The position numbers and the translations under genes were made by a program. From Candidatus Methylacidiphilales bacterium (GTDB taxonomy: Bacteria; Verrucomicrobiota; Verrucomicrobiia; Methylacidiphilales; JAAUTS01): a stretch of DNA of 62,718 nucleotides. The stretch covers positions 1 to 62,718 of the forward strand of contig JAQTNW010000020.1 in the NCBI GenBank assembly GCA_028713655.1, in the 5' to 3' direction. Position 1 is the first letter of the stretch. Every line of letters begins with the position of its first letter. The notes beneath the pieces are model-generated. The model had not been told where the DNA came from and did not search any database. It worked only from the letters and a program-made list of their open reading frames with translations. This document shows, in pieces, positions 1-62,718 of the stretch.

Positions 1-2
1 CC

Positions 3-1703
3 AACTTTGACGGCACTTCATCCGACACCTACATCCAGAAGAACCTCAACGACCTCCTTCCTCCCACGAGCGGATGGTCCTTGCAAAGCCCCACCTACTC
101 CAGCCCCTGCGTCGCCATCAACAACTCTGCCCTAATCGTCGGCACCGCAACCTACTCAGGCTCCGATTCCTCCATCGCCCCAGGCCAGCACGGAATCATC
201 CTAGTTCCCTTTGACATAGTTAGAAAAGATGACAATGACAAATATCAACCCGTTGATGATATTCCGGTCATGGTCCCCGGAACGGGTGTTGGTTGCGGGG
301 TTGCAACTGTGCCTTCCAGCGCTCCTCCGGTGTTTACTATTCAAGCTTTACAGTCGCTAAATAGTCAGGTCGTCGATACATTGACTTTTTCATCGGGAAC
401 ACAAACTATTCCGCTAGCTGAAACTGGAGCTAATACCCAGATTTTTTCAAGTAGTGACGGCACAATTACAATTGAGGTTTTATCTCCAATAAGTTTTAAC
501 GAAAACGCATACGACACTTTTAAAGCACGCTACACCAATACAACACAATCGATCAGCAACCAAATCATTAGCTTAGGCGAAACAGAAAATGTTGGTGTAT
601 TTCGTTCTATGTGTTTCCAAATGTCCTTGTCTTTTAATCAGGCACCTGATCCCAATCAACCCGATACAATCCATTTTACTATTTCAAATTCTGAAATAGG
701 TGACGTTATATCGGACACGCTTACGGAAACTGGAGCCAATACCATGGTATTTTCGGATTCAAAGTCGTCCATCGTGGCGCATATTTCCGGGACATTATCG
801 TCTGGCCAAATTGATGAAATCGACGTGGAAGCAACTTTTCCAGATATAAACGCCAATGCAGTGGCCATGACTTTGAAAGAGACTTCTGCAAGCTCATTAG
901 TATTTACAAATTTTGCTAGCGGATCAACGACGTTTGCTAATCAAACACCGCGAACTCCTTCAGAAAAAGTCGAGGTCTTCCGTGTACGGCGATATTCTGG
1001 CCAGACTGAAGACACCATTCAGATGACCGTTAAAACCTCGGTCGAGGAAAAGCCTATCACTTTAACGCGGTCAACAGGTGGGGAGTTTCTTTCAGAAAAA
1101 TTAATCATGATCAAAGAGGGTGAAAACGTCAGTGAAATTCCGGAAGCATTACTTTACACCGTAATCCAAGTTGCATCTGATACTGACCCAAAAACCAAAG
1201 AAATAGAATTTAAGGATAATGTACTACAACAGACCTTTACTAAGAAAAACGCTCTTAAGCCAGCATTCATTGGTCAAAGTTTTACCGATGGAACTTTAAA
1301 ACAACAGGGGTTGACCTTCGTTCAACTATGGGGAAGTGGGGTTACCGATAATCTTGGATGGGCCTTAACCGGAGATTCAACTGATTCTTCGACGACAAAA
1401 CCCAAATTCTTAGATGCGCTGCCAAAGAGTGGCTTTCTCGCGTGGTTTGGGCATGGTCTCCGCACTAAAGCCTCTCCAGCGTTTACTGGAATAGCGCTAA
1501 TTCCTCCGGACGGATCAGAATTGGCAACAACCTATGAGCTTTATAGCAGCGAATTGCCGTCTGGGTTGGACTATGAATTCGTTTTTTTGAATGGATGTGG
1601 TTCGGCTACACCAAATAATGCTGGTGCAGCGGATTTTATATCGAAATTCAACGCAAAGGCTTACCTTGGGTGTGGCCTGACCCCCGGAAACGGGACGCTT
1701 TGA
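3..1703 (+). CDS. Surface protein with C-terminal caspase-like (gingipain/CHAT-type) peptidase domain; 5' partial, 3' end cut by an IS remnant
   Basis: The reading frame is open from the first bases of the window, so the N-terminus lies outside. The visible part has two or three beta-rich repeats carrying an 'L-x-E-T-G-A-N-T' signature, typical of Ig-like repeats in bacterial surface proteins. The last ~80 codons have a WFGHG motif (His codon at 1452) and an FLNGCGSA motif (Cys codon at 1596), which is the His/Cys dyad pattern of clan CD peptidases (caspase, gingipain C25, CHAT). Soon after the Cys the frame runs into what looks like the left end of an IS3-family element at 1678, so the last eight or so residues are probably IS-derived and the C-terminus is missing. 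Function of the intact protein is inferred as an exported or surface peptidase. The peptidase assignment rests on motifs only. Confidence 0.6.
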   Translation, partial: NFDGTSSDTYIQKNLNDLLPPTSGWSLQSPTYSSPCVAINNSALIVGTATYSGSDSSIAPGQHGIILVPFDIVRKDDNDKYQPVDDIPVMVPGTGVGCGVATVPSSAPPVFTIQALQSLNSQVVDTLTFSSGTQTIPLAETGANTQIFSSSDGTITIEVLSPISFNENAYDTFKARYTNTTQSISNQIISLGETENVGVFRSMCFQMSLSFNQAPDPNQPDTIHFTISNSEIGDVISDTLTETGANTMVFSDSKSSIVAHISGTLSSGQIDEIDVEATFPDINANAVAMTLKETSASSLVFTNFASGSTTFANQTPRTPSEKVEVFRVRRYSGQTEDTIQMTVKTSVEEKPITLTRSTGGEFLSEKLIMIKEGENVSEIPEALLYTVIQVASDTDPKTKEIEFKDNVLQQTFTKKNALKPAFIGQSFTDGTLKQQGLTFVQLWGSGVTDNLGWALTGDSTDSSTTKPKFLDALPKSGFLAWFGHGLRTKASPAFTGIALIPPDGSELATTYELYSSELPSGLDYEFVFLNGCGSATPNNAGAADFISKFNAKAYLGCGLTPGNGTL

Positions 1704-1768
1704 AAATGTAGTTCTGATCCTGTAGATGGGACAGAACAAATGAAAAAGAGCAAATTCAGCGAAGAACA
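1678..1768 (+). mobile_element. IS3-family left-end remnant with start of orfA
   Basis: The segment begins TGACCCCCGG and has a start codon at 1740 followed by codons for MKKSKFSEEH. This closely resembles the N-terminus of IS3-family (IS407-like) OrfA transposases, commonly MKKSKFSEEQI. The similarity stops near 1768, where a palindromic repeat begins. I read it as the left end of an IS that inserted into the peptidase gene and was later deleted down to about 90 bp. No transposase remains. Confidence 0.55.
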
Positions 1769-1780
1769 CTCGTTTTTAAA

Positions 1781-1808
1781 GCGCAGACATGTCTGCGCAC
1801 TCCAAAAT
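1781..1808. repeat. Dispersed palindrome, family A (partial copy)
   Basis: Perfect 18-bp palindrome GCGCAGACATGTCTGCGC at 1781-1798 followed by ACTCCAAAA. The same unit (GCGCGGACATGTCCGCGC then ACTCCAAAA) occurs at 49705-49730 inside a larger copy. Confidence 0.75.
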
Positions 1809-1834
1809 TTCTGTTTGGATAGGGTTCTCTATAT

Positions 1835-1870
1835 TTGACAATATGGGTATATGGGTCATATTAACTTTCC
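1835..1870 (+). promoter_or_regulatory. vapB promoter and candidate operator, leaderless
   Basis: TTGACA at 1835-1840, a 17-nt spacer made of two tandem ATATGGGT copies (1841-1856), and an ATATTA hexamer at 1858-1863. The expected start point is about 1870, right at the vapB ATG (1871), and no Shine-Dalgarno is visible. The tandem octamer is a natural candidate for VapB(C) autoregulatory binding. Confidence 0.5.
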
Positions 1871-2116
1871 ATGAAGACTACGTTGGAAATTTCCGATCAT
1901 TTACTGCAGCGCGCGAAGCGTCTCGCCGCACAGGAAAAGACCACCCTGCGCAACCTGACTGAGGAGGGATTGACCCGTGTTTTGACAGAACGCCAACACC
2001 GCCAGCCAGCCCGGCTTGAGCCGGTCACCTTCAAAGGCCGGGGACTCACCCCCTCCTTCCAAGGGGCCACCTGGGAACAATTCCGGGATGCCGCTTACGC
2101 GGGACGCGGCGCATGA
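1871..2116 (+). CDS. VapB-type antitoxin
   Basis: 81 aa protein starting MKTTLEISDHLLQRAK, the usual beginning of a ribbon-helix-helix VapB antitoxin that binds its own operator as a dimer. The C-terminal half (TFKGRGL and following) is the toxin-binding tail. Its stop overlaps the start of the PIN toxin gene by four bases, so the two are translationally coupled. The upstream region has a TTGACA promoter with a tandem repeat in the spacer. Family membership is clear from the N-terminal strand-helix pattern and the partner. Confidence 0.85.
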   Translation: MKTTLEISDHLLQRAKRLAAQEKTTLRNLTEEGLTRVLTERQHRQPARLEPVTFKGRGLTPSFQGATWEQFRDAAYAGRGA

Positions 2117-2547
2117 TTGCCGTTGACACCAACCTGCTCGTGTACGCCTTGCGGCAGGATTCGGAATTTCACACTCAGGCTTTGAAAAGCCTGCTCACTC
2201 TGGCTGAAGCTGGCCAGCGTTGGGGCATCCCCTGGCCCTGTTTGCACGAGTACCTGTCCATTGCCACCCACTCACGTATCTACTCTCCGCCCACGCCCAT
2301 GCCCGTCGCAGTAAAGTCACTGGATGTCTGGTTGAACTCGCCCAACTGCCAGTTGCTCGCGGAAGGGCCCGGTTACTGGCCGCTGTTACAATCCCTCCTG
2401 ACCCAAAGCAAATGCGCCGGTCCCATGGTTCACGATGCACGCATTGCAGCGCTGTGCCTGCACCACGGCGTCCGGGAACTTTGGACCGCAGACCGGGACT
2501 TTTCCCGATTCCACAAACTGCGCACCAAAAATCCGCTGCTCTCCTGA
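2113..2547 (+). CDS. VapC-type PIN-domain ribonuclease toxin
   Basis: 144 aa, the normal PIN-domain length. Acidic metal ligands are visible in PIN order: D5 (VDTNLLVY), E46 (LHEYLS), D108 (VHDARIAAL) and D127/D129 (TADRDF). VapC toxins are Mg-dependent endoribonucleases that cleave tRNA or rRNA when not held by VapB. The gene overlaps vapB by 4 bp. The locus sits in a region rich in broken genes, the usual setting of such modules, and all expected catalytic residues appear intact. Confidence 0.88.
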   Translation: MIAVDTNLLVYALRQDSEFHTQALKSLLTLAEAGQRWGIPWPCLHEYLSIATHSRIYSPPTPMPVAVKSLDVWLNSPNCQLLAEGPGYWPLLQSLLTQSKCAGPMVHDARIAALCLHHGVRELWTADRDFSRFHKLRTKNPLLS

Positions 2548-2615
2548 CCCGGATGCCACGCGAAAGTGTTGACGCCTGTCGATACCAGGCTCATTTTTGA
2601 CCTTTCCATCTAACT

Positions 2616-2885
2616 ATGAAGGTCCCTATGAATCCTGCATCCGCCCTGCGTCGCGTCCCTGTAAAGAAAACCGCACTCCGGCGGAAAAAACGCCCGCAGT
2701 TCCCACTCGCCACCGACTGGCGGACCACTGACGCCCATGAAATCCTCAAACGGCAACTACGCGCCGCCGAGGAGCGCCCCCGCGCCTCAGCGGGAGTAGG
2801 GATTTTTCAGGGTTGTTTCCTGAACGATGTGGCGGATTGCCGCCGCGGTTCCCGGTCCGACCCCATCCACCTCCGCCAGTTTTAA
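2616..2885 (+). pseudogene. Possible 5' fragment of a SNF2/SWIM-type helicase gene
   Basis: An 89-codon frame whose first ~55 residues are lysine/arginine-rich and contain DWRTTDAHEILKRQLRAAEE. From memory this resembles the N-terminal lead of SNF2-like helicases with a SWIM finger in Verrucomicrobiota. After about 2785 it overlaps the oppositely oriented ERCC4-nuclease gene and the sequence no longer looks protein-like on this strand, so I treat it as a truncated remnant. It could also be a short unrelated gene. Confidence 0.3.
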
Positions 2886-3540
2886 TTCACTGGCGCTAAT
2901 TACAGCTTCCACACTGCCGAATCTGGCCAGCAATCCTGCCCGCCCGTTCGGGACCGATGCCGGGAAGCCCCTGCAGGATATACAGCTGCCTTCTACGCCT
3001 TTTCCTGGGCCGGTAGCCGCCGCGCACAAGACCTTCGCCGGTTGCGGCGCTGCGCAATTGCCGGCCCGCATAAAGGCAGAGCCGGGCGGTCTCTGCCACA
3101 TCCCAGGAACGCAAGACCGGCAAACCGAAGACCAGAGTCAACGTCACCAATGCCCCTTGGACGGCTTCGCGGCTCACTGCGCCCTCTGCAATCTTTCCTT
3201 GCAGCACGATTAAAGGAACAGCGCCTCCATCCCGCACGCGGGCCAGGCGCAGGGCTTGCGAAAAAAGGCGTTGATCTACAATCGAGCGCTCCAAGTCGGC
3301 GAGCGTTTTGCGTTCGACCACAAGCCTGGTGTCCACGCAGACATCCCCGATTGGAAGTTCGGATACAGATACTTGGACTCCACTGTGCGCGGTAAAGGCT
3401 TCCACCAATCCGGACGGCCGCTCCCGATGATCGATTTCCACCTGGATTTCATCGGGAGATACGGTCTTGGACGAATTTAATCCGCTGTCGATATCCGGTT
3501 GTTCAATTGCTTCCACAGCCAACATTTCAATTTCACGCAA
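2787..3540 (-). pseudogene. ERCC4-type nuclease with helix-hairpin-helix tail, frameshifted
   Basis: The first frame (2896-3540) gives an ERCC4/XPF-like nuclease domain with the VVERKTLADLERS signature (the family V/I-ERK-x3-D motif), followed by the start of a helix-hairpin-helix, LQGLPGIGPERAG. The second HhH half (LLARFGSVEAVISASE, DGVGPGTAAAI, ending KNPYSR) continues in another frame down to 2787. Removing one A near 2938 would join ERAGR to LLARF cleanly. XPF-family nucleases cut branched DNA at repair or fork structures. Either the gene is a recent pseudogene or the assembly has a single-base error. Confidence 0.7.
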
Positions 3541-3742
3541 CGGTACAAGGCTGCGATGTCCTTTTCATGTCAATCCGGTGGAAATTTGCCGCGGTTTTGC
3601 CGCTGCGTTATCGCGAGAACCCAAACCTTTCAATAAGGTGTTTTGAGCGGGAATGAGCGGGAGAATCAAGTGCGCTGGCAAATCGCAGCAGCGGCGGCGC
3701 TTTTTATTCGCGATTCCTCTCGGAGTTGTATTGAGCTGGAAA

Positions 3743-3785
3743 TCCAAAGCGGTGTCGCGCCTCCGGCTTGCCACCGCACTCCATA
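3743..3785. repeat. Dispersed palindrome, family A (hairpin copy)
   Basis: TCCAAAGCGGTG at 3743-3754 pairs with CACCGCACTCCA at 3772-3783 around a GC-rich loop. The same GCGGTG...CACCGC hairpin, flanked by TTTGGAGT/TCCAAA, forms the first arm of the copy at 49644-49730. Confidence 0.7.
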
Positions 3786-3815
3786 TCGCTTCATGGTAAA
3801 AAATGATTTTTTGAT

Positions 3816-4087
3816 TTATTTGGAGCGGTCTTGGATCGCCTTCCATCTTTCATAGACCCGCACAACCTCTGTCGGCACGAGGCGGCGTTCCATTACATGG
3901 CGGACTGTGATTCATCTGTAGGCTGCAACAAAAGGTCGGCATCATAGGAAAATTCGAGAGGACCTCCGACGCCGCCCAAATCAGAAAACAAAACCAGAAG
4001 GGAGGAGGAGCCGAAAACCCGGATCAGGGAATTGCGGCTCAAACTGCGGGCCGCGTCCACGAGATGGTTTAATGCCTGTATGTCCAT
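3816..4087 (-). pseudogene. Truncated DUF6036-like nucleotidyltransferase gene
   Basis: An ATG at 4087 opens 64 codons (to a stop at 3893) containing VFGSSSLLVLF and SYDADLLLQP, which match the N-terminal nucleotidyltransferase-like core of DUF6036-type proteins (GSS, then D-A-D). The known proteins are much longer. In another frame, 3816-3890 reads PTEVVRVYERWKAIQDRSK, which could be the surviving C-terminal end after an internal deletion. The start overlaps the upstream gene by 19 bp, so the pair was once a coupled bicistron. The family is recalled, not searched. Confidence 0.5.
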
Positions 4088-4386
4088 GGCTCCCGGGTTT
4101 CCCGGCGTTCGTCCGGCGTCAATATCCCGGCAAACGGGCTGAAGTCGCGCATGCGCGCGGATTGGGGATCGTCCGATGTCAAAACCGATAGGAGATCGGA
4201 CATTCCGTTTCCCGACTTTTTCGCGTTCAACAGCAGCCTCTGCCATTCGCGCAAACGTTCGGGAGCTCCGTGGCCCCGGGCCAGCCAGCGCTCAATATTT
4301 TCCAGCACGGTGTCAATGCATTCCGGGCACCCGGAAATTTTATCCGCAATGACTTGCCAGTGACTCGGCAGTGGCGGGGGTTTCAT
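4069..4386 (-). CDS. Small conserved protein paired with DUF6036-like gene
   Basis: 105 aa from the ATG at 4386; a longer frame from 4452 would run into purB. It has a pattern I associate with a small protein found beside DUF6036-like genes in Verrucomicrobiota: CPECIDTVLENIERWLARGH, a Leu/Arg-rich helix, then DFSPFAGILTPDERR. The biochemical role is unknown; the pair could be an antitoxin-like or nucleotidyltransferase-associated module. A TATAAT hexamer at 4410-4405 on this strand sits about 18 nt before the chosen ATG. The partner gene is broken, so this one may be an orphan. Confidence 0.55.
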   Translation of the reverse strand: MKPPPLPSHWQVIADKISGCPECIDTVLENIERWLARGHGAPERLREWQRLLLNAKKSGNGMSDLLSVLTSDDPQSARMRDFSPFAGILTPDERRETREPWTYRH

Positions 4387-4439
4387 GAGATTCGTTATCG
4401 CAAAATTATACCCGTGTTGCGAGCGCAAATGCCGCCCTA

Positions 4440-5735
4440 TTACAACCCGCACTTTTTGAACGTACCGTTGACATGCTTGAAATGCCGGTCGAGGGAACAG
4501 ATTTTTTTCAATTCGCCCACAGGAATCAGTTTGAGCAATTCCCGGTCGGTCAGGAGATGGCTGAGGAAGGTGCCCGAACCGCTTTGCCAGCAGGCCATGG
4601 CGTTGCGCTGGACCATTTCATAGGCCGTGCGGCGTTCCACTCCGCGGTCGGTCAACGCAAGCAGTACGCTCTGCGAAAAATACAGCCCGCGCGTGATGTC
4701 CAGATTGCGCTTCATATTTTCCGGATACACCACCTGCTTTTCAACCAGCGTTGTCAGCTTCGCGAGCATGTAGTCGAGAAGGATCGTCGAGTCGGGCAGG
4801 ATCACGCGCTCGGCCGACGAATGCGAGATGTCGCGCTCATGCCAGAGAGCAACGTTTTCCATCGCGGCGATTGCGTTGCCGCGAATGACGCGGGCCAGGC
4901 CACTGAGCCGTTCCCCGATGATGGGGTTGCGCTTGTGCGGCATCGCGGAAGAGCCCTTCTGCCCGGCGGCGAAATATTCCTCGACTTCCAACACCTCGGT
5001 ACGCTGCAAGTGGCGGAACTCGGTCGCCCAGCGGTCGATGCTGCTGGCGATGAGCGCCAGCGTGTTCATGTAATGCGCATGGCGGTCGCGCTGGATGATC
5101 TGGGTGGAAATGTTGGCGGGCTGCAGGTTCAACTTTTTGCAGACATATTCCTCGATTCTCGGGTCGAGATGGGCGTGGGTACCGACGGCGCCGGAAAGCT
5201 TGCCGACCGCAATCTGTTCGCAGGCGGCAAGGAGCCGCTCCTCGGCGCGGCCAAATTCCTCATACATCAGGGCCAGCTTGAGTCCGTAGGTGACCGGCTC
5301 GGCATGAATGCCGTGCGAGCGGCCTATCATCGGCGTGAATTTGTACTGGCGCGCCTTTCGGGCGACCGCTTTGCGCAGCTCTTCGATATCTTTCAACAAT
5401 AGGGCGCCCGCTTGTGCCATTTGAATCGCAAGCGTGGTATCCAGCAAATCGGAAGAGGTCAGCCCCTGGTGAATCCAACGCCCCGCAGGCCCGACGTAGG
5501 TGGCGACATTTTCCAGGAACGCCAGCACATCGTGCTGGGTGCGCTCCTCGTTTTTGCGCACCTGATCGATGTCGAACTTCGCCCCGGCGCGGATTTTCGC
5601 GGCGTCCTTTTTTGGAATGGAACCGTATTTGGCCATGCCCTCGCAGGCCAGCACTTCGATTTCGAGCCAGTGGGAAAGCTTGGCTTCCTCGGTCCAAACG
5701 GCGGTCATTTCAGGGCGGGAATAACGTTCAATCAT
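4440..5735 (-). CDS. purB: Adenylosuccinate lyase
   Basis: 431 aa, full length for PurB of the fumarase/aspartase superfamily. It starts MIERYSRPEMTAVWTEEAK, has the signature loop SSAMPHKRNP with the catalytic serine, and the expected TSSDLLDT and GRSHGIHAEP motifs. PurB removes fumarate at two steps: SAICAR to AICAR in de novo purine synthesis and adenylosuccinate to AMP. It acts as a cytosolic tetramer. It lies 46 nt downstream of the ParA/nuclease unit on the same strand, with no clear own Shine-Dalgarno, so it may be read partly from upstream. Confidence 0.95.
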   Translation of the reverse strand: MIERYSRPEMTAVWTEEAKLSHWLEIEVLACEGMAKYGSIPKKDAAKIRAGAKFDIDQVRKNEERTQHDVLAFLENVATYVGPAGRWIHQGLTSSDLLDTTLAIQMAQAGALLLKDIEELRKAVARKARQYKFTPMIGRSHGIHAEPVTYGLKLALMYEEFGRAEERLLAACEQIAVGKLSGAVGTHAHLDPRIEEYVCKKLNLQPANISTQIIQRDRHAHYMNTLALIASSIDRWATEFRHLQRTEVLEVEEYFAAGQKGSSAMPHKRNPIIGERLSGLARVIRGNAIAAMENVALWHERDISHSSAERVILPDSTILLDYMLAKLTTLVEKQVVYPENMKRNLDITRGLYFSQSVLLALTDRGVERRTAYEMVQRNAMACWQSGSGTFLSHLLTDRELLKLIPVGELKKICSLDRHFKHVNGTFKKCGL

Positions 5736-5781
5736 AAGCTGGAATTAAACAGCAAGAAGGCGAAGGAGCAAGGAACATCCC

Positions 5782-6249
5782 TTACAAACGATCCGCTTCG
5801 CCATCAACCGGGCAAACCGGGAACCGGGCGTCATAGGCCTTGCGACACGCGCAACACACCACAACGCGCTCGGGAATATCCCTCCCGAGCTGTTTGAAAA
5901 CCACGCGTCCGCGCTTGTGCCGGATCCAGTGCGCCGCGTCGGCATGAATCGCACGGCCAGCCAAAATCCCGGAGCAAATCGCCGAAGGCCTGGCCAGTTT
6001 TTTCATGTAGCGCTCCAACTGCAGGCAGTGGGCCAGATCCACACGACCGCGTTTGATCTCAACCACCAGTTGTCGGCCGGGACGGGCAAAGAGAAGATCG
6101 ATGCGATTACCGTGGCCCAGATTGATTTGTCGCCGGGGCCGTCCCCAGCCGGGAGCCACCAGTTCGGGGTAGAAAGCCAGGAGATCCTCGATCCGCTGCT
6201 CCCGCCGACTGCGGCGGATGATCGCCAACGTATCAGAGCAGGTGGCCAT
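5782..6249 (-). CDS. DUF91/NucS-like PD-(D/E)xK nuclease domain protein
   Basis: 155 aa from the ATG at 6249, which overlaps the end of the upstream gene by 17 bp; the frame stays open farther upstream but that part is a shadow of the neighbour. Residues ~40-75 read GHGNRIDLLF...RQLVVEIKRG, giving the D...E-x-K triad of PD-(D/E)xK nucleases in the arrangement of DUF91/NucS. The C-terminus has a cysteine cluster (VVCCACRKAY...PVCP) that may bind zinc. The family cuts branched or mismatched DNA. Its place as last gene of a ParA-led operon is unusual. DNA cleavage is inferred from the motif. Confidence 0.6.
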   Translation of the reverse strand: MATCSDTLAIIRRSRREQRIEDLLAFYPELVAPGWGRPRRQINLGHGNRIDLLFARPGRQLVVEIKRGRVDLAHCLQLERYMKKLARPSAICSGILAGRAIHADAAHWIRHKRGRVVFKQLGRDIPERVVVCCACRKAYDARFPVCPVDGEADRL

Positions 6250-6859
6250 GCATGCGGCGGGCGCGCTCCATGAGGCTGCGGACCAACTCTTCCTTGGGCA
6301 GCGTTTTGGCATCAGGCACGCCGTTGGCGCCTGCCAATTTTCGCAGAACATCGATTTTCTTGAATCGCTTGTCCAGTTCAAGCGCCAGTTCCTCGTCAGA
6401 CAATCCGCCCAATCTGTTGAATTCAACCCTCAATGCGTCGGCATCCTTGGGAACGGGAACGGCGGGCGTCTTGAGCTGTGCCAGATGGCGTTGCGCGACA
6501 GACAAGGCATTCTCGCCTCGGCCGGACGATTTGATTTCGGCCAGCCAATGCTTTTTCAGCGTCGTGGCAGTCTTGCACTGTGCGAGTGGCGGTCCATGTC
6601 CGGTCGTTTCCTTGAAAAGCAATTTCAGCACCGGCAATGTAAAATGCTTTTTCTCCGGCGACTGGAGCAATCGCTCAAGGTCACGGATGCCCGGGGCCAG
6701 TCCGGCGGCGGCGTCCTGGACCACCGCCTTGAATTTGGCGGCCTGCTTTTCAAACGCGGCCGCCTTGGTGGCCAGAGCCTTGCCTTCCATGCTTGGGCCG
6801 TGTTTGTCCAGCAACGCGGCTGTTTCCCGAAGGTCGCGGGCGAGGTCTTTGTAATTCAT
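6233..6859 (-). CDS. Unknown helical protein between ParA-like ATPase and nuclease
   Basis: 208 aa, starting MNYKDLARDLRETAALLDK. It is rich in Lys, Ala and Leu, mostly predicted helical, with no signal peptide or membrane segment. The C-terminal ~60 residues (ELALELDKRFKKIDVLRKL, then PKEELVRSLMERARRM) look like a helical bundle. I do not recognise a family. The start overlaps the ParA stop by four bases and the end overlaps the nuclease start by 17, so all three are tightly coupled. By position it could be an adaptor or DNA-binding (ParB-like) partner; that is inference. Confidence 0.6.
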   Translation of the reverse strand: MNYKDLARDLRETAALLDKHGPSMEGKALATKAAAFEKQAAKFKAVVQDAAAGLAPGIRDLERLLQSPEKKHFTLPVLKLLFKETTGHGPPLAQCKTATTLKKHWLAEIKSSGRGENALSVAQRHLAQLKTPAVPVPKDADALRVEFNRLGGLSDEELALELDKRFKKIDVLRKLAGANGVPDAKTLPKEELVRSLMERARRMHGHLL

Positions 6860-7742
6860 AATTGCTCCAGGTGGGCTTCCAGGGCTTGGGCAAGCTGATA
6901 GTAATCGGCCGAGCCGATGCTGTCCGGCGCGTGCAGGCAGACCGGCAGATGCTCTCCGGTGGAGGCGGCGACATCCGCGCTGAGACGCACAAAGGGCTCC
7001 AGAACCTCACAACTCGGAAGAACCTGATGCTGCGCCTTCAATTGGGCCAGGGTGTTGCGAAGTTCCTCGACGCCCTGCCGGAAAGCGTTGATTTCACGGT
7101 AATGGCTGACCGCAATTGCGGTGATGGAGGACCGCCGCCGGCCCTGCCGGAATCCCGAAACCCTGTCGCTGAACTGCTCCACCTGCTGCGCCAGGATTTG
7201 GAACCCCGAAAGCGAAAGAAAATCGGGCACGAACGGCACCACGCAAAAATCGGCGGCGTAGAGCGCATTTTTGGTGACGGCATACACGTTGGGCGGGCAA
7301 TCGTAAAATACGTAGTCGTAGGCTTTCACAGATTCCTTGACGGCCCTGTGCAGGTATTCAAAAATCGGGCGTAGCGGTTTTGATAAATTTTGTCCTCAAT
7401 CGTCAGCAACTCAACCGAGGCCGGCAGAAGATCCAGATTGGCGATCAATGGAAACTCCTTGCGCGGGACCCCGCGCACCACTGCGGAATCAAAATCGAAC
7501 TGGTGTTTGCCGACGATTTGGTCGTCGAAAATCTGGTATGTGGAATTGCGCCCGCCGGCGACGTGGCTTTTCCAATCCTGCGGGTTCATGAGCCAGAAGC
7601 TGGCGTTGCACTGGGGATCCAAGTCGGCCACCAGCACCCGCTTTTGGAAGTAATACGACAGGCAGGCGGCCAGATTCACGGTCAGGGCCGTTTTGCCGAC
7701 GCCGCCTTTGAAGTTGATAAAGGCTATGGATTTAACGGCCAT
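6856..7742 (-). pseudogene. ParA/Soj-like ATPase, split by a frameshift
   Basis: The first part (7326-7742) starts MAVKSIAFINFKGGVGKTAL, the deviant Walker A of ParA ATPases, followed by DLDPQCNAS. The second part (6856-7329) continues in another frame with YDYVFYDCPPN (Walker B region) and FVPDFLSLSG. Adding one C to the CCC run near 7363 would join RYA to PIFEYLHRAVKE and restore a ~295-residue protein. The ORF ends inside the start of the next gene (ATGA). ParA proteins move DNA or protein cargo. Homopolymer position makes a sequencing error plausible; otherwise this is a fresh pseudogene or a programmed shift. Confidence 0.75.
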
Positions 7743-7844
7743 GGACGGCTCCGGCGGAAAATTTAAAAAAACTGGCTCGGCATGAATTCATAATCTTCGC
7801 CCTTCGCAAAACCCTAGCTTCCGGCGCTGATTTGTCGATGTTGT

Positions 7845-8030
7845 TCACCGCAGTCGCAGGGGACGCAGAGGAAGAAATAATAAACGAACCCCCTTTTCTT
7901 CCCCCTTGTCAGGGGGATGGATGCTACTTGTCCCAACCGCAAAAAAATGTCTTTCTTGGCGTTTTAGCGTGCGCCACAGGCGCATGGCGACTTTGCGTTA
8001 AAAGCTCTGCGTTCTCCGTGTCTGTGGTAA
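7845..8030. repeat. Intergenic repeat, family D (ACGCAAAG-type), ~186 bp
   Basis: The left arm TTCACCGCAGTCGCAGGGG...ACGCAGAG and the right arm CTCTGCGTTCTCCGTGTCTGTGGTAA form an imperfect terminal inverted repeat. Inside are GACTTTGCGTTAAAA and a CCCCCTTGTCAGGGGG hairpin at 7901-7916, the latter also present at about 61418. It fills most of the 345-bp gap between the parA-like gene and the alpha-2-macroglobulin gene. Confidence 0.65.
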
Positions 8031-8073
8031 AGATAATTTCGAATTTTGAAATAAACCCCGCAGTTCCCGCGAT

Positions 8074-8087
8074 TATAATCCCAGACT
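8074..8087 (+). promoter_or_regulatory. Candidate -10 hexamer for the alpha-2-macroglobulin operon
   Basis: Perfect TATAAT at 8074-8079, 8 nt before the ATG at 8088, with no Shine-Dalgarno. The predicted start point falls at about 8086. No good -35 at 16-18 nt spacing is visible. Confidence 0.4.
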
Positions 8088-11000
8088 ATGAAACATTTTC
8101 TTACCCACCTCGTTGAAAAGACAACCTCCTTCCTCACCAAGATCCCGTCCGCCCTCCGAAGCTTCTTCGGCAGCGTCACCTGGCAGCCCCCGGACTGGGT
8201 GCAGACCGCCCGGACCCGAGTCACCGCCGAGCCAAAAAAAACCGCCCTTATAACAGGCGCCATCGTCCTCGGTGTTGCGCTCCTCATAGTCGGAATTAAA
8301 CTCCTCACCCCGAAACCGGACGAAAACGCCATCGTCGCCGCAGCGGCCATACCTGATCTGGCCCAGGTCACGGACGATGCGCTCATTCCCCAACCGCTCT
8401 ACGTCGAATTCAGCAACTCGGTCGCCAAGCTCGATCAGATCGGAAAATCCGTCACCCAGGGCGTCCGGCTCGAACCCGAAACGGCGGGCGACTGGAGCTG
8501 GGCCAGCGACCGCCGCCTGATGTTCACTCCCAAGGCTGATTGGCCTGCCCGCACCCGTTATCACATCAGCCTGGCCCGCTCGCTATTCGCCCCCCATGTG
8601 CATCTGCGCAATTACAGTACCAATTTCACCACGCGGCCCTTCACAGCCTCCATTGATGACCTCCAGTTTTATATCAATCCGAAGGAACCTGCGATGCGCC
8701 AGGTCACGGCCACGTTGAATTTCAGCCATGCGGTTTCAGCCGAGCGCCTGCAAAAGGCCCTCGAACTTTCCGGTCCCAACCTGGACGGCCTCCTGATCCG
8801 CAAAAACAACGAACCCGATTTCGCCGTAACGCTCGCCGATCACGGACGCAAGGCCTGGTTCCGTTCCCTGCCTGTGCGCCTGCCTGAAAAGCCCTGCACA
8901 TTCTACCTCGAAATCGCCAAGGGCCTGAAACCCCTGGCAGGCGCGGGGCTGGGCGAACCTCTCAAAAAGGACATCCGGATTCCCGATCTCTACAGCTTCT
9001 TGAATGTGGATTTTTCCAACTTCCAGATTGTCCGCAACCGCGACGGCGACCCCCAACAAACGCTTGTGCTGCGCACATCGGTCGGCGTCAAGCCGGAGCA
9101 ACTCTTGCAACACCTCTCGCTTTACATGTTGCCCAAGGACAAACCGGCGCGCCTGAACGAAAAAATTGTTGAAAATTACAAATGGCAGAGCCCGGCGGAA
9201 ATCGACGAATCGATCCTGGGCCTTTCCGAAAAGATTCCGCTCAAGCTGAATCCTTCCGATCAGGATTATCCGAACCTTCACTCGATCACGCTGGACCTGC
9301 CGCCGGGACGTTTCGCCTGCCTGAAGCTGAGCAAAGAACTGGAAGGCCTGGGCGGCTTTGTCATGAAAGATCCGTATAGCAATGTGCTGGAGATTCCTGA
9401 TTACCCCAGGGAAATCCGGATCATGCACGACGGGTCCATCCTGGCCCAAAGCGGAGAATGCAAGTTGTCGGTTCTCACCCGCGGCGTGAAACAGGTCGAA
9501 TACCGCCTGGGCAAAATCTCACCCTCCGAAATCAACCACCTCGTCAGCCAGTCCGAGGGAAATTTCCAGAATCCGTTCTTCCGCAATTACAGTTTCGGGG
9601 AAGACAACATCAGCCGGGCTTTTTATAAAACCGTAAGCATCGGCAATTCCGACTCATCCAAACCCAACTACCTGGCATTGGATTTCCGGAAGTTGCTTGC
9701 GGAACACAACGTTGAAGCCGGCGGCCTCTTCTTCCTCGAAGTCACGGAACAACCCGACGACGAAAGCACGCCTCAAAAACTTTCCAAGCCTGAGCCTGAT
9801 CAAATGCCGGACCAAAGCCGCTGGCCCGACCAGAGTAGCGGCAAGAGTGGCGACCGCCGTCTCATTCTGATCACCAACCTCGGTATCATCGTCAAAGACA
9901 ATGCCGACGGCACGCACGACCTCTTTGTGCAATCGATCCAGACCGGAAAACCCGTGGCCGGGGCCTCAGTGCAAATCCTCGGCAAAAACGGCGAACCGGT
10001 TGCCGAAGCCACGACTAATGCGGAAGGCCGCGCGAGCCTGGCGCGTGTCAGCGATCTGAAACGCGAAAAACAGCCGGTCGCATTCGTTGTCAAAAAAGGC
10101 GCGGACGTTTCCTTCCTGCCCTTCAACCGGGCGGACCGACGCCTGAATTTTTCCCGCTACGAAACCGGCGGGTTGGAACTGGATGACGCGAAAAAATTGA
10201 CCGCCTTCCTGTTCACCGAACGGGGTCTGTATCGTCCAGGCGATGAAGTCCACATCGGCCTCATCGCGAAGCAATACGATTGGGCAGGCGACTTGAACGG
10301 CCTGCCGCTGAAACTGGTCATCACAGACCCGCGCGACATGGCCGTGCACAGCGAGTCCGTGCGCCTGACAAAGGATGGCTTTCTCGCGTTGTCCTACACG
10401 CCGCGCGAATCGTCGCCCACGGGTACGTATTGGGCCTCGGTCTATATCACCCATGACAAGGAGGAAGACGAATTGCTCGGCGACACATCATTCCGGGTCG
10501 AGGAATTTTTACCAGACCGTTTGAAGATCGAGTCCAACCTCAGCCCAACCCCGGCGGGAGGCTGGATCGCGCCGGACGACCTGAAAATCCAGGTGCATCT
10601 GCGCAATTTGTACGGCACCGCGGCCGTGGCAAACCGCATCCAGGGGGAAATGACACTCTCGCCCGCTGCTTATGCGTTCCGCAGCTATCCGAATCATGTG
10701 TTTTACGATCCGGATCTCGACCCCAAGAAACCGCTGCACACCTTGCAGGAACAACTCACCGAAACCCAGACTGACGACAAGGGCGAAGCTCACCTCGACC
10801 TCAATTTGCGGCGCTTCGAGCAGGGGGTCTATCGACTGAGTTATCTCGTGCGCGGATTTGAACCCGAGGGCGGCCGCAATGTGGCCACATCCGGCGGCGT
10901 CCTGGTCTCCGCCCGGGAATTCCTGATCGGCTGCAAATCCGACGGTGATTTTTCCTATCTCCGCGTTGGCAGTAAACACAAGGCCGAATTCCTTGCCATC

Positions 11001-13895
11001 CAGCGCAACCTGGAGCCGCGCGCGGTGGACAACCTGCGCCTGCAGCTCATGGAGCAGCATTACATTTCTGTTCTCACGCAGAACCCGAACGGCAACTATG
11101 CCTATCAATCCGTTCTGAAAGAAAAAGAAGTCGCCAACAACCCGATCGCACTCGCCAAAGACGGATTCCAATACGACATTCCCACCGCGGAGCCGGGCGA
11201 TTACGTGGCCCGCATCTTCAACAGCGACAACACCTGCCTGAGCGTCCTGCGCTTCAGCGTTGTGGGTAATGCGAATCTTTCCCGGTCGTTGGAGAAAAAC
11301 GCGGAGCTCAAGGCGAAGCTTTCGAAAAACGAATACAAGGCGGGTGAAAACATTTCCGTCTCCATCACCGCCCCCTACACAGGCGCGGGACTGATCACCA
11401 TTGAGCGCGAAAAAGTGTATGCCTCCAAATGGTTCCAGGCCGACACCACCGGCAGCACGCAGAGCATCGCACTGCCGCCGGGACTGGAAGGCAACGCCTA
11501 CGTCAACATCACGTTTGTGCGTTCGCTCGATTCGAAGGAAATTTTCGTCAGCCCGCTCAGCACCGCTGTGCTGCCGTTCCGCATCAACCGCGATCCGCAT
11601 ACGGTGCATATCACCCTCGACACGCCTGAAAAAGCCCGGCCCGGCAAGCCTTTCCCGATCAAATTCAAAACCGACCGGCCCGGCAAGATCGTTGTGTATG
11701 CCGTCGATGAAGGCATCCTGCAGGTGGCGCATTACGGATTGCCGGACCCGCTCGAGCATTTCATGGAAAAACGCGCCCTGCAGGTTTCCACCAGCCAGAT
11801 CCTGGACCTGATCCTGCCCGAGTATTCCATAGTCAAAGCGTTGGCTGCGGCGGGCGGCGACGGCGGCGACGATCAACTGGCCTCCAACCTGAACCCCTTC
11901 AAACGCAAATCGGAAAAGCCAGTCGTGTTTTGGTCGGGCGTCATCGATGCCACCGGGAAGGAACAGCAATTGACCTACGATGTCCCGGATTATTTTAATG
12001 GCACACTGCGCGTCATGGCGGTTGCTGCCGGAACTGAAACCGCGGGTGCTGCGGAAAAAACATCCACGATCCAGGGGCCGTTCGTCATCCAGCCCAACGT
12101 GCCCACGTTCGCCGCGCCGGGCGACGAATTCGAAGTCACCGTTCCCGTGGCCAACAATGTGGAGCAATCCGGCCCCGATGCGCATGTGACCCTCAGCCTG
12201 GCCACGAGCGAAAATCTTGAGCTGATTGAAAAGCCCGAAAGCAACCTGCCGATTGCCGAGGGCCGCGATGCGGTTTTCCATTGCAAAGTCAAAGCCCGTG
12301 AAATCCTCGGCAATGCCGATCTCGTTTTCACCGCATCGCTCAACGGCGAGTCCGCGCAAAGGTCTTCACATCTCAGTGTGCGTCCCTCCTCGCCGTTCCT
12401 GACGCGCATCCACAGCGGTTACTTTGAGAAGAGCAGTATGGAAATTCCGAAGGAACGGGATCTGTACCCGCAGTTCCGTAAACAGCAGGCCGGCATTTCC
12501 CTGCTGCCACTGGGATTTGCCTGGGGTCTCAAGACTTATCTGGACGACTATCCCCATCTGTGCTCGGAGCAGCTCACGAGCCGCGCCTTTGCCATCATAC
12601 TGGTGGATGCCGAAACGGGAGAGACGCTGGCCGCGTCCGAGCGGGAAAAGAACATCGCCCAAATCATCAACATTCTGCGCACGCGCCAGAATGACAAGGG
12701 CGCCGTTGCACTTTGGAAACCCGAACAGAATCTGCGTTTTGACTTTCCCTCGCTCTATGTGATGCATTTCCTGACCGAAGCGAAGGAAGCCGGCTACGAA
12801 GTGCCCGATGACTTCTTCGAGCGCGGCATGAGTCATTTGGAAGAAATCGCAGCCGACAAACCTTCGAACCTCTACGAGGCGCGCCAACAGGCCTATGCGA
12901 TTTATCTGATCACGCGCAACCAAAAGGTGGCCACGAACGACCTCGACCGCCTGCACACCTGGCTGGAGGAAGAACACAAAACGGAGTGGCACGACGACCT
13001 GACGGCTCTCTATTGCGCCGCTTCCTATGCCATGTTGCATAACGCCAAGGACGCAGATAAAATTATGTCAGGCTTCCACGTTGGCCATCATCCGAAACTG
13101 GAGTGGGAGGATTTCTACAGCGATCTGGGCCGCGACTCGCAATACTTGTACATCCTGGCCCGGCATTTCCCTGAAAAGCTGAGTGCGGTTTCCGTCGATG
13201 ACCTGATGCGGATCGTCGATCCCATCGCGCAAGGCGCTTACAACACCCACTCCGCCGCCTACGCCATCATGGGCCTCAAAGCCTATTCACAGGCCGCCGG
13301 GAAAGATAAAAATGTGAAGCTCGCCATCGAGGAGAAACTCAAGGATGGCCGCGTGAGCCCCATGGAACTCAGCGGCACCCTCTGCCCGCACGGCGAGATC
13401 AGTCCGGAAGCCCAGTCGCTGCTCTTCAAGTCCGGCGGTGCGCCCCGCGCGTTCTATCAAGTCACCGAATCCGGCTTTGACCGCAACCCGTCTGCGACTC
13501 CCCTCTCGCAAGGCCTCGAAGTGCAGCGCGAATACCGGAATCGCAAGAACGAGGTTGTGACCGGCGCGGCCCTCGGCGAGGAACTGACGGTGCACATCAA
13601 AATCCGCAGCCTCGACCAGGACTATGCCGACAACGTGGCTGTTGTGGATCTGTTGCCGGGCGGATTTGAAGTGGAGGCCGACTCCATCCGCAATGCAACC
13701 TGCGAATATGCCGACATCCGCGAAGACCGGATTGTGCTTTACACAAATACGCAGCGCGAAGTGTCGGAATTTGTTTACAAAATCCGGGCCGTGAACCACG
13801 GCCAATACCAGGCGCCGCCCGTTCAGGCCGAGGCCATGTATCGCCCCAGCCTGCAGGCCCGTGGCACAACCGGAACCCTGAAAGTCGAAAATTGA
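8088..13895 (+). CDS. Bacterial alpha-2-macroglobulin-family protein (YfhM-like)
   Basis: 1935 aa, a large multi-domain macroglobulin. A single hydrophobic segment (~residues 50-75, TALITGAIVLGVALLIVGIKLL region) should anchor it in the inner membrane, instead of the lipobox of E. coli YfhM. MG domains are followed by a bait-region area. The thioester motif C-S-E-Q is at residues 1492-1495 (DNA 12561), within DYPHLCSEQL, and the thioester domain and C-terminal receptor-like domain follow. These proteins trap host or rival proteases in the periplasm. The next gene, pbpC, starts one base after the stop; this pairing is well known and suggests coupling to peptidoglycan repair. Confidence 0.92.
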   Translation: MKHFLTHLVEKTTSFLTKIPSALRSFFGSVTWQPPDWVQTARTRVTAEPKKTALITGAIVLGVALLIVGIKLLTPKPDENAIVAAAAIPDLAQVTDDALIPQPLYVEFSNSVAKLDQIGKSVTQGVRLEPETAGDWSWASDRRLMFTPKADWPARTRYHISLARSLFAPHVHLRNYSTNFTTRPFTASIDDLQFYINPKEPAMRQVTATLNFSHAVSAERLQKALELSGPNLDGLLIRKNNEPDFAVTLADHGRKAWFRSLPVRLPEKPCTFYLEIAKGLKPLAGAGLGEPLKKDIRIPDLYSFLNVDFSNFQIVRNRDGDPQQTLVLRTSVGVKPEQLLQHLSLYMLPKDKPARLNEKIVENYKWQSPAEIDESILGLSEKIPLKLNPSDQDYPNLHSITLDLPPGRFACLKLSKELEGLGGFVMKDPYSNVLEIPDYPREIRIMHDGSILAQSGECKLSVLTRGVKQVEYRLGKISPSEINHLVSQSEGNFQNPFFRNYSFGEDNISRAFYKTVSIGNSDSSKPNYLALDFRKLLAEHNVEAGGLFFLEVTEQPDDESTPQKLSKPEPDQMPDQSRWPDQSSGKSGDRRLILITNLGIIVKDNADGTHDLFVQSIQTGKPVAGASVQILGKNGEPVAEATTNAEGRASLARVSDLKREKQPVAFVVKKGADVSFLPFNRADRRLNFSRYETGGLELDDAKKLTAFLFTERGLYRPGDEVHIGLIAKQYDWAGDLNGLPLKLVITDPRDMAVHSESVRLTKDGFLALSYTPRESSPTGTYWASVYITHDKEEDELLGDTSFRVEEFLPDRLKIESNLSPTPAGGWIAPDDLKIQVHLRNLYGTAAVANRIQGEMTLSPAAYAFRSYPNHVFYDPDLDPKKPLHTLQEQLTETQTDDKGEAHLDLNLRRFEQGVYRLSYLVRGFEPEGGRNVATSGGVLVSAREFLIGCKSDGDFSYLRVGSKHKAEFLAIQRNLEPRAVDNLRLQLMEQHYISVLTQNPNGNYAYQSVLKEKEVANNPIALAKDGFQYDIPTAEPGDYVARIFNSDNTCLSVLRFSVVGNANLSRSLEKNAELKAKLSKNEYKAGENISVSITAPYTGAGLITIEREKVYASKWFQADTTGSTQSIALPPGLEGNAYVNITFVRSLDSKEIFVSPLSTAVLPFRINRDPHTVHITLDTPEKARPGKPFPIKFKTDRPGKIVVYAVDEGILQVAHYGLPDPLEHFMEKRALQVSTSQILDLILPEYSIVKALAAAGGDGGDDQLASNLNPFKRKSEKPVVFWSGVIDATGKEQQLTYDVPDYFNGTLRVMAVAAGTETAGAAEKTSTIQGPFVIQPNVPTFAAPGDEFEVTVPVANNVEQSGPDAHVTLSLATSENLELIEKPESNLPIAEGRDAVFHCKVKAREILGNADLVFTASLNGESAQRSSHLSVRPSSPFLTRIHSGYFEKSSMEIPKERDLYPQFRKQQAGISLLPLGFAWGLKTYLDDYPHLCSEQLTSRAFAIILVDAETGETLAASEREKNIAQIINILRTRQNDKGAVALWKPEQNLRFDFPSLYVMHFLTEAKEAGYEVPDDFFERGMSHLEEIAADKPSNLYEARQQAYAIYLITRNQKVATNDLDRLHTWLEEEHKTEWHDDLTALYCAASYAMLHNAKDADKIMSGFHVGHHPKLEWEDFYSDLGRDSQYLYILARHFPEKLSAVSVDDLMRIVDPIAQGAYNTHSAAYAIMGLKAYSQAAGKDKNVKLAIEEKLKDGRVSPMELSGTLCPHGEISPEAQSLLFKSGGAPRAFYQVTESGFDRNPSATPLSQGLEVQREYRNRKNEVVTGAALGEELTVHIKIRSLDQDYADNVAVVDLLPGGFEVEADSIRNATCEYADIREDRIVLYTNTQREVSEFVYKIRAVNHGQYQAPPVQAEAMYRPSLQARGTTGTLKVEN

Positions 13896-13896
13896 A

Positions 13897-16443
13897 ATGA
13901 AGCGGCTCCTGCGCAGCTTATTGTTAGGGCTGGGCCTGCTGATAATGGCAGGCCTGGCGCTGCGTTTCTGCCTGCCCGCTCCCGATCTGTGGGAAAGCGT
14001 GAAGTTTTCCCGTTGCTATTATGACCGCGAGGGCAACCTGCTCCGCGCCACGCTGGCCGACGACCAGACCTACCGGATTCGTACGCCGCTGAAGGAAATC
14101 TCGCCCCTGCTGGTCCAGGCCACGCTGCTGCATGAAGACCGTTACTTCGGTTTTCATCCGGGATTCAATCCGGTCGCGCTCGGGAAATCAGCTCTGAACG
14201 AAATGACAGGCCTGCATCGCCGCTTCGGCGCCTCCACCATCCCAATGCAACTCGCGCGCATCCGCTTCCATCTCAACACCCGCACCTGGCCCGGCAAGTT
14301 CATCCAGGTCCTGCGCGCCGTACAGATCGAGTACACCTATTCCAAAAACGAAATCCTGGAAGCCTATCTCAACCAGGCTTCCTACGGGCGCAACATCGAG
14401 GGCATCGGCGCGGCCAGCATCATTTATTATGGGAAAACCCCCGACAAACTGTCCCTGGCCGAAGCCGTCACACTGAGCGTCATTCCCCAGAGTCCCGCCC
14501 GCCGCGCGCCGCGTTTTCCGGGGGAAACCGCACGCGGCAATGATGCGCTGCTCAAGGCTCGCGCCGCGCTTTTCGCCCAATGGGTTGAGGAACATCCGCA
14601 GGACGCCGGACTGCGGCCCACGCTCGACATGGCGTTGCAGGTGAAAACCCCGCGCAATCTTCCATTCCTGGCGCCGCACTTTGTCGATTCACTAGCCTGC
14701 ATGTCTCAGTCCTCTCGGGAAATCCACCAGTTGTCTTTGTTCCCAATCAATAAAACGACAGGTGCCGGGAACATGCAGGCTATTAACCCGGATGCCGGAT
14801 TGTCTGCTTTCTGTTCAACCTTTTGGCAAAATATTTTGTGCGAGTTTTCAAAAGAAGATGAATCATCCGGGTTGGATTCTCGTGCGGCGCAATATCGCGT
14901 TCACTCCACGCTCGAACTTTCCCTGCAACACACATTGGAGCGCGAGGTGTCGCAGTTTGTTGAAAAGCGCAGGTCTGGAGGCGTGAATAATGCGGCCGCG
15001 TTGCTGATCGATTCGCGGAACATGGAAGTATTGGCTGCGGTCGGCTCTGCGGATTATTTTTCCAAGGACATCGACGGCCAGGTCAACGGCACCACGATGC
15101 GGCGCTCACCCGGTTCCACGCTCAAGCCACTGCTCTATGCGCTTGCAATGGACGAGGGCCTGATCCAGCCGCATTCATTGTTGAAGGACGCGCCCTCCGG
15201 TTTTGCGGGATACAACCCGGAAAATTACGACCGCGAATTCGCCGGCCCGATCCAGGCCTGCACTGCCTTGCAGCAAAGCCGCAATGTGCCGGCGGTTTGG
15301 CTGTCCTCCCGCTTGAAGAAGCACACGCTCTATCAACTTTTATCGCAGACCGGGGTTAAAAATTTACAGGAAGAAACGCACTACGGCCTGACCCTGGCTC
15401 TCGGCAGCTCCGAAGTGAGCATGGAAGAACTGGCCCGGCTCTACGCCATGCTCGCCAATCGCGGCGCCTACCGTCCGTTGCGCACATCGCTGGATGAAGT
15501 TTCCGCGGAAAAGCAACAGCTCCTGAGCCCCGAAGCTTGTTTTATGGTATTGGATATTTTGAAACAAACAGGCCGGCCTGACAGCCTGCGCAGCGAGGGA
15601 CTCCGCAACAACGGTGGCGCCGTGGCCTGGAAAACCGGCACCTCCTGGTCCTTGCGCGACGCGTGGTCGGTTGGGGTTTTCGACCACTACATACTTGTCG
15701 TCTGGGTCGGGAATTTTTCCGGCGAAGGCAACGAAGCGTTTGTCGGTCGCCGCACCGCGGCGCCGTTGCTCTTCGGAATGATCGATGCCATCCGCGCGCG
15801 CATAAGTGAAGCCGCAGGTCTTGCCGACTGGGAAAAGTCAGACGGCCTGAATCTCGAACGCGTGGATCTTTGCGCACTGTCGGGCGAGCCTGCGGGCGCG
15901 CATTGCCCGAGGACGATCAAAGACTGGTTCATTCCCGGGGTTTCGCCGATCCAGACCTGCACGGTTCACCAGGAAATCTATGTCGATACCCGGACCGGTA
16001 GGCGCGTGAGAAAACCAACAGATGCACGTGAAGTACACACGGAGGTCTATGAAGTTTGGACAAGCGATTTGTTGGAGCTGTTCCGCAAGGCGGGCTTGCC
16101 CCGTCGCACGCCGCCGACGTATGCGGGCGTCCAGACGCAGACATTGCCCGCCAACTCGGATAATGCTTCAGAGCCGGTCATCACCTCGCCGCAACAGGGT
16201 GTTACCTATGCCTTGCGGACGGCGGCTGCGGGGGAAGAGAACAAGCAAACGTTGCTGTTACAGGCCTCTGCGGCGCCGGGTGCCGACAGCCTGTATTGGT
16301 TTGCCGACTCCACCTATCTCGGAAAAACCCGGCCGGAAGAAACGCTTGCGTGGAAGCCCTTGCCCGGCGCACATCACATCAGCGTCACCGATGCACAGGG
16401 CCGCAGCGCCTCGCGCCAAGTCACCGTCGAAGCCGCGCAGTAA
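13897..16443 (+). CDS. pbpC: Penicillin-binding protein 1C
   Basis: 848 aa class A PBP. An N-terminal membrane anchor (~residues 5-25) is followed by a GT51 glycosyltransferase with HEDRYFGFHPG (catalytic E80) and FGASTIPMQLARI. The transpeptidase follows with S407-T-L-K410 (in SPGSTLKPL), SRN (QQSRNVPAVW) and KTG at 579 (WKTGTSW). The C-terminal BiPBP_C Ig-like domain (PVITSPQQGVTY) is specific to PbpC. It builds and cross-links glycan in the periplasm. It is coupled to the alpha-2-macroglobulin gene. Residues ~270-330, between the two enzymatic domains, are a low-similarity insert. Confidence 0.93.
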   Translation: MKRLLRSLLLGLGLLIMAGLALRFCLPAPDLWESVKFSRCYYDREGNLLRATLADDQTYRIRTPLKEISPLLVQATLLHEDRYFGFHPGFNPVALGKSALNEMTGLHRRFGASTIPMQLARIRFHLNTRTWPGKFIQVLRAVQIEYTYSKNEILEAYLNQASYGRNIEGIGAASIIYYGKTPDKLSLAEAVTLSVIPQSPARRAPRFPGETARGNDALLKARAALFAQWVEEHPQDAGLRPTLDMALQVKTPRNLPFLAPHFVDSLACMSQSSREIHQLSLFPINKTTGAGNMQAINPDAGLSAFCSTFWQNILCEFSKEDESSGLDSRAAQYRVHSTLELSLQHTLEREVSQFVEKRRSGGVNNAAALLIDSRNMEVLAAVGSADYFSKDIDGQVNGTTMRRSPGSTLKPLLYALAMDEGLIQPHSLLKDAPSGFAGYNPENYDREFAGPIQACTALQQSRNVPAVWLSSRLKKHTLYQLLSQTGVKNLQEETHYGLTLALGSSEVSMEELARLYAMLANRGAYRPLRTSLDEVSAEKQQLLSPEACFMVLDILKQTGRPDSLRSEGLRNNGGAVAWKTGTSWSLRDAWSVGVFDHYILVVWVGNFSGEGNEAFVGRRTAAPLLFGMIDAIRARISEAAGLADWEKSDGLNLERVDLCALSGEPAGAHCPRTIKDWFIPGVSPIQTCTVHQEIYVDTRTGRRVRKPTDAREVHTEVYEVWTSDLLELFRKAGLPRRTPPTYAGVQTQTLPANSDNASEPVITSPQQGVTYALRTAAAGEENKQTLLLQASAAPGADSLYWFADSTYLGKTRPEETLAWKPLPGAHHISVTDAQGRSASRQVTVEAAQ

Positions 16444-16497
16444 TCCCCTCTATAAGAGGGGCAAAAAGGCCACCGAGGCGACCGCTTTGGGATGTGT
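16444..16497. repeat. Dispersed repeat, family B, with CCCCTCT/AGAGGGG hairpin
   Basis: Starts with a 7-bp stem CCCCTCT-ATA-AGAGGGG (16445-16461), followed by GGCCACCGAGGCGACCGCTT and a GGGATGTGT tail. A related copy lies at 49757-49808. Placed directly after the pbpC stop, the hairpin may also act as a transcript end, though no T-run follows. Confidence 0.65.
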
Positions 16498-16643
16498 ATG
16501 ACTTTAACGCGCAGTCACAATGCGACTCGCGGGAAATGGAGGGTCAAGCTTGGCTCGACCCAGATAAATGAGGCAACAGCAACACTCGGCCCTCGATAAA
16601 AGGTTTGAGGCCCGCAGCAATGTTTATACCCGGTACTATCTCG

Positions 16644-16677
16644 TTGCTTTTGCGCCATGGGGAGTTACATTAGGTTT
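16644..16677 (+). promoter_or_regulatory. tatA candidate leaderless promoter
   Basis: TTGCTT at 16644-16649, a 16-nt spacer, and TACATT at 16666-16671. The expected start point is the A of the ATG at 16678. Confidence 0.4.
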
Positions 16678-16989
16678 ATGATTCAGCCTGTATTGGCAAG
16701 TTTTCTTGCGCCCATGGATTGGGGCATTATCCTGATTATTGTCATTTTGCTTTTCGGACCCAAAAAACTCCCCGAATTGGCCCGCGGCCTGGGCCGCAGC
16801 TTTGGCGAATTCCGCAAGGCCAAAGACGAAATCGAAAAGGAGTTTACGAAAGCCATCCACCAGGAAGAGGACAAAACAATCCAAAAGCCCGTCGGCACAA
16901 TAGCGGCCACTCCGGCTCCCATCCCGGCCGCAGTGCCTGCGCCACGTCCCGCAGCGCGCAAATCCCGGAAGACGGCCAAAAAAGCCTGA
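16678..16989 (+). CDS. tatA: Sec-independent translocase subunit TatA
   Basis: 103 aa from the ATG at 16678; an in-frame ATG at 16657 would add seven residues. The N-terminal membrane helix (MDWGIILIIVILLF) is followed at once by the FGPKKLPELARGLGRSFGEF hinge and amphipathic helix typical of TatA/B. A charged segment and a Pro/Ala/Lys-rich tail (PAAVPAPRPAARKSRKTAKKA region) complete it. TatA forms the pore for folded proteins with TatC, which is not in this window. A -10-like TACATT ends 6 nt before the shorter start, which is why I prefer it. Confidence 0.88.
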   Translation: MIQPVLASFLAPMDWGIILIIVILLFGPKKLPELARGLGRSFGEFRKAKDEIEKEFTKAIHQEEDKTIQKPVGTIAATPAPIPAAVPAPRPAARKSRKTAKKA

Positions 16990-16997
16990 TTGTTTAA

Positions 16998-17025
16998 GTA
17001 AGAACGGGCGACAGCCCGTTCTTAC
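16998..17025. terminator. Bidirectional hairpin between tatA and the opposing gene
   Basis: Perfect 12-bp stem GTAAGAACGGGC / GCCCGTTCTTAC with a GACA loop. It starts 8 nt after the tatA stop and contains the stop codon of the convergent gene at 17022. There is no long T-run on either side, so termination is inferred from stem strength and location. Confidence 0.55.
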
Positions 17026-17621
17026 CACTTCGTCTTGTCCGGCAACGCGGCACGGATCAAAAGCAGCAGCGCCATCAGGATGGTGGCATAAAGGCATAGC
17101 CAGAAGCCCAAATTAAAACTCACCTGCGACACCAGGCGGTCCAGATAGGCTGCATTTAGTTTCCAGCGTACAAATCCGTAAAATACCACTTGAATAACAG
17201 CCACAGCCGCCAGCCATTTCGTCGCGGGTTTTGGTTGTGTAATAAGCAGTGCTCCGGCAATCGCACACAGCGGAGCCAAAAGCAGGAATTTCATCGCCCA
17301 ATCGGAATGCTTTCCTCCCCAGAGCATTTCCACAAAAGCCTGCTCCACTTTTGACTTCAACGATTTTTGGCCAGAGAGCACCACAAGCTGGTAGCCCGAT
17401 AATCCGTCGCCGGGATGTTGGAACACAGCATGCCATTCCCCGGGCCGCATCAGCACATAGCCATGCACGAAATCGTTTTCGTCCTGTGCCAGGTGGTGGG
17501 AGACGCCCAGGACATTGCCGAAAAAGGATTCCGCCCCAAACCGCGCCCACGGCATGAAAAAGGAAAGCATAATCACAGCCGCCAGCACCCAGCCCATAAT
17601 AAGCGATGGTTTTGTTTTCAT
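17022..17621 (-). CDS. Predicted inner-membrane protein, unknown
   Basis: 199 aa from the ATG at 17621 (MKTKPSLIMGWVLAAVIML); the frame is open ten codons farther. There are four hydrophobic segments: near the N-terminus, two in the middle (FLLLAPLCAIAGALLI, WLAAVAVIQVVFYGFV) and one near the C-terminus (LCLYATILMALLLLI). A soluble loop of ~80 residues after the first one contains GEWHAVFQHPGDGLSGYQL. I do not recognise a family. It stands alone, convergent with tatA and ending in the shared hairpin. Confidence 0.6.
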   Translation of the reverse strand: MKTKPSLIMGWVLAAVIMLSFFMPWARFGAESFFGNVLGVSHHLAQDENDFVHGYVLMRPGEWHAVFQHPGDGLSGYQLVVLSGQKSLKSKVEQAFVEMLWGGKHSDWAMKFLLLAPLCAIAGALLITQPKPATKWLAAVAVIQVVFYGFVRWKLNAAYLDRLVSQVSFNLGFWLCLYATILMALLLLIRAALPDKTKW

Positions 17622-17722
17622 ATTGGATCGGCTGATTATGCAACAAGCCACAATCAGGGGTCAACGCCTGCGTTACCCACAATCGACCTGTCATTTTACA
17701 TGACTCAACCCGTCTGTCCCTT

Positions 17723-17734
17723 TAGACTGGCGGC
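17723..17734 (+). promoter_or_regulatory. Candidate -10 hexamer, leaderless
   Basis: TAGACT at 17723-17728 ends 6 nt before the ATG at 17735. No convincing -35 at standard spacing. Confidence 0.3.
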
Positions 17735-18148
17735 ATGTGCCGGTTTTATGCCATTACGCTGTTGTTCTTATTACAGGCATGCTGCGCCTCGCCGCCCGCA
17801 GCGGAGCAAAAAACAGCCCAGTCCCAGGGAATCCCCGAAGCGGCTTCGGCTCTGATCACCGAGGAAGATTTGGCCAAATCCCTTTTGATTGAAAATCAGA
17901 CGGCCAACTGGGACCAGAGCGGGATTTTTTTGGCCCAAAGCCGGGTTGTGAATAACAGCAGCGCGCCCTTGGCGGTACAAATCCGGACTATTTTTAAAAA
18001 CCAGGAGGGCATGACCATGGAAGTGTCTCCCTGGAAGCAGTTTACCTTGCAGCCCAAGCAAGAGCTGGCTTATGGCGCTCCTTCCATCAATAGGTTTAGC
18101 AGCCGCTTTTTGCTGGAAATCCGCCGTCCAGCCAAAAATAAGCCCTAA
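17735..18148 (+). CDS. Small lipoprotein, YcfL-like (DUF1425)
   Basis: 137 aa with a short signal peptide and lipobox (MCRFYAITLLFLLQAC, lipidated Cys ~16). The mature part has ANWDQSGIFLAQSRVVNNSS and QIRTIFKNQEG, then W-K-Q-F-T-L-x-P, a pattern close to YcfL/DUF1425 lipoproteins, whose role is poorly known. It probably sits at the outer membrane facing the periplasm. It precedes rpsA by about 200 bp on the same strand but is not obviously part of that operon. Confidence 0.65.
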   Translation: MCRFYAITLLFLLQACCASPPAAEQKTAQSQGIPEAASALITEEDLAKSLLIENQTANWDQSGIFLAQSRVVNNSSAPLAVQIRTIFKNQEGMTMEVSPWKQFTLQPKQELAYGAPSINRFSSRFLLEIRRPAKNKP

Positions 18149-18343
18149 TTTCCGCTTGCCGAATCCTCCGGGCTTGCGTATTGCTTTTCCCCTTGCCTGA
18201 TAGTCCTGCACGAGTAGGACGGCAAAGAAACCTCAACCCTCTGCCGCCGAGGTTTGGCGGATGGTTACAGAAAATCGAAAACGCCCGCGCTCCGCGCAGC
18301 CCAACCTCATCAACAGGAGCAATTGCCGGGTGATTATTATCTC

Positions 18344-20026
18344 ATGAAAGACATCGCAACATTACTGGACTCTTCTTTGCAGAATTTCAAAGAAGGCAGC
18401 ATCATCAAAGGCACCATTCTCGAAGTCCGATCCAAGGAAGTGGTCGTCGATATCGGTTACAAGTCCGAAGGCATCATCGGCAGCGACGAATTTGAACAGC
18501 CGGAAGAACTCGCCGTCGGCCAGGAAGTCGAAGTCCTGCTCGAACGTCTCGAAGACGACGAGGGGATGGTCGTTCTTTCCAGGCAAAAAGCCGCCCAGAA
18601 ACAAAACTGGGACAAGATCGTCAAAATTTACAACGAAGGCGGCACCATCACCGGCCGCGTCCGCAAGATTGTCAAAGGCGGGCTCATGGTCAATGTGGGC
18701 GTCGAAGCCTTCCTCCCCGCATCGCAGATCGATATCATTCCCCCCAAGAACCTCCGGGAATTCGAGGACAAGAACATCGAATGCAAGATTGTCAAAATCA
18801 ACGAAGACCGCAAAAACCTGGTGCTTTCCCGCCGCGAAATCATCGAAGCCGAGCGTGCGGAAAAGCGTTCCAAGCTGCTTTCCGGTATTGAAAAGGGCTC
18901 GCTCGTCAAGGGCGTCATCAAGAACATCACCGACTTCGGCGCGTTCATCGATCTCGACGGCCTGGATGGCCTGCTCCACATCACCGATATCAGTTGGAGC
19001 CGCCTGAATCATCCTTCCGAAATCCTCAAGTTGGGCCAGGAAATCGAAGTGATGGTGCTTGAAATCGACCGTGAAAAAGAGCGCGTCAGCCTGGGTCTGA
19101 AACAGCGCACGGAAAACCCGTGGGAAAAGATCGCGGAAAAATATCCGGTCGGCACGCATCTCAAAGGAAAGATTTCCAGCCTCCTGCCCTATGGCGCATT
19201 TGTGGAACTGGAACCCGGGGTCGAAGGCCTCATCCACGTTTCCGAAATTTCATGGACCAAACGCGTGGCGCGTCCGTCCGATGTGCTCACAACCGGGCAA
19301 TTGGTGGAAGTCGCCGTCACGGAAGTCAACCCGGCCGAGCAAAAGCTTTCACTCAGCCTGCGCGCCCTCGAACAAAACCCGTGGGACAGCATTCAGGAGA
19401 AATATCCTCTCAATTCCCAGGTCAAGGGCATTGTGCGCAACCTCACCGCGTACGGCGCCTTTGTGGAACTGGAAGAAGGCATCGATGGCATGATCCACGT
19501 TTCCGATCTGTCCTGGACCCGCAAGATCAATCATCCTTCCGAAATTCTCAAGAAGGGCGAGGAAATCGAGGCGCAGGTCATCGGCATCGACAAGCAAAAC
19601 CAGCGCATCAGCTTGGGCATCAAACAGCTCAACAGCGATCCGTGGAGCAACATCGAAAGCCGCTACAAAGTGGGCGACCTGGTGACCGGCACGGTGACCA
19701 AAGTGGCCAGCTTCGGCGCCTTCATCCAATTGGCGGAGGAAATCGACGGTCTGGTCCACATTTCGCACATCAGCGAAGAACGCGTGGCGAAGGTCAAGGA
19801 TGTCCTCAAGATCGGCCAGGAAGTTCAGGCCCGTGTGGTCAAGGTGGACAAGACGGAACGGCGCATCGGCCTTTCCATCAAAGCCGCCAACTACACGCCC
19901 GAGCAATTGGACAAGGAACGCGCTTCACTCGAAAACCTGCGCGGGTCCGACATGCTGGGTTCGATGGGCGATGCATTCGACCGCGCGGAAGAAGAATTCC
20001 GCCCCGGCGAAGGCAAAAAGGAATAA
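18344..20026 (+). CDS. rpsA: 30S ribosomal protein S1
   Basis: 560 aa from the ATG at 18344 (MKDIATLLDSSLQNF); the frame extends upstream to a TTG at 18254, but that extension does not look like S1. Six S1 RNA-binding repeats are visible in order: KEGSIIKGTILEV, GGTITGRVRKI, KGSLVKGVIKNITDFGAF, VGTHLKGKISSLLPYGAF, NSQVKGIVRNLTAYGAF and VGDLVTGTVTKVASFGAF. S1 delivers structured mRNAs to the 30S subunit. In an organism with apparently many leaderless mRNAs, its load may differ. A strong inverted repeat follows 20 nt after the stop. Confidence 0.95.
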   Translation: MKDIATLLDSSLQNFKEGSIIKGTILEVRSKEVVVDIGYKSEGIIGSDEFEQPEELAVGQEVEVLLERLEDDEGMVVLSRQKAAQKQNWDKIVKIYNEGGTITGRVRKIVKGGLMVNVGVEAFLPASQIDIIPPKNLREFEDKNIECKIVKINEDRKNLVLSRREIIEAERAEKRSKLLSGIEKGSLVKGVIKNITDFGAFIDLDGLDGLLHITDISWSRLNHPSEILKLGQEIEVMVLEIDREKERVSLGLKQRTENPWEKIAEKYPVGTHLKGKISSLLPYGAFVELEPGVEGLIHVSEISWTKRVARPSDVLTTGQLVEVAVTEVNPAEQKLSLSLRALEQNPWDSIQEKYPLNSQVKGIVRNLTAYGAFVELEEGIDGMIHVSDLSWTRKINHPSEILKKGEEIEAQVIGIDKQNQRISLGIKQLNSDPWSNIESRYKVGDLVTGTVTKVASFGAFIQLAEEIDGLVHISHISEERVAKVKDVLKIGQEVQARVVKVDKTERRIGLSIKAANYTPEQLDKERASLENLRGSDMLGSMGDAFDRAEEEFRPGEGKKE

Positions 20027-20045
20027 TTCATTCCAGAGACGCGGA

Positions 20046-20122
20046 TGGAGGGACGGCCGCCGTGCCGTCCCAAAATCCCTATCACACAGGAAAAGTGGGA
20101 CGACACGGCGGTCGTCCCTCCA
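20046..20122. repeat. Long inverted repeat, family C (GGAGGGACGG-type); possible bidirectional terminator
   Basis: The 27-nt arms at 20046-20072 and 20096-20122 pair in 25 of 27 positions (starting TGGAGGGACGGCCGCCGTGC). It lies between the convergent rpsA and GT87 genes, so it could stop both transcripts. A half copy occurs at 62567-62590. Confidence 0.75.
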
Positions 20123-20152
20123 GTTTATGCCCTTGGCTTCAGCCCCGGGATT

Positions 20153-21469
20153 TCAACTCAACTGACGGCTTCTGTCGCGCAGCAATCCCACCAGCAATAC
20201 AAATAAAAGCACCGCGCCCCACATCGTGGCGCCCATCCCCTGCGCATGGCGATCGAAGTTTTGGCTCAAAGCCGTGGATAGGACCAGCAGACTCAACGCG
20301 AGCCCGGCAGTGATCCAGCGGCGACGGGCCGAGCCCTTGGGTGACTCCAGCCACTCCGCAATCGCAACCGTAAGCCCTGGAATGATCCAGCAATAATAAT
20401 AGGACCCCGCCTTGGGGGAAAAAACGACGATCAAGATCAGCAGGATGGAATACTCAATGGCGTTGGTGCGCGGTACGCAATTTCTACGCACAGGCATGGC
20501 CCAGACATAGGCCAGACACATGATCCCCGCCAGCGCAAAGAAAACCAGAAAGGCCGACTGCGGGGAAATAGTTATAAAATTGACGGTCATATCGCCGTCC
20601 TTGGGTTTGCCCACCGGCAACGGACGAGTCAACCTGTGCACGACCGAAAGAAGCGTCTGGTTGCCGTAGCGATAACCGCGGTCCGGCTGGTTGGCGATGG
20701 TTGTGCCGGTATTGTGGAGCAACATTTTGTCCGCCCACGTGGTCAGCTCCTGCCAGTTGCGGTCAAAACCCCGGATCGGGGCCGGCAAAAACACGAGCAC
20801 CAAAACCAGCGTTGCCAGCATCGAAGCGGCTGCCAGCCAATAACGCCGCCAAATCAGATATGCGATGGCTGTGAGCGGGAAAGCCTTGGCCGCCGCCGAG
20901 AGAGCCAGAAATGCGCCCGCAGCAATGGGCCGCTTGTGTTCCAAGGCCAGAAAACCGAGCATCATCACGCCCAAAAGCGTCAGGTTGAGTTGTCCGAGAA
21001 CATAAATATCCCAGCAAAACGGCAGGCTCACCAGAAAGGGCACGACATAAAGAGCCCAAGGCTGCCCGCGGATCCGGCCCGTTGCAAAATAAACACTGAT
21101 CAGGATGGCCGCCAGATGGCCCGCAGCGCTCAGCGCACAAAGAATTGCAACCAGACCGACCTTGCCGGCATAGGAAATGGGAGCATACAACAGGGTGGCG
21201 ATGGCCGGCGGATAAAAGAAATTGTAGCCAAAATCGGTCACCCCAGGCGGAAAAATGGGCTTACCCTCCCGCACCAAATGGGCCACTTTGTACCAGGTAT
21301 TGTAGTCCTTGTTGCAGTCCGGGCCCTTGATTGTATTGGCGACAGGCACCACAGACAGCAACAGGGCTATGATAACAAAGGCAAGCAGCGCATTGCGCTC
21401 GTGATTTTCCAGTTTAAAACTGCAAAACCGCCTCAAAACTTGATTGATCGATTTCAAAAAATTTCTCAT
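20153..21469 (-). CDS. GT87-family (DUF2029) polytopic mannosyltransferase-like protein
   Basis: 438 aa from the ATG at 21469 (MRNFLKSINQVLRRF); a TTG at 21532 would add 21 residues. About ten membrane segments. The first large periplasmic loop has the acidic pattern GPDCNKDYNTWYKVAHLVREG with FPPGVTDFGYNFFYPPA, matching the N-terminal loop of GT-C enzymes of family GT87, where an aspartate is catalytic. GT87 members use polyprenyl-phosphate-mannose to build lipoglycans. No pathway partner on the same strand; a GT9 gene lies divergently beyond 21.8 kb. Donor and acceptor are unknown. Confidence 0.75.
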   Translation of the reverse strand: MRNFLKSINQVLRRFCSFKLENHERNALLAFVIIALLLSVVPVANTIKGPDCNKDYNTWYKVAHLVREGKPIFPPGVTDFGYNFFYPPAIATLLYAPISYAGKVGLVAILCALSAAGHLAAILISVYFATGRIRGQPWALYVVPFLVSLPFCWDIYVLGQLNLTLLGVMMLGFLALEHKRPIAAGAFLALSAAAKAFPLTAIAYLIWRRYWLAAASMLATLVLVLVFLPAPIRGFDRNWQELTTWADKMLLHNTGTTIANQPDRGYRYGNQTLLSVVHRLTRPLPVGKPKDGDMTVNFITISPQSAFLVFFALAGIMCLAYVWAMPVRRNCVPRTNAIEYSILLILIVVFSPKAGSYYYCWIIPGLTVAIAEWLESPKGSARRRWITAGLALSLLVLSTALSQNFDRHAQGMGATMWGAVLLFVLLVGLLRDRSRQLS

Positions 21470-21834
21470 TTCAGGCGGTTTTGTTTTTAGCCCGGATGTG
21501 GGCGCGCCCCTGTTTGCCCGGCCTTTTGGCAAGACCTTTTGCCGGGGTTTTCAGAAGAGGGTGAGGCATCCGGGCCAGGCATGATGCAAATGTCATAATG
21601 TGTTCCACTGCAAGAGTTGCGAAGCCCAAGCTCCCCCAGAGACGTCAGAAAGTAAATAAGGAACTAAAAAAAGTGGCATTTATGCTTCATTGTAGTAAGA
21701 AGATTCTCTTGCCCAACGGGTTCCAAACTGTTTATTTCGATGATGTACGTCCGGTTAACCCAGATTAATGACGATGTCAGCGCCGCAGCCAGACCCGGCT
21801 CCGGACATCTTCCCAGCACTTTCTTTCCCCAAAA
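21470..21834. other. Intergenic region between divergent glycosyltransferase genes
   Basis: 365 bp between the GT87 start and the GT9 start. I see no gene, repeat copy or clear promoter; the right half is AT-rich with two A-runs near 21665. Confidence 0.4.
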
Positions 21835-23130
21835 ATGAAAGTTTCACTCATGCGATTCCTGGATGCATTGCTGGGGGTGCCCGCCTGCATATTCCTCACC
21901 CTCTTGCGTTATCTGGGGGGCCCGACGCCCGAGCGCCCGCTCGACATGAAACGGCGCAAAATCCTGTTCATCAAGCTTGCCGAACAGGGATCGACCATCC
22001 TCGCCCGCCCCATGCTGCAGCGGGCCGCCGAAATCTTCGGCAGGAACAACCTTTATTTTCTCGTGTTCGACGACAACCGTTTTGTCCTCGATGCCCTTGG
22101 GATCATTCCCACCGAAAATGTCATCACCATCCCGCACGAAACCATTACGCAAGTCCTGTTCGGCGCCATCAAAGCCATCAGGAAGGCGCGCGGTATCGGT
22201 TTTGATTTCGCAATCGACATGGAATTTTTTGCCCGCTCCACCGCTGCACTGGCTTATCTCAGCGGCGCGCGCTGGCGCATCGGGTTCCATGCCTTTCATG
22301 GCGAGGCGGCATACCGCGGCAATTTGATGACCCACCGCTTGATCTGCAACCAGCACATCCACACCGCCGATCTCTTCGAAGTCATGCTCGACGCCGTTTT
22401 TGAAGACCCACGCCAGCTCCCCACTTTCGGCAAAAAAATTCCCGCTTATGTGGAATCCTCCGAAACCGAAGCGCCGTTGTATAAACTCCGGTCCGGCGAA
22501 TTGGATGAAACACGCGACATCGTGCGTGCGGCGTCGGGCGATAAACCTTCGCACGGACTGCCTCTCATTCTGCTCAACTCCAATTGCGGCGACCTCATCC
22601 CCTTGCGCCGCTGGCATGAGGACAATTACCGGGACCTGACCCAGCGCCTCCTGCGCCGCTATCCTGAACTGCATGTCGGATTCACCGGCGGCCCCTCGGA
22701 AAAGCGGGAGGTCGAAAAGCAGGTCGCGGCCATCGATCATCCGCGTTGTTTCAATCTGGCCGGACTCACTTCGCTCCGGCAGTTGATGGCGCTTTATTTT
22801 CTTGCCGAAATTATGGTGACCAACGACAGCGGTCCGGCTCACTTTTCATCCCTGGCGCCGATTGACACCGTCACCTTGTTTGGCCCGGAGAATCCGGCCC
22901 TGTTTCGCGCACGTTCCCCGCGCAGCCATGTGTTCTGGGCCGGGCTGGCCTGCAGTCCCTGCGTGACCGCCGCCAACGGGCGAAATACCGTCTGCCGGAA
23001 TAATCTCTGCATGCAGGCCATCAACGTCGATGACGTGTATCAGAAGGTCTGCGAGCTGTACGAAAAACGCCGCAAACGGAAGACGACCAGGCGGAAAACT
23101 CCACTCCGCAAAAAACCTGCGCGGGTTTAG
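21835..23130 (+). CDS. Glycosyltransferase family 9 (heptosyltransferase-like)
   Basis: 431 aa; an ATG at 21850 is an alternative start. After an N-terminal hydrophobic patch the GT-B fold begins with KILFIKLAEQGSTILARPML. The C-terminal nucleotide-sugar site shows NDSGPAHFSSLAPIDTVTLFGPENP, a GT9 hallmark, then SPCVTAANGRNTVCRNNLCMQAI and a very basic tail. GT9 enzymes add heptose or related sugars to lipid A core or other envelope glycans in the cytosol. Part of its C-terminal coding sequence is duplicated at 24666-24788. Confidence 0.88.
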   Translation: MKVSLMRFLDALLGVPACIFLTLLRYLGGPTPERPLDMKRRKILFIKLAEQGSTILARPMLQRAAEIFGRNNLYFLVFDDNRFVLDALGIIPTENVITIPHETITQVLFGAIKAIRKARGIGFDFAIDMEFFARSTAALAYLSGARWRIGFHAFHGEAAYRGNLMTHRLICNQHIHTADLFEVMLDAVFEDPRQLPTFGKKIPAYVESSETEAPLYKLRSGELDETRDIVRAASGDKPSHGLPLILLNSNCGDLIPLRRWHEDNYRDLTQRLLRRYPELHVGFTGGPSEKREVEKQVAAIDHPRCFNLAGLTSLRQLMALYFLAEIMVTNDSGPAHFSSLAPIDTVTLFGPENPALFRARSPRSHVFWAGLACSPCVTAANGRNTVCRNNLCMQAINVDDVYQKVCELYEKRRKRKTTRRKTPLRKKPARV

Positions 23131-23140
23131 CTCATGTGTT

Positions 23141-24598
23141 TCAGTGCGGAGCTGGCAGCGTGGGAGAGCCGCCCTGGGCGGTCTTGATTTGCCTGATGCC
23201 GTCCTGGATGAGCATGAAAAGCAGCATCCAGCCCACAATGCAAATGACGCCTTCCAGGATGACGTGGCTTAAATTGTAGTCCAGCAAAGGCAGGGTGAGG
23301 CCTGAATTCCAAAGCATGTGCAACACCACCGGAACCAAGGCAATGCGCAGGAAAGTCCAATCTCCGAGGTAGTTGAAGGAGAATTTGCGGCCGGCCAGGA
23401 GCCTCCAAAACGCACCGGCGGTGATGGCCGTCCAGCAAATGTGGCCGAACGGCGCGAAGAACGCGCGCTGCATCATGACGCCTTCCATGGTGGCATTGTT
23501 CCCCAGCATGCCTTCCAGCGCCCGAAAGGCATATCCGGCTGATTCGAAGGCGCTGAAAGCGGTACCAATGGCAGCTCCTAACAAAATCCCGTTGATGGTC
23601 CAGGGATAGCGGCTGGGCCGCGCCAGAATCAAAACAGCCAGCAGTTTGCCGGTTTCTTCAATGGGTCCGGCCGCAATATCACCCCAGGCCTTGTCCAGGT
23701 TGGTTTCCTGAAACAGCAGGAGTGAAAACACAATCGACAGCAGGCCGCCGGCAAGAAGCAGTTTGGCCACCAGATAGGCCGAAATGTTTTTCAAAATATT
23801 CATCTCGAAAATCATGATCAGCGTCGCCATGGGCACACCGAAAGATCCGATGAACAGCCAGCCGGGGATGAGGTTCCAATTTTGGAAACGGTCGAAGGCA
23901 TAACTGAATCCGAAATAAACGGCAGCGGACAGCAACAGAATGGGACCGAAGACCCAGGGCTTGGGCCAATTGGCCTGCACACTGTTAAAGTCCGGAGTGG
24001 TGAGGCGCGTGCCGACCGCAAACTGCTCCTCGACTTCCTCGGCTTTGCGTTTGCGAAAAACTTCCGAAAACAAATCACGCAGATTAAATCCAACCAGTGG
24101 TTGCAAGCCCGTCATCTGGCTCAGTTTGTCACCCACCTTGCCGAAAAAACCGCCGGCATGATCGTCGAGGTCCGGTTGCAAAGAGCCGCGCGCACTCCAA
24201 ATTTTGTCCAGTTCCTTGCGTGCTTCGGGATGACCGGCCTGTTCGGCTTTTTTCAGGTAAACCACCGCGTGCTCCAGGTCCTTGGCCGGTACGCCGTCGC
24301 CGCGCAGATAAAGGCAACCCAGATAATATTGGGCATTGGCGTGACCCTGCTCGGCGGAACGGCTGAACCATTCGTAAGCGGCGCGGGCGTCTTTGGGCGT
24401 GCCTTCGCCCCGGTAATGGCAAAGGCCAACCCAGCATTGCGCGGCGGGGTTGCCGGATTGGGCCGCCAGGCTGAATTTTTCAAAGGCGGCTTGGTAATCG
24501 CGGGCCACGCCCTCGCCTTGATAATAACGGACGCCCTCCGCCAGCAGGGCGGCTGCGTCGGGCTCGGCATGGCCGTCTGTTGATTTTTTGTCGCTCAT
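23141..24598 (-). CDS. Sel1-repeat / PrsW-type intramembrane protease fusion
   Basis: 485 aa. Residues ~15-125 hold three Sel1-like repeats (e.g. GVRYYQGEGVARDYQAAFEKF, split here for length; YHYRGEG-type turns; YLGCLYLRGDG). After a linker come at least seven membrane segments with PrsW motifs: IEETGKLLAVL (E-E-x-x-K), FESAGYAF, APFGHICWTAITAGAF and VVLHMLWNSG. PrsW is a glutamic-type membrane protease that cleaves the anti-sigma factor RsiW in Bacillus. The Sel1 part likely recruits a protein partner in the cytoplasm. It ends 10 bp from the convergent GT9 gene. The N-terminal Sel1 fusion is less usual than plain PrsW. Confidence 0.85.
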   Translation of the reverse strand: MSDKKSTDGHAEPDAAALLAEGVRYYQGEGVARDYQAAFEKFSLAAQSGNPAAQCWVGLCHYRGEGTPKDARAAYEWFSRSAEQGHANAQYYLGCLYLRGDGVPAKDLEHAVVYLKKAEQAGHPEARKELDKIWSARGSLQPDLDDHAGGFFGKVGDKLSQMTGLQPLVGFNLRDLFSEVFRKRKAEEVEEQFAVGTRLTTPDFNSVQANWPKPWVFGPILLLSAAVYFGFSYAFDRFQNWNLIPGWLFIGSFGVPMATLIMIFEMNILKNISAYLVAKLLLAGGLLSIVFSLLLFQETNLDKAWGDIAAGPIEETGKLLAVLILARPSRYPWTINGILLGAAIGTAFSAFESAGYAFRALEGMLGNNATMEGVMMQRAFFAPFGHICWTAITAGAFWRLLAGRKFSFNYLGDWTFLRIALVPVVLHMLWNSGLTLPLLDYNLSHVILEGVICIVGWMLLFMLIQDGIRQIKTAQGGSPTLPAPH

Positions 24599-24665
24599 GG
24601 CCTGTAACCTGCCCCCTTCTAAATCAACCCGCCCAGCCGTGGCAATCTTTTATTATGTGAAAATT

Positions 24666-24788
24666 TACGGTTTGCAGCCCGTAAACAGCAATGGTCGAAA
24701 TACTGTTTGCCAGAACAATCTCTGCATTCAGACACTCAGCGTCGATGATGTACATCAGATGTTATGCAAGCTGTACACAAAACGTTAG
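24666..24788 (+). pseudogene. Remnant of a second GT9 gene (C-terminal end)
   Basis: The frame reads NGRNTVCQNNLCIQTLSVDD and ends VHQMLCKLYTKR-stop. It aligns without gaps to the C-terminus of the GT9 protein at 22975-23085 (NGRNTVCRNNLCMQAINVDD, ending VYQKVCELYEKR). Roughly three quarters of bases match by eye. No other part of the gene is visible upstream, where the divergent PrsW gene lies. This is the tail of a duplicated or recombined GT9 copy. Confidence 0.8.
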
Positions 24789-24933
24789 TATTTGGAGACG
24801 ACAATCCGAAAAGCCTCACCACTCAAAACGCCCAGAAGGATTCCTGTGCAAATACTCGGCCTTCTGAATAGTGAAAATCGAGTGAAGAAACAGAAATCCA
24901 ACATTTTTGCTTTTAGAAAGCTAATAAAAAAGC

Positions 24934-24948
24934 TATATTCACCGAACT
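24934..24948 (+). promoter_or_regulatory. Candidate -10 hexamer
   Basis: TATATT at 24934-24939, 9 nt before the ATG at 24949, in an AT-rich stretch. The predicted start point is ~3 nt before the ATG; no Shine-Dalgarno. Confidence 0.3.
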
Positions 24949-25341
24949 ATGATCAAACCGAGCAACGCACAAGGAGTCTGGATCGCCAGATTTTTATCCC
25001 TAGCGATCTTTTCCGCTGCTTTTAGCGCAATTACTTATTTTATTCCGAATGCGCATACAAAAGCGATGCGGATTCGGGAAGACCCACGCTATGCAATCGT
25101 ATTGAAGGAGATCCAGGAAAATCACCTCAAGTCGTCAGATATAAGCCTTGCTGCTTACGATAAGACTAAGCCCTCCTTTTTAGGCATTTTTTCGAGCTTG
25201 TTTTTTGGTGCTGGCTTGATAGTTGGCGGTTACTCTTTGATTTATATTTTTGTTTCCCCGCTATTTATAAAAAGCGAAAATACGTCCGCCGTTTCAAGCA
25301 AGCAGCAGCTCCACCAACAGCCTAATAATTGGTTGGATTAA
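24949..25341 (+). CDS. Small membrane protein, unknown, AT-rich
   Basis: 130 aa with two membrane segments: residues ~12-30 (ARFLSLAIFSAAFSAITYFI) and ~85-108 (LFFGAGLIVGGYSLIYIFVS). Between them is a ~50-residue charged loop with MRIREDPRYAIVLKEIQENH. I recognise no family. Base composition is markedly more AT-rich than the flanking genes, and it sits between a GT9 remnant and a toxin-antitoxin pair, so it may have been acquired. Confidence 0.5.
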   Translation: MIKPSNAQGVWIARFLSLAIFSAAFSAITYFIPNAHTKAMRIREDPRYAIVLKEIQENHLKSSDISLAAYDKTKPSFLGIFSSLFFGAGLIVGGYSLIYIFVSPLFIKSENTSAVSSKQQLHQQPNNWLD

Positions 25342-25395
25342 TATGAACCGCTTTTGAAGTGAGAGGATCCCTGCAATCTGATATCTATCTGCCGT

Positions 25396-25842
25396 TCAAG
25401 CCGCAATATCTGTTGTACGACAATCCGGCCTGCGCGACTTGAGATAAACGACATCGATCTTGCCGTCCAGAATACTCTGCAGCAAAAGGTTCAGTGAGCG
25501 CGACGGGCGTTCCCGGCCTGTTTCCCAACGGGTCCATGTTTTTTCGCCGATCTGCAGAAGTTCGGAAATTTCCTTCTGGGTCAGATCCAGATGCTCGCGG
25601 AGTTCCTTGATCTGTTCCGGAGTGAGCAAACCCATGTGCCGGGCTTTGACCTTGTCGAGCTCGCCCAGCGCATGACCGTCAAAATAAATTTCACCGGTCT
25701 TCCGGCTTTTCAAGGCTTGAACCCGGTGATTGATGGTTTCGGCAATATTTTTCCCATCCAAGGTTGGAATAAAGACCGGAGCTTCGATCCAAATTTTTTC
25801 GAACTCTTCGTCCGGCAAGTCCGGGGCGGACGTTTTATTCAT
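25396..25842 (-). CDS. XRE-family antitoxin, MqsA/HigA-like
   Basis: 148 aa. The C-terminal half is a helix-turn-helix, GLLTPEQIKELREHLDLTQ then KEISELLQIGEKTWTRWETG, in the form seen in MqsA (YgiT)-type antitoxins. The N-terminal half has no CxxC zinc pairs, unlike E. coli MqsA. It follows the putative toxin gene with a 4-bp ATGA overlap, toxin first, as in mqsRA and higBA. It probably represses the operon through the palindrome at 26191. Confidence 0.75.
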   Translation of the reverse strand: MNKTSAPDLPDEEFEKIWIEAPVFIPTLDGKNIAETINHRVQALKSRKTGEIYFDGHALGELDKVKARHMGLLTPEQIKELREHLDLTQKEISELLQIGEKTWTRWETGRERPSRSLNLLLQSILDGKIDVVYLKSRRPDCRTTDIAA

Positions 25843-26186
25843 AACACGTCTCCTTTTCTGGGAGGATGGGCGGAATAGATTTTGATTCTTGATCGGTTCG
25901 GGTGAAGCCCCACTTTGCCGTAAAGCTTCACGCTGTCCTGATTGAAGAAAAATTCCCAGGTTTCATAGCCTTCCGCCATATCTGTGATTTCCTGGCCTGT
26001 GATGTTGTCTTTAATAAGCGCGGCACCCAATGCTTCCCAAAGATCGGAAGTCCACGCATTGGGGAACCGCGCCTGCCAAAGATTGCGGCCTTCAAAAGTA
26101 AATTGAATGTTGCTGTCATTTCGCATTCGTAGAATGGCCACAACTTGGCTTCGCCAAGGTTTGGGTATGGGAATCTGATCCGTCAT
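25839..26186 (-). CDS. Putative type II toxin partnered with XRE antitoxin
   Basis: 115 aa, small and with mixed charge. The C-terminal motif is KLYGKVGLHPNRSRIKIYSA followed by HPPRKGD, which recalls RelE/HigB or MqsR-like toxins in which a basic strand ends the fold. I cannot place it in a named family with confidence. The toxin call rests mainly on the gene order, the 4-bp overlap with an XRE antitoxin gene and a palindromic upstream site. The likely activity is mRNA cleavage, which is inference. Confidence 0.55.
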   Translation of the reverse strand: MTDQIPIPKPWRSQVVAILRMRNDSNIQFTFEGRNLWQARFPNAWTSDLWEALGAALIKDNITGQEITDMAEGYETWEFFFNQDSVKLYGKVGLHPNRSRIKIYSAHPPRKGDVL

Positions 26187-26190
26187 AAAG

Positions 26191-26215
26191 GTATCAATTG
26201 ATACTCATGTGTCAA
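26191..26215 (-). promoter_or_regulatory. Palindromic operator and -35 of the toxin-antitoxin pair
   Basis: Perfect 14-bp palindrome GTATCAATTGATAC at 26191-26204, five bases upstream of the toxin ATG, next to TTGACA on the minus strand (26215-26210). The arrangement suggests autorepression by the XRE antitoxin. Confidence 0.55.
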
Positions 26216-26467
26216 TGTTACTTTCCTGCACACTGCTCAACCTCCTGGCCCACAATTAAATACATAAATTGCGAATATTCGTCCCATGCCCTCATCCTGA
26301 AATACCCGGCCTGGTCCATGTCCATGCCAGCTAACCCAAGTTTGGCGTCAAAACGAAGAAGGAATGTTCATAATCATGTTAAAAATTGAATCGCTCCCGC
26401 CGTTCCAACGTACCACTCGCTCGAGACTAATCCTGCTGGGGCGCGGGGGCTCCCGGGCCCGTAATAT
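26216..26467. other. Intergenic region without recognised features
   Basis: Between the divergent toxin and MarR genes. I see no gene or repeat copy; a GC-rich run at 26437-26460 could fold but has no T-run. Confidence 0.4.
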
Positions 26468-26506
26468 TTAGTTTGACGTCTAACTAAGTTCGTGTTGAAT
26501 CCAATC
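26468..26506 (+). promoter_or_regulatory. MarR operator overlapping a leaderless promoter
   Basis: TTAGTTTGACGTCTAACTAA at 26468-26487 is a 20-bp palindrome with one mismatched pair, the size and shape of MarR-family operators. It contains a -35-like TTGACG (26473-26478); a 16-nt spacer leads to TTGAAT (26495-26500), which puts the start point on the ATG at 26507. MarR binding here would block RNA polymerase. Confidence 0.6.
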
Positions 26507-26956
26507 ATGTCCAAATCCATCGGCCCCGGACATGAGGTCTTGCTCGCCTTCCTGGCCGCATCCAATACGATGTCGCGCAAGAGCGACGCCTTTTTCAGCC
26601 GCTTCAAAATCACACCCGCGCAATTCAATGTCCTCAACCTCGCCATGACTCATGGAGGAACCATCGCTCAAAAAGAACTGGTGTCCGGACTTCTTGTCGG
26701 AAAGGCGTCCGTTTCCATCGTGCTGCGAAGAATGCTGCGCGATGGCCTGCTCACGCAAAAACCGGACCCCGCCGACTTGCGCAAATCCGTAATCACACTC
26801 ACTTCCAAGGGAAAAAAACAATGGAAACGAACAGCCCCGGAATACGGCAAAGCCGTTGAACGCATCTTCGGCGAATACAACGCCAAAGAACTGAAGGAAT
26901 TTCAAAAACTGCTAGTCAAACTGGACCAATCACTCGGGAAAACCATCAAGGAGTAA
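26507..26956 (+). CDS. MarR-family transcriptional regulator
   Basis: 149 aa from the ATG at 26507. Winged-helix pattern: ITPAQFNVLNLAMTHGGTIA, QKELVSGLLVGKASVSIVLR as the recognition helix, RMLRDGLLTQK and DPADLRKSVITLTSKGK as the wing. MarR dimers usually repress their own operon and release DNA on binding a small ligand or on oxidation; no cysteine is apparent here, so a ligand is more likely. The operator lies across its promoter. Its final codons overlap the AAGGAG Shine-Dalgarno (26948-26953) of the DUF2339 gene, so it heads that operon. Confidence 0.85.
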   Translation: MSKSIGPGHEVLLAFLAASNTMSRKSDAFFSRFKITPAQFNVLNLAMTHGGTIAQKELVSGLLVGKASVSIVLRRMLRDGLLTQKPDPADLRKSVITLTSKGKKQWKRTAPEYGKAVERIFGEYNAKELKEFQKLLVKLDQSLGKTIKE

Positions 26957-26960
26957 ACTT

Positions 26961-29930
26961 ATGCTAGGAATCGTGTTGTTTTTAACCATTGTCGCCGTCG
27001 TCGTTTTGTTTTCCATTCTCGGCAGCAGGATCGAGAACCTGAGATCGGATGTGGAAATGCTCAAGAATTCCCTCGAAAGGCTCAGGGAAAAATCCAGCGC
27101 TCACCTGGACTTTAAAAGTTCCGCGCAAAAAACTCCGGTCCCGGAGCCCGCAGGCCAAACATTCCCTGCGCCTGTTGCTCCGCCACTACCAACACCCCCA
27201 CCGCTGATTCAAAAGCCCGTCGTGAGTGAAACCGCCCCAATACCTCCCGTGATTCCACAGCCCGCATCAAGTGCTCCCATGCGCGTCGCACAGACCGGAA
27301 GCGCGCAAAAGCAAGAAAGAACCGCTCCATCCTTCGAATTCAATTGGGAACAATTCCTAGGAGTCAAAATGTTCGCGTGGTTCGGCGGGCTCATTTTGTT
27401 CATCAGCGTTTTGTTTGCGCTGAAGTACTCCTTTGACAACAACCTGATTCCGCCGGCGCTGAGAATGTCCATAGGGGCCTTGTTCGGAATCGGCCTGGTC
27501 ATTGCCGGAGCATGGCCCAAAAAACAGCAATTTGCCGTACTGTCGCAGACCTTGTGCGCCGTGGGAGTTGTTGTGTTGTATGCCGTCCTGTTTGCCTCAA
27601 CCAGCCTGTACCATTTATTGCCGCCTGCCGCAGCCTTTGTGCTGATGGTGGTTGTGACGGCCGCAGCGTTCTCGATTGCCGTGGCGTTGGACGGCCAGTT
27701 TGTGGCGATCCTGGGCCTGCTGGGAGGCTTCCTGACTCCGTTCCTGCTGGGAAGCGGGGAAGATCACGCCCTGGGGCTTTTCTCCTATATCTTCCTGCTG
27801 AATGCGGGACTGGGGCTGGTGGTGCTGCGAAAAAATTGGGGATACATGCAAGCCCTGGCGGTTTTGGGGACCGTGGTCATGGAAATTGCGTGGTGCATCC
27901 GTTTTTATTCAAACGAAAAAATCTGGACTTTGTTTGGAATCCTGACGGTCTTCCAGGTTGGATACACCGGCTTGCTTTTCGTCCAAAGGAGAAAAAACAA
28001 CCCGTTGAACTGGCATTTTGGAAGCGCTTGCGGGCATGCCGCCACATCCATTTTGTTCTTTTCCGTGCTCTTGCTCGCCGGAAACAATTCAGCCTACCCT
28101 CTGGCTGAATTAACCGGCCTGGCCGTTATCAGCGCAACTGCCCTGCTGGCCGTCTCGATCGTTGCGGAGCTTTACTGGATCCATTCCATTTTTGGAATGA
28201 TGATCTTCGGCGCGCTGTCGATCTGGATGTCCCTCTATTTCAAGGAACCGGCATTAAAGCTGGTTCTGGCCTTCGATTTGATTTTTGCGGTGTTGCATAG
28301 CGCAGGCCCTGCGTTTTTACAAAAACTGCGCGGGGCAAAAATTGCGCCCGGCTGGACGCAAATCTTTCCAATCATGGCGATGCTTTTGGTTCTCCTGCCA
28401 ATCTACATGCTGGACAACGTATCGCCCATCATCTGGGGCGCCATCATCGCCGTGAATCTCGTGGTGATGTTCTTCACCGTCATCATGGCGACCTACTGGG
28501 CCCTGGCCGTCATGATTGTGCTGACTCTAGTTGCCGTGGGGTCCTGGATTACCAGGGTGCCCGTCGGCGGCACGGATATCGACGCCATGCTGTGGATGGT
28601 CGGGGGGTTTGCGGTGGCTTTGTTTACGGGTAGCGTTTTTGTCCTCCTCCACTACCGGAGGTCGCTCACTCTTGCCGACGCAACAAAAAGAATTCCCCTG
28701 AACGTGGTGCAATTGCCCGCATTATCCGCTGCACTGCCCTATGTGCTGCTGATCATGGTCATGGACCACTTGCACCTGGCAAATCCATCGTTTGTGTTTG
28801 GACTGGCCTTGCTGCTTTCCGTCATGTTGCTGGGCACGGCTAGATGGGCGAAGACGTATTGGCTGGGCTGGGTTGCCCTCGGAGGAACGGCACTGACCCA
28901 GTGGGCCTGGCACGGCACGTCGAACCAGGGCATGCACGATGCCGCGCCCGCATGGAGCGTTCTATTTTTCGTTTTGTTCTTTGGATACGCGCTGGTTTTC
29001 AAAAAAGCGTTCACGGAACAATTGCATCCCTGGGCCATTGCGTGCATCGCAGGCCTGGCCCATTTCCTTCTCGCACATCGGAACATCCAGGAATTTCACC
29101 CGAATCACAGCATGGGACTTGTACCTCTGCTCTTTGCCTTGCCTTATATTGGAGCCACGGGATATTTGCTGCGAGGAATTCCCGAAAGCAGCCCGCGACG
29201 AAATGCCATCCTGGCTTGGTACGGGGGAACGGCGCTGTTTTTTATAACAATCATTTTCCCGATTCAATTCGGGAACGAATGGCTGACAATCGCGTGGGCG
29301 CTTGAAGGCGCGGCATTGATCTGGTTGCGGAATCGAATCCGCCATAACGGGTTGTGGATGGTCGGATGCGGGCTGCTCGCGGTTGCGTTTGCGCGTCTGG
29401 CGCTGAACCCGGCCATCCTGGAGTATCACGTCAGATCGTCCGTTCCCATTCTGAATTGGTATTTGTACACCTATGGGCTCGCGATTGCGGCGATGCTCGG
29501 CGGCTCCTGTTTGCTCAAAAGACAGGAGCTTGGAAAATGGGACGGTTGGAATTGGCAGGGACTGCTGACAGGCGCGGCCCTGGTCCTGCTCTTTCTTTTG
29601 ATGAACATTGAAATTGCCGATTATTTTGCGACAGGCTCCACGCTTACGTTTGATTTCTCGGATAATTTTGCCCGCGACATGGCCTATTCGATTGGCTGGG
29701 CGATTTTTGCCCTTGGATTGCTGGTGGCAGGTATTCGCCACCAGGCAAGGGCCGCGCGCTACGCGAGCATCGGCCTTTTTGGCATTACGGTATTAAAAAT
29801 ATTCTTCCATGACATTTCGCAGTTGAGCGCGCTGTATCGCATTGCGACTTTGGTGGTTGTGGCCGTGCTGCTGATCCTGTCGTCGTTCCTCTATCAAAAA
29901 TTTGTCGCCAAAAGTCCCGAATCAAAATAA
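26961..29930 (+). CDS. DUF2339 giant polytopic membrane protein
   Basis: 989 aa. An N-terminal membrane helix is followed by a short coiled coil (IENLRSDVEMLKNSLERLRE) and a Pro-rich linker (~residues 55-115). Then FEFNWEQFLGVKMFAWFGGL, characteristic of DUF2339, and more than twenty membrane segments to the C-terminus. A Shine-Dalgarno AAGGAG precedes the start by 7 nt. DUF2339 proteins are widespread in Gram-negative bacteria, usually beside DUF3999 as here, and have no established function. The size and topology suggest an envelope transporter, flippase or polymerase; that is inference. Confidence 0.85.
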   Translation: MLGIVLFLTIVAVVVLFSILGSRIENLRSDVEMLKNSLERLREKSSAHLDFKSSAQKTPVPEPAGQTFPAPVAPPLPTPPPLIQKPVVSETAPIPPVIPQPASSAPMRVAQTGSAQKQERTAPSFEFNWEQFLGVKMFAWFGGLILFISVLFALKYSFDNNLIPPALRMSIGALFGIGLVIAGAWPKKQQFAVLSQTLCAVGVVVLYAVLFASTSLYHLLPPAAAFVLMVVVTAAAFSIAVALDGQFVAILGLLGGFLTPFLLGSGEDHALGLFSYIFLLNAGLGLVVLRKNWGYMQALAVLGTVVMEIAWCIRFYSNEKIWTLFGILTVFQVGYTGLLFVQRRKNNPLNWHFGSACGHAATSILFFSVLLLAGNNSAYPLAELTGLAVISATALLAVSIVAELYWIHSIFGMMIFGALSIWMSLYFKEPALKLVLAFDLIFAVLHSAGPAFLQKLRGAKIAPGWTQIFPIMAMLLVLLPIYMLDNVSPIIWGAIIAVNLVVMFFTVIMATYWALAVMIVLTLVAVGSWITRVPVGGTDIDAMLWMVGGFAVALFTGSVFVLLHYRRSLTLADATKRIPLNVVQLPALSAALPYVLLIMVMDHLHLANPSFVFGLALLLSVMLLGTARWAKTYWLGWVALGGTALTQWAWHGTSNQGMHDAAPAWSVLFFVLFFGYALVFKKAFTEQLHPWAIACIAGLAHFLLAHRNIQEFHPNHSMGLVPLLFALPYIGATGYLLRGIPESSPRRNAILAWYGGTALFFITIIFPIQFGNEWLTIAWALEGAALIWLRNRIRHNGLWMVGCGLLAVAFARLALNPAILEYHVRSSVPILNWYLYTYGLAIAAMLGGSCLLKRQELGKWDGWNWQGLLTGAALVLLFLLMNIEIADYFATGSTLTFDFSDNFARDMAYSIGWAIFALGLLVAGIRHQARAARYASIGLFGITVLKIFFHDISQLSALYRIATLVVVAVLLILSSFLYQKFVAKSPESK

Positions 29931-29954
29931 CAGCAGAATTCGAACAGGAATCCC

Positions 29955-31910
29955 ATGAAACACATCTTAAAATGGAGCGCGGCGCTTTTCATGGCCGTCC
30001 AGATTTGCGTTGCCGGAGATTGGAAGGAAGCATGGCAATACGGGCAGGGAATTTCCGTGCCCAAGGCGGGGATTTACAAATTCGATCTCAGCCCGGATGT
30101 TCTCGGTAAAAGCCAGGCGGATTTGCGGGATTTGCGGTTCGTGTCCCCCGGTGGTGAGGAAGTGGGTTTTGCTATCGGTTCCGGTAACACGGAAACAAAG
30201 CCCGTTTCCGTCGAATCACTTTCAACCCAATGGCTCCATGGAGAAACCATTGTTCAAATTAAAACCAATACCCCGGCCCTGATTCGGGAAATCCAATTAT
30301 CCGTGGGTACGAATGATTTTCAAAGGTCGGCCAAAGTGGAGGCCTTCGACGGCAGGGAATGGGTGACCGTGCTGGAGCATGATCCAATCTACCGGCAAAG
30401 GGTTCCCTTTGAGGAAAAAACGAATTTTAAGTTCTCTGCGATCAAAGCTCGGGAATTTCGCGTCGCCATACCCGACGACAAAGGAAAGCCTATTATTGTG
30501 AATCGGGCCTATGTGGTGGAGGCCGAAAGAAATATTGGAGCGCAAACGATTTCCTACCCAATCGTCATCCGAGACCATGTGGAAACGGTTGGGAAAAGTT
30601 ATTATTCAATCCAATTTCCGGCGGCAAACCTGCCGATCTACAGCCTTGCTTTTGGCATCGAAAACCCGGTTTTTCAACGCTCCGTCAAATTATCAATTCC
30701 CAACATCGAAGGAGGTGTTGTGACGGAGCGCGAAATTGCCCAGGGCGCGCTTACCCGCAGCCTGGATGGAAAAAGCAGGGACGGAAAAGTTATCGTTCCG
30801 TTTTATGGGGTCCAAACAGACACAAAAGAATGCCGCCTCTATATTGAAAACGGGGACAATCCCCCGCTGAAAATCAATGAGATCGAAGCAAGGGTTCTGC
30901 CGCTGTCATGCGTCTTTTACGCCCTCAGCGGCGGGACTTATCAAGTCCTGACCGGCAATAAACAAGCGGAACAAAAACATTATGACGTCTCCGGTTTGAA
31001 AATTTCAAATGCCGTGCAAGTGGCCGCAACGACACCATTAAAACCGTACGGTAACTATAAAAACAACACTCTGATCCTGGGAAATGAAATTCTCGGCGGG
31101 ATATTGTCGCCCAATGACTGGCAAAAGAATTTTTCGATCCAGCAGCAGGCTGTCGGCGTGCAGGAACTTGAATTGCCTCCCGAGGCTCTGGCGTGCGCCG
31201 GCGAAAATCTAGGCGACGCCAGAATCATCAAAGGAAACAGGCAAATCCCCTATTGGGTGGAGCGCCTGCCTGTTGATCGTACCACGGACGCAGAAATCGT
31301 GGCGGACAAAAATAATTCCACAAGCAAGACAGGCAAATGGGAAGTGCGTTTGCCCCTGGCCAATCTGCCCGTAAAGGCAATTACCCTGGAAAGTCCAACG
31401 CAGCTCTTTGAAAGAACTCTTTCGGTTTATGAGGAAGACATGGGACATGGCAAAATTCTTTTGGGTTCCGCCTCATGGAAGCATGTGCCTCAAAAGGCTG
31501 ATGCTTCCTGCCTGATTCAACTGTACCGTCATCCCCAATCCAAAACCCTTTTTATTGAAACGGACAATGGCGACAACGCGCCGATTGAGATTTCAAAAGC
31601 TGAATATCAGCTTCCGATCATACGGTTGCTCTATTATAGATCGACAGACGAGCCGGTCCGTTTGCTTGCCGGGAATCCGAACGCAAGCACTCCCCAGTAC
31701 GACATTGCGAGTGTGCTGGATGAATTGAAAACCAGCCCCCGCTCCACTGCCAAAGTCGGGAACCCGGGAGGATCCCAGGCATTCTTCAATCTCAACTCAT
31801 GGGTCAGCGGTGAAAGCGGCATCCTCTACTGGATTATTCTTGCAGGCGTCGTGATTGGTTTATTCTTCGTCATGACCAAATTGCTGCCCGCTTCAAATGA
31901 CAAAAGCTAG
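29955..31910 (+). CDS. DUF3999 exported, membrane-anchored protein
   Basis: 651 aa with a signal peptide (MKHILKWSAALFMAVQICVA, cleavage near residue 20), starting the mature part with GDWKEAWQYGQGISVPKAGI. Beta-rich domains make up most of it, and one C-terminal membrane helix (GILYWIILAGVVIGLFFVM) anchors it. Most of the mass should be periplasmic. It matches DUF3999, the usual neighbour of DUF2339. CAGGAA before the start serves as Shine-Dalgarno, 24 bp after the previous stop. I take it as the periplasmic partner of the DUF2339 protein. Confidence 0.82.
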   Translation: MKHILKWSAALFMAVQICVAGDWKEAWQYGQGISVPKAGIYKFDLSPDVLGKSQADLRDLRFVSPGGEEVGFAIGSGNTETKPVSVESLSTQWLHGETIVQIKTNTPALIREIQLSVGTNDFQRSAKVEAFDGREWVTVLEHDPIYRQRVPFEEKTNFKFSAIKAREFRVAIPDDKGKPIIVNRAYVVEAERNIGAQTISYPIVIRDHVETVGKSYYSIQFPAANLPIYSLAFGIENPVFQRSVKLSIPNIEGGVVTEREIAQGALTRSLDGKSRDGKVIVPFYGVQTDTKECRLYIENGDNPPLKINEIEARVLPLSCVFYALSGGTYQVLTGNKQAEQKHYDVSGLKISNAVQVAATTPLKPYGNYKNNTLILGNEILGGILSPNDWQKNFSIQQQAVGVQELELPPEALACAGENLGDARIIKGNRQIPYWVERLPVDRTTDAEIVADKNNSTSKTGKWEVRLPLANLPVKAITLESPTQLFERTLSVYEEDMGHGKILLGSASWKHVPQKADASCLIQLYRHPQSKTLFIETDNGDNAPIEISKAEYQLPIIRLLYYRSTDEPVRLLAGNPNASTPQYDIASVLDELKTSPRSTAKVGNPGGSQAFFNLNSWVSGESGILYWIILAGVVIGLFFVMTKLLPASNDKS

Positions 31911-31939
31911 AAGCCGTCCAAGATTCAAGGAATAAACCC

Positions 31940-34450
31940 ATGCGCACCGTTATTGTCGGTATTAGTCTGTTAGTCTTGCTCCACATAAACCCGCTGCATG
32001 CGGAAGAGGCGGCGCCTGCTTTTGACGTGCCGAGCCTCGACAACATCACAATCGACGGCAAGACCGATGATTGGGGCAATCGCGGGTTTCGCGTCGAGGT
32101 CATGGGAAACGCCGACGGCACAGTCAAAGCGGCTGCCGATCTCGATGCCGCCTTCCGTCTCGGCTGGGATGAGCACGGATTACTCCTGTTGCTCAACGTC
32201 GTTGACGACGTGGCTGACGAGGCAAAAGAGCACAACGAGCTTTGGCAACGGGATTCGGTCGAAATTTTCTACTCGCCCCAGCGCGGCTCGCCCGATGTGG
32301 TTCAACTGGTGGTCAGCCCCGGAGTCGATCCGCAACGCCCCGAACTCCGGTCGATCCTGCAGGACGAACGCAAAACGGAAGCCCTGAAGAAAACGAAAGC
32401 TGAAGTCACCGCCGTGCGCAGCAGGACCGCGCATGGCTACACCTTGGAAGTCCTGCTGCCCTGGTCAAATTTCGGGATCAAACCCGAAGCCGGGCGTGAA
32501 CTGGCCTTCCAGATCTACGTCAACGACGCGGACGGCGGAAAAGGCCTTTTCTCGGCAGTTTGGTACCCCTTCGGTTCCGGCCATGACTCGATGAACATGC
32601 AGCGCCTGCGGCTTGCATACAAACCAAGCCCGCCGATCAAGGCCGTTGCTTCTGCCGAATACGAACGGTTTCGCCGGGTGCGCGTGCATGTGGCGGCAAC
32701 GGCGGACCTTCTTGGAAAAACGCTCACGCTGAAGGGGGATGGCCGCAAATTGGGCAACTTACCGCTCACTTCGGAAGGCGGACGCGCGGGCGCGCAATTC
32801 GTATTGCCGATGCCCCCGCAAGACAAGGGGTATGGACCGCTGGATCTCGTTGTCGATGGTCAATTGCTGAAAACCATCAAGCTGCCAGATCTTCAGGCGT
32901 CGCGCGCAAAAGCCTTCATGGAGCAGCATCTGGTCTTCCATCCAGGCGTGTTCTCGGGCGCGAATTTTCCAAAATGCGATTTTGAACACCCGTCGTATGT
33001 GGAGGATTTGATAGGATCCTATACCCTAACGACCACATTCTACGACGCCGATTACAATCAGGTCACGACGGCGGAAAAGCCGGGCCGCTACGGCGCCGTC
33101 GTCGAAATCAAGGCTGGGAACGGAAAGTCATTCCGGCGTTTGTTGACATTGTATCGGATGCCACAAGACCTTGATTGGTGGGCGCGGAAGGACAGCGCGG
33201 GGTCGATCGAATTTCCAAAGGAAACGGGGATCAACCCCATCGTGGCAAATGAACAAAAGCACTCGACCGGCAAATATCTGACAGGACTTTTGAAAGAAAG
33301 TTTTTCGCGGGACGCGGCAGCCCCAGCGGTGCTGGCGGAGCTTTACGATACGAAGCTTGGAACGAAGGATGCGGGCGTTTTTGATGATTTCCTCGCCCAT
33401 GACCGACAGTGGTGGGCCGGGATGAAACGCAAGCTCTCGGGCGCCGACAAGCTGTATTCGAACCTGTTCGTCTGCCCGCAAATCGTGAAGGAAAAGCCCT
33501 CGACGATTCTTCATGAAGGTTCGTTGAAAGAAGCAGGGATGAAGCCCGACGCGGCGAAGAACATTGACGCTCAGCTCAAGCAATGGTCGGCGGACAGCGG
33601 CGAACCGTTTGCCGTCTGCATTGTGCGGCACGGCGTGATTGTTTTGCACAAAGCCTACGGACAGCGCGACGGCAAGCCCATGACGGTGAATACAAAGAGT
33701 TGGATGGCCTCGATCACGAAGGCGATGTCCGGATCGGCCATGATGATGCTCGTCGATCAGGGCTTGGTAAATCTCGATGATCCCGTGTCAAAGTATCTGC
33801 CGGCATTCGCTGGAGCCGCTATTTCCACGCCGCTGACAATCCGTCATCTTTACACGCACACGGGCGGATTGCAGGGACATTGGGGTGACGATCTCAACGA
33901 TTTTGACGACGTGATCGCCGGTTATTATCCGTACCTGGAGATCGGCAAGCGGCTTGAATACGACGGCGCCGGTCCCGCGCTCGGCAGCAAGATCGTCGAG
34001 ATGGTCAGTGGAGAAGCATTGCCGCAGTTTTATAAACATCACCTGCTGGATCCACTTGGTTGCGCCAGCACCGAGGTCACCAACAGTTCCTACGATGCCC
34101 AAAGCACGCCGATGGACATCGCAAAATTCGGGCAGATGCTGCTGAACCACGGCAGCTATGGCGACAAACAGTTTATGAGTCCTGAAACATTCCAACAAAT
34201 GCTTCCCGTACGATTGAACAAACTGCTCGGGCCTGACACGACCGTCGAGTGGGGGATTGGCCTCGTCTGGTACAAGGACGAGTGCCTCGGCAAAGGAACC
34301 TTCGGCCACGGTGCGGCGTCAGGGGCAACCTTGCGAATGGATCCCGAGCACGATCTGGTCATCGTGATGACCCGGAACACGGCGGGCGAGAAATTTGCCA
34401 AGTATCATCCCAAGTTCCTCAGCACGATCCTCGACAACATTGCAAACTAA
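31940..34450 (+). CDS. Exported protein: CBM9/DOMON-like domain fused to class C beta-lactamase-like serine hydrolase
   Basis: 836 aa, with signal peptide to about residue 21 (LHAEEAAP). Residues ~25-230 form a carbohydrate-binding-9-like domain (ITIDGKTDDWGNRGF, LWQRDSVEIFYSP). Residues ~520-836 are a beta-lactamase/esterase (S12) domain with S-x-x-K in WMASITKAMSG, Y-x-x region YDGAGPALGSKIVEM, and GHGAASGATLRMDP as the KTG-equivalent loop. AAGGA precedes the start 29 bp after the DUF3999 gene, so it appears to be the last operon gene. Likely role: periplasmic esterase or peptidase on an envelope glycan or peptide. The substrate is unknown. Confidence 0.8.
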   Translation: MRTVIVGISLLVLLHINPLHAEEAAPAFDVPSLDNITIDGKTDDWGNRGFRVEVMGNADGTVKAAADLDAAFRLGWDEHGLLLLLNVVDDVADEAKEHNELWQRDSVEIFYSPQRGSPDVVQLVVSPGVDPQRPELRSILQDERKTEALKKTKAEVTAVRSRTAHGYTLEVLLPWSNFGIKPEAGRELAFQIYVNDADGGKGLFSAVWYPFGSGHDSMNMQRLRLAYKPSPPIKAVASAEYERFRRVRVHVAATADLLGKTLTLKGDGRKLGNLPLTSEGGRAGAQFVLPMPPQDKGYGPLDLVVDGQLLKTIKLPDLQASRAKAFMEQHLVFHPGVFSGANFPKCDFEHPSYVEDLIGSYTLTTTFYDADYNQVTTAEKPGRYGAVVEIKAGNGKSFRRLLTLYRMPQDLDWWARKDSAGSIEFPKETGINPIVANEQKHSTGKYLTGLLKESFSRDAAAPAVLAELYDTKLGTKDAGVFDDFLAHDRQWWAGMKRKLSGADKLYSNLFVCPQIVKEKPSTILHEGSLKEAGMKPDAAKNIDAQLKQWSADSGEPFAVCIVRHGVIVLHKAYGQRDGKPMTVNTKSWMASITKAMSGSAMMMLVDQGLVNLDDPVSKYLPAFAGAAISTPLTIRHLYTHTGGLQGHWGDDLNDFDDVIAGYYPYLEIGKRLEYDGAGPALGSKIVEMVSGEALPQFYKHHLLDPLGCASTEVTNSSYDAQSTPMDIAKFGQMLLNHGSYGDKQFMSPETFQQMLPVRLNKLLGPDTTVEWGIGLVWYKDECLGKGTFGHGAASGATLRMDPEHDLVIVMTRNTAGEKFAKYHPKFLSTILDNIAN

Positions 34451-34723
34451 CGGACAAGGATTTTGGCATCCTGGCTAAATTGCAGATGCGAAATACTCGG
34501 GTTTTATTTTCCGTTCAGGCCGAAAAGGCTGCCTGATGACCCGAAAACGCTTGTGCTTGTCTTCAGTGTCCTCTTTAGCCAGTCTTTCGCCATAGGATCC
34601 GCACTACCGGCTTGAAACCCCAGATCGACGTCTCCGTGGGCCAAAAGTGGTTTTCTATCAGTGATTATTTGTCGCCCGGCCTTCCGGCATGAACAACAAA
34701 CAACATCAACAAGGATCCCGCTC
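34451..34723. other. Intergenic region with possible protease-gene tail on minus strand
   Basis: On the minus strand 34504-34560 reads FGSSGSLFGLNGK-stop, close to the last residues of the sedolisin at 37011 (TGIGSPLGLNGK-stop). It may be a scrap of a duplicated protease gene; the match is only about a dozen residues. Nothing else recognised. Confidence 0.3.
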
Positions 34724-36970
34724 ATGAAAATATTACAGATTACGAGATGCCTTTCCGCCGGGTTGATCGTGCTGACTGCAAGCACTTTCATCTGCCCAAT
34801 GGCTCTTGCGCAAATTCGCACGCTGCCGAGCCAGGAATCGAATCTTCAGCCCCGCAATGAGACTCTCCTGACGCTCGCGGATGGCCGCAAGGCCCGTATC
34901 GTTGGCGGCAAACTTCTGCTGTATGCGGCTGTCGGCCGCGCCGTTTCCGCTCCCGCTCCTGCTCCTGCTCCTGCGGGCGAATATCACACGAGTGAAGGGC
35001 GTGTACTTCATGTGGCGGCAGGGGGGGTGCTCATTCCTGCTTCCAGCACGACTGCCGGCGTGACGCCTCATCAAGTTCCAGACAACGGAGATGGCAAGGG
35101 TGCTTCCATGAAGATTGGCCCCATTACAAATCCGGGCGCAAGACCGTTGCCATCGAAAGTGCAGGCGACTCTTCAAGTTTCACACGGAGGAGGCGACGCT
35201 ACACAGGGTCCAACGGACGAATCCGGGAACAAGATCGGCATCAATCCGGATTCCGAATGGCACAGTTCCGTCTCGATAAACAACACGCTTTTATCGCTGT
35301 GTAACTTCCGCTGGCGTGTGGACGCTCCGGCTTCCGTCAAGCATGCGCGCTTTGAAATCGCCGGCGTTGGCGATGCAGCAGACGCCCCCAACTGGTCGGA
35401 CCCGTCGAAGTCACCACCTCCCGCAGGAAGCGGCATCGTCGAATTCACTCCCAAGGATGACGGCTGGTCGCGCTTCGACTTTGATTTTAAATCCATCTAT
35501 GAGAAGAAAAGCTTCACATGGGCGAAGGCTGATCACTTTCTGCTGCGGATTACACCGCTGTTGGCCAACGGCTCGGCTGCAGGCCCGCCTTCCAGCCCCG
35601 TGCTCCTTATTCCCAGCGCCAACGGCATTGGCTTGATCCCGCCACCATCAGCATCCAAAGCGCCTCCACCGACCAAGCCTCTCATCACCGCTCTGAGTTT
35701 CACGCCAGCCGTGAATTTTAATCCTCTCAGCGGCGAAAATGGCGGTGAGGCCGGCTTTATCATGCACTTCGTGGTGACCCGCGAGCCCGCCCAACTCGAA
35801 AAAATCATCGCAGATGCCTATTCAGCCAACAGGACGGAGAATGGGGTAAAAAAGCCCGGCCCGCTTCATAAGGGAGATCACTTTTTCATTAATTTTTCCC
35901 CGGCCAGCCAGGATGTCGAGGGTTGGGACGCCGTCGGCAATTTCGTCAGCGGAATCCCCGGCGCCATTGAAAACGCCCTCAACTTCTTTGCAAAAGTTTA
36001 CAACGACGATATCAAGGGCCAGCTCGTCAGCATTGTCGCCTCCATCATCGGGCCCGTCCTCGGTCCCATCGTTGGCCCGGACCTGTCCGCCACCCTCGCG
36101 AAAGAACTCGTCAACGCCGCCCTCGTCACTTGCGGCATCCCGCCCACCCTGCCGGATGCCGCCTCCCTTCAGAACATGGGTGCTGATTACATCATTGCCA
36201 GCGCCGCGGATCAGGCCGGCGTTGATATTCCTGATGAAGCCAGGGAGCAACTCAAAAAAGGAATTGCCAAACTGACGGACCCAAGCACCAGCGGAGTTCT
36301 CAATCCGCTCTTCTACGCCCCTGATCCCGCCTATCTGTACCACCCGCCGGTCCTGTTGTTACAGGCCAGTTTTGTGAAGACGACAAACTACAGCCTTGTG
36401 AAAAACCAAACTTCGGACGGTAACACCAGCACCGGCAAGACCGGGGGCACCAACTACGACCCTGTTCCAAAAAACACCGATCCAAGCAAAGACAAACTCA
36501 AGACCGATCCGAACGCCAATGATCCCGACTTGATCATACACGGTCCCCAAACGACGGGCGGTGGGCAGCCTCCGCCCCCCAAACATCAGGACGGACAAAA
36601 CGTGAATGAACCCAAGGGCAACGATTCCACAGGAAGTTCGGGCAGCGGATCTGGCTGGCCAGCCAAGTCAAAAAAAACCGTGGTCCACATTGAAGTGCGT
36701 ACCAGCATTAGTTTCGATCTGAACAAAAAGACTGGAGGCTCAGCGTTCTGCGATGAGAACACGCTCATCCTCACCGCAGACGTCAACGTTCCGCCGGTGC
36801 GGCTGGGGGAATCCTTCACGATTCCGGTGATTTTGCGTTTCCCGCCGAATGCCGCCAAGGACTCGCCTGGCTACCACAACTGGTTTATGGCCTTCAGCTA
36901 TGGAGACATGACGAAGTTCTATATCGATGGAGGTTACGGCTCGGAACACTCGCACACCAAATCCTGGTGA
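34724..36970 (+). CDS. Large secreted protein of unknown function
   Basis: 748 aa from the ATG at 34724, 10 nt after an AAGGA. Signal peptide MKILQITRCLSAGLIVLTAS with cleavage expected after ALA near residue 30. An Ala/Pro run (APAPAPAPAG, ~residues 77-90) is followed by beta-rich segments, a glycine/valine-rich helical stretch near 410-480 (IVASIIGPVLGPIVGPDLSA), a Gly/Asn/Lys/Pro-rich low-complexity linker (~580-650) and a C-terminal beta domain with VPPVRLGESFTIPVILRF. No family recognised. It lies between the MarR operon and a convergent sedolisin gene and may be a surface or matrix protein. Confidence 0.65.
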   Translation: MKILQITRCLSAGLIVLTASTFICPMALAQIRTLPSQESNLQPRNETLLTLADGRKARIVGGKLLLYAAVGRAVSAPAPAPAPAGEYHTSEGRVLHVAAGGVLIPASSTTAGVTPHQVPDNGDGKGASMKIGPITNPGARPLPSKVQATLQVSHGGGDATQGPTDESGNKIGINPDSEWHSSVSINNTLLSLCNFRWRVDAPASVKHARFEIAGVGDAADAPNWSDPSKSPPPAGSGIVEFTPKDDGWSRFDFDFKSIYEKKSFTWAKADHFLLRITPLLANGSAAGPPSSPVLLIPSANGIGLIPPPSASKAPPPTKPLITALSFTPAVNFNPLSGENGGEAGFIMHFVVTREPAQLEKIIADAYSANRTENGVKKPGPLHKGDHFFINFSPASQDVEGWDAVGNFVSGIPGAIENALNFFAKVYNDDIKGQLVSIVASIIGPVLGPIVGPDLSATLAKELVNAALVTCGIPPTLPDAASLQNMGADYIIASAADQAGVDIPDEAREQLKKGIAKLTDPSTSGVLNPLFYAPDPAYLYHPPVLLLQASFVKTTNYSLVKNQTSDGNTSTGKTGGTNYDPVPKNTDPSKDKLKTDPNANDPDLIIHGPQTTGGGQPPPPKHQDGQNVNEPKGNDSTGSSGSGSGWPAKSKKTVVHIEVRTSISFDLNKKTGGSAFCDENTLILTADVNVPPVRLGESFTIPVILRFPPNAAKDSPGYHNWFMAFSYGDMTKFYIDGGYGSEHSHTKSW

Positions 36971-37010
36971 TCGTTTCTGCCGCAAGCAGGCGGAAGCAGG
37001 GAGCTTGGGA

Positions 37011-38498
37011 TTACTTCCCGTTCAGGCCCAAGGGGCTGCCGATGCCGGTGACAAAGTCCCAGTCGGCCTGAGCATTGAAATGGCCGGCGCTACCGGAAGT
37101 AATGTCCCGGAAATTGGCTGTGCCCAGATTGCCATAGATGAAGTTGAGCTCCGCCGTTGTACCGGGCTCGATGGAGCCTGCCAGATTCACGACACCGGCC
37201 AGCGAGGGGGAGGAAACACTCGTGCCGCCGAAGACCATCCAGCCTGAATACCTGTAATAAGGTGTGCTGTCATAAACGGCCACGCCCGAATTGGGATCAG
37301 CATCAAATGAGCAGTCGGGAACGCCGCGGCTGGTTCCCACGATCGAAGCGATGCGCGTCTGGAAATAGGGACGCGTTTCGTAGGGGCTCTTGCCTCCACC
37401 GGAATAGGACCAACCGGTTTCGCTTGTAAATACCCCTGCGGAATTGCGGTGGATACTGGTGCCGCCTGCGCTCAAAACATTGGGTGAAGTACCGGGATAA
37501 ATGGTTTTGCCACCTGTATCACCGCTTGCGGCAAAGTAATCGACACCCGGAGTTGTAAAGAGCAGGTCGTTGGCTGTTTCCCAGGAATATTCACTGCCGC
37601 CCCAGCTCATTGAAACCTGCCGCACGCCCGGCAGCTTGCCCGCAATTTGTATGGCTTGGTTCAGGTCGGCGATGCTCGCGCTGCGGGCTTCAACCAAAAC
37701 GATTTTGGCATTGGGTGCCATGGCGTGGGACCACTCGATGTCGAGGGCCGATTCCTGGGACCAGCCTGCGTCGGTGGCGGGCAATTTGCCTGTGGCATAG
37801 ACGACTTGAAAGACCGTGTTGGTGGCCGCGTTTGCATTTGTCGAGCTTTCCAAGGGCAGGCTGAATTGTCTCGAGAACACATTGAAATCATTCAGTGCGG
37901 TGGGATAATGATAGGCGGTTATAATCGCAATCGTACCTGCCCCGCCCGTGGCCGGCAGATTATAAACCGCACGGATCGACTGCGGCGATTCACCGGACGG
38001 CTTGAAGACAGCGGCGGCCATGGGATTCATATTTGGCGCATCCGGTGGCTTGATGAACAAATGATTCGTGTGCGAACGCACGCCGATGTCTCCTGGATTT
38101 TCAAGGCTGGAGTCGGGGACAATCACAGTACCCGGCGGCGCCTGTTCGGACTCGGAAGCCGGGACTGCATTTTCAGGGATGTTCGTTGCCGAGGTTCCCG
38201 GGGCTTGCGAATCAACGCTTGAAGCAATCGCAGAACCGGTAGAAATGTTAGGAATTGCGGAAGCAGCGGAGGTCTTGATTGTGGTTGCTCCGGGATTGAA
38301 AGCGGTGGCGATAACATCCTTCGACTGCGCGGAAGAAGGATCGGAAGACGCGGCCTGTTGGTCTGCCAGGGTCGCAAGGGTCTGACTCTCGGAAAGGGAA
38401 TCGCCAGACGCGGAATTGCGCGTGGGATTGTCTGTTTGAATCAAGGCCCAGGCTGCGAGGGCAAAAAAGCCCGCTGAAATGAGGGCAAGTCGTTTCAC
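37011..38498 (-). CDS. Sedolisin-type (S53-like) serine-carboxyl peptidase
   Basis: 495 aa from a GTG at 38498 that begins a signal-anchor (VKRLALISAGFFALAAWALI); a TTG at 38534 would add 12 residues. A Ser/Ala-rich region of ~130 residues precedes the catalytic domain. Catalytic residues in S53 arrangement: E and D in QESALDIEW (261 and 265 counting from 38534), oxyanion Asp in AASGDTGG, and Ser in FGGTSVSSPSLAG (439). It ends DFVTGIGSPLGLNGK. Sedolisins are mostly acid-active exported endopeptidases. The usual ~150-residue pro-kumamolisin domain is not evident; the Ser/Ala-rich part takes its place. Confidence 0.8.
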   Translation of the reverse strand: MKRLALISAGFFALAAWALIQTDNPTRNSASGDSLSESQTLATLADQQAASSDPSSAQSKDVIATAFNPGATTIKTSAASAIPNISTGSAIASSVDSQAPGTSATNIPENAVPASESEQAPPGTVIVPDSSLENPGDIGVRSHTNHLFIKPPDAPNMNPMAAAVFKPSGESPQSIRAVYNLPATGGAGTIAIITAYHYPTALNDFNVFSRQFSLPLESSTNANAATNTVFQVVYATGKLPATDAGWSQESALDIEWSHAMAPNAKIVLVEARSASIADLNQAIQIAGKLPGVRQVSMSWGGSEYSWETANDLLFTTPGVDYFAASGDTGGKTIYPGTSPNVLSAGGTSIHRNSAGVFTSETGWSYSGGGKSPYETRPYFQTRIASIVGTSRGVPDCSFDADPNSGVAVYDSTPYYRYSGWMVFGGTSVSSPSLAGVVNLAGSIEPGTTAELNFIYGNLGTANFRDITSGSAGHFNAQADWDFVTGIGSPLGLNGK

Positions 38499-38840
38499 GT
38501 TGGGAAGTCTCGCACCATTAGCTCGCCAAAACAAGCCGATAAAAAAGGTAATTCAATAGGATTGTTTGTGAACTTAAGCCGTTGAATTTGAGTAACTTGC
38601 ATTCCTGCACAAGACTGCGGACGTAAGTGCAAATGAATGAGAGACGAGATACCCCTTGTTGCGTTTGCATGCAATGGTTTGATAAGTATTTCACTTGAAT
38701 CTCTCGTCAGGACCTTTGAGGATTTCCAACTCTACTAGCGCGCAAGCACCGTTGCCTCCTCTAAGCAGGCGATACCCAACGGCTTTTATCTTAGGCTGTG
38801 AAGAGCACGTCCTTCGCGATCTTTCTGTAAAAGGACTTCC
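38499..38840. other. Intergenic region, nothing recognised
   Basis: 342 bp between the sedolisin start and the hisI stop. No gene, repeat family copy or terminator stands out. Confidence 0.4.
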
Positions 38841-39311
38841 TTAGCCCTTCGGCTTGGGGCCATACACCTTTTTCGGATCAAACAGTTTTTCCGTTTCCTT
38901 AAACACAAGCTTCAACCCCTTGCTTTCACCCGCCGGGATCTCGCGGTAAAAACAGGAGCGAAACCCCGTGTGACACGTCGCTCCCGCTCCCACAACCGTA
39001 ACGCGCATCCAGATCGCATCCTGGTCGCAGTCGATGCGCAATTCCCGCACCTTCAACACATTGCCGCTGGTTTTTCCCTTGTGCCAGAGTTCCTTCCGAC
39101 TGCGGCTCCAATAAACGCCCTCGCCCAGCTCAATGGTTTTTTCCAGCGCCTCGCGGTTCATGTAGGCGACCATCAACACCTCGCCGCTGTCGTAATCGGT
39201 TGTCACCACCGGGATCAGGCCGTCCTTGTCGAATTTCGGCATCAGATCCGCGCCTTCCTCGACTTCCTGATGGCTGCCGCGCTCTTTAAACACAATTTTG
39301 CTTTCTGACAT
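38841..39311 (-). CDS. hisI: Phosphoribosyl-AMP cyclohydrolase
   Basis: 156 aa from the ATG at 39311; the frame is open 24 codons farther but without similarity. The core shows [42 protein letters not shown] and CHTGFRSCF, the metal-binding cysteines and aspartates of HisI. It opens the ring of phosphoribosyl-AMP in step 3 of histidine synthesis, in the cytosol. Only the cyclohydrolase is present (no HisE fusion). About 25 extra C-terminal residues. It stands apart from other his genes here. Confidence 0.92.
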
Positions 39312-39362
39312 ACACAGGTATTCTTGCCGAGTTGGACGCAGGATAAAGAACAAAAGCATCCT

Positions 39363-39507
39363 ATTGGCCGCAAAAGAACGCAAAGTACACAGAGAAAGGT
39401 ATTTTCAATTTAAAACACAAGCAGACAGAATGAACGGGATTTCGAGGATAAAATCCGCTCGCACCACTTTTCTTTTTTGTGATTCTTTGCGCTCTTTAGT
39501 GGCCAAT
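39363..39507. repeat. MITE-like repeat, family D, 145 bp
   Basis: Terminal inverted repeats ATTGGCCGCAAAAGAACGCA at 39363 and its near complement ending at 39507 (CTTTGCGCTCTTTAGTGGCC region) match in 20 of 23 positions. The interior is AT-rich with no gene. Located in the hisI-cysS divergent spacer. Confidence 0.7.
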
Positions 39508-39605
39508 CCCCTAGCCTTTTTGCCTCGGATTTTTTTGTTTCCGCAAAGCCATGGATGCGGGCTTGCGTCAACGGACGTACTGCGGTTGGATATCCCCTCA
39601 TTTCA

Positions 39606-41066
39606 ATGAAACAGGACGTGCAGCTTTACGACACCTTGGAACGGCGGGTGAAACCCATCCGACCGCTCGATGGCAAAACCGTGCGCTTTTATTGCTGCGG
39701 GCCGACGGTCTATGGGCCTGCGCATATCGGCAACTTCCGTACCTTTGTGTCGCAGGACATCCTGCGCCGTGTGCTGGAACTCGGCGGCCAACCCACCCGC
39801 CACGTCCGCAACATCACGGATGTGGATGACAAGACCATCCGGCAATCCCAAGCCGAAGGCCGTACGCTCAAGGAATTCACCGATGCATGGCTGGAATTAT
39901 TCCGGCGCGACTGCGGCGAGTTGAACCTGCTGCCCCCGCATATCGAACCCAGCGCGGTTGAACACATTCCGGGGCAGGTCGATTTGATCCAAAAGCTCAT
40001 GGACCGCAAGCACGCCTACCGTGCGGACGATGGCTCGGTTTATTTCAGCATCGATTCGTTTCCCGAGTATGGCCGCCTCTCGCGTGTCAAGGAACGGGAA
40101 CTGAGCACAAACAAGCCCGCAGCGGCGGGACAGGCCATCCAGGCCGATGAATATGAACGGGAATCGCTGGCGGATTTTGCCCTTTGGAAGGCGCGCAAAG
40201 CGGAGGACGGCCCGAATTTTTGGCGCAGCCCGTGGAGCGAAGGTCGGCCCGGCTGGCACCTCGAATGCAGTTGCATGAGCATGCGTTATCTCGGCGAATC
40301 CTTTGATCTTCACGGCGGTGGCGTGGATCTGATTTTTCCGCATCACGAAAATGAAATTGCCCAAAGCGAAGCCGCCACGGGCAAGCCATTCGCCTCGCAC
40401 TGGTTTCATACCACGCACCTGCTGGTGGAAGGCCGGAAGATGAGCAAGAGCGAGGGTAATCTCTTCACGCTGGAGGAACTGAAGGCAAAGGGTTTCTCCG
40501 CCATGGAAGTCCGTTATGTTTTGCTGGCAGGCAAGTACAGCCAACCCCTGAATTTTACCATTGACTCCCTGTCTGCCGCCCGGCAGGCCCTGCAAAAAAT
40601 CGCAAGAAGCGCGGATGCGCTGGCGGGAGCGTCAGGTTGTGCCGAGCCTGCCTATGATGAAGTGGCGCGCGACGCCCAGTCGCTTCCGGTGGCCAACCCG
40701 TTCAATCCCGCATGGGAAGCGTTGCGGGACGACTTGAACACCTCCGAGGCGTTGGGGCAAACCTTTCTTGCGCTCAAGGAAACGGATTCGGCCATTCGCG
40801 AAGGCCGGCTTGCAAAAACACAGGCGTCAGAGGCCTGGCTGGGCCTGCAACGCGTTTTGCACGCGCTGGGCCTTGTTCTGCCCAAGGAATCCGAAATTAC
40901 AGCCCCGCCCGAAATCCGGGAACTCGCGGCCAAACGCTGGGAAGCCAAAAAGAACAAGGACTGGAAGGCCGCCGATACTTACCGCGACCAACTTGCCAGT
41001 GCAGGCTGGGTCATGCAGGACGGCAAGGATTCCTACAAGCTGGCGCCCGACCGGAAAAATCCATGA
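39606..41066 (+). CDS. cysS: Cysteinyl-tRNA synthetase
   Basis: 486 aa from the ATG at 39606 (MKQDVQLYDTLERRVKPIRP); upstream codons are not family-like. Class I motifs: GPAHIGNFRTF (HIGH) and GRKMSKSEGN (KMSKS). Zinc ligands are in FYCCGPTVY, the LECSCMSM segment and the following His/Glu region (FPHHENE). The C-terminal helical anticodon-binding part is complete. It charges tRNA-Cys in the cytosol. Its stop overlaps the next small gene (ATGA). Confidence 0.96.
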   Translation: MKQDVQLYDTLERRVKPIRPLDGKTVRFYCCGPTVYGPAHIGNFRTFVSQDILRRVLELGGQPTRHVRNITDVDDKTIRQSQAEGRTLKEFTDAWLELFRRDCGELNLLPPHIEPSAVEHIPGQVDLIQKLMDRKHAYRADDGSVYFSIDSFPEYGRLSRVKERELSTNKPAAAGQAIQADEYERESLADFALWKARKAEDGPNFWRSPWSEGRPGWHLECSCMSMRYLGESFDLHGGGVDLIFPHHENEIAQSEAATGKPFASHWFHTTHLLVEGRKMSKSEGNLFTLEELKAKGFSAMEVRYVLLAGKYSQPLNFTIDSLSAARQALQKIARSADALAGASGCAEPAYDEVARDAQSLPVANPFNPAWEALRDDLNTSEALGQTFLALKETDSAIREGRLAKTQASEAWLGLQRVLHALGLVLPKESEITAPPEIRELAAKRWEAKKNKDWKAADTYRDQLASAGWVMQDGKDSYKLAPDRKNP

Positions 41067-41449
41067 TCCTGCCCCAGGAATCCGCCCCTTCCGGAAAGCC
41101 GGACCTGTCACAAATCCAGGCGATTGTTTTGCGCCTCGAAGATTTTCTCGCCACCACGGTTGAGGAGGGGCAGCGCCTCGGGCTGACGCTTTCCGCTCCG
41201 CAAATTCTTTCGGTGATCGACACCGCCCTCGGCCGCTTGCAGGGAAATGACTCTCCCAAGCCCGTTGAAGAAACGGTTGAAGGTTATTTTCTGGATGGAT
41301 TTACCGAGGCGCTGCTGCAGGAACATCTGGGAATTTACGAAAAGGTAAAAGACCCGGATGGCCAGGAAGTCTATGTACCCATCAGCGATGCGCTCTGGAT
41401 CGAATGCCTGCGCGCGCTGCACGAATCGGTCGCGAAAATAGCCAGTTAA
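41063..41449 (+). CDS. Small conserved-looking protein coupled to cysS, unknown
   Basis: 128 aa, start ATG overlapping the cysS stop by 4 bp. Acidic, mostly helical: QIQAIVLRLEDFLATTVEEG, LTLSAPQILSVIDTALGRLQ, then VEGYFLDGFTEALLQEHLGI. No signal or membrane segment, no recognised domain. The tight coupling suggests co-expression with CysS; a direct role in tRNA charging would be speculation. Confidence 0.6.
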   Translation: MILPQESAPSGKPDLSQIQAIVLRLEDFLATTVEEGQRLGLTLSAPQILSVIDTALGRLQGNDSPKPVEETVEGYFLDGFTEALLQEHLGIYEKVKDPDGQEVYVPISDALWIECLRALHESVAKIAS

Positions 41450-41456
41450 AACAGGG

Positions 41457-41543
41457 TTCACCGCAGAGCCGCCGAGAACACGGAGAGTTGGCCGCAAAAG
41501 AGCACATTTTTATCCGCTGATGAACGCAGATTGGCACGGATGG
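41457..41543. repeat. Family D repeat fragment with a 'GATGAACGCAGATT' unit
   Basis: TTCACCGCAGAGCCGCCGAG at 41457, then TTGGCCGCAAAAGAG, then ATCCGCTGATGAACGCAGAT and GGCACGGATGG. The first unit matches the ends of the copies at 7845 and 45933. Confidence 0.6.
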
Positions 41544-41634
41544 AAAAAGCGGAGACTTGAAACTCACCATCCGCCTGCGGTTGCGGGAAGGCTGATCCTG
41601 TTTTTCTCGAGCTTGCCCCCACACTCCACATGCT

Positions 41635-42065
41635 CTACTCTGGGCGGCTTATGGTGTCCATGCCAGCGAAAAACTGGCTCCATTCGCTCGGGGAATCGCC
41701 CTGCAGCCAGACCGGCCTGAGCACCAGGTTGTCCATGCCGTAAGTCCAGGCGGTGCTTAAACTTAACCGGCTCGTGCGCGTTTTGATGCTTGGATCGTGT
41801 CCTGCGGCCAGTTCAGCAGACTTCCCACATCGCAAGTAACCAGCCTGGTTCCCGATTCACGGGCGATTTGCACCAACCAAACACTTCACGGCGCATCCCC
41901 GTAGAGGGCCTTCGCCACATCCCGAGAATCGATGGCGGGAGCGTGGGCCGTTCTTCCGAGTACCACCCGTCCGGGTTTCATTTGGACTTTCCGAACCCGG
42001 GCCACTGAGGGGCGATAAACCCGCCGAACGGCGTCCACGATCAGATTGAAGAGGGAAGCGGCCAT
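41635..42065 (-). pseudogene. Possible decayed gene, unknown
   Basis: On the minus strand an ATG at 42065 gives 59 codons (MAASLFNLIVDAVRRVYRPS..., stop at 41886); the same frame then stays open as VWLVQIARESGTRLVTCDVG to 41760. A second frame (41635-41835) ends STAWTYGMDNLVLRPVWLQG and then DSPSEWSQFFAGMD. Together this could be one gene broken by a stop and a frameshift. I recognise no family, and in GC-rich DNA such open frames can be chance. Confidence 0.25.
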
Positions 42066-42070
42066 ACGAA

Positions 42071-42475
42071 TCAGGCGGGGCGAGGCAGCAGGTTGACGCG
42101 GAGTGTGCAGCGTTTGCCCAGATCGCGAAAGTGGGAGTCAAAGGTTGTCAGGGCCACGTCATGATGGATGCAGAGGGCGGCAATGAGCAGATCGACGGAG
42201 GGTATGCGCAATCCCGCGTCGTATGCCTTGGTGGCGAGATTTGTTGCTGCGTGCCAAAGCTGTGGCGGAGTGTGAAGTAACGGCATGGTTTCCAGCCTGC
42301 GCAGGAGCAACGGGCGCTCCCGGCGCGAGGCACCGCAAAGCAGTTCAAATCGTACCTGTTCACAGAGCAAGGCGTCTTCGGCCTGGATGGCAACGTCCGC
42401 GACGCGCCGGATTCCATCCGGCGTGTTTTGACGCAGGTGATCGATCCAAACACAGGTGTCGATTACTTGTCCCAC
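42071..42475 (-). CDS. VapC-type PIN-domain ribonuclease toxin (second locus)
   Basis: 134 aa PIN protein. Metal ligands: D6 (VIDTCVWID), E44 (QVRFELLCG), and the later acidic pair in PSVDLLIAALCIHHDVALTT and FDSHFRDL. It would act as a Mg-dependent endoribonuclease on a structured RNA. Its start overlaps the antitoxin gene by 13 bp. Distinct in sequence from the vapC at 2113, so the two loci are not recent duplicates. Confidence 0.86.
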   Translation of the reverse strand: MGQVIDTCVWIDHLRQNTPDGIRRVADVAIQAEDALLCEQVRFELLCGASRRERPLLLRRLETMPLLHTPPQLWHAATNLATKAYDAGLRIPSVDLLIAALCIHHDVALTTFDSHFRDLGKRCTLRVNLLPRPA

Positions 42476-42687
42476 GGGCTTTTCCGGTCGAGTTCCTGCA
42501 TGGTTTCGTAGTGGGGAAACTCAAACCGTACCTTGCCGGACATCACTTCATCCGAAAGCTCCCGCCTCCGTTTGAGCATCAGGCTGTCGGCGACCAGCTT
42601 GGCGATGGCGGGGCCTTTCTTTTTTACACCGGAAAAACGGATGACGTCTTTCAAGTCTTTGTCGGAAATCTCGACAGTTATTTTCAT
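42463..42687 (-). CDS. VapB-type antitoxin (second locus)
   Basis: 74 aa starting MKITVEISDKDLKDVIRFSG, followed by a long helix (AIAKLVADSLMLKRRRELSD) and an acidic/aromatic tail (FEFPHYETMQELDRK) that fits the toxin-binding region. It resembles DUF2191-like/ribbon-helix-helix VapB antitoxins. Gene order antitoxin-toxin with a 13-bp overlap supports the pairing. Confidence 0.8.
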   Translation of the reverse strand: MKITVEISDKDLKDVIRFSGVKKKGPAIAKLVADSLMLKRRRELSDEVMSGKVRFEFPHYETMQELDRKSPWDK

Positions 42688-42733
42688 ACTTTCAGGATGC
42701 CATAGTCAGATAATGAATCAAGAAGATAAGGAC

Positions 42734-42777
42734 AAAAAAACCGGGTTGGGAGCTTTCACTCAAAAGTCCCAATCCGG
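42734..42777 (-). terminator. Minus-strand intrinsic terminator with no gene in front
   Basis: On the minus strand CCGGATTGGGA (42777-42767) and TCCCAACCCGG (42751-42741) pair in 10 of 11 positions, followed at once by TTTTTTT. This is a textbook intrinsic terminator, but the DNA before it on that strand is the promoter region of a plus-strand lipoprotein gene. Confidence 0.55.
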
Positions 42778-42879
42778 GCGCACTACTCGGGAACCCACGT
42801 TCATTCCCGCTCAAATATCCAGCCAATCCTGCCTGTGCATAACAAGCGGAGCGGAGGTGGCGGTCTTCCGGGATTCTGC

Positions 42880-42892
42880 TAGTATTTAAGTT
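42880..42892 (+). promoter_or_regulatory. Candidate -10 hexamer
   Basis: TAGTAT at 42880-42885, 7 nt before the ATG at 42893; no Shine-Dalgarno and no clear -35. Confidence 0.3.
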
Positions 42893-43534
42893 ATGAAACA
42901 TATTACAAACCCCGTACTATTTGTGTTGGCCGTGTTTTGTTTCTTTCCCCTGGTCGGGTGCGCAGACGGGCCTCAGGGACCGCTGGCCCAGGCCCAGGCC
43001 TTGATGGACCCCGCCTATCGTTCCAAGGTTTTCTGGATCAAGGGGGCCGGTCCCAGGGAAAAAATCAATCAATGGACGTATTATTTCTATGACCCCACGG
43101 CATCTGGAAACGCGCGCATGGTCAGGATCGTGGACGACAAAGTGGAGATTTTTCAACCGGCTAATTTTGGCAGCCCGGCGCGGGAATCCTCCACGTTCAA
43201 TCCATTCTTTGTAAAGGTTTCCGTCCAGAAGGCGTTGTCCACCGCCGCAGCCTATGCCAACGAACAAAAAATTTCCTATGACCATGTGCGGGTCCAGTTG
43301 AGACGCCCTTCCTCCGATCAAGCGCCTTCGTGGAGGGTTGAATTGCTGGACAATGAACACAATCTGGGCACCGTTTACATCTCGCCCGAAAATGGCCAAT
43401 TGGTTTATTTTAATTCCACCCGCTCTTCCCCCGATAGCGCCGCTGGTTTTTTTAACGATGTCAAACGCACGTTTCTCGGCATTGGCGGGGACCTGGAACA
43501 ATTTTTCACCGGCGAACGGACTGTGGACCAATAG
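42893..43534 (+). CDS. Predicted lipoprotein, unknown
   Basis: 213 aa. Signal peptide with lipobox FFPLVGC (Cys ~23), then ADGPQGPLAQAQALMDPAYR. The mature part contains KINQWTYYFYDP, VDDKVEIFQPAN and VRVQLRRPSSDQAPSWRVEL with VYISPENGQLVYF, which recalls the beta-hairpin/helix layout of PepSY-like domains, although I am not sure of this. Expected in the envelope, facing the periplasm. Followed after 68 bp by a TPR protein on the same strand. Confidence 0.6.
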   Translation: MKHITNPVLFVLAVFCFFPLVGCADGPQGPLAQAQALMDPAYRSKVFWIKGAGPREKINQWTYYFYDPTASGNARMVRIVDDKVEIFQPANFGSPARESSTFNPFFVKVSVQKALSTAAAYANEQKISYDHVRVQLRRPSSDQAPSWRVELLDNEHNLGTVYISPENGQLVYFNSTRSSPDSAAGFFNDVKRTFLGIGGDLEQFFTGERTVDQ

Positions 43535-43602
43535 CCGATTGGCATGGTTCGCAAAGCAAGTTGCGCTTTACCTCGGAGCCTTGGGCTGGCAAATGTTGCC
43601 CC

Positions 43603-44073
43603 GTGAATTATGAGCAACTGATCAATGCCGCCCTCGGCTATCACAATCTGGGGATGGCCGAAGACTCGCTTGCCGAACTCGAACGTCTGGGCGGTCCGGA
43701 CCGACTGAGGCCCGAAGCCCTTGCCCTGAAGGTTTCCAGCCTCATGCGCCTCCAGAGATGGGAGGAAGCGATGCTGAGCGGCCTGGACCTGGCCCGCCAA
43801 CTGCCTTCCGAACCGGCGCCCTACCTCGATGTGGCTTTTTGCCTGCATGAACTCAAGCGCACCAAAGAGGCGCGCACAGTCCTGCTCAACGGGCCGGATT
43901 CTTTGAAGGACAACGCCACCTACCATTATAATATGGCCTGTTATGAAGCACAATTGGGAAGTCCAGCCCAGGCCAGGCGCCATCTCGACCGGGCCATTGA
44001 AATGGATCAACGCTTCAATGAAGTCTGGCCCGACGACCCCGATCTGGAACCGCTGCGCCGGACAAAATTTTAA
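43603..44073 (+). CDS. TPR-repeat protein
   Basis: 156 aa from a GTG at 43603 (VNYEQLINAALGYHNLGMAE). Three to four TPR-like helix pairs: ALGYHNLGMAEDSLAELERL, EPAPYLDVAFCLHELKRTKE, YHYNMACYEAQLGSPAQARR, then HLDRAIEMDQRF. No signal peptide, so a cytosolic scaffold. The stop overlaps the convergent ankyrin-transpeptidase gene by 4 bp. Specific partner unknown. Confidence 0.7.
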   Translation: MNYEQLINAALGYHNLGMAEDSLAELERLGGPDRLRPEALALKVSSLMRLQRWEEAMLSGLDLARQLPSEPAPYLDVAFCLHELKRTKEARTVLLNGPDSLKDNATYHYNMACYEAQLGSPAQARRHLDRAIEMDQRFNEVWPDDPDLEPLRRTKF

Positions 44074-45275
44074 TTTCCAATCGACACCAGCGTTCCGGGG
44101 TCGATGTTATCGTAAATTTCCTTCGCCTTGTCATAGGGCATCCGGATGCAGCCGTGCGACGCCGGATAACCGGGCAATTCACCGGCATGAAGGCCTATCA
44201 TTCCGCAGTTCAACCTCATAAAGAATGGCATCTCCGCGTCATACAAAGTCGAAACCCAATCCTCATACTTGTCGGTCACAACATAAAGCCCCGGCGGCGT
44301 TGCAAACCCTTTGCGTCCGGTGGAAACCGGGCTCTTGAGCCAGACCTGGCCGTCCTTGAACACTGTGGCCCGCTGTTTTGAAAGCGAAATTTCCACGCGG
44401 AAATGCTGGTCTTCCGGCCGTATGCTTTTGCCAAACAAGAGTTGCACCACCTGGGCGTGTTTGCCGACGGCTGCCAGGTAAACAGCGCTGGTCTCATGCC
44501 CCTTTGTCTCCAGCCGCCTGTTGGCCCCCATCTTCAGAAGAAGTTCGACCATCTCCAGATTTCCCTGGGCCGATGCGATCATCAGCAGGGTCACGCCCTC
44601 TTCCCGCCGCAGATAATATTCCAGGGACTCGTCACCGCCGGCCGTTTTGATAAATGTCGCCCGGGCTGGGATGCGCACGGTTTCATTTGGATTCTCGCCC
44701 CGTTGCAAAAGCGTGCGTGTCAGTTCCAGATTTCCGCTGGCCACGGCCCAAACAATGAATCGTTGCCCCTGGGCGCCGTCGGGACCGGGTCTCGCTCCGG
44801 CATCGATCAAGGATTTTACAAACACAGGAGATGAATGGTCCATCGCCGCTGAGAGCGGCGTGCGGCCTTTTTTGTCCGCCTGGTTCAAAGTTGCGCCCGT
44901 CGCGGCAAGCAGAGAGGCCAGCTCAATGCGCCCGTTCTCAATTGCATAGACCAGCGCGTTGCGCCCCTGTTTGTCCTGGCTGGTGGGATCGGCCTTTGCT
45001 TTCAATAAATATTCCGCCACGACCTTTTGCCCGGCGGCGGACGCGTGCATGAGCGCTGTCTCCCCCTGCGCATCGGCGGCGTCCACGGCCATGCCGGCCT
45101 GTAAAAACAGTTTCGTCCGCTTAAGATTGCCCTCGGAAACAGTTTTAAGATAAGAAGCCGTTGTAAACGAAATGCCTTCCTTCTCCAAGGCATGGCGGGC
45201 GCGCTCCTGGGGCTTTTGGCAACCGGCAAGGATCAGGGCGGGAACCATCAAAAAGAATGCAAGACTGCGCTTCAC
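44070..45275 (-). CDS. Lipoprotein with ankyrin repeats fused to an L,D-transpeptidase (YkuD) domain
   Basis: 401 aa from a GTG at 45275 (VKRSLAFFLMVPALILAGC, lipobox Cys ~19); the frame is open 46 codons upstream without signal features. Residues ~45-285 hold six or seven ankyrin repeats (e.g. AQGETALMHASAAGQKVVAE, KQGRNALVYAIENGRIELAS). The C-terminal ~130 residues are a YkuD domain with GMIGLHAGELPGYPASHGCI ending in R-M-P, giving the HX(n)SHGC(I/V)R signature with catalytic Cys. It should cross-link peptidoglycan (3-3 links) or attach proteins, with the ankyrins as a periplasmic protein-binding arm. The fusion is unusual. Confidence 0.9.
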   Translation of the reverse strand: MKRSLAFFLMVPALILAGCQKPQERARHALEKEGISFTTASYLKTVSEGNLKRTKLFLQAGMAVDAADAQGETALMHASAAGQKVVAEYLLKAKADPTSQDKQGRNALVYAIENGRIELASLLAATGATLNQADKKGRTPLSAAMDHSSPVFVKSLIDAGARPGPDGAQGQRFIVWAVASGNLELTRTLLQRGENPNETVRIPARATFIKTAGGDESLEYYLRREEGVTLLMIASAQGNLEMVELLLKMGANRRLETKGHETSAVYLAAVGKHAQVVQLLFGKSIRPEDQHFRVEISLSKQRATVFKDGQVWLKSPVSTGRKGFATPPGLYVVTDKYEDWVSTLYDAEMPFFMRLNCGMIGLHAGELPGYPASHGCIRMPYDKAKEIYDNIDPGTLVSIGN

Positions 45276-45468
45276 CGTCCGAAACTGTAATCGCAAATCG
45301 AATAAAACTCCATCCTTTGAATGTGAACTTTGTGCGAATTGGATTTCTCGGTATCGGGAAAATTGCCCACAAGGCATGAACTCGGGATTGATTTTTGGCA
45401 CAAGCCGGTACACTGTTTTACAGGTTATCCCTGCAAACCCGGCACGGGCTTTGGAGGGAAATTTAAAT

Positions 45469-45939
45469 ATGGCAAGTCATCACCCTCTGGGTTTGCGGAT
45501 CATCGCGGCTTTTAAGATTTTCAAGGGCGTCCTTTTCCTGGGCGTTGCCTGGGGAGTCTTCCAATTGATCCACGCGGATCTTGGCGAGGTTGCCGCCTTC
45601 GTAATAAAGGCGGTCCGCGCCAATACCGAGCACCGCATCATACGCAGCCTGCAGGAGCATTTTGTCGCCCTGACTCCGTCCACCCTCCACCATGTCGGAG
45701 TCGGCGCGCTGCTCTATTCGATCCTGCTCTTTGCCGAAGGCATCGGGCTTTGGCTGGAACAACACTGGGCGGAATATTTGGTCCTCATCAGTTGCGGCAT
45801 TTTCGTCCCGGCCGAGGTCGATGCGCTTTTCCGCCACTGCGATTTCTTTCATCTGAGTGTTTTGGCTATTAATGTGTTGATATTGATTTACATGGCATCC
45901 ATCGTGTTTGGGAAACGGGGCCGCAGCGCTCGCCACTGA
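45469..45939 (+). CDS. DUF2127 membrane protein
   Basis: 156 aa from the ATG at 45469, with GGAGGG about 12 nt upstream. Starts ASHHPLGLRIIAAFKIFKGV, then four membrane segments, the second containing LYSILLFAEGIGLWLEQHWAE, the characteristic DUF2127 stretch, and CGIFVPAEVDALFRHCDF. Function unknown; it is a widespread small inner-membrane protein. Its stop codon lies inside a family D repeat that begins around 45933. Confidence 0.8.
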   Translation: MASHHPLGLRIIAAFKIFKGVLFLGVAWGVFQLIHADLGEVAAFVIKAVRANTEHRIIRSLQEHFVALTPSTLHHVGVGALLYSILLFAEGIGLWLEQHWAEYLVLISCGIFVPAEVDALFRHCDFFHLSVLAINVLILIYMASIVFGKRGRSARH

Positions 45940-46080
45940 GCCACAGAGAACGCGGAGAATTGGCCGCGAAAAGTCGCAAAATACGCAAAAGGTACAGATT
46001 AACAACAAGCAGCAAAATGCCGGGATGTTTTTGGCTGCGGATAGATGCGGATGCCCGCGGATGAAAGCCGCAAAACCTGG
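45933..46080. repeat. Family D repeat, ~150 bp
   Basis: CACTGAGCCACAGAGAACGC and TTGGCCGCGAAAAGTCGCAA, followed by GGATGCCCGCGGATGAAAGC. It contains the DUF2127 stop codon and fills most of the gap to 46124. Confidence 0.6.
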
Positions 46081-46123
46081 TCATTTCAATGAATCGGTAA
46101 CGAACAACTAACGTCTTATTGCC

Positions 46124-46555
46124 ATGCGAACCCAAACTCTTGTTGCAATTCTATTTATAAGCCTTCAAGCCGCCCTTGGCGCCGCCCCGGTTTATCGGGC
46201 GATCGATTCCGGATTCCGCGACTTTCGCACAACTGGGGCGGAAGCGGCTGTCCAGGAATGGTCGCGCAACAGCAATCTGTTATCCGGACCCGGCATTGTA
46301 AAATTATCGAATGACATCAAGGCTGTGCAAAAATCGTTGGGCGACTGTCTGGGCTACGAAATTATGGATTCGCGGCCCGTGGGAGGGGGGTCCACGGTGG
46401 TGTTCGCAAGCGCCCGGTTCCAGCATGGGACTTTGTTTTTTCGCTTTTTAGTGTTCGATTCCTACGACAGCGAGATCCTGAATGGGATTGCCTGGTCGTC
46501 GGATCCCCTGGAGGTATTTCCTCCCCAGTTGTTCCGGAAGGGCGGCGGTTCCTGA
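46124..46555 (+). CDS. Small exported protein, unknown
   Basis: 143 aa with a clear signal peptide (MRTQTLVAILFISLQAALGA, cleavage ~residue 20). The mature part is about 120 residues with FRTTGAEAAVQEWSRNSNLL and CLGYEIMDSRPVGGGSTVVF, then a beta-rich end. This pattern recalls small DUF4864/DUF3887-like exported proteins that sense or buffer, but I cannot name a family. TAACGT lies 9 nt before the ATG. Confidence 0.55.
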   Translation: MRTQTLVAILFISLQAALGAAPVYRAIDSGFRDFRTTGAEAAVQEWSRNSNLLSGPGIVKLSNDIKAVQKSLGDCLGYEIMDSRPVGGGSTVVFASARFQHGTLFFRFLVFDSYDSEILNGIAWSSDPLEVFPPQLFRKGGGS

Positions 46556-46717
46556 TTTTTTCAATGCCTCCTGTCCTCGACCCTCCGCGTTCCCCTGCAC
46601 GCCGGGCAAACCGGCTTTGATTGCATGCCCACCTGAAATGCTCTATTCAGGATGGCATGGAAAAATCCCGCAATTCCACCCTCACACCCAAATAATGTCC
46701 CTTCAGACTGCAAGCGA

Positions 46718-47524
46718 ATGAACTCCATGCTCGAAAAATTTCATTCCATGACGAAAGCCCGGCGGGCGCTCTGGATTGCCGGAGCTGTCGTTGCGGCCAT
46801 CCTGGTTTATCTCGCGTGCGTTTATTGGCCCTGGAAATCGCTGAAATTCCAGGGCTTTGTGGAGGGGGAATACGTTTATGTGGCTTCACCCGTCGCGGGA
46901 CGCCTGGAAGAACTCGGTGTGGAACGCGGAGATTCCGCAAAGCCCGGACGCATGCTGTTCCGCCTGGAAGCCGACCCGGAACAGCAGCAACGGGCGCAGG
47001 CGGAAGCCCAGCTTGTGCTGGCAAACCAAAATTGGGAGCGCGCGCGCCAGTTAATTGCCAGTCATTCCATTTCGCAAAAGGAATACGACCAGGCTGAAAG
47101 CGACCAGAAAGCGTCGTCGGAAAACCTTGCGCAAATCCAATGGCGGCTCGATCAGAAGACGCAGGGCGCAAAGGAAGCCGGCTACATCCAGGACACCTAT
47201 TATGTGAAAGGGGAATGGGTACCGGAGGGCCATGCGGTGGTATCCTTGCTTCCTCCCCGGAACATCAGAGTGCGGTTTTTTGTCGATGCCGGAACACTGC
47301 CTCAAATTCAAGCCGGGCGCATGGTGCGGATCCGCGCCTTTGGGCTACACCAGGACTGGCCGGGGCGGGTGAATTATGTTTCGTCGCAGGCGGAGTACAC
47401 GCCTCCCGTCATTTACAGCAACGAGACCCGCGCGAAGCTGACCTTTATGATCGAAGTGAAGCCGGATGCCGCCGCCTTGGACCATTTGCACCCGGGACAA
47501 CCGGCGGAAATTACGCTGAAGTGA
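46718..47524 (+). CDS. HlyD/YbhG-like membrane fusion protein of an ABC exporter
   Basis: 268 aa from the ATG at 46718. N-terminal membrane anchor (ALWIAGAVVAAILVYLACVY), biotinyl-lipoyl half-motif (VASPVAGRLEELGVERGD), a coiled-coil hairpin (~80-135), second lipoyl half with YYVKGEWVPEGHAVVSLLPP, and a beta-barrel domain. It is the periplasmic adaptor of an efflux pump and resembles YbhG. Its stop overlaps the ATPase start (TGATG), so the three exporter genes are coupled. Confidence 0.88.
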   Translation: MNSMLEKFHSMTKARRALWIAGAVVAAILVYLACVYWPWKSLKFQGFVEGEYVYVASPVAGRLEELGVERGDSAKPGRMLFRLEADPEQQQRAQAEAQLVLANQNWERARQLIASHSISQKEYDQAESDQKASSENLAQIQWRLDQKTQGAKEAGYIQDTYYVKGEWVPEGHAVVSLLPPRNIRVRFFVDAGTLPQIQAGRMVRIRAFGLHQDWPGRVNYVSSQAEYTPPVIYSNETRAKLTFMIEVKPDAAALDHLHPGQPAEITLK

Positions 47525-48468
47525 TGGAACGGATGGGAGAAGAACCGGAATTTGACCTGGCGATTGATGTCCGCGGCATCACCAAACGGTTTGATGGCCG
47601 GACGGTGGTGAACGGCATCGATATGCAGGTGCAGCGCGGCGAGATTTACGGTTTCCTGGGACCAAACGGCAGCGGCAAAACCACGTTTATCCGGATGCTC
47701 TGCGGCCTGCTGCGCGCGGATGGCGGAAGCGGCACATGTCTCGGATACGATGTGCTGACACAGTCGGACAAAATCAAGCGCCATGTGGGCTACATGACGC
47801 AAAAATTCAGCCTCTACGAGGATTTGAGCATTGAGGAGAACCTGGATTTTTTTGCGCGAATTTACAACATGCCGGAGCGCGAAAATGCGGTGCGGGAATC
47901 CCTTGAAAGGCTGGGGCTTGTCGAGCGCCGCGCGCAACTGGCGGGAGCCCTATCAGGAGGCTGGAAACAACGCCTGGCCCTGGCGGCCTGCCTGCTGCAT
48001 CAACCGCAACTCCTGCTGCTGGACGAGCCGACCGCCGGTGTGGACCCCAAGGCGCGGCGCGAATTCTGGCTGGAAATCCACCAACTGGCGCATCGCGGGC
48101 TTACGGTGCTGGTGACCACGCATTACATGGACGAAGCCGAGCAATGCCATCGCCTGGCCTATATCGCATACGGAGACCTGCTGGTCCGGGGATCGGTCGC
48201 CGAAGTAATCGCCCACAGCCGCCTGGTGACCTATGCGGTGACCGGACCGGGCCTGGAACGCATGATCGGGGAAATCCGGGCGTTTCGCGGAATCGAGCAG
48301 GTGGTGCCGTTTGGCGTGAAATTGCATGTGAGCAGCCATGACCGGGCTGCGCTGGAAGCGGCGGCCCGGAAGTTTGGCGGCGGACAAATCCAGTGGGCGC
48401 CGGTGCCATCGGGTCTGGAGGATGTGTTTATTTCACTCATGGGAACGGCCAAGGACCCACACTCATGA
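47524..48468 (+). CDS. ABC transporter ATP-binding protein (YbhF-like single domain)
   Basis: 314 aa from the ATG at 47524. Walker A GPNGSGKTT, Q-loop in GYMTQKFSLYEDLSIEENL, signature LSGGWKQRLALAACLLHQPQ, Walker B LLLLDEPTAGVD, and the switch His in VTTHYMDEAEQC. The C-terminal ~90 residues are an accessory domain common in ABC-2 exporters. It powers the adjacent ABC-2 permease. YbhF of E. coli has two ATPase domains in one chain; this has one. Confidence 0.92.
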   Translation: MERMGEEPEFDLAIDVRGITKRFDGRTVVNGIDMQVQRGEIYGFLGPNGSGKTTFIRMLCGLLRADGGSGTCLGYDVLTQSDKIKRHVGYMTQKFSLYEDLSIEENLDFFARIYNMPERENAVRESLERLGLVERRAQLAGALSGGWKQRLALAACLLHQPQLLLLDEPTAGVDPKARREFWLEIHQLAHRGLTVLVTTHYMDEAEQCHRLAYIAYGDLLVRGSVAEVIAHSRLVTYAVTGPGLERMIGEIRAFRGIEQVVPFGVKLHVSSHDRAALEAAARKFGGGQIQWAPVPSGLEDVFISLMGTAKDPHS

Positions 48469-49607
48469 AAATCCAAAACGAATCCTGGGCGCGCTTTACC
48501 GCGATTCTGCGGAAGGAATTCATCCAGATGCGGCGGGACCGGGTGACCTTTGCCATGATGATCGGCATTCCGCTCATGCAGCTCACGATTTTTGGATTTG
48601 CCATCAATTCCGATCCCAAACATTTGCCGACAGCGGTTGTGGCCGGCGATTCCGGTCCGCTGGTGCGCAGCCTGATGTCGGGAATGAAGAACAGCCTGTA
48701 TTTTGATTTTGTGCCGGAGGAACCGACAGCCGAGGAAGCCGAGCGGATGCTCAGCCTCGGCGAAGTGCAGTTTGTGCTGCATATCCCGGAAAATTTTTCA
48801 CGCTCGCTGGTCCGCGGAGAACGTCCCGCATTATTGCTGGAAGCGGACGCAACCGACCCCGTCGCGACTGGCAATGCGTTGAACGCCATGAATAATCTGG
48901 TGGGTACGGTTTGGGCGCGGGATTTGAGCGGCGGCCTTTCCTATGCGTCATCCGCAGGCAACACGCCGGTGGAATTGCGGGTGCAGGCGCGGTACAATCC
49001 GGAAGGGCTCACCCAATACAATATTGTGCCGGGCCTGATGGGGGTCGTTTTAACCCTGACCATGGTGATCATCACCGCCCTGGCCATTACGCGGGAGCGG
49101 GAACGGGGCACGATGGAAACGCTGCTGGCGACTCCGGCAAGGCCCATTGAGGTGATGTTGGGCAAAATCGTTCCTTATATACTGGTGGGCTACATCCAGA
49201 TCCTGTTGATTTTGGCCGTGGCCCTGACGGTTTTTCGGGTGCCGTTTGAAGGCAACTTTCTGCTCCTGGCCGTGAGCGCGTTTTTCTTCATTGGCGCAAA
49301 TCTGTCGATGGGGATTCTATTTTCAACCATCGCGCGCAATCAGCTTCAGGCGATGCAGATGGCGGTCTTTTTCTTTTTACCCTCCATTTTAATGTCAGGC
49401 TTCATGTTCCCATTCCGGGGCATGCCCGGCTGGGCGCAGGCGCTGGGCAGTTGCCTGCCTCTGACCCATTTTTTGCGGGTGGTGCGCGGGATCATGTTGA
49501 AGGGGAATGGAGTATTGGAAGTGGCGGATTACCTCTGGCCCATCCTGCTTTTCATGGTGATTGTCATCGGGCTGGGTTCCAAGCTGTACCGCAAGACCCT
49601 GGATTAA
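48465..49607 (+). CDS. ABC-2 type permease
   Basis: 380 aa from the ATG at 48465, overlapping the ATPase stop by 4 bp. First membrane helix near residue 20-40 (RVTFAMMIGIPLMQLTIFGF), a ~150-residue periplasmic domain, then five helices with the ABC-2 signature RERERGTMETLLATPARPIE. Ends KLYRKTLD as in YbhS/YhhJ-like permeases. Only one permease gene follows, while YbhGFSR systems have two; the pump would then be a homodimer. Substrate unknown, perhaps a drug or lipid. Confidence 0.9.
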   Translation: MKIQNESWARFTAILRKEFIQMRRDRVTFAMMIGIPLMQLTIFGFAINSDPKHLPTAVVAGDSGPLVRSLMSGMKNSLYFDFVPEEPTAEEAERMLSLGEVQFVLHIPENFSRSLVRGERPALLLEADATDPVATGNALNAMNNLVGTVWARDLSGGLSYASSAGNTPVELRVQARYNPEGLTQYNIVPGLMGVVLTLTMVIITALAITRERERGTMETLLATPARPIEVMLGKIVPYILVGYIQILLILAVALTVFRVPFEGNFLLLAVSAFFFIGANLSMGILFSTIARNQLQAMQMAVFFFLPSILMSGFMFPFRGMPGWAQALGSCLPLTHFLRVVRGIMLKGNGVLEVADYLWPILLFMVIVIGLGSKLYRKTLD

Positions 49608-49643
49608 AGCCGACTATACAATTCCGAATTATCACATGGCGAA

Positions 49644-49730
49644 TTTGGAGTGCGGTGGCACGACACCGCTTTCCACCACGGGCGACATGTCGCCCGTTTC
49701 CAAAGCGCGGACATGTCCGCGCACTCCAAA
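49644..49730. repeat. Dispersed palindrome, family A (complete, three-armed)
   Basis: Outer perfect 11-bp stem TTTGGAGTGCG (49644-49654) / CGCACTCCAAA (49720-49730). Inside are three hairpins: GCGGTG...CACCGC (49652-49669), the 20-bp palindrome ACGGGCGACATGTCGCCCGT (49678-49697), and GCGCGGACATGTCCGCGC (49705-49722). The whole can fold as a cloverleaf. Partial copies at 1781 and 3743. Confidence 0.85.
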
Positions 49731-49756
49731 ACCCAAATCCGCGACGATCCAGTCCA

Positions 49757-49808
49757 CTCTATCAAGAGGGGCAGAGAGGTCGCCGCGGCGAATGCTTCGG
49801 AATGTGTT
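49757..49808. repeat. Dispersed repeat, family B (second copy)
   Basis: ACTCTATCAAGAGGGGCAGA, then GAGGTCGCCGCGGCGAATGC and TTCGGAATGTGTT. It aligns along its length with 16446-16497. It sits 26 bp after the family A element in the same gap. Confidence 0.65.
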
Positions 49809-49912
49809 CCCTGGCATAGCCCTGTATTTTATTGTTACCCGGCCGTTTTGCATGCTAAAGGGTTACTCATACAGGATTTGTTCGATACGAATCTTGTTAA
49901 GCATGGAAGAAA

Positions 49913-50191
49913 ATGAAGAAACTCATCATCTTTTTACTCATCGCAGAGTTCCTTACATCATTTACCGTGCTGGCACCAACTTGCATTCTTCGCCATGATA
50001 TGATTCACGCGATTTCGGTTTATGCGAATAAACCGACACTAGAAAATAAGACTGAGGTGGATAGGCAGAGACAGATAACACAACGATACTCCATCGGCAT
50101 CTCATCTGTTATTTTCAGCATTATGGCAGGTAGCACCTTGTTCTTGTTCCGCATTCGGAAGAATTCGAAAAGCATCATTGAAAAAACCTAG
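49913..50191 (+). CDS. Small membrane protein, unknown, AT-rich
   Basis: 92 aa with two membrane segments: MKKLIIFLLIAEFLTSFTVL at the start and SIGISSVIFSIMAGSTLFLF near the end, with a ~40-residue charged loop containing NKTEVDRQRQITQRYS. GGAAG lies a few bases before the ATG. Composition is more AT-rich than the flanks. No family recognised; it may be acquired. Confidence 0.45.
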   Translation: MKKLIIFLLIAEFLTSFTVLAPTCILRHDMIHAISVYANKPTLENKTEVDRQRQITQRYSIGISSVIFSIMAGSTLFLFRIRKNSKSIIEKT

Positions 50192-50260
50192 ATGGAAATG
50201 GATGGAGACGTCCGCGCTTGACATTGAAGGAAACGCAAACGGCAGCACGTTTGCCGCCGC

Positions 50261-51334
50261 TCATTGCCTACCCGCACAAACTTCAACCGCTTCGCGCACG
50301 AGGTTTTCGGGCACGTCCGGGCACAGGAGCGTCCGCCCAATCTCCGGCACGAGCACCCACTTGACGGTTTTGTTCGTGGATTTTTTGTCGCGCAAAATCA
50401 CCGGCGCCAATTTCTCATAGTCGAGCCCCTCGATCTGCACGGGCAGCTTGTTCGCCTGCAACGCCAAACGCAGCGCCTCCACGGCCTTCACATCCAGCCC
50501 GCAATGCCGGTGCGAGATCCAGGCCGCGCCTATCATCCCAATGGAAACTGCCTCACCATGCAACAGGCGCCCATAGCCCGCCGTTTGCTCAATGGCATGG
50601 CCGATCGTATGCCCAAAATTCAAAATGGCGCGCAACCCGCTTTCCTCGCGTTCATCGTGCGCCACCACATCCGCCTTGATACGCACGGATGTCTCAATAA
50701 TGCCGCCGAGTTCCTTCGGCACGCCGTTCTTGACGACCTCAAACAACGCGGGGTCCCGGATGACGCCGTGTTTCACCACTTCCGCCATCCCGGCTGACAG
50801 TTCGCGCCCGGGCAATGTCGCGAGAAAATCGAGGTCGATCAGCACCTGCTCGGGTTGATAAAACGCTCCGACAAGATTTTTGCCCTCGGGCAAATTCACC
50901 CCTGTCTTGCCGCCCACGCTGCTGTCCACCGCAGCGAGCAAGGTCGTGGGAATCTGAACCAGTCCGATCCCGCGCAAATAAGAAGCCGCGAGAAAACCTC
51001 CCAGATCTCCAATGACGCCCCCACCGATGGCAATCAGCCGACCGCGACGGCTGATATTGTTCCGGGCCAGCTCGGAGCAAAGGCGCGAAAATACGGAAAG
51101 GTCCTTGCTGGGTTCGCCGGCTTCAACCGTCAGTAAAACACTGCTGTCGGCGTTTTTTTGGATAAAATCCCAAAGCGGAGCGAACCAGGACTGGGCCTGC
51201 ACGGTCTTGTCCGTAAGCACCGCGATTTCCGATTTCGCCAGCAGCGGGGCGAGATGCTTTTGGACAATCCCGCGCCCCAGATGAATCGAATAAGCGCGAG
51301 CTCCCAGCTCAACCCGGATGTTTCGTTCAGACAT
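50261..51334 (-). CDS. aroB: 3-dehydroquinate synthase
   Basis: 357 aa from the ATG at 51334 (SERNIRVELGARAYSIHLGR), with AAAGG 6 nt upstream. NAD-binding and active-site segments: IAIGGGVIGDLGGFLAASYL, VQIPTTLLAAVDSSVGGKTG, NLPEGKNLVGAFYQP, RAILNFGHTIGHAIE. It converts DAHP to dehydroquinate in the shikimate pathway, with a divalent metal and NAD. Same strand as rpoD but separated by a ~180-bp repeat region. Confidence 0.95.
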   Translation of the reverse strand: MSERNIRVELGARAYSIHLGRGIVQKHLAPLLAKSEIAVLTDKTVQAQSWFAPLWDFIQKNADSSVLLTVEAGEPSKDLSVFSRLCSELARNNISRRGRLIAIGGGVIGDLGGFLAASYLRGIGLVQIPTTLLAAVDSSVGGKTGVNLPEGKNLVGAFYQPEQVLIDLDFLATLPGRELSAGMAEVVKHGVIRDPALFEVVKNGVPKELGGIIETSVRIKADVVAHDEREESGLRAILNFGHTIGHAIEQTAGYGRLLHGEAVSIGMIGAAWISHRHCGLDVKAVEALRLALQANKLPVQIEGLDYEKLAPVILRDKKSTNKTVKWVLVPEIGRTLLCPDVPENLVREAVEVCAGRQ

Positions 51335-51346
51335 AAAATGCCTTTT

Positions 51347-51501
51347 CTCACGCAGAGACGCTAAGACGCGGAGATTTTGAACCTTTACCAACTCACTTCA
51401 TTTTTTGCGGCCGATCAAAATTGTACTTTGCCGCTTGTTCCAACCCAAAAACGCATTTCGGCTTTCCTGCGCCTTGGCGTCTTATGCTCTTTGCGTTAAA
51501 A
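51347..51501. repeat. MITE-like repeat, family D, ~155 bp
   Basis: Left arm CTCACGCAGAGACGCTAAGA (51348) and right arm GCGCCTTGGCGTCTTATGCT with CTTTGCGTTAAAA (51470-51501) are imperfect inverted copies. Fills the gap between aroB and rpoD. Confidence 0.7.
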
Positions 51502-51514
51502 TCCTTTGTTCGGC

Positions 51515-53398
51515 TCAAGCCTCGGTTTCGAGGAAGCCCTGAAGATGCCGGATGCGCGTCGGGTGCCGCATTTTGCGCAAAGCCTTGGCTTCAATCTGCC
51601 GGATGCGTTCGCGGGTCACCTTGAACTGGCGGCCCACTTCCTCCAACGTGCGGGAATAACCGTCAACCAGTCCGAACCGCTGCTCCAGAACGGCGCGCTC
51701 GCGGTCGGTCAGGGTGTCGAGGACATCCTTGATCTTTTCCTTGAGCAGGGCGTAGGCCGTCATGTCGGACGGGTTCTCCGCGCTCTTGTCCTCGATGAAA
51801 TCTCCGAACGTGGTGTCGTCGCTGTCGCCGACCTGGGCCTGCAATGAAATCGGCTGCTGGGCCATCTTGAGCACGGCGCGGACGCGCTCGACCGGCATCT
51901 GGGTTTCATCGGCCACTTCCTCGGGCGTGGGTTCGCGACCGAATTCCTGCACCAACTGCTTCTGCACGCGCATCAGCTTGTTGATGGTTTCGATCATGTG
52001 CACCGGGATGCGGATGGTCCGGGCCTGGTCCGCAATGCTGCGGGTGATGGCCTGGCGGATCCACCAGGTGGCGTAGGTGCTGAATTTATAGCCGCGGCGG
52101 TACTCGAATTTTTCAACCGCCTTCATCAGGCCCATGTTCCCCTCCTGGATCAGGTCGAGGAAGGAAAGGCCGCGGTTGGTGTATTTCTTGGCGATGGATA
52201 TCACCAGCCGCAAGTTAGCTTCAACCATCTCGGTTTTGGCCCGGAGCGCCTTGCGCAGCCAGCCGCGCAGTTCCTTGTAATCGGCGGTGAAAACTTCGAG
52301 CGGCAGGCGGATCTTCAGGGACAGGTCTTCCAACTGCTGTTCCAGTTGTTGCCCGCGGTCCTTTTCGTGCTTTTTCTTGTTCTTGACCTTCTCCAGCCGC
52401 GCCATTTCAGCCGCAAACTCGACGGTCTGCCGGCTGTAATTCTCGCAGACGGCGACGAATTCCTCCGTCACCTTTTGTTTGAAGAAGAACTTGGGATAAA
52501 GTTTTTGCAGGACATGGTCTGCCTTTTCAAAATCCTTCTGCGCGCGCGCCCGGGTGGCGGGATTCTTGGCCTCGATCATCCGGATATAAACATCGCCGAC
52601 TTTTTTGTTCGCGTCCTGGACCGCTTTGACATTCTTGCGCAGCGATTTCATGTACTTCTCGCGGCTGTCGATCTTCTTGTCCTGGATCACGCGGTCAAAC
52701 CGTTCCCGGCCCTGCTCGAGTTTTTCGGCCAGGTTGATGTATTCCTCGGCGATAAATCCAAAGTGGTGCAGGTATTTTTGCACCATCATTTCCGCATCCT
52801 CGATGCGTTTCGAAATTTCAACTTCCTGCTCGCGCGTCAGGAGGGGCACCTGGCCCATTTGCTTGAGGTACATCCGGACCGGGTCGTCCAGAATATCCAG
52901 CTTGGTCTCAACCTTCTCCTCCTCCTCTTCCTCCTGGGAGCCTAGCGACTGCTTGTAGCGGTCCACTTCGGAGGCGTCGATGACATCGATCTCAAGCGTG
53001 CGGAGAAATCCGAGAATGGCCTCGATCTGTTCGGCATTGTTCACGCTGCCCGGCAGGGCTTCGTGCAAATCGTCAAATGTCAGGTATCCCTGCTCGCGGG
53101 CGAGCTTGATGACTTCGCGCAACCGGGCATGCCATTCCTCGTTGCCGCTCCAGACTGCGGCCACCATTTCTTTTTCGGAAAAATTGCTGGCATTGACTTC
53201 CTTGCCGGCCAGCGCCTGCTTCAGGCTGGCAGCGCCATCGGCATGTGGCTTTGAGTCGTCTGCAAGCGCCGCAACTTCAACGGCTTTGCCGGCGGATTTG
53301 CCTTTGACAGGCTTGGGCGCTGCAACCTCTTTGTGCTTGGACGGTTTGGCTGAAATTCCGCTCTTCGACTTGGCTGACTTTACGTTGCTTTTTTTCAA
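51515..53398 (-). CDS. rpoD: RNA polymerase primary sigma factor (sigma-70)
   Basis: 627 aa from a TTG at 53398 that follows AGGAAAG by 6 nt; the frame is open to 53485. A Lys/Ala-rich lead and region 1.1 are followed by region 1.2 ([20 protein letters not shown]), a non-conserved insert, region 2 ([40 protein letters not shown]), region 3 and region 4 ([40 protein letters not shown]). It recognises standard -35/-10 promoters, such as the TTGACA ones in this window. Downstream of dnaG, part of the classic macromolecular synthesis operon. TTG start is inferred. Confidence 0.93.
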
Positions 53399-53513
53399 AA
53401 TGACTTTCCTGGATTTTTCCAAAAATATACGGCCTCGCCTGCCAAGCCGGACGGGTTTCCCGGCTTCCCGAGCAGAACTACCCAACCAGCAAAAGGACAG
53501 TAAAGGTAGGTTG

Positions 53514-55349
53514 CTAAGTCCTTGCTGTCAAAGAATTTTTCTGCTGATTGAGCTCCTGCCATTCCTTCTTCAGGGCGGCCTTTTCCGAGTCGCTCAAACC
53601 CGGCTGCGACAGCTTTCTCGTGAGCAGGACGATCCGGTTGCTGAGGTCGCTCACACGCAAGGCCGCAATGATCTTGGCCAGCATCTCCATAAACGGCTCC
53701 TGCGTCCTTTCCTTCAACCCCTCGACATTCAGTTCCGCCAGGTAATTCTGCTCCTCATCCTCCAGCCTCGAAAGCAACGGTGTGACACTTTGCCACTCCT
53801 CGTCATTGTAAAAATCCATCAATTTGAGCAAGAGCGGCGCCCCCGCAAGGTCCCGCACCCAGGCCGGATCGAGCTGTTTCTGAACCTCGGGAATATGCTG
53901 CGGCTGCGACATAATCAACTGGATCAAATCCCCCACCCGCGGATGGGGCTGGAGAACACGGGCAACCGTCACTTTTGGCTTTGCCTCCTCTTCTCCGTGT
54001 AAAACAGGAACCTTTCTCGACTGCTTCACCAAAGCCTCGATCCGCTCGAGTAAAATCGCGTCACTCACTTGAAGGCGAAGCGCAGCCTTGAGCAACAATT
54101 GTTCGCGATACACCCGATTGGGGATTCGGGCCAAAAACGCCGCAACACTTTCAATCACCTCCCTGCGCCCCCCCATCGTGTTCATGTCATGCGTTTCTTC
54201 AAGTCGTTCCAGGTAAAAATCCAGGTACTCCAGCGGATGTTCCAAAATTTTTCTGAAAGCCTCCGCGCCTTCGGATCTGATCAACGAGTCCGGATCGTGT
54301 CCTTCCGGCAGGCGCACCACGCGAACGCCAAGTTCCGACTGGATCATCGCGTCCAGACTGTCCGCCTGGCCGAGAAATATCTGCGCCACACGTTCTGCCG
54401 CATTCAAGCCGGCCTTGTCGGCGTCCAGGCAGAGCACGACTTCCTTTGTATAACGCCGGATCATCCGCGCATGTTCGGGTGTAAAGGCCGTGCCCAGCGG
54501 CGCCACGACATTCAAAACCCCGGCCGCATGGCAGCGCAAGACGTCGATCTGCCCCTCGCAAACCACCGCATGACCGGCATCCATGATCGGGCGTTTGGCC
54601 CGCTCCAATCCGAACAACACCCGGCTTTTCGTAAAAATCGGGGTTTCGGGCGAATTGATATATTTGGCGGCCTTCGCCTCGGCATCGAGCAGCCGGGCGC
54701 TGAAGGCAATCACATGGCCCTGGTCGTTGCAGATATTGAAAATCAACCGCCCGCGAAAACGGTCATAGACGCGCCCCGATTCATTCCGCACCACCAGGCC
54801 GGCCTCCAGCAGGATTTTTTCGTCGTATCCCTTGCTTTTGCCCCATTTGAGCGTGTCATCCCACGCATTCGGCACATAACCCAGTCCGAATTCCTTGATC
54901 CACGACTGCGGGATTTCCCGGCTGTGCATGTAGGCGCGCGCCGGTTCGGCCTGCGGATCATGCAACAAGAGTTCTCTCCAATAAGAAGCTATCTCCACAT
55001 GCAAGGCCAGCAGGCGGTCGCGGTTTTGTTTTTCCCGGTCATGGGTCGGAGAGCGGTCTTCCTCGATGCGGATCCCGGCCCGCTCCGCCAAACGCCTCAC
55101 GGCGGACGGGAAATCCATGTTTTCATACAGCATGAGAAATTTAAAAACATCCCCGCCATGCCCGCTGCTGAAACATTTGAATGTCTGGCGCTGGGGCGAA
55201 ACAAAGAAAGAAGGCGTCTTTTCCTTGTTGAAGGGGCTCAAGGCCTTGAAACTGGCCCCGGCGCGCTTGAGCGGCACATACCCGCCGATCACATCCACGA
55301 TGTCCACAGCCTGGCGCACCTGATCGATTACATGCGGAGGGATGGCCAT
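53514..55349 (-). CDS. dnaG: DNA primase, with degenerate zinc-binding motif
   Basis: 611 aa. N-terminal domain reads [16 protein letters not shown] and [14 protein letters not shown]: the usual C-x2-H-x17-C-x2-C zinc ligands are S38, N41, C59, S62, so three of four are lost while spacing is kept. The TOPRIM core is intact ([17 protein letters not shown], with later [14 protein letters not shown]), as is the RNA-polymerase-like basic part. The C-terminal DnaB-interacting region follows. It makes RNA primers at the fork. It is 28 bp upstream of the longest rpoD frame. Despite the missing ligands, the gene is full length and surely functional. Confidence 0.94.
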
Positions 55350-55355
55350 AACCTG

Positions 55356-55383
55356 AGTTTCAAGTTACAAGTTTCAAGTTACA
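55356..55383. repeat. Tandem 14-bp repeat upstream of dnaG
   Basis: Two exact adjacent copies of AGTTTCAAGTTACA, 7 bp upstream of the dnaG start. On the dnaG strand each contains TAACTT, so this may overlap its promoter. Confidence 0.6.
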
Positions 55384-55506
55384 AGCCTGAAACACCGGGA
55401 CGGCAAACCACAGGGGGCGATAGTGGATCGCCACGGCCCAACTCCGACATGCGTCGCGAGTAAAAAGCGTCCGCCGTGGCGGGCGACGCGGCAATCCATG
55501 TATTTT

Positions 55507-55658
55507 TGCGCCTTGGCGTCTTGCCTTCTTTGCGTTAAAAATCGTTGTTCTATGTGTTGTTTTGCGACTTTGCGTGAAACCCTGTGCTGGTTTTCATCCG
55601 CGTTTATCCGCGTCCATCCGCGGTTCAATTGCCGCGCTTTCTGCGTCTCTGCAGTGAA
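55507..55658. repeat. Family D repeat running into the DUF362 gene start
   Basis: GCGCCTTGGCGTCTTGCCTT and CTTTGCGTTAAAA at 55508-55540, GACTTTGCGTGAAA near 55566, ATCCGCGTTTATCCGCGTCC near 55600, and CTGCGTCTCTGCAGTGAA at 55641-55658, the usual repeat end. That end contains the GTG proposed as start of the next gene. Confidence 0.7.
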
Positions 55659-56778
55659 ATATACTTTGCCGGCCCTTGCCTTGCCCGCCTGTCTCCACGC
55701 CCAGGCGGTCCGGCCCCTTGATGCGCCCCCGCCTGCGCCCTTGCCGGCCAAATCCCGCATCGCCATCCTTGAAAATCCCGCCCTGGTGGACCGTTTCCAG
55801 ATCGACGACGCGCGCGTCGCGGAAAATTTTAACCGCTCCTTTCTCTCTTTTACCAAACGCAATTCCTTGAAAGAGGCCTGGGGGCTTTTTGTTTCCCCAA
55901 GCGATACCGTCGGCATCCATATCAGCACCGCGGGAGGTTCCATACTTTCCACCCACCGCAGCCTGCTGCAGGCGGTTGTCAAGGGACTCATGGAAGCCGG
56001 AGTCCCCCCTTCCAAAATCATTGTCTGGGATAAATTCGAGGACCAGATGATCGGCGCGGGCTATGTGCCCATGCAGCCCGACCAGGACTGGAAATGCCTT
56101 TCCGTCATTCCGGGCGAGGGCTTCGATCCCGAGAAATTTTATTTCAACGAAGTCGTGGGCCAGTTGATCTGGGGCGATTCCGAGTTCCGCGGAAAAGCAA
56201 AAACGGTCGAGAACCTGATCAACTCCGTCGATGATTCGGACAAAAAGGACAAGAAAAAGGACGCTGGGAAAGCGGCGCCGGAACCCCAACAGATCAGCAA
56301 CCGATCCTATTTCAACAACATCGTCTCCCGGCAGGTGACAAAAATCATCAATATCCCCGTGATGAGCGACCACCAGAAATTCGGCCTCAATGGCTGCATT
56401 GCCACGCTCGCCATGGCCAGCGTGGACAACAACCGGCGCTTTTACTCGCCTTCCGAAACCAGCGGCCTGGCTCTGGCTGAAATCATGAACAACGACCTTT
56501 TGAAAAAGAAAACTGTTCTGCACATCGTGGATGGCCTGATTGCCCAGTTCGCGGGCGGACCCGATTTCATCCCGCATTATGCCGCATCCCCCGGCATCAT
56601 CATGATCGGCAAGGACCCGGTCGCCCTCGACACCCTCTGCCTGGAACGCCTGGAAAAATGGCGCGCGGAGAAAAAAGTCGTACCCATTGGCAACGACGCC
56701 GTCCACCTCCGGCTTAGCGCCAAATACGGCCTAGGGACGACCAGCAAGGATTCGATGGAAATCATCCGGGTGCAATAA
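55654..56778 (+). CDS. Exported DUF362-domain protein
   Basis: 374 aa from a GTG at 55654, giving an unusually short signal-like N-terminus (VKYTLPALALPACLHAQA). The frame is open to 55423 but upstream DNA is a dispersed repeat. The DUF362 core shows SRIAILENPALVDRFQIDD, TVGIHISTAGG, PSKIIVWDKFEDQMIGAGY, TKIINIPVMSDHQKFGLNGC and SPGIIMIGKDPVALDTLCLE. DUF362 proteins are uncharacterised, some are ferredoxin-linked; this one lacks a visible 4Fe-4S cluster. The original N-terminus (perhaps a Tat signal) may have been replaced by the repeat. Confidence 0.75.
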   Translation: MKYTLPALALPACLHAQAVRPLDAPPPAPLPAKSRIAILENPALVDRFQIDDARVAENFNRSFLSFTKRNSLKEAWGLFVSPSDTVGIHISTAGGSILSTHRSLLQAVVKGLMEAGVPPSKIIVWDKFEDQMIGAGYVPMQPDQDWKCLSVIPGEGFDPEKFYFNEVVGQLIWGDSEFRGKAKTVENLINSVDDSDKKDKKKDAGKAAPEPQQISNRSYFNNIVSRQVTKIINIPVMSDHQKFGLNGCIATLAMASVDNNRRFYSPSETSGLALAEIMNNDLLKKKTVLHIVDGLIAQFAGGPDFIPHYAASPGIIMIGKDPVALDTLCLERLEKWRAEKKVVPIGNDAVHLRLSAKYGLGTTSKDSMEIIRVQ

Positions 56779-56832
56779 AACCCCGGGCATCTCGGCATGC
56801 CCTAAAGAAGCACCGAAGGTGCGCGATCTGCG

Positions 56833-56906
56833 TTCAAGGTCACAAAATGTGACCTTGAAGCGCGGGGAGAATGCACATGGCACAAACCTCAAGCCCCGAA
56901 GGGGCG
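56833..56906. repeat. Hairpin cluster upstream of the ORF6N remnant
   Basis: Perfect 12-bp stem TTCAAGGTCACA / TGTGACCTTGAA (loop AAA) at 56833-56859, preceded by GCACCGAAGGTGC and followed by GCCCCGAAGGGGC at 56893-56905. These resemble REP-type units, but I see no second copy in the window. Confidence 0.5.
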
Positions 56907-57051
56907 AACCAACACGTGACAAACACCAGACTGATATAGTGCGGGTGGGGCTGCAGACCCTTTAAAAACACTTGAATCTAACATTCCATTAAGTACTTGA
57001 CTAACTTCTCGCAATCCCTTTCATTGAAAATCAGAAGCCCATCTGATTTTT

Positions 57052-57303
57052 ATGTCCAAACGGCTCAATGAACAGATGCGCCGCAATCAGGATCGTTTTC
57101 CCGAAGATTTCGCATTTCAGCTTTCCGATAAAGAATGGGATGCTTTGAGGTCGCAATATGCGACCCCAAACAAGGGGCGTGGGGGACGGCGCTACCGGCC
57201 TTTCGTTTTCACCGAGCACGGGGCATTGATGGCTGCCAATGAACTCAACAGCCCACAGGCCGTCACAATTTTCGTGCTGGCCACGACCGTATTCTCTTGT
57301 TAA
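57052..57303 (+). pseudogene. Truncated ORF6N-domain gene
   Basis: 83 codons matching the middle of the ORF6N protein at 60770: KRLNEQMRRNQDRFPEDFAF against KQLNRAVKRNADRFPEDFML, and GRGGRRYRPFVFTEHGALM against GRGGRRYLPYAFTQEGVAM. The N-terminal hairpin (about 40 residues) and the C-terminal coiled region are gone. It ends one base before the GH38 start codon. ORF6N is a phage-type DNA-binding domain related to KilA-N. Confidence 0.8.
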
Positions 57304-60300
57304 ATGCCCCGCTCAACCATGCATAAGCACCCGAACCTGACCGAAGGCCGTATCGCCCAAACCCTCGGCCGTATCCAGGGCCTCATTCACAGCAAGCCCG
57401 CTCCGATTTCCATAGCCGCATATCATGTCCACGGCGAGCCGATTCCCGCCACCGAAGCCCTGGCCAAAAAATACACGCCGTTCGCCGTCGGACAACCGTG
57501 GGGCGCAATGTGGAACACGACGTGGTTCCGGTTTTCCGGCACAATCCCGCGCCAATGGAAAGGCCGTGAAGTCGCCGCACAAATCAAACTCGGCTTCAAG
57601 GGGGGTGAAGGATTCACCGTCGAAGGCCTGGTTTGGCAAAACGGCGTGCCGACCCGCGCGATCAACGTCAATCGCACAGACGTCCCGCTAACAAACCCCG
57701 CCCGCGGCGCAGAGGCGTTTGAATTTTACATCGAGGCGGCGGCCAACCCCCGCGCCGCGATGCATCTTGTGGCCGATCTGTGCGGCCCCGATCCGCACGG
57801 ACAGCCCTTATTTGTGCTGGAACAGGCTGAAATCGTTTTCGTAAACCGCGAAGCGTTTGATTTTTATTACGACTTCAAAGTCGCCTGCGAAACCATGTCT
57901 GCGCTGAGCGTGGCGAATCCGAGCCCCGACGAGTGGAGAAGTGCGGGAATCCCCGGCCTTGCCACCGACCCGCGCCGCGGACAGTTGATGTACGCGCTTA
58001 ACACCGCGGTCAACCTTTTTGACGAGTCCGATCCCGCCACCATCGCCCCCGCCCGCAAGGCGTTGCGCGAGGTGTTGAACAAGCACAATGGCGACACCAC
58101 ACATCAGATTTCCGCAATCGGCCACGCCCACATCGACACGGCCTGGCTCTGGCCGCTGCGCGAGACCATCCGCAAATGCGCGCGTACATTTTCGACCGCG
58201 CTGGCCTACATGGAGGAATATCCCGACTACGTCTTCGGCTGCTCGCAGCCCCAGCAATACGCGTGGATGAAGGAATATTACCCGGCAATTTTCGAGGGCG
58301 TCAAAAAAGCCGTCAAACGCGGACAATGGGAGCCCACCGGTTCGATGTGGATCGAGGCCGACTGTAATTTGTCCTCGGGCGAATCGCTCGTGCGCCAGAT
58401 TTTACATGGAAAAAATTTCTTCCTGGATGAGTTCGGCTACGAGACTCGCGACGTCTGGATTCCCGACGTCTTCGGTTACGCTGCCGCGCTGCCGCAAATC
58501 ATGCACAAGGCCGGAGTGGACTCCTTCGTCACTCAGAAAATTTCCTGGAACCAGTTCAACAAATTTCCGCACCATACGTTTTGGTGGGAGGGCATCGACG
58601 GCACCCGCATTTTCACACACTTCCCGCCTGCGGATAATTACAACTGCAATTTTTCGCCGAAGCAGCTCATCTACAACGTTCAAAATTTCAAGGAAAACGA
58701 CCGCGCCACACGCTCGCTTTACCTTTATGGACACGGCGACGGCGGCGGCGGCCCGACGAAGGAGATGCTGGAAATCGCAAAGCGCGTCGGGGATTTGGAG
58801 GGCCTGCCAAAAGTAAAACTCGAGCGCGTGGCCGAATTCATGCCGAAAGCCAAAAAGGACGCGAAGGATCTGCCCGTCTGGATTGGCGAACTTTACTTTG
58901 AGCTCCACCGCGCCACCTACACAACGCAGGCGCGCAACAAACGCGGCAACCGCAAGAGCGAATTCCTCCTGCGCGATGCGGAGTTTTTTGACACGGTCTT
59001 GGGCGCCGCCCACATCAAACGCAGCGCACTCAAGCCGCACACCGGCGAGCGCGCCGTCTATGACGTGATTGCCAAAGACAAGCACACCCCCGCAGCCTAC
59101 CTCGACCGCGCATGGAAACTGGTTCTGCTCAATCAATTTCACGACATCATTCCCGGCTCATCGATCAACTGGGTCTATCAAGATAGTGCTCGCGACTACG
59201 CGACGATCCGAGCACTCGGCAGCGCTGTCATCGACGCCGCGCAGGGATCGCTTGCCGCGGCCATCAACACCAGCGCATTCAAAAGACCGGTGGTGATTTT
59301 CAACACCACAAGCCATGCGCTCAACAGCGTGGTCTCACTGCCCGACGGTTCGCCTGTTTTCGCCAGCGTCCCCGCCTGCGGTTATACCGTGATCGAAGGC
59401 CATCAAAAGCACCCCGTATCCACGCCTGCGGTTCCGGTCAAAGCCTCTCAGCAGGGAAAAACCATCATTCTCGACAACGGTTTGCTCCGCGTCGTCTTCA
59501 ATTCCAGCGACGGCCTGATCCGCAGCATCCTGGATCATCGCGCCAATCGAGAAGTTCTTTCGGGTCAGCGCGGCAATGTGTTCCAATTGCACCGGGATCA
59601 CCCCAACTTTTGGGATGCGTGGGACGTGGATCTTTTCTATCGCGAGACCTGCGAGGACATCACGGCACTGGAGAGCATCACGCTTGAGGAGGAAACCGAT
59701 CTGCGCGCCTGCGTGCGGGTTGTGCGGAAGTTCGGCGAATCCAGCATCACGCAAAAAATCACGCTCTGCGCGGGTTCTCCGCGCATTGATTTCCACACAG
59801 AAATCGACTGGCACGAAAACCACAAATTTTTGAAGGTCGCCTTTCCCGTCAATGTCCGCTCGCCGCGCGCAACCTACGAAATCCAGTTCGGCCACACCGA
59901 ACGGCCCACGCATTACAATACAAGCTGGGACATGGCGCGCTTTGAAGTTTGCGCGCAGAAATGGGCCGACCTCAGCGAAGGCGATTACGGCGTTGCGCTG
60001 CTCAACGACTGCAAATACGGGCACGACATTTTCGGAAATGTCATGCGCCTCAGCCTGCTGCGCGCGCCCACCGCGCCGGACCCCGTGGCGGACCGGGGGC
60101 ATCACGAGTTCACCTATTCGCTGCTGCCGCATCCCGGCGATTTCCGGGCGGGCAAGGTCGTTCAGGAAGCCTATGCGCTCAACATCCCGCTCCGGGTCGT
60201 GCCGGTCGATCCGCACACCGGAACGCTGCCGGACACACAAAGCTTTTTCCAGGTAGATCGCGAGGGCGTTGTCATCGAGGCCGTCAAAAAAGCTGAAAAG

Positions 60301-60501
60301 GAAAATGCCATCATCGTCCGTCTTTATGAGGCGTACGGCACGCGGGGCGCGGTGAACTTAAAAACCTCGCTGCCGTTCACGGAGGCCTTTGCCTCCGATT
60401 TGATGGAGCGCACGTTGCGCAAAGTCGCTTTCAAGAACGGCAAAGTCACATTGCAACTCGAACCGTTTGAAATCGTCACCCTGAAGTTTCCGATCAAGTG
60501 A
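57304..60501 (+). CDS. Alpha-mannosidase, glycoside hydrolase family 38
   Basis: 1065 aa, normal for class II GH38; an ATG at 57319 is a second possible start, neither with a Shine-Dalgarno. Catalytic domain: metal-binding H276 and D278 in HAHIDTAWLWPLRET, and the nucleophile D353 in GSMWIEADCNLSSGES. Also DVWIPDVFGYAAALPQIM and a later zinc His in NQFHDIIPGSSI. The beta-rich middle and C-terminal domains are complete. No signal peptide, so cytoplasmic trimming of mannosides from taken-up glycans is likely. It begins right after an ORF6N remnant and ends before a palindromic element. Confidence 0.93.
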   Translation: MPRSTMHKHPNLTEGRIAQTLGRIQGLIHSKPAPISIAAYHVHGEPIPATEALAKKYTPFAVGQPWGAMWNTTWFRFSGTIPRQWKGREVAAQIKLGFKGGEGFTVEGLVWQNGVPTRAINVNRTDVPLTNPARGAEAFEFYIEAAANPRAAMHLVADLCGPDPHGQPLFVLEQAEIVFVNREAFDFYYDFKVACETMSALSVANPSPDEWRSAGIPGLATDPRRGQLMYALNTAVNLFDESDPATIAPARKALREVLNKHNGDTTHQISAIGHAHIDTAWLWPLRETIRKCARTFSTALAYMEEYPDYVFGCSQPQQYAWMKEYYPAIFEGVKKAVKRGQWEPTGSMWIEADCNLSSGESLVRQILHGKNFFLDEFGYETRDVWIPDVFGYAAALPQIMHKAGVDSFVTQKISWNQFNKFPHHTFWWEGIDGTRIFTHFPPADNYNCNFSPKQLIYNVQNFKENDRATRSLYLYGHGDGGGGPTKEMLEIAKRVGDLEGLPKVKLERVAEFMPKAKKDAKDLPVWIGELYFELHRATYTTQARNKRGNRKSEFLLRDAEFFDTVLGAAHIKRSALKPHTGERAVYDVIAKDKHTPAAYLDRAWKLVLLNQFHDIIPGSSINWVYQDSARDYATIRALGSAVIDAAQGSLAAAINTSAFKRPVVIFNTTSHALNSVVSLPDGSPVFASVPACGYTVIEGHQKHPVSTPAVPVKASQQGKTIILDNGLLRVVFNSSDGLIRSILDHRANREVLSGQRGNVFQLHRDHPNFWDAWDVDLFYRETCEDITALESITLEEETDLRACVRVVRKFGESSITQKITLCAGSPRIDFHTEIDWHENHKFLKVAFPVNVRSPRATYEIQFGHTERPTHYNTSWDMARFEVCAQKWADLSEGDYGVALLNDCKYGHDIFGNVMRLSLLRAPTAPDPVADRGHHEFTYSLLPHPGDFRAGKVVQEAYALNIPLRVVPVDPHTGTLPDTQSFFQVDREGVVIEAVKKAEKENAIIVRLYEAYGTRGAVNLKTSLPFTEAFASDLMERTLRKVAFKNGKVTLQLEPFEIVTLKFPIK

Positions 60502-60530
60502 ATCACAAACCCGTGGCTTGCGCCAATTCC

Positions 60531-60670
60531 GTCAATGTCAAGAGGCTGTTGAAAAACCATTACCGAGAGATCAATCCACAGATTACAAGGATTTCCACAG
60601 AGAGGCTGATCGGAAGTTTTTCCAAATCTGTGTAATCTGTGGATTATTTCAACAGCCTCTTGACATTGAC
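60531..60670. repeat. MITE-like palindromic element, 140 bp
   Basis: Perfect 24-bp terminal inverted repeats: 60531-60554 (starting GTCAATGTCAAGAGGCTGTT) and 60647-60670. A second inner pair, ATCCACAGATTACAAGGATT (60573) and its near complement ending at 60644, matches 17 of 20. The interior carries the widespread CACAGATTACACAGATT-type unit. No coding potential. Confidence 0.85.
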
Positions 60671-60734
60671 GTGATCGGAATCAGCTCCGATAGCTTCCAC
60701 ACTCCAGTCCATTCCCGCTCAAAACTCATCGGAA

Positions 60735-60769
60735 TTGACATGAGTCAAAATGCCCACTAACATTCTTCT
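60735..60769 (+). promoter_or_regulatory. ORF6N gene promoter, leaderless
   Basis: TTGACA at 60735-60740, exactly 17 nt, TAACAT at 60758-60763. Six nt later is the ATG at 60770, so the expected start point is the A of the start codon. No Shine-Dalgarno. Confidence 0.65.
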
Positions 60770-61291
60770 ATGTCAAAAGAGCTCGTCTCTAAAAATCTCG
60801 ACCATCTCATCCTCACCATCCGCAAGCATCGCGTACTGCTCGATGCCGACTTGGCCCGCCTCTACGGTGTCGAGACCAAGCAACTCAACCGTGCGGTCAA
60901 ACGCAATGCCGACCGCTTCCCAGAGGACTTTATGCTCCAACTGACCCAGCAGGAGGCCGATGCTTTGAGGTGCCAATCTGGAACCTCAAACGAAGGTCGC
61001 GGCGGACGCCGCTACCTGCCTTATGCTTTCACCCAGGAAGGCGTGGCTATGCTCTCCAGCGTGCTGCAGAGCCCTCGCGCCGTGGCCGTTAATATCGCCA
61101 TCATGCGTGCTTTTATCCGCCTGCGCCAGATGGCCCTTTCTGTCGATGATCTTGCACGCAAGGTCGAGTCCCTGGAACGCGGGTTCAAACAGCACGGCCA
61201 GCAATTCGATGCCGTTTTCAAAGCCATCCGCCAACTGATGACTCCCCCACCGGAGCCACCCCGCAAAAAGATCGGCTTCAACGCCGATTGA
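60770..61291 (+). CDS. ORF6N-domain protein
   Basis: 173 aa. Residues 1-110 are an ORF6N domain: VSKNLDHLILTIRKHRVLLD, ADLARLYGVETKQLNRAVKR, FPEDFMLQLTQQEADALRCQ, GRGGRRYLPYAFTQEGVAML. A coiled coil (SVDDLARKVESLERGFKQHG) and a basic tail (PRKKIGFNAD) follow. ORF6N is a DNA-binding domain first seen in phage antirepressors and common as single genes in PVC and Bacteroidota genomes. It has its own strong TTGACA promoter. A dead relative lies at 57052. Confidence 0.88.
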   Translation: MSKELVSKNLDHLILTIRKHRVLLDADLARLYGVETKQLNRAVKRNADRFPEDFMLQLTQQEADALRCQSGTSNEGRGGRRYLPYAFTQEGVAMLSSVLQSPRAVAVNIAIMRAFIRLRQMALSVDDLARKVESLERGFKQHGQQFDAVFKAIRQLMTPPPEPPRKKIGFNAD

Positions 61292-61736
61292 GTTTCATTC
61301 CTAGCCGTACCCTTCGGCGCTTAGCAAATTTTAGGCATTCACTGCGCCCTTGCTCCATCCTGTTCATCCTGTCAAAAATGTGTTTTTATTTTGCGTTGTT
61401 TCGCGGGCAACACAAATCCCCTTGTCAGGGGGATGGAAAATGAGGAAACAGAGGGTGAACAAAATTCTCCGTTTACTCTGCCTGCTCGCGATGCCCATCG
61501 GAGTTAGCTCCTGTTAGAGAAAAGTGGAAAACATCCGCCGGACAGGATGTCCGCCGGGTGCGGGCAAGATGGTCTCCACGGCGACTTCCTGACCCGCGCT
61601 CCCTTCAAGCAACTAACAGAAACCTCCTTTTTCCCGGGATGATTCGTTTTAAGCCAAAAAATGTGCTGGTTCTAACATTTTGCGTCTTTTGCGCATTTTC
61701 GCGGCCATATCCAGTTTCTGGCTTTTCCCCGTATTT
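61292..61736. other. Intergenic region with repeat fragments
   Basis: 445 bp with no gene I can support. It holds ATCCTGTTCATCCTGTCAAA (61357-61376), TTTTGCGTTGTTTCGCGGGC, the hairpin CCCCTTGTCAGGGGG (61418-61432, also at 7901), and an ACATCC-GGATGT hairpin near 61530. All look like decayed dispersed repeats. Confidence 0.5.
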
Positions 61737-62486
61737 TCAGCCCAAAATCAGCCGGACGGAAGCCGCGGCGGCGAACAGGAGCAAAAGCTGCTCGAAAAGT
61801 TTCTGCGGAACAATCTGGATCAGGGCGCGGCCCGCAAAAATTCCCGCGAGCACAAACGGCGCCAGCGCCAGGTTGAAAGCCAGCGTGCCGCTGTTGATGA
61901 GTCCGAGATGGCTGCTGAAGGGGACTTTGATGACATTCACGATGAAGAAAAACCAGGCGCTGGTGCCAACCAGTTCGTATTTCGGCAGGTTGACGGCCAG
62001 GAGATACAGGGCCATGACGGGTCCCGCCGCATTGGCCATCATGGTCGTGACACCGCTCCAGGTTCCCATCATCCATGCAAACCCGCGCGTGTGGGGTACC
62101 TTTTCAAAAAGACCCGGGCGAAACTGTCGCACGGATTGCAACACAACCATCATCAGCACAATCCAGCCGATCACCGGGCCGAAGATTGTCCTCGGAATCC
62201 GCGGCATCAGGAAATAGCCGGCCACAATGCCGATCAACGCGGGCGGCAGCAGTTTCCAAATGTACGCCCATTGCGCGTGCTTGCGGAAGGCCGCGACCGC
62301 AAAAATATCGCCGCAGATGAGTAAAGGCAGCACGATACCGGTGGATTCGTAGGCAGGCATGATCCAGGCCATGATCAGGATCGTGAACATGCCAACCCCG
62401 CCAAAACCGCTTTTGGCAAGCCCCACGCACAGGGCAGCCAGCATGGCAAGAAGCCATTGGTTGAGGTTGAGTTCAGTCAGAGGCAT
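61737..62486 (-). CDS. TauE/SafE-family permease
   Basis: 249 aa, seven to eight membrane segments. The N-terminal repeat has GLAKSGFGGVGMFTILIMAW and the C-terminal one GTWSGVTTMMANAAGPVMAL, the two halves typical of TauE/SafE exporters with conserved Gly/Ser turns. Family members export sulfite, sulfonates or other organic anions across the inner membrane. No sulfur-metabolism neighbour here, so the substrate stays open. It stands alone between repeat-filled gaps. Confidence 0.88.
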   Translation of the reverse strand: MPLTELNLNQWLLAMLAALCVGLAKSGFGGVGMFTILIMAWIMPAYESTGIVLPLLICGDIFAVAAFRKHAQWAYIWKLLPPALIGIVAGYFLMPRIPRTIFGPVIGWIVLMMVVLQSVRQFRPGLFEKVPHTRGFAWMMGTWSGVTTMMANAAGPVMALYLLAVNLPKYELVGTSAWFFFIVNVIKVPFSSHLGLINSGTLAFNLALAPFVLAGIFAGRALIQIVPQKLFEQLLLLFAAAASVRLILG

Positions 62487-62566
62487 GAGGGTTTGTTTCG
62501 GGTTCCACCGTTATTGAGTATTACTTGGCCCCAATGGGTCGCAATGCCCATTTTAAGGCATAAATG

Positions 62567-62590
62567 GAACGGCACGGAGGCCGTCCCTCC
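62567..62590. repeat. Family C half copy
   Basis: GGAACGGCACGGAGGCCGTC followed by CCTCC matches one arm of the inverted repeat at 20046-20122. The other arm is missing. Confidence 0.55.
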
Positions 62591-62614
62591 ATTTTCCACC
62601 CTTCGCTCCTTCAA

Positions 62615-62650
62615 TTGACACCGCCATTGGAACATCTAAGTTCTAATAAG
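62615..62650 (+). promoter_or_regulatory. Promoter of the PhoH-like gene
   Basis: TTGACA at 62615-62620, 16-nt spacer, TAAGTT at 62637-62642. The predicted start point is about 62649, two bases before the ATG at 62651. Confidence 0.55.
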
Positions 62651-62718
62651 ATGTCCCACTCTCAGGTTCTGAACTTTGAGAACGCCCGCGCTTTGTCCAA
62701 TCTCTACGCGGGCGAGCC
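62651..62718 (+). CDS. PhoH-like ATPase, N-terminal fragment (runs off the window)
   Basis: Only 22 complete codons, MSHSQVLNFENARALSNLYA then GE. PhoH proteins start with a very similar F-E-N-A-R-x-L-x-x-L-Y segment before the KH-like and P-loop parts, so I propose PhoH, an ATPase linked to RNA metabolism and often next to ybeY. With so few residues this is tentative. A TTGACA promoter with almost no leader precedes it. Confidence 0.45.
   Translation, partial: MSHSQVLNFENARALSNLYAGE

Follow-up and report, generated by a model that had tools for sequence, protein, structure and literature searches.

The window, a stretch of 62,718 nucleotides that represents contig 20 of a 90-contig, 3.3-Mb Candidatus Methylacidiphilales genome (Verrucomicrobiota), contains four same-strand genes preceded by a palindrome:

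26468-26487, no strand: predicted MarR operator, an 18/20 palindrome, TTAGTTTGAC|GTCTAACTAA
26492-26956, plus strand: MarR-family regulator (PF12802, 39 bits; PF01047, 32 bits), with ATG 26507 as a likelier start than GTG 26492
26961-29930, plus strand: Arc3A (DUF2339), long form, 989 aa (PF10101, E = 1e-82, 279 bits)
29955-31910, plus strand: Arc3B (DUF3999), long form, assigned by full-length homology, carrying a signal peptide, a unit duplicated internally and a TM helix at the C terminus
31940-34450, plus strand: exported CBM9 and S12 serine hydrolase (PF06452, 63 bits; PF00144, 134 bits)

The ORF coordinates place gaps of exactly 4, 24 and 29 nt between the four genes, as the first-pass annotation had described. 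A promoter-motif scan of the operon found no internal promoter signals above chance level.

The product of the second gene passed the DUF2339 cut-off (PF10101, 279 versus 33.6 bits). It has an N-terminal coiled coil, a proline-rich linker and 25 hydrophobic segments, with about 29 helices in its AlphaFold model, which agrees with the roughly 20 transmembrane segments first estimated. The models of Arc3A and Arc3B have pLDDT values of 82 and 86, respectively, and the Arc3A model had no meaningful fold match in the PDB (TM at most about 0.3). The DUF3999 assignment of the third gene stood by homology but not by its own score, as ORF3 alone missed the PF13163 cut-off (11.3 versus 30 bits). ORF3 aligned over its full length with long DUF3999 proteins (E 1e-53 to 1e-81), many of which pass the PF13163 cut-off themselves; matches to PF13163 were found in 19 of 19 rows (best 5e-17) in one set of these homologs and in 14 of 15 in another. 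Because the full-length homologs match PF13163, ORF3 is classed here as a divergent Arc3B on the grounds of homology and position, not of the Pfam cut-off. With its hydrophobic N-terminal signal and C-terminal helix (residues 620-643), the protein is predicted to be exported, and its gene lies 24 nt from arc3A. The N and C halves of the long Arc3B align with each other at 99.9% probability, which marks the protein as an internal duplication, and its model consists of galactose-binding or discoidin-like beta sandwiches plus the C-terminal helix.

Adjacency of the two families, suggested in the first-pass annotation, is common within Verrucomicrobiota, and the Arc3A-Arc3B pair is the conserved core of the operon. 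The description of both as having unknown function no longer holds, because they have been named Arc3A and Arc3B, found to associate with each other, and assigned a role against lysophospholipids in Pseudomonas aeruginosa, where Arc3A stops lysophospholipid accumulation under attack by the T6SS phospholipase Tle3 (PMC8926400). Protection by Arc3A and Aas was also confirmed against lipase effectors of other species (PMC12663445). Arc3A has been suggested to act by sequestration and turnover of lysolipids or by interference with the phospholipase (PMC8926400), of which we favor sequestration.

The window operon resembles the P. aeruginosa system (arc3A PA5114, arc3B PA5113) in its DUF2339 gene with an adjacent DUF3999 gene, in the combination of a giant polytopic protein with an envelope partner (association having been shown for the P. 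aeruginosa pair), and in a hydrolase gene next door, which is estA in P. aeruginosa, where it was found to be dispensable (PMC8926400), and the CBM9-S12 gene in the window. It differs in having a MarR regulator and operator, presumably in place of Gac/Rsm control, in the duplicated unit and ordinary signal peptide of its Arc3B, and in encoding a CBM9-S12 protein rather than the EstA esterase. Arc3 function has been shown in P. aeruginosa, and a defense function of the window operon is inferred by analogy. Two size classes were observed in this phylum. In the short class, Arc3A has about 630-820 aa and 12-20 TM segments, and Arc3B is shorter; in the long class, Arc3A has about 1000 aa and 21-32 TM segments, and Arc3B is long. 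A second DUF2339 gene of the same genome (contig C1) is short and has no adjacent Arc3B. Long-form Arc3A also occurred in records labeled Methylomirabilota, Acidobacteria and Deltaproteobacteria (L130, L131, L143, L151, L177, L186), some of them without an Arc3B match.

The fourth gene product passed the cut-offs for CBM9 (63 versus 23.4 bits) and Beta-lactamase, in agreement with the exported carbohydrate-binding, beta-lactamase-like enzyme initially described. Ser591-Ile-Thr-Lys594, Tyr674 and His790-Gly, corresponding to the SxxK, Tyr and KTG/HxG motifs, were conserved in seven homologs. Given these conserved catalytic residues, and since the nearest solved relatives are mostly carboxylesterases, esterase activity is more probable for this protein than beta-lactamase activity. 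It shares the SxxK serine and the conserved lysine and tyrosine with the S12 carboxylesterases 4ivi and 1ci8 (EstB), but adds an N-terminal CBM9 and a middle domain.

The operon was originally read as an inducible system for editing an envelope glycan or peptide, with the CBM9-S12 protein as effector enzyme. The enzyme has intact CBM9 and S12 domains and is predicted to be exported, and the modeled Arc3B contains carbohydrate-binding-like beta sandwiches, both of which would suit that reading. However, no CBM9 or S12 relative was found beside arc3 in the 8 nearest or in 80 long-form loci, and the relatives of the enzyme stand alone: a 72% identical paralog in the same genome (G000:C23) and a full-length homolog in another family (46% identity) both lie away from arc3. 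Moreover, the known function of Arc3 concerns lipids, and neither glycan nor peptide genes recur alongside the MarR regulator or Arc3. We consider glycan or peptide editing improbable. Membership of the CBM9-S12 protein in a polysaccharide locus was considered and rejected, because the paralog is an orphan whose neighbors encode lactate racemase and glycerate kinase. Rather than a defining part of the system, the gene is a late, lineage-specific addition outside the conserved core. Hydrolases with other folds are recurrent neighbors of arc3: in one genome (G115) an alpha/beta hydrolase separates MarR from Arc3A, further alpha/beta hydrolases occur among the neighbors of long-form arc3 loci (5 of 58 proteins), and estA adjoins arc3 in P. 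aeruginosa. A lipid-ester role of the CBM9-S12 enzyme is therefore possible.

The complete four-gene order was absent from 8 close long-form arc3 loci, from 80 long-form arc3A loci and from the short-form loci read, and was likewise not found around CBM9-S12 homologs. Thus, the four genes together recurred in no other genome searched, but MarR-arc3A and MarR-arc3A-arc3B did. The regulator passed both winged-helix MarR domain cut-offs, as first annotated, and a blind search with it as query recovered homologs next to Arc3A, Aas or LplT. A MarR profile search yielded 30 strong orthologs in one Opitutaceae-like family (f12). Downstream of these, within 1.5 kb, Arc3A was encoded at 11 of 30 (on the same strand), Aas at 7 and LplT at 1, compared with none of the three at 38 weaker MarR paralogs (Fisher p = 1.6e-9). 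When longer regions were read, 28 of the 30 were linked to Arc3A and/or Aas/LplT, and the other two end at contig ends. Among 80 long-form loci found through Arc3A, six-frame HMM searches showed none with a MarR of the window type beside arc3A.

The orthologs in Opitutaceae-like and other Verrucomicrobiota lie directly upstream of arc3A, of aas/lplT, or of DUF2157-GDYXXLXY followed by aas. Architectures included MarR > Arc3A > Aas, MarR > Arc3A > DUF2157 > GDYXXLXY > Aas (G567), MarR > DUF2157 > GDYXXLXY > Arc3A > Aas (G661) and MarR > LplT-Aas fusion (G259); nine further loci of this family had MarR > DUF2157 > GDYXXLXY > Aas, one of them with Arc3A inserted. The first three window genes were reproduced in G662 (L314; MarR > Arc3A > Arc3B), and in G014, from the same taxonomic order as the window, MarR is divergent from Arc3A-Arc3B. 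Loci with DUF2157 (PF09925) and GDYXXLXY (PF14345) between MarR and Aas, the place of Arc3A in other loci, were seen in the Opitutaceae-like genomes at L304-L311, L213 and L317. An amidohydrolase adjoins LplT/Aas in four MarR operons (PF04909 for L312; L316, L323 and L324 by a shared N-terminal motif).

The six nearest orthologs of the window MarR come from a different family (f9) within its own taxonomic order and group with it on the tree (support 100/95). No Arc3A or Aas was found within the stretches read at these six loci. Alpha/beta hydrolases follow MarR in three of the six, one of which (L301, 3025-5685) also has a DUF2157-DUF4401-GDYXXLXY trio behind the hydrolase and MarR.

Conservation of the palindrome was in accordance with the dedicated regulator and operator first proposed. 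A palindrome as good as that at 26468-26487 arose in 0.3% of shuffles of the 130-bp region, and its position points to a MarR site at the regulator's own promoter. The motif AGTTTGAC[AG]TC was present upstream of 6/6 nearest orthologs, with the same spacing to the MarR domain as in the window and with operator matches of 13-16 of 20 positions versus 10-12 in controls. More broadly, GTTGAn4TCAAC (consensus AGTTGAyATATCAACT), from which the window operator departs, was found upstream of 17 of 40 strong orthologs and 0 of 26 controls (p = 4e-5), and strong orthologs lacking it still scored above controls (p = 0.001). The window held no second copy even at 3 mismatches, and the only other match in the genome requires 3 mismatches. 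An operator-based regulon within this genome was rejected on the basis of the single site, as was control of its two aas genes by the same operator, which had no copy within about 1.5 kb of them.

A tree of 43 Arc3A proteins was analyzed (INDEPENDENCE), for which the linked loci had been chosen through MarR. The MarR-linked Arc3As required five changes, forced by well-supported branches: the window, G662, G014, G115 and an Opitutaceae clade. By this phylogeny, the association of MarR with arc3A arose on five or more separate branches of Arc3A; given the choice of linked loci through MarR, the tree speaks to recurrence of the association and not to its frequency. On the MarR tree, linked orthologs were almost fully apart from paralogs (24.9 label changes in shuffles, 2 observed), and labels for arc3A, aas and DUF2157-aas were interleaved, so that these modules are exchanged behind one regulator.

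MarR regulators are common and often adjoin membrane proteins. The window MarR could accordingly be a generic drug or stress sensor linked to arc3 by chance, but the linkage of 28 of 30 orthologs to two functionally related systems, the five or more separate Arc3A branches and the conserved operator argue strongly against this, and we regard it as the least credible of the explanations weighed here.

We consider it probable that the window encodes a MarR-repressed, lipid-damage-inducible arc3 operon, belonging to a regulon that responds to lysophospholipids and lies outside Gac/Rsm. The earlier idea of an inducible membrane system with a dedicated MarR, its operator and a DUF2339-DUF3999 pair is supported, with the inducer itself proposed by analogy. 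At rest, MarR would bind the palindrome overlapping its own promoter and silence the transcript; the operator and its position are observed, and repression is proposed. Phospholipase attack or similar membrane damage would raise lysophospholipids, fatty acids or acyl carriers, and a lipid ligand may then change the grip of MarR, leading to expression of the operon. A precedent is FabT of streptococci and enterococci, a MarR-family repressor that is the first gene of its own operon and is tuned by acyl-ACP (PMC13046290). Both regulators stand first in the lipid operon that they control or are proposed to control; FabT, however, governs fatty-acid synthesis with acyl-ACP as ligand, whereas the targets of the window MarR would be Arc3/Aas-type genes. 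Polytopic Arc3A in the inner membrane and periplasmic Arc3B would together prevent lysophospholipid build-up, as in P. aeruginosa (PMC8926400), and the CBM9-S12 enzyme would have no more than an accessory role as an esterase or lysophospholipase. In relatives, this MarR would control, by gene order, aas/lplT, which re-acylate lysophospholipids, or DUF2157-GDYXXLXY in the arc3A slot. LplT/Aas repair thus shares with the window operon a substrate class and orthologous regulators, but is absent from the operon itself, the aas copies of this genome lying elsewhere.

A serious rival is that the regulon serves housekeeping lipid turnover (scavenging of exogenous fatty acids or lysolipids, membrane recycling), with Arc3A/B as one maintenance device among others. 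The proximity of orthologous MarRs to Aas, LplT, alpha/beta hydrolases and FeeM-like acyltransferases, all suggestive of general lipid metabolism, would fit this well. Against it, protection by P. aeruginosa Arc3A is specific to lipase toxins and does not extend to general stress (PMC8926400, PMC12663445), and we judge housekeeping to be rather unlikely, if clearly the strongest competitor of the damage-inducible reading. The FeeM-like N-acyl amino acid synthase domains themselves lie beside MarR orthologs at L216 (11006-12595) and L217 (8175-8726) and may indicate an acyl-lipid link.

Arc3 itself was already known, and its authors expect induction by antagonism outside gamma-proteobacteria and leave it for future work (PMC8926400). 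What is new here is the proposed MarR switch and the claim of a wider lysophospholipid-damage regulon; no dedicated MarR switch for Arc3, common to aas/lplT and DUF2157-GDYXXLXY, was found in the literature searched. As Arc3 is widespread, a MarR with separate links to several Arc3A lineages, and with links to aas/lplT, offers a concrete regulator outside gamma-proteobacteria, and the conserved operator and recurrent lipid-repair neighbors provide a DNA site, a short list of ligands and a testable on-signal. More tentatively, this MarR subfamily may sense lipid damage and define how Verrucomicrobiota respond transcriptionally to phospholipase attack, with Arc3A/B, LplT/Aas and the DUF2157-GDYXXLXY module brought together in one response. 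Because the modules swap behind one MarR, the linkage predicts a function for DUF2157-GDYXXLXY, which, if the proposal is true, would be a second, Arc3-like lysophospholipid defense device; no comparable functional study of the pair turned up in the literature searched. A relationship of DUF2157 to DUF2339 by profile comparison was set aside as suggestive only (89% probability, with a membrane-composition bias).

Several other loci were observed in the window. A bacterial alpha-2-macroglobulin (1935 aa) is directly followed by a PBP1C-type transglycosylase/transpeptidase (8088-16440, plus strand). Since the mag operon protects P. aeruginosa against T6SS effectors (PMC12663445), this may by analogy be a second envelope-defense locus, about 10 kb from arc3. 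An MqsA-like HTH antitoxin and an overlapping 115-aa partner without a Pfam match (25396-26186, minus strand), oriented divergently to the MarR operon, likely form a toxin-antitoxin pair. Sel1 repeats are fused to a PrsW-type intramembrane protease domain at 23141-24598 (minus strand) and ankyrin repeats to a YkuD L,D-transpeptidase domain at 44073-45413 (minus strand). Finally, an apparently exported 769-aa protein without a Pfam or NCBIfam match is encoded 210 nt past the operon (34661-36970, plus strand).

Follow-up and report, generated by a model that had tools for sequence, protein, structure and literature searches.

A family of probable REPINs with GGA[G/C]T-tagged arms in a Methylacidiphilales genome and a RAYT clade adjoining such arms in related genomes

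REPINs are doublets of REP sequences that form hairpins (Bertels and Rainey, 2011; PMC3116915). The tag of a REP is most often GTAG, and its role in the choice of the cut site is not the same in all of the few enzymes studied: changing guide bases shifted the cut site of the Marinomonas TnpA-REP, while the same approach was unsuccessful in two other systems, according to the available text of PMC8266576. A superfamily of GTAG-tagged REPs has been reported also in Opitutus terrae, a member of the Verrucomicrobia (Di Nocera et al., 2013; PMC3733652), and REP-like hairpins without GT[AG]G have been accepted by Quentin et al., 2018 (PMC6006769), for subclass 2.6 and class 3 of the TnpA-REP proteins. 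Here we analyse an 87-nt element in a stretch of 62,718 nucleotides (the window) from a Candidatus Methylacidiphilales bacterium, and we consider it very likely that the element is a REPIN, that is, two inverted REP arms with the 5' tag GGA[G/C]T around a palindromic spacer, spread by a RAYT.

The draft assembly to which the window belongs, as contig C20, comprises 3.29 Mb in 90 contigs and is 95% complete. The element starts 36 nt past the stop codon of an ABC-2 permease gene (48393-49607), and among the genes tested the next with a Pfam match encodes 3-dehydroquinate synthase (50261-51391, minus strand). It has TTTGGAGTGCG...CGCACTCCAAA at its ends and three hairpins between them (Table 1), the last two of which carry a common GACATGTC core, as the original prediction had it. 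In the minimum-free-energy fold computed for DNA, the three hairpins lie within a closing stem at -30.7 kcal/mol, against a mean of -18.2 for shuffled sequences (z = -5.02; equalled by 0 of 200 shuffles).

Table 1. Coordinates of the element and of related features in the window
Feature	Position	Strand	Basis
Complete three-hairpin element, very likely a REPIN (arm A1, palindromic spacer B, inverted arm C1)	49644..49730	+	Fold and copies
REP arm A1: GGAG tag, T, hairpin 49652-49669, TTT	49647..49672	+	Arm pattern, pairing survey, fold
Spacer palindrome B (ACGGGCGACATGTCGCCCGT)	49678..49697		Fold; kept in 13 copies, with one both-sided change
REP arm C1, inverted; hairpin 49705-49722	49702..49727	-	Arm pattern, pairing survey, covariation
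Single C1 arm, truncated element	1778..1803	-	Arm pattern
Decayed two-arm element: degenerate A3-type arm at about 3668-3706 facing intact A2 arm 3746-3782 (minus strand)	3635..3785		Alignment to L063

Searching the genome by similarity returned 13 near-full-length copies (83-88 nt, 83-100% identity, mean column identity 92%) together with partial ones. The copies are spread over many contigs and their arms are kept, so that neither a repeat confined to the few copies first noticed nor a lack of arm conservation was found. Across the 13 copies the three hairpins are paired in 95-98% of cells, and in each of them both sides of one pair have changed (3 pairs and 5 cells in all). The resulting covariation score of 0.062 was reached by 0 of 500 shuffles, with the caveats that the alignment slid by -3 still scores 0.053 and that the number of further pair types is attained by chance in 494 of 500 shuffles. 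Compensatory change thus gives modest backing for hairpin pairing; because it amounts to 5 cells, the stronger sign that the hairpins matter comes from the arms of other genomes, described below.

The closing stem behaves differently from the hairpins. The original prediction had drawn a three-armed cloverleaf enclosed by an 11-bp outer stem; three hairpins within a closing stem are indeed what the fold gives, but that stem is 8 bp long, with 87.5% of cells paired. None of its pairs has changed on both sides, and in 6 of the 13 copies, those whose A arm carries GGAC (or GTAC), the seventh pair is not formed. The 11-bp version needs bases already engaged in the feet of hairpins A and C, and again no pair in it has changed on both sides. 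The "outer stem" is best read as two facing tags, and we rejected the cloverleaf as a functional unit, since this stem shows no compensatory change.

In most copies the outer 11 nt are indeed inverted repeats, with pairing in 89.5% of cells, as would be expected of a MITE with TTTGGAGTGCG terminal inverted repeats that is moved by a DDE-type transposase and whose hairpins are incidental. We regard this reading as extremely improbable. With the ends taken as TTTGG...CCAAA, a target-site duplication was found in 0 of 13 copies at k >= 3 and in 1 of 13 at k = 2, and both-sided change occurs in the hairpins and not in the terminal pairs. A DDE transposon with such ends was absent from the own-genome similarity and arm-pattern listings. 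Moreover, the recurring unit is the arm, found with other partners and spacers, and both arms with unlike partners and adjacency to RAYT genes, shown below, were observed.

The unit common to these repeats is a single arm of the form GGA[G/C]TGCG-hairpin-CGCTTT. The pattern GGASTGCG-N4-28-CGCTTT had 72 matches in the genome, compared to 1 for a reversed-pattern control, and 71 of them were surveyed after omission of one overlapping double report. They fall into the types A1 (21), A2 (18), C2 (14), C1 (12) and A3 (4), with two others. Thirty-four of the 71 arms form 17 pairs within 120 nt, while the remaining 37 are single by the pattern used. All 17 pairs have their tags outward and all 17 join arms of unlike types (A1-C1 seven times, A1-C2 five, A2-C2 three and A2-A3 twice), and it is this regularity that argues for the element being a REPIN. 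A longer arm pattern added three own-genome pairs (on C5, C8 and C13), also with tags outward. Five arm types in four pair combinations bear out the modular assembly that had been proposed from the window.

Two arms in the window had been described as occurring alone. That at 1778-1803 is single by the patterns used, but the arm within 3743-3785 has a decayed partner: positions 3635-3790 align with a two-arm element at C14:65139-65247 (L063) over 158 nt at 82% identity. At C28:5024-5071 (L015), arm C1 runs into spacer B at the common GACATGTC, which looks like a deletion joining the two at that core. Some two-arm elements have in common an outer extension like GTTTTGAGCGGGAATGAACGGGAA, seen at 3640-3663 and in L045, L051, L056, L058 and L063, and positions 60702-60725 of the window resemble another remnant of such an outer end. 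A further imperfect palindrome, like GATCGCCACATGGCGAATTT, lies upstream of the A1 arm of the window's element at 49630-49646, and similar ones precede A1 arms at seven other loci (L003, L004, L005, L009, L015, L019 and L061); with about 8 of 19 A1 arms inspected having this extra palindrome, some elements may possess a fourth hairpin. The window also contains nested inverted repeats of 32 and 22 nt at 60523-60678, a hairpin unrelated to the REP arms, and a separate dispersed repeat with CTTTGCGTTAAAA at 7970-8010, 51468-51511 and 55507-55587 (families D3, D6 and D13).

Could the element instead be a structured RNA or regulatory element, such as a terminator, an mRNA stabiliser or a riboswitch, kept for its function in the transcript? 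Folded as RNA it is also more stable than its shuffles (z = -3.9; equalled by 0 of 200), and its position just past the permease stop codon would suit such a role. So would the gene orientations around the elements, as a crude ORF picker placed divergent genes on the two sides of 1 of the 21 elements that have two neighbours. As to extragenic location, the same picker, applied to 38 of about 54 elements, left 22 clear of ORFs of at least 90 aa, while 12 overlap ORFs shorter than 200 aa and 4 overlap longer ones. We consider the RNA or regulatory explanation very unlikely, as the sequence of the hairpin varies between genomes and the arms are associated with a transposase gene. An Rfam RNA was rejected because no family matches the element, the sole match in 49000-50200 lying outside it with E 0.39, below the cut-off; an intrinsic terminator was rejected as well, with 0 terminator-like sites (a GC stem followed by a T run) in 49300-50100. 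A secondary RNA or regulatory role may exist beside mobility.

With the REPIN reading in hand, we turn to the enzyme that would move the arms, for which the evidence lies in other genomes. Among 80 of at least 120 arm-bearing loci searched, a match to a RAYT query was found beside arms in two (L117 and L087); a third locus (L101), added because two of its arms are spaced 700 nt apart, has a RAYT-like gene between them. The best family for all three is NF047646 (REP-associated tyrosine transposase) at 69-75 bits, under the cut-off of 80, with no better family. As these loci were fetched by their arms, adjacency there is partly by choice. A profile of the three proteins run over 62 genomes of the order gave strong matches in G003 (E 5e-85) and G005 (E 3e-84), where each RAYT gene is located just downstream of a REPIN, while 28 loci of weaker Y1 matches in the order contained no strict arm.

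We then enlarged the profile with the G003 and G005 proteins and searched 387 genomes of the phylum, many of them drafts and with at most 8 candidates scored per genome. At 1e-15, 63 genomes had a match, and the scores split between 112 and 130 bits, leaving 42 genomes with a RAYT of this clade. The best-scoring loci, one per genome, were taken for 30 of these; because they were fetched by the RAYT and not by arms, the presence of arms there is an open test. A strict arm lies within 300 nt of the clade RAYT in 25 of the 30 loci, and on both sides in 19. Since the profile was built from RAYTs beside arms and the gene at one locus (L217) is that of L087, already in the profile, the count without it is 24 of 29. 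By contrast, 0 of 20 control RAYTs, lower-scoring and hand-picked from nine genomes with a clade match, have a flanking arm. A looser pattern recovered arms at 4 of the 5 exceptions and still at 0 of 20 controls, with only L226 having no nearby arm even so. Arms are also concentrated at the 30 loci, with 69 in the 18 kb near the genes versus 12 in the 65 kb farther off. At the level of genomes, at least 15 arms (a threshold set after seeing the table, with genome lists taken by eye) were found in 26 of 42 genomes with a clade RAYT versus 20 of 345 without (n = 387; Fisher p 2e-17), so that 20 of the 46 arm-rich genomes are without a detected clade RAYT under the scoring limit and draft state given above.

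The clade proteins are about 200 aa long and fold like E. coli TnpA-REP. All 19 aligned sequences keep NHYH, one Trp and one Tyr; some rows have A in place of the P of NP, and in part of the rows a His follows the Trp. A sequence search of the PDB gave 4er8 (E. coli TnpA-REP) at E 1.3e-9 as the only match below E 0.1, and an AlphaFold model of a clade RAYT (mean pLDDT 88.6) had 4er8 as its first Foldseek match, followed by the TnpA proteins of IS608 and ISDra2. These data show that a clade of RAYTs, HUH/Y1 enzymes with the TnpA-REP fold, adjoins GGA[G/C]T arms in many genomes of the phylum.

The window's own assembly has four Y1 genes, on contigs C58, C28, C1 and C5. For those on C1 and C5 the match is to the IS200 family, with C5 scoring below the family cut-off; the IS200-like TnpA locus on C1 (C1:81459-84800, L033) also has GCCCCGTTGGGGC palindromes in a block repeated downstream. 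The genes on C58 (L034) and C28 (L036) are RAYT-like (NF047646, 67 and 52 bits) and resemble the TIR-associated RAYT class outlined in the main text of PMC6006769, each being bracketed by inverted repeats beginning AAAAGGGGTC. As the only RAYT-like genes among the four, either of them, rather than the clade above, might be thought to move the arms of this genome. We judge this highly improbable: they have their own inverted repeats and no arm nearby, RAYTs go with their own REP family according to the main text of PMC6006769, and second-tier RAYTs elsewhere, the 20 controls, have no flanking arms. Indeed, the 3.2-3.3-kb stretches around all four Y1 genes contain no strict arm. No clade RAYT was found in the assembly, for which all 10 first-look candidates were scored, and when relics of a cognate RAYT were sought by tblastn in the window, L200 and 66 own-genome loci, the C28 gene was the sole match. 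The REPINs of this genome therefore appear to be orphans, and they may represent a population that persists after loss of the RAYT, or whose RAYT gene lies in the missing ~5% of the assembly. The absent cognate RAYT is the main weakness of the REPIN/RAYT reading, and because of it the link to a RAYT rests on relatives. The RAYT reading that had been put forward is thus supported, and the Y1 gene with an adjoining copy proposed as its check is found in G003, G005, the three loci fetched by their arms, of which L087 recurs as L217 in the phylum set, and the 25 phylum loci, but not within the window's own genome.

How widely do such arms occur, and what is conserved in them? A narrower arm pattern matched at least 120 stretches in a collection of genome contigs, nearly all of them MAGs, and the groups among the matches listed include Verrucomicrobia, Kiritimatiellae, Lentisphaerae, Hydrogenedentes, a planctomycete, Acidobacteria, Limisphaerales and others. 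MAG records that bear the names Klebsiella pneumoniae and Akkermansia muciniphila also contain arms (L169, L111, L143 and L162); these are perhaps mislabelled or mixed bins. The three-arm pattern had 0 matches in the same collection, from which near relatives may be left out. Within the order, the two-arm pattern occurs in 5 of 62 genomes: G000, G003 and G005 contain it many times, and G017 and G038 have a single match each. G003 and G005, which belong to a sister genus, have the same tag and a different hairpin; on either flank their doublets (L187 and L267-L278) bear one more outer hairpin, similar to GCGCGAAGCGC, for a total of about 106 nt. At the RAYT loci of the 30 relatives, 53 distinct arms form a mean of 3.2 pairs beyond the constant foot, compared to a mean of 1.13 and a maximum of 1.58 when arm halves are re-paired. 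Tag and CGCTTT tail thus recur, and the hairpin sequence they enclose changes from genome to genome yet remains able to pair. Neighbouring arms at these loci are of mixed orientation (17 pairs outward, 7 inward and 1 in tandem; n = 25), and the strict tags-outward rule is therefore a feature of the window's genome.

Comparisons of the same site between genomes bear on mobility. G003:C157 and G005:C123 (L271 and L278) are one site, 96% identical over 2242 nt, with the REPIN in opposite orientation. In Ereboglobus, G136 and G441 carry an element of about 117 nt that G442 lacks at the corresponding intergenic site: its flanks are 75 nt apart there, against 191 nt with the element; the interval in G443 is 109 nt. 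The flanks of the element-less site are 70-76% identical, too diverged to give exact element ends. For the Ereboglobus site L308 only the left flank was found in G441, and in the search for an empty counterpart of a G003 site, that site proved to be split by a contig end at the element.

Mobility was not observed directly, and the mechanism we propose is modelled on TnpA-REP biochemistry as described in the available text of PMC8266576. By analogy with the enzymes of E. coli, Stenotrophomonas and Marinomonas, the arms would fold in single-stranded DNA, and the RAYT would bind hairpin and tag, the tag helping to choose the cut site; the strand would then be cut through a covalent tyrosine link and the doublet moved elsewhere. 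Folding may additionally affect mRNA 3' ends, a claim made for other REPs.

The GGA[G/C] tag occupies the position of the guide tetranucleotide in TnpA-REP substrates. GGAC is found on 14 of the 21 A1 arms, and GGAG on all 48 A2, C1, C2 and A3 arms; by analogy with those substrates, the two may set different cut sites, which would apply to a minority of pairs. One could then imagine a separate branch of REP/RAYT systems in which the GTAG guide is replaced by GGA[G/C]T and some doublets have two guides cut at different dinucleotides. Such a doublet would be a directional single-strand transposon with ends like the left and right ends of IS200/IS605. We consider this unlikely. Unlike tags occur in 7 of 17 own-genome pairs and in only 2 of 25 at the relatives' RAYT loci, which speaks against the generality of two-guide doublets, and the window's copy has GGAG at both ends. 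In any case, this family has many members, a tag other than the usual one and a RAYT clade to go with it, and amounts to a natural experiment on the part of the tag in cleavage. Ereboglobus sp. PH5-10, which unlike most is not recorded as a MAG, is among the genomes with both a clade RAYT (L220, at G136:C2:120688-121251) and arms. For annotators of Verrucomicrobiota genomes, a common hairpin repeat can now be named.

In comparison to known systems, the elements share with REPINs as described in the available text of PMC3116915 a spacer flanked by two REPs in inverted orientation, compensatory changes, single arms that are decayed doublets and association with a RAYT, here in relatives. They differ from them in the GGA[G/C]T tag, in that all 17 own-genome pairs join unlike arms, in that the A1-C1 spacer of the window's genome is itself palindromic and gives a three-arm fold, and in the lack of a cognate RAYT in the window's assembly. 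They are likewise similar to E. coli BIMEs, defined in PMC8266576 as a REP and an inverted REP with a linker, except for the tag. With the GTAG superfamily they have in common tagged hairpins, homo- or heterodimers and structured spacers, but not the tag: GGAG or GGAC is none of the GTAG, GYAG, GYRG, GTRG, GTMG or GTGG given in the available text of PMC3733652, and with canonical GT[AG]G absent they fall outside that superfamily. This is no bar to their being REPs at large, because Quentin et al. accept other tags. In a literature search of limited coverage, outside which most subscription journals lie, we found no paper on a GGA[G/C]T tag; the terms GGAG and Verrucomicrobia are absent from the main text of PMC6006769, and GGAG from the available text of PMC3733652 and PMC8266576. 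The clade RAYTs resemble TnpA-REP subclass 2.8, as presented in the main text of PMC6006769, in NHYH, a motif of the Y-H-NP type, a length of about 200 aa and REP-flanked genes, and part of the clade rows have Trp-His. That subclass comprises 8 members with GT[AG]G REPs, from Cyanobacteria only in the sample studied there, whereas the present clade, compared here by motifs and description, occurs in Verrucomicrobiota and Hydrogenedentes with GGA[G/C]T arms. Because GGA[G/C]T is not GT[AG]G and GGAG is absent from these three REP papers in the text available, we conclude that the GGA[G/C]T tag with its own RAYT clade is probably a new variation within the REP/REPIN kind already known, and not a new kind.
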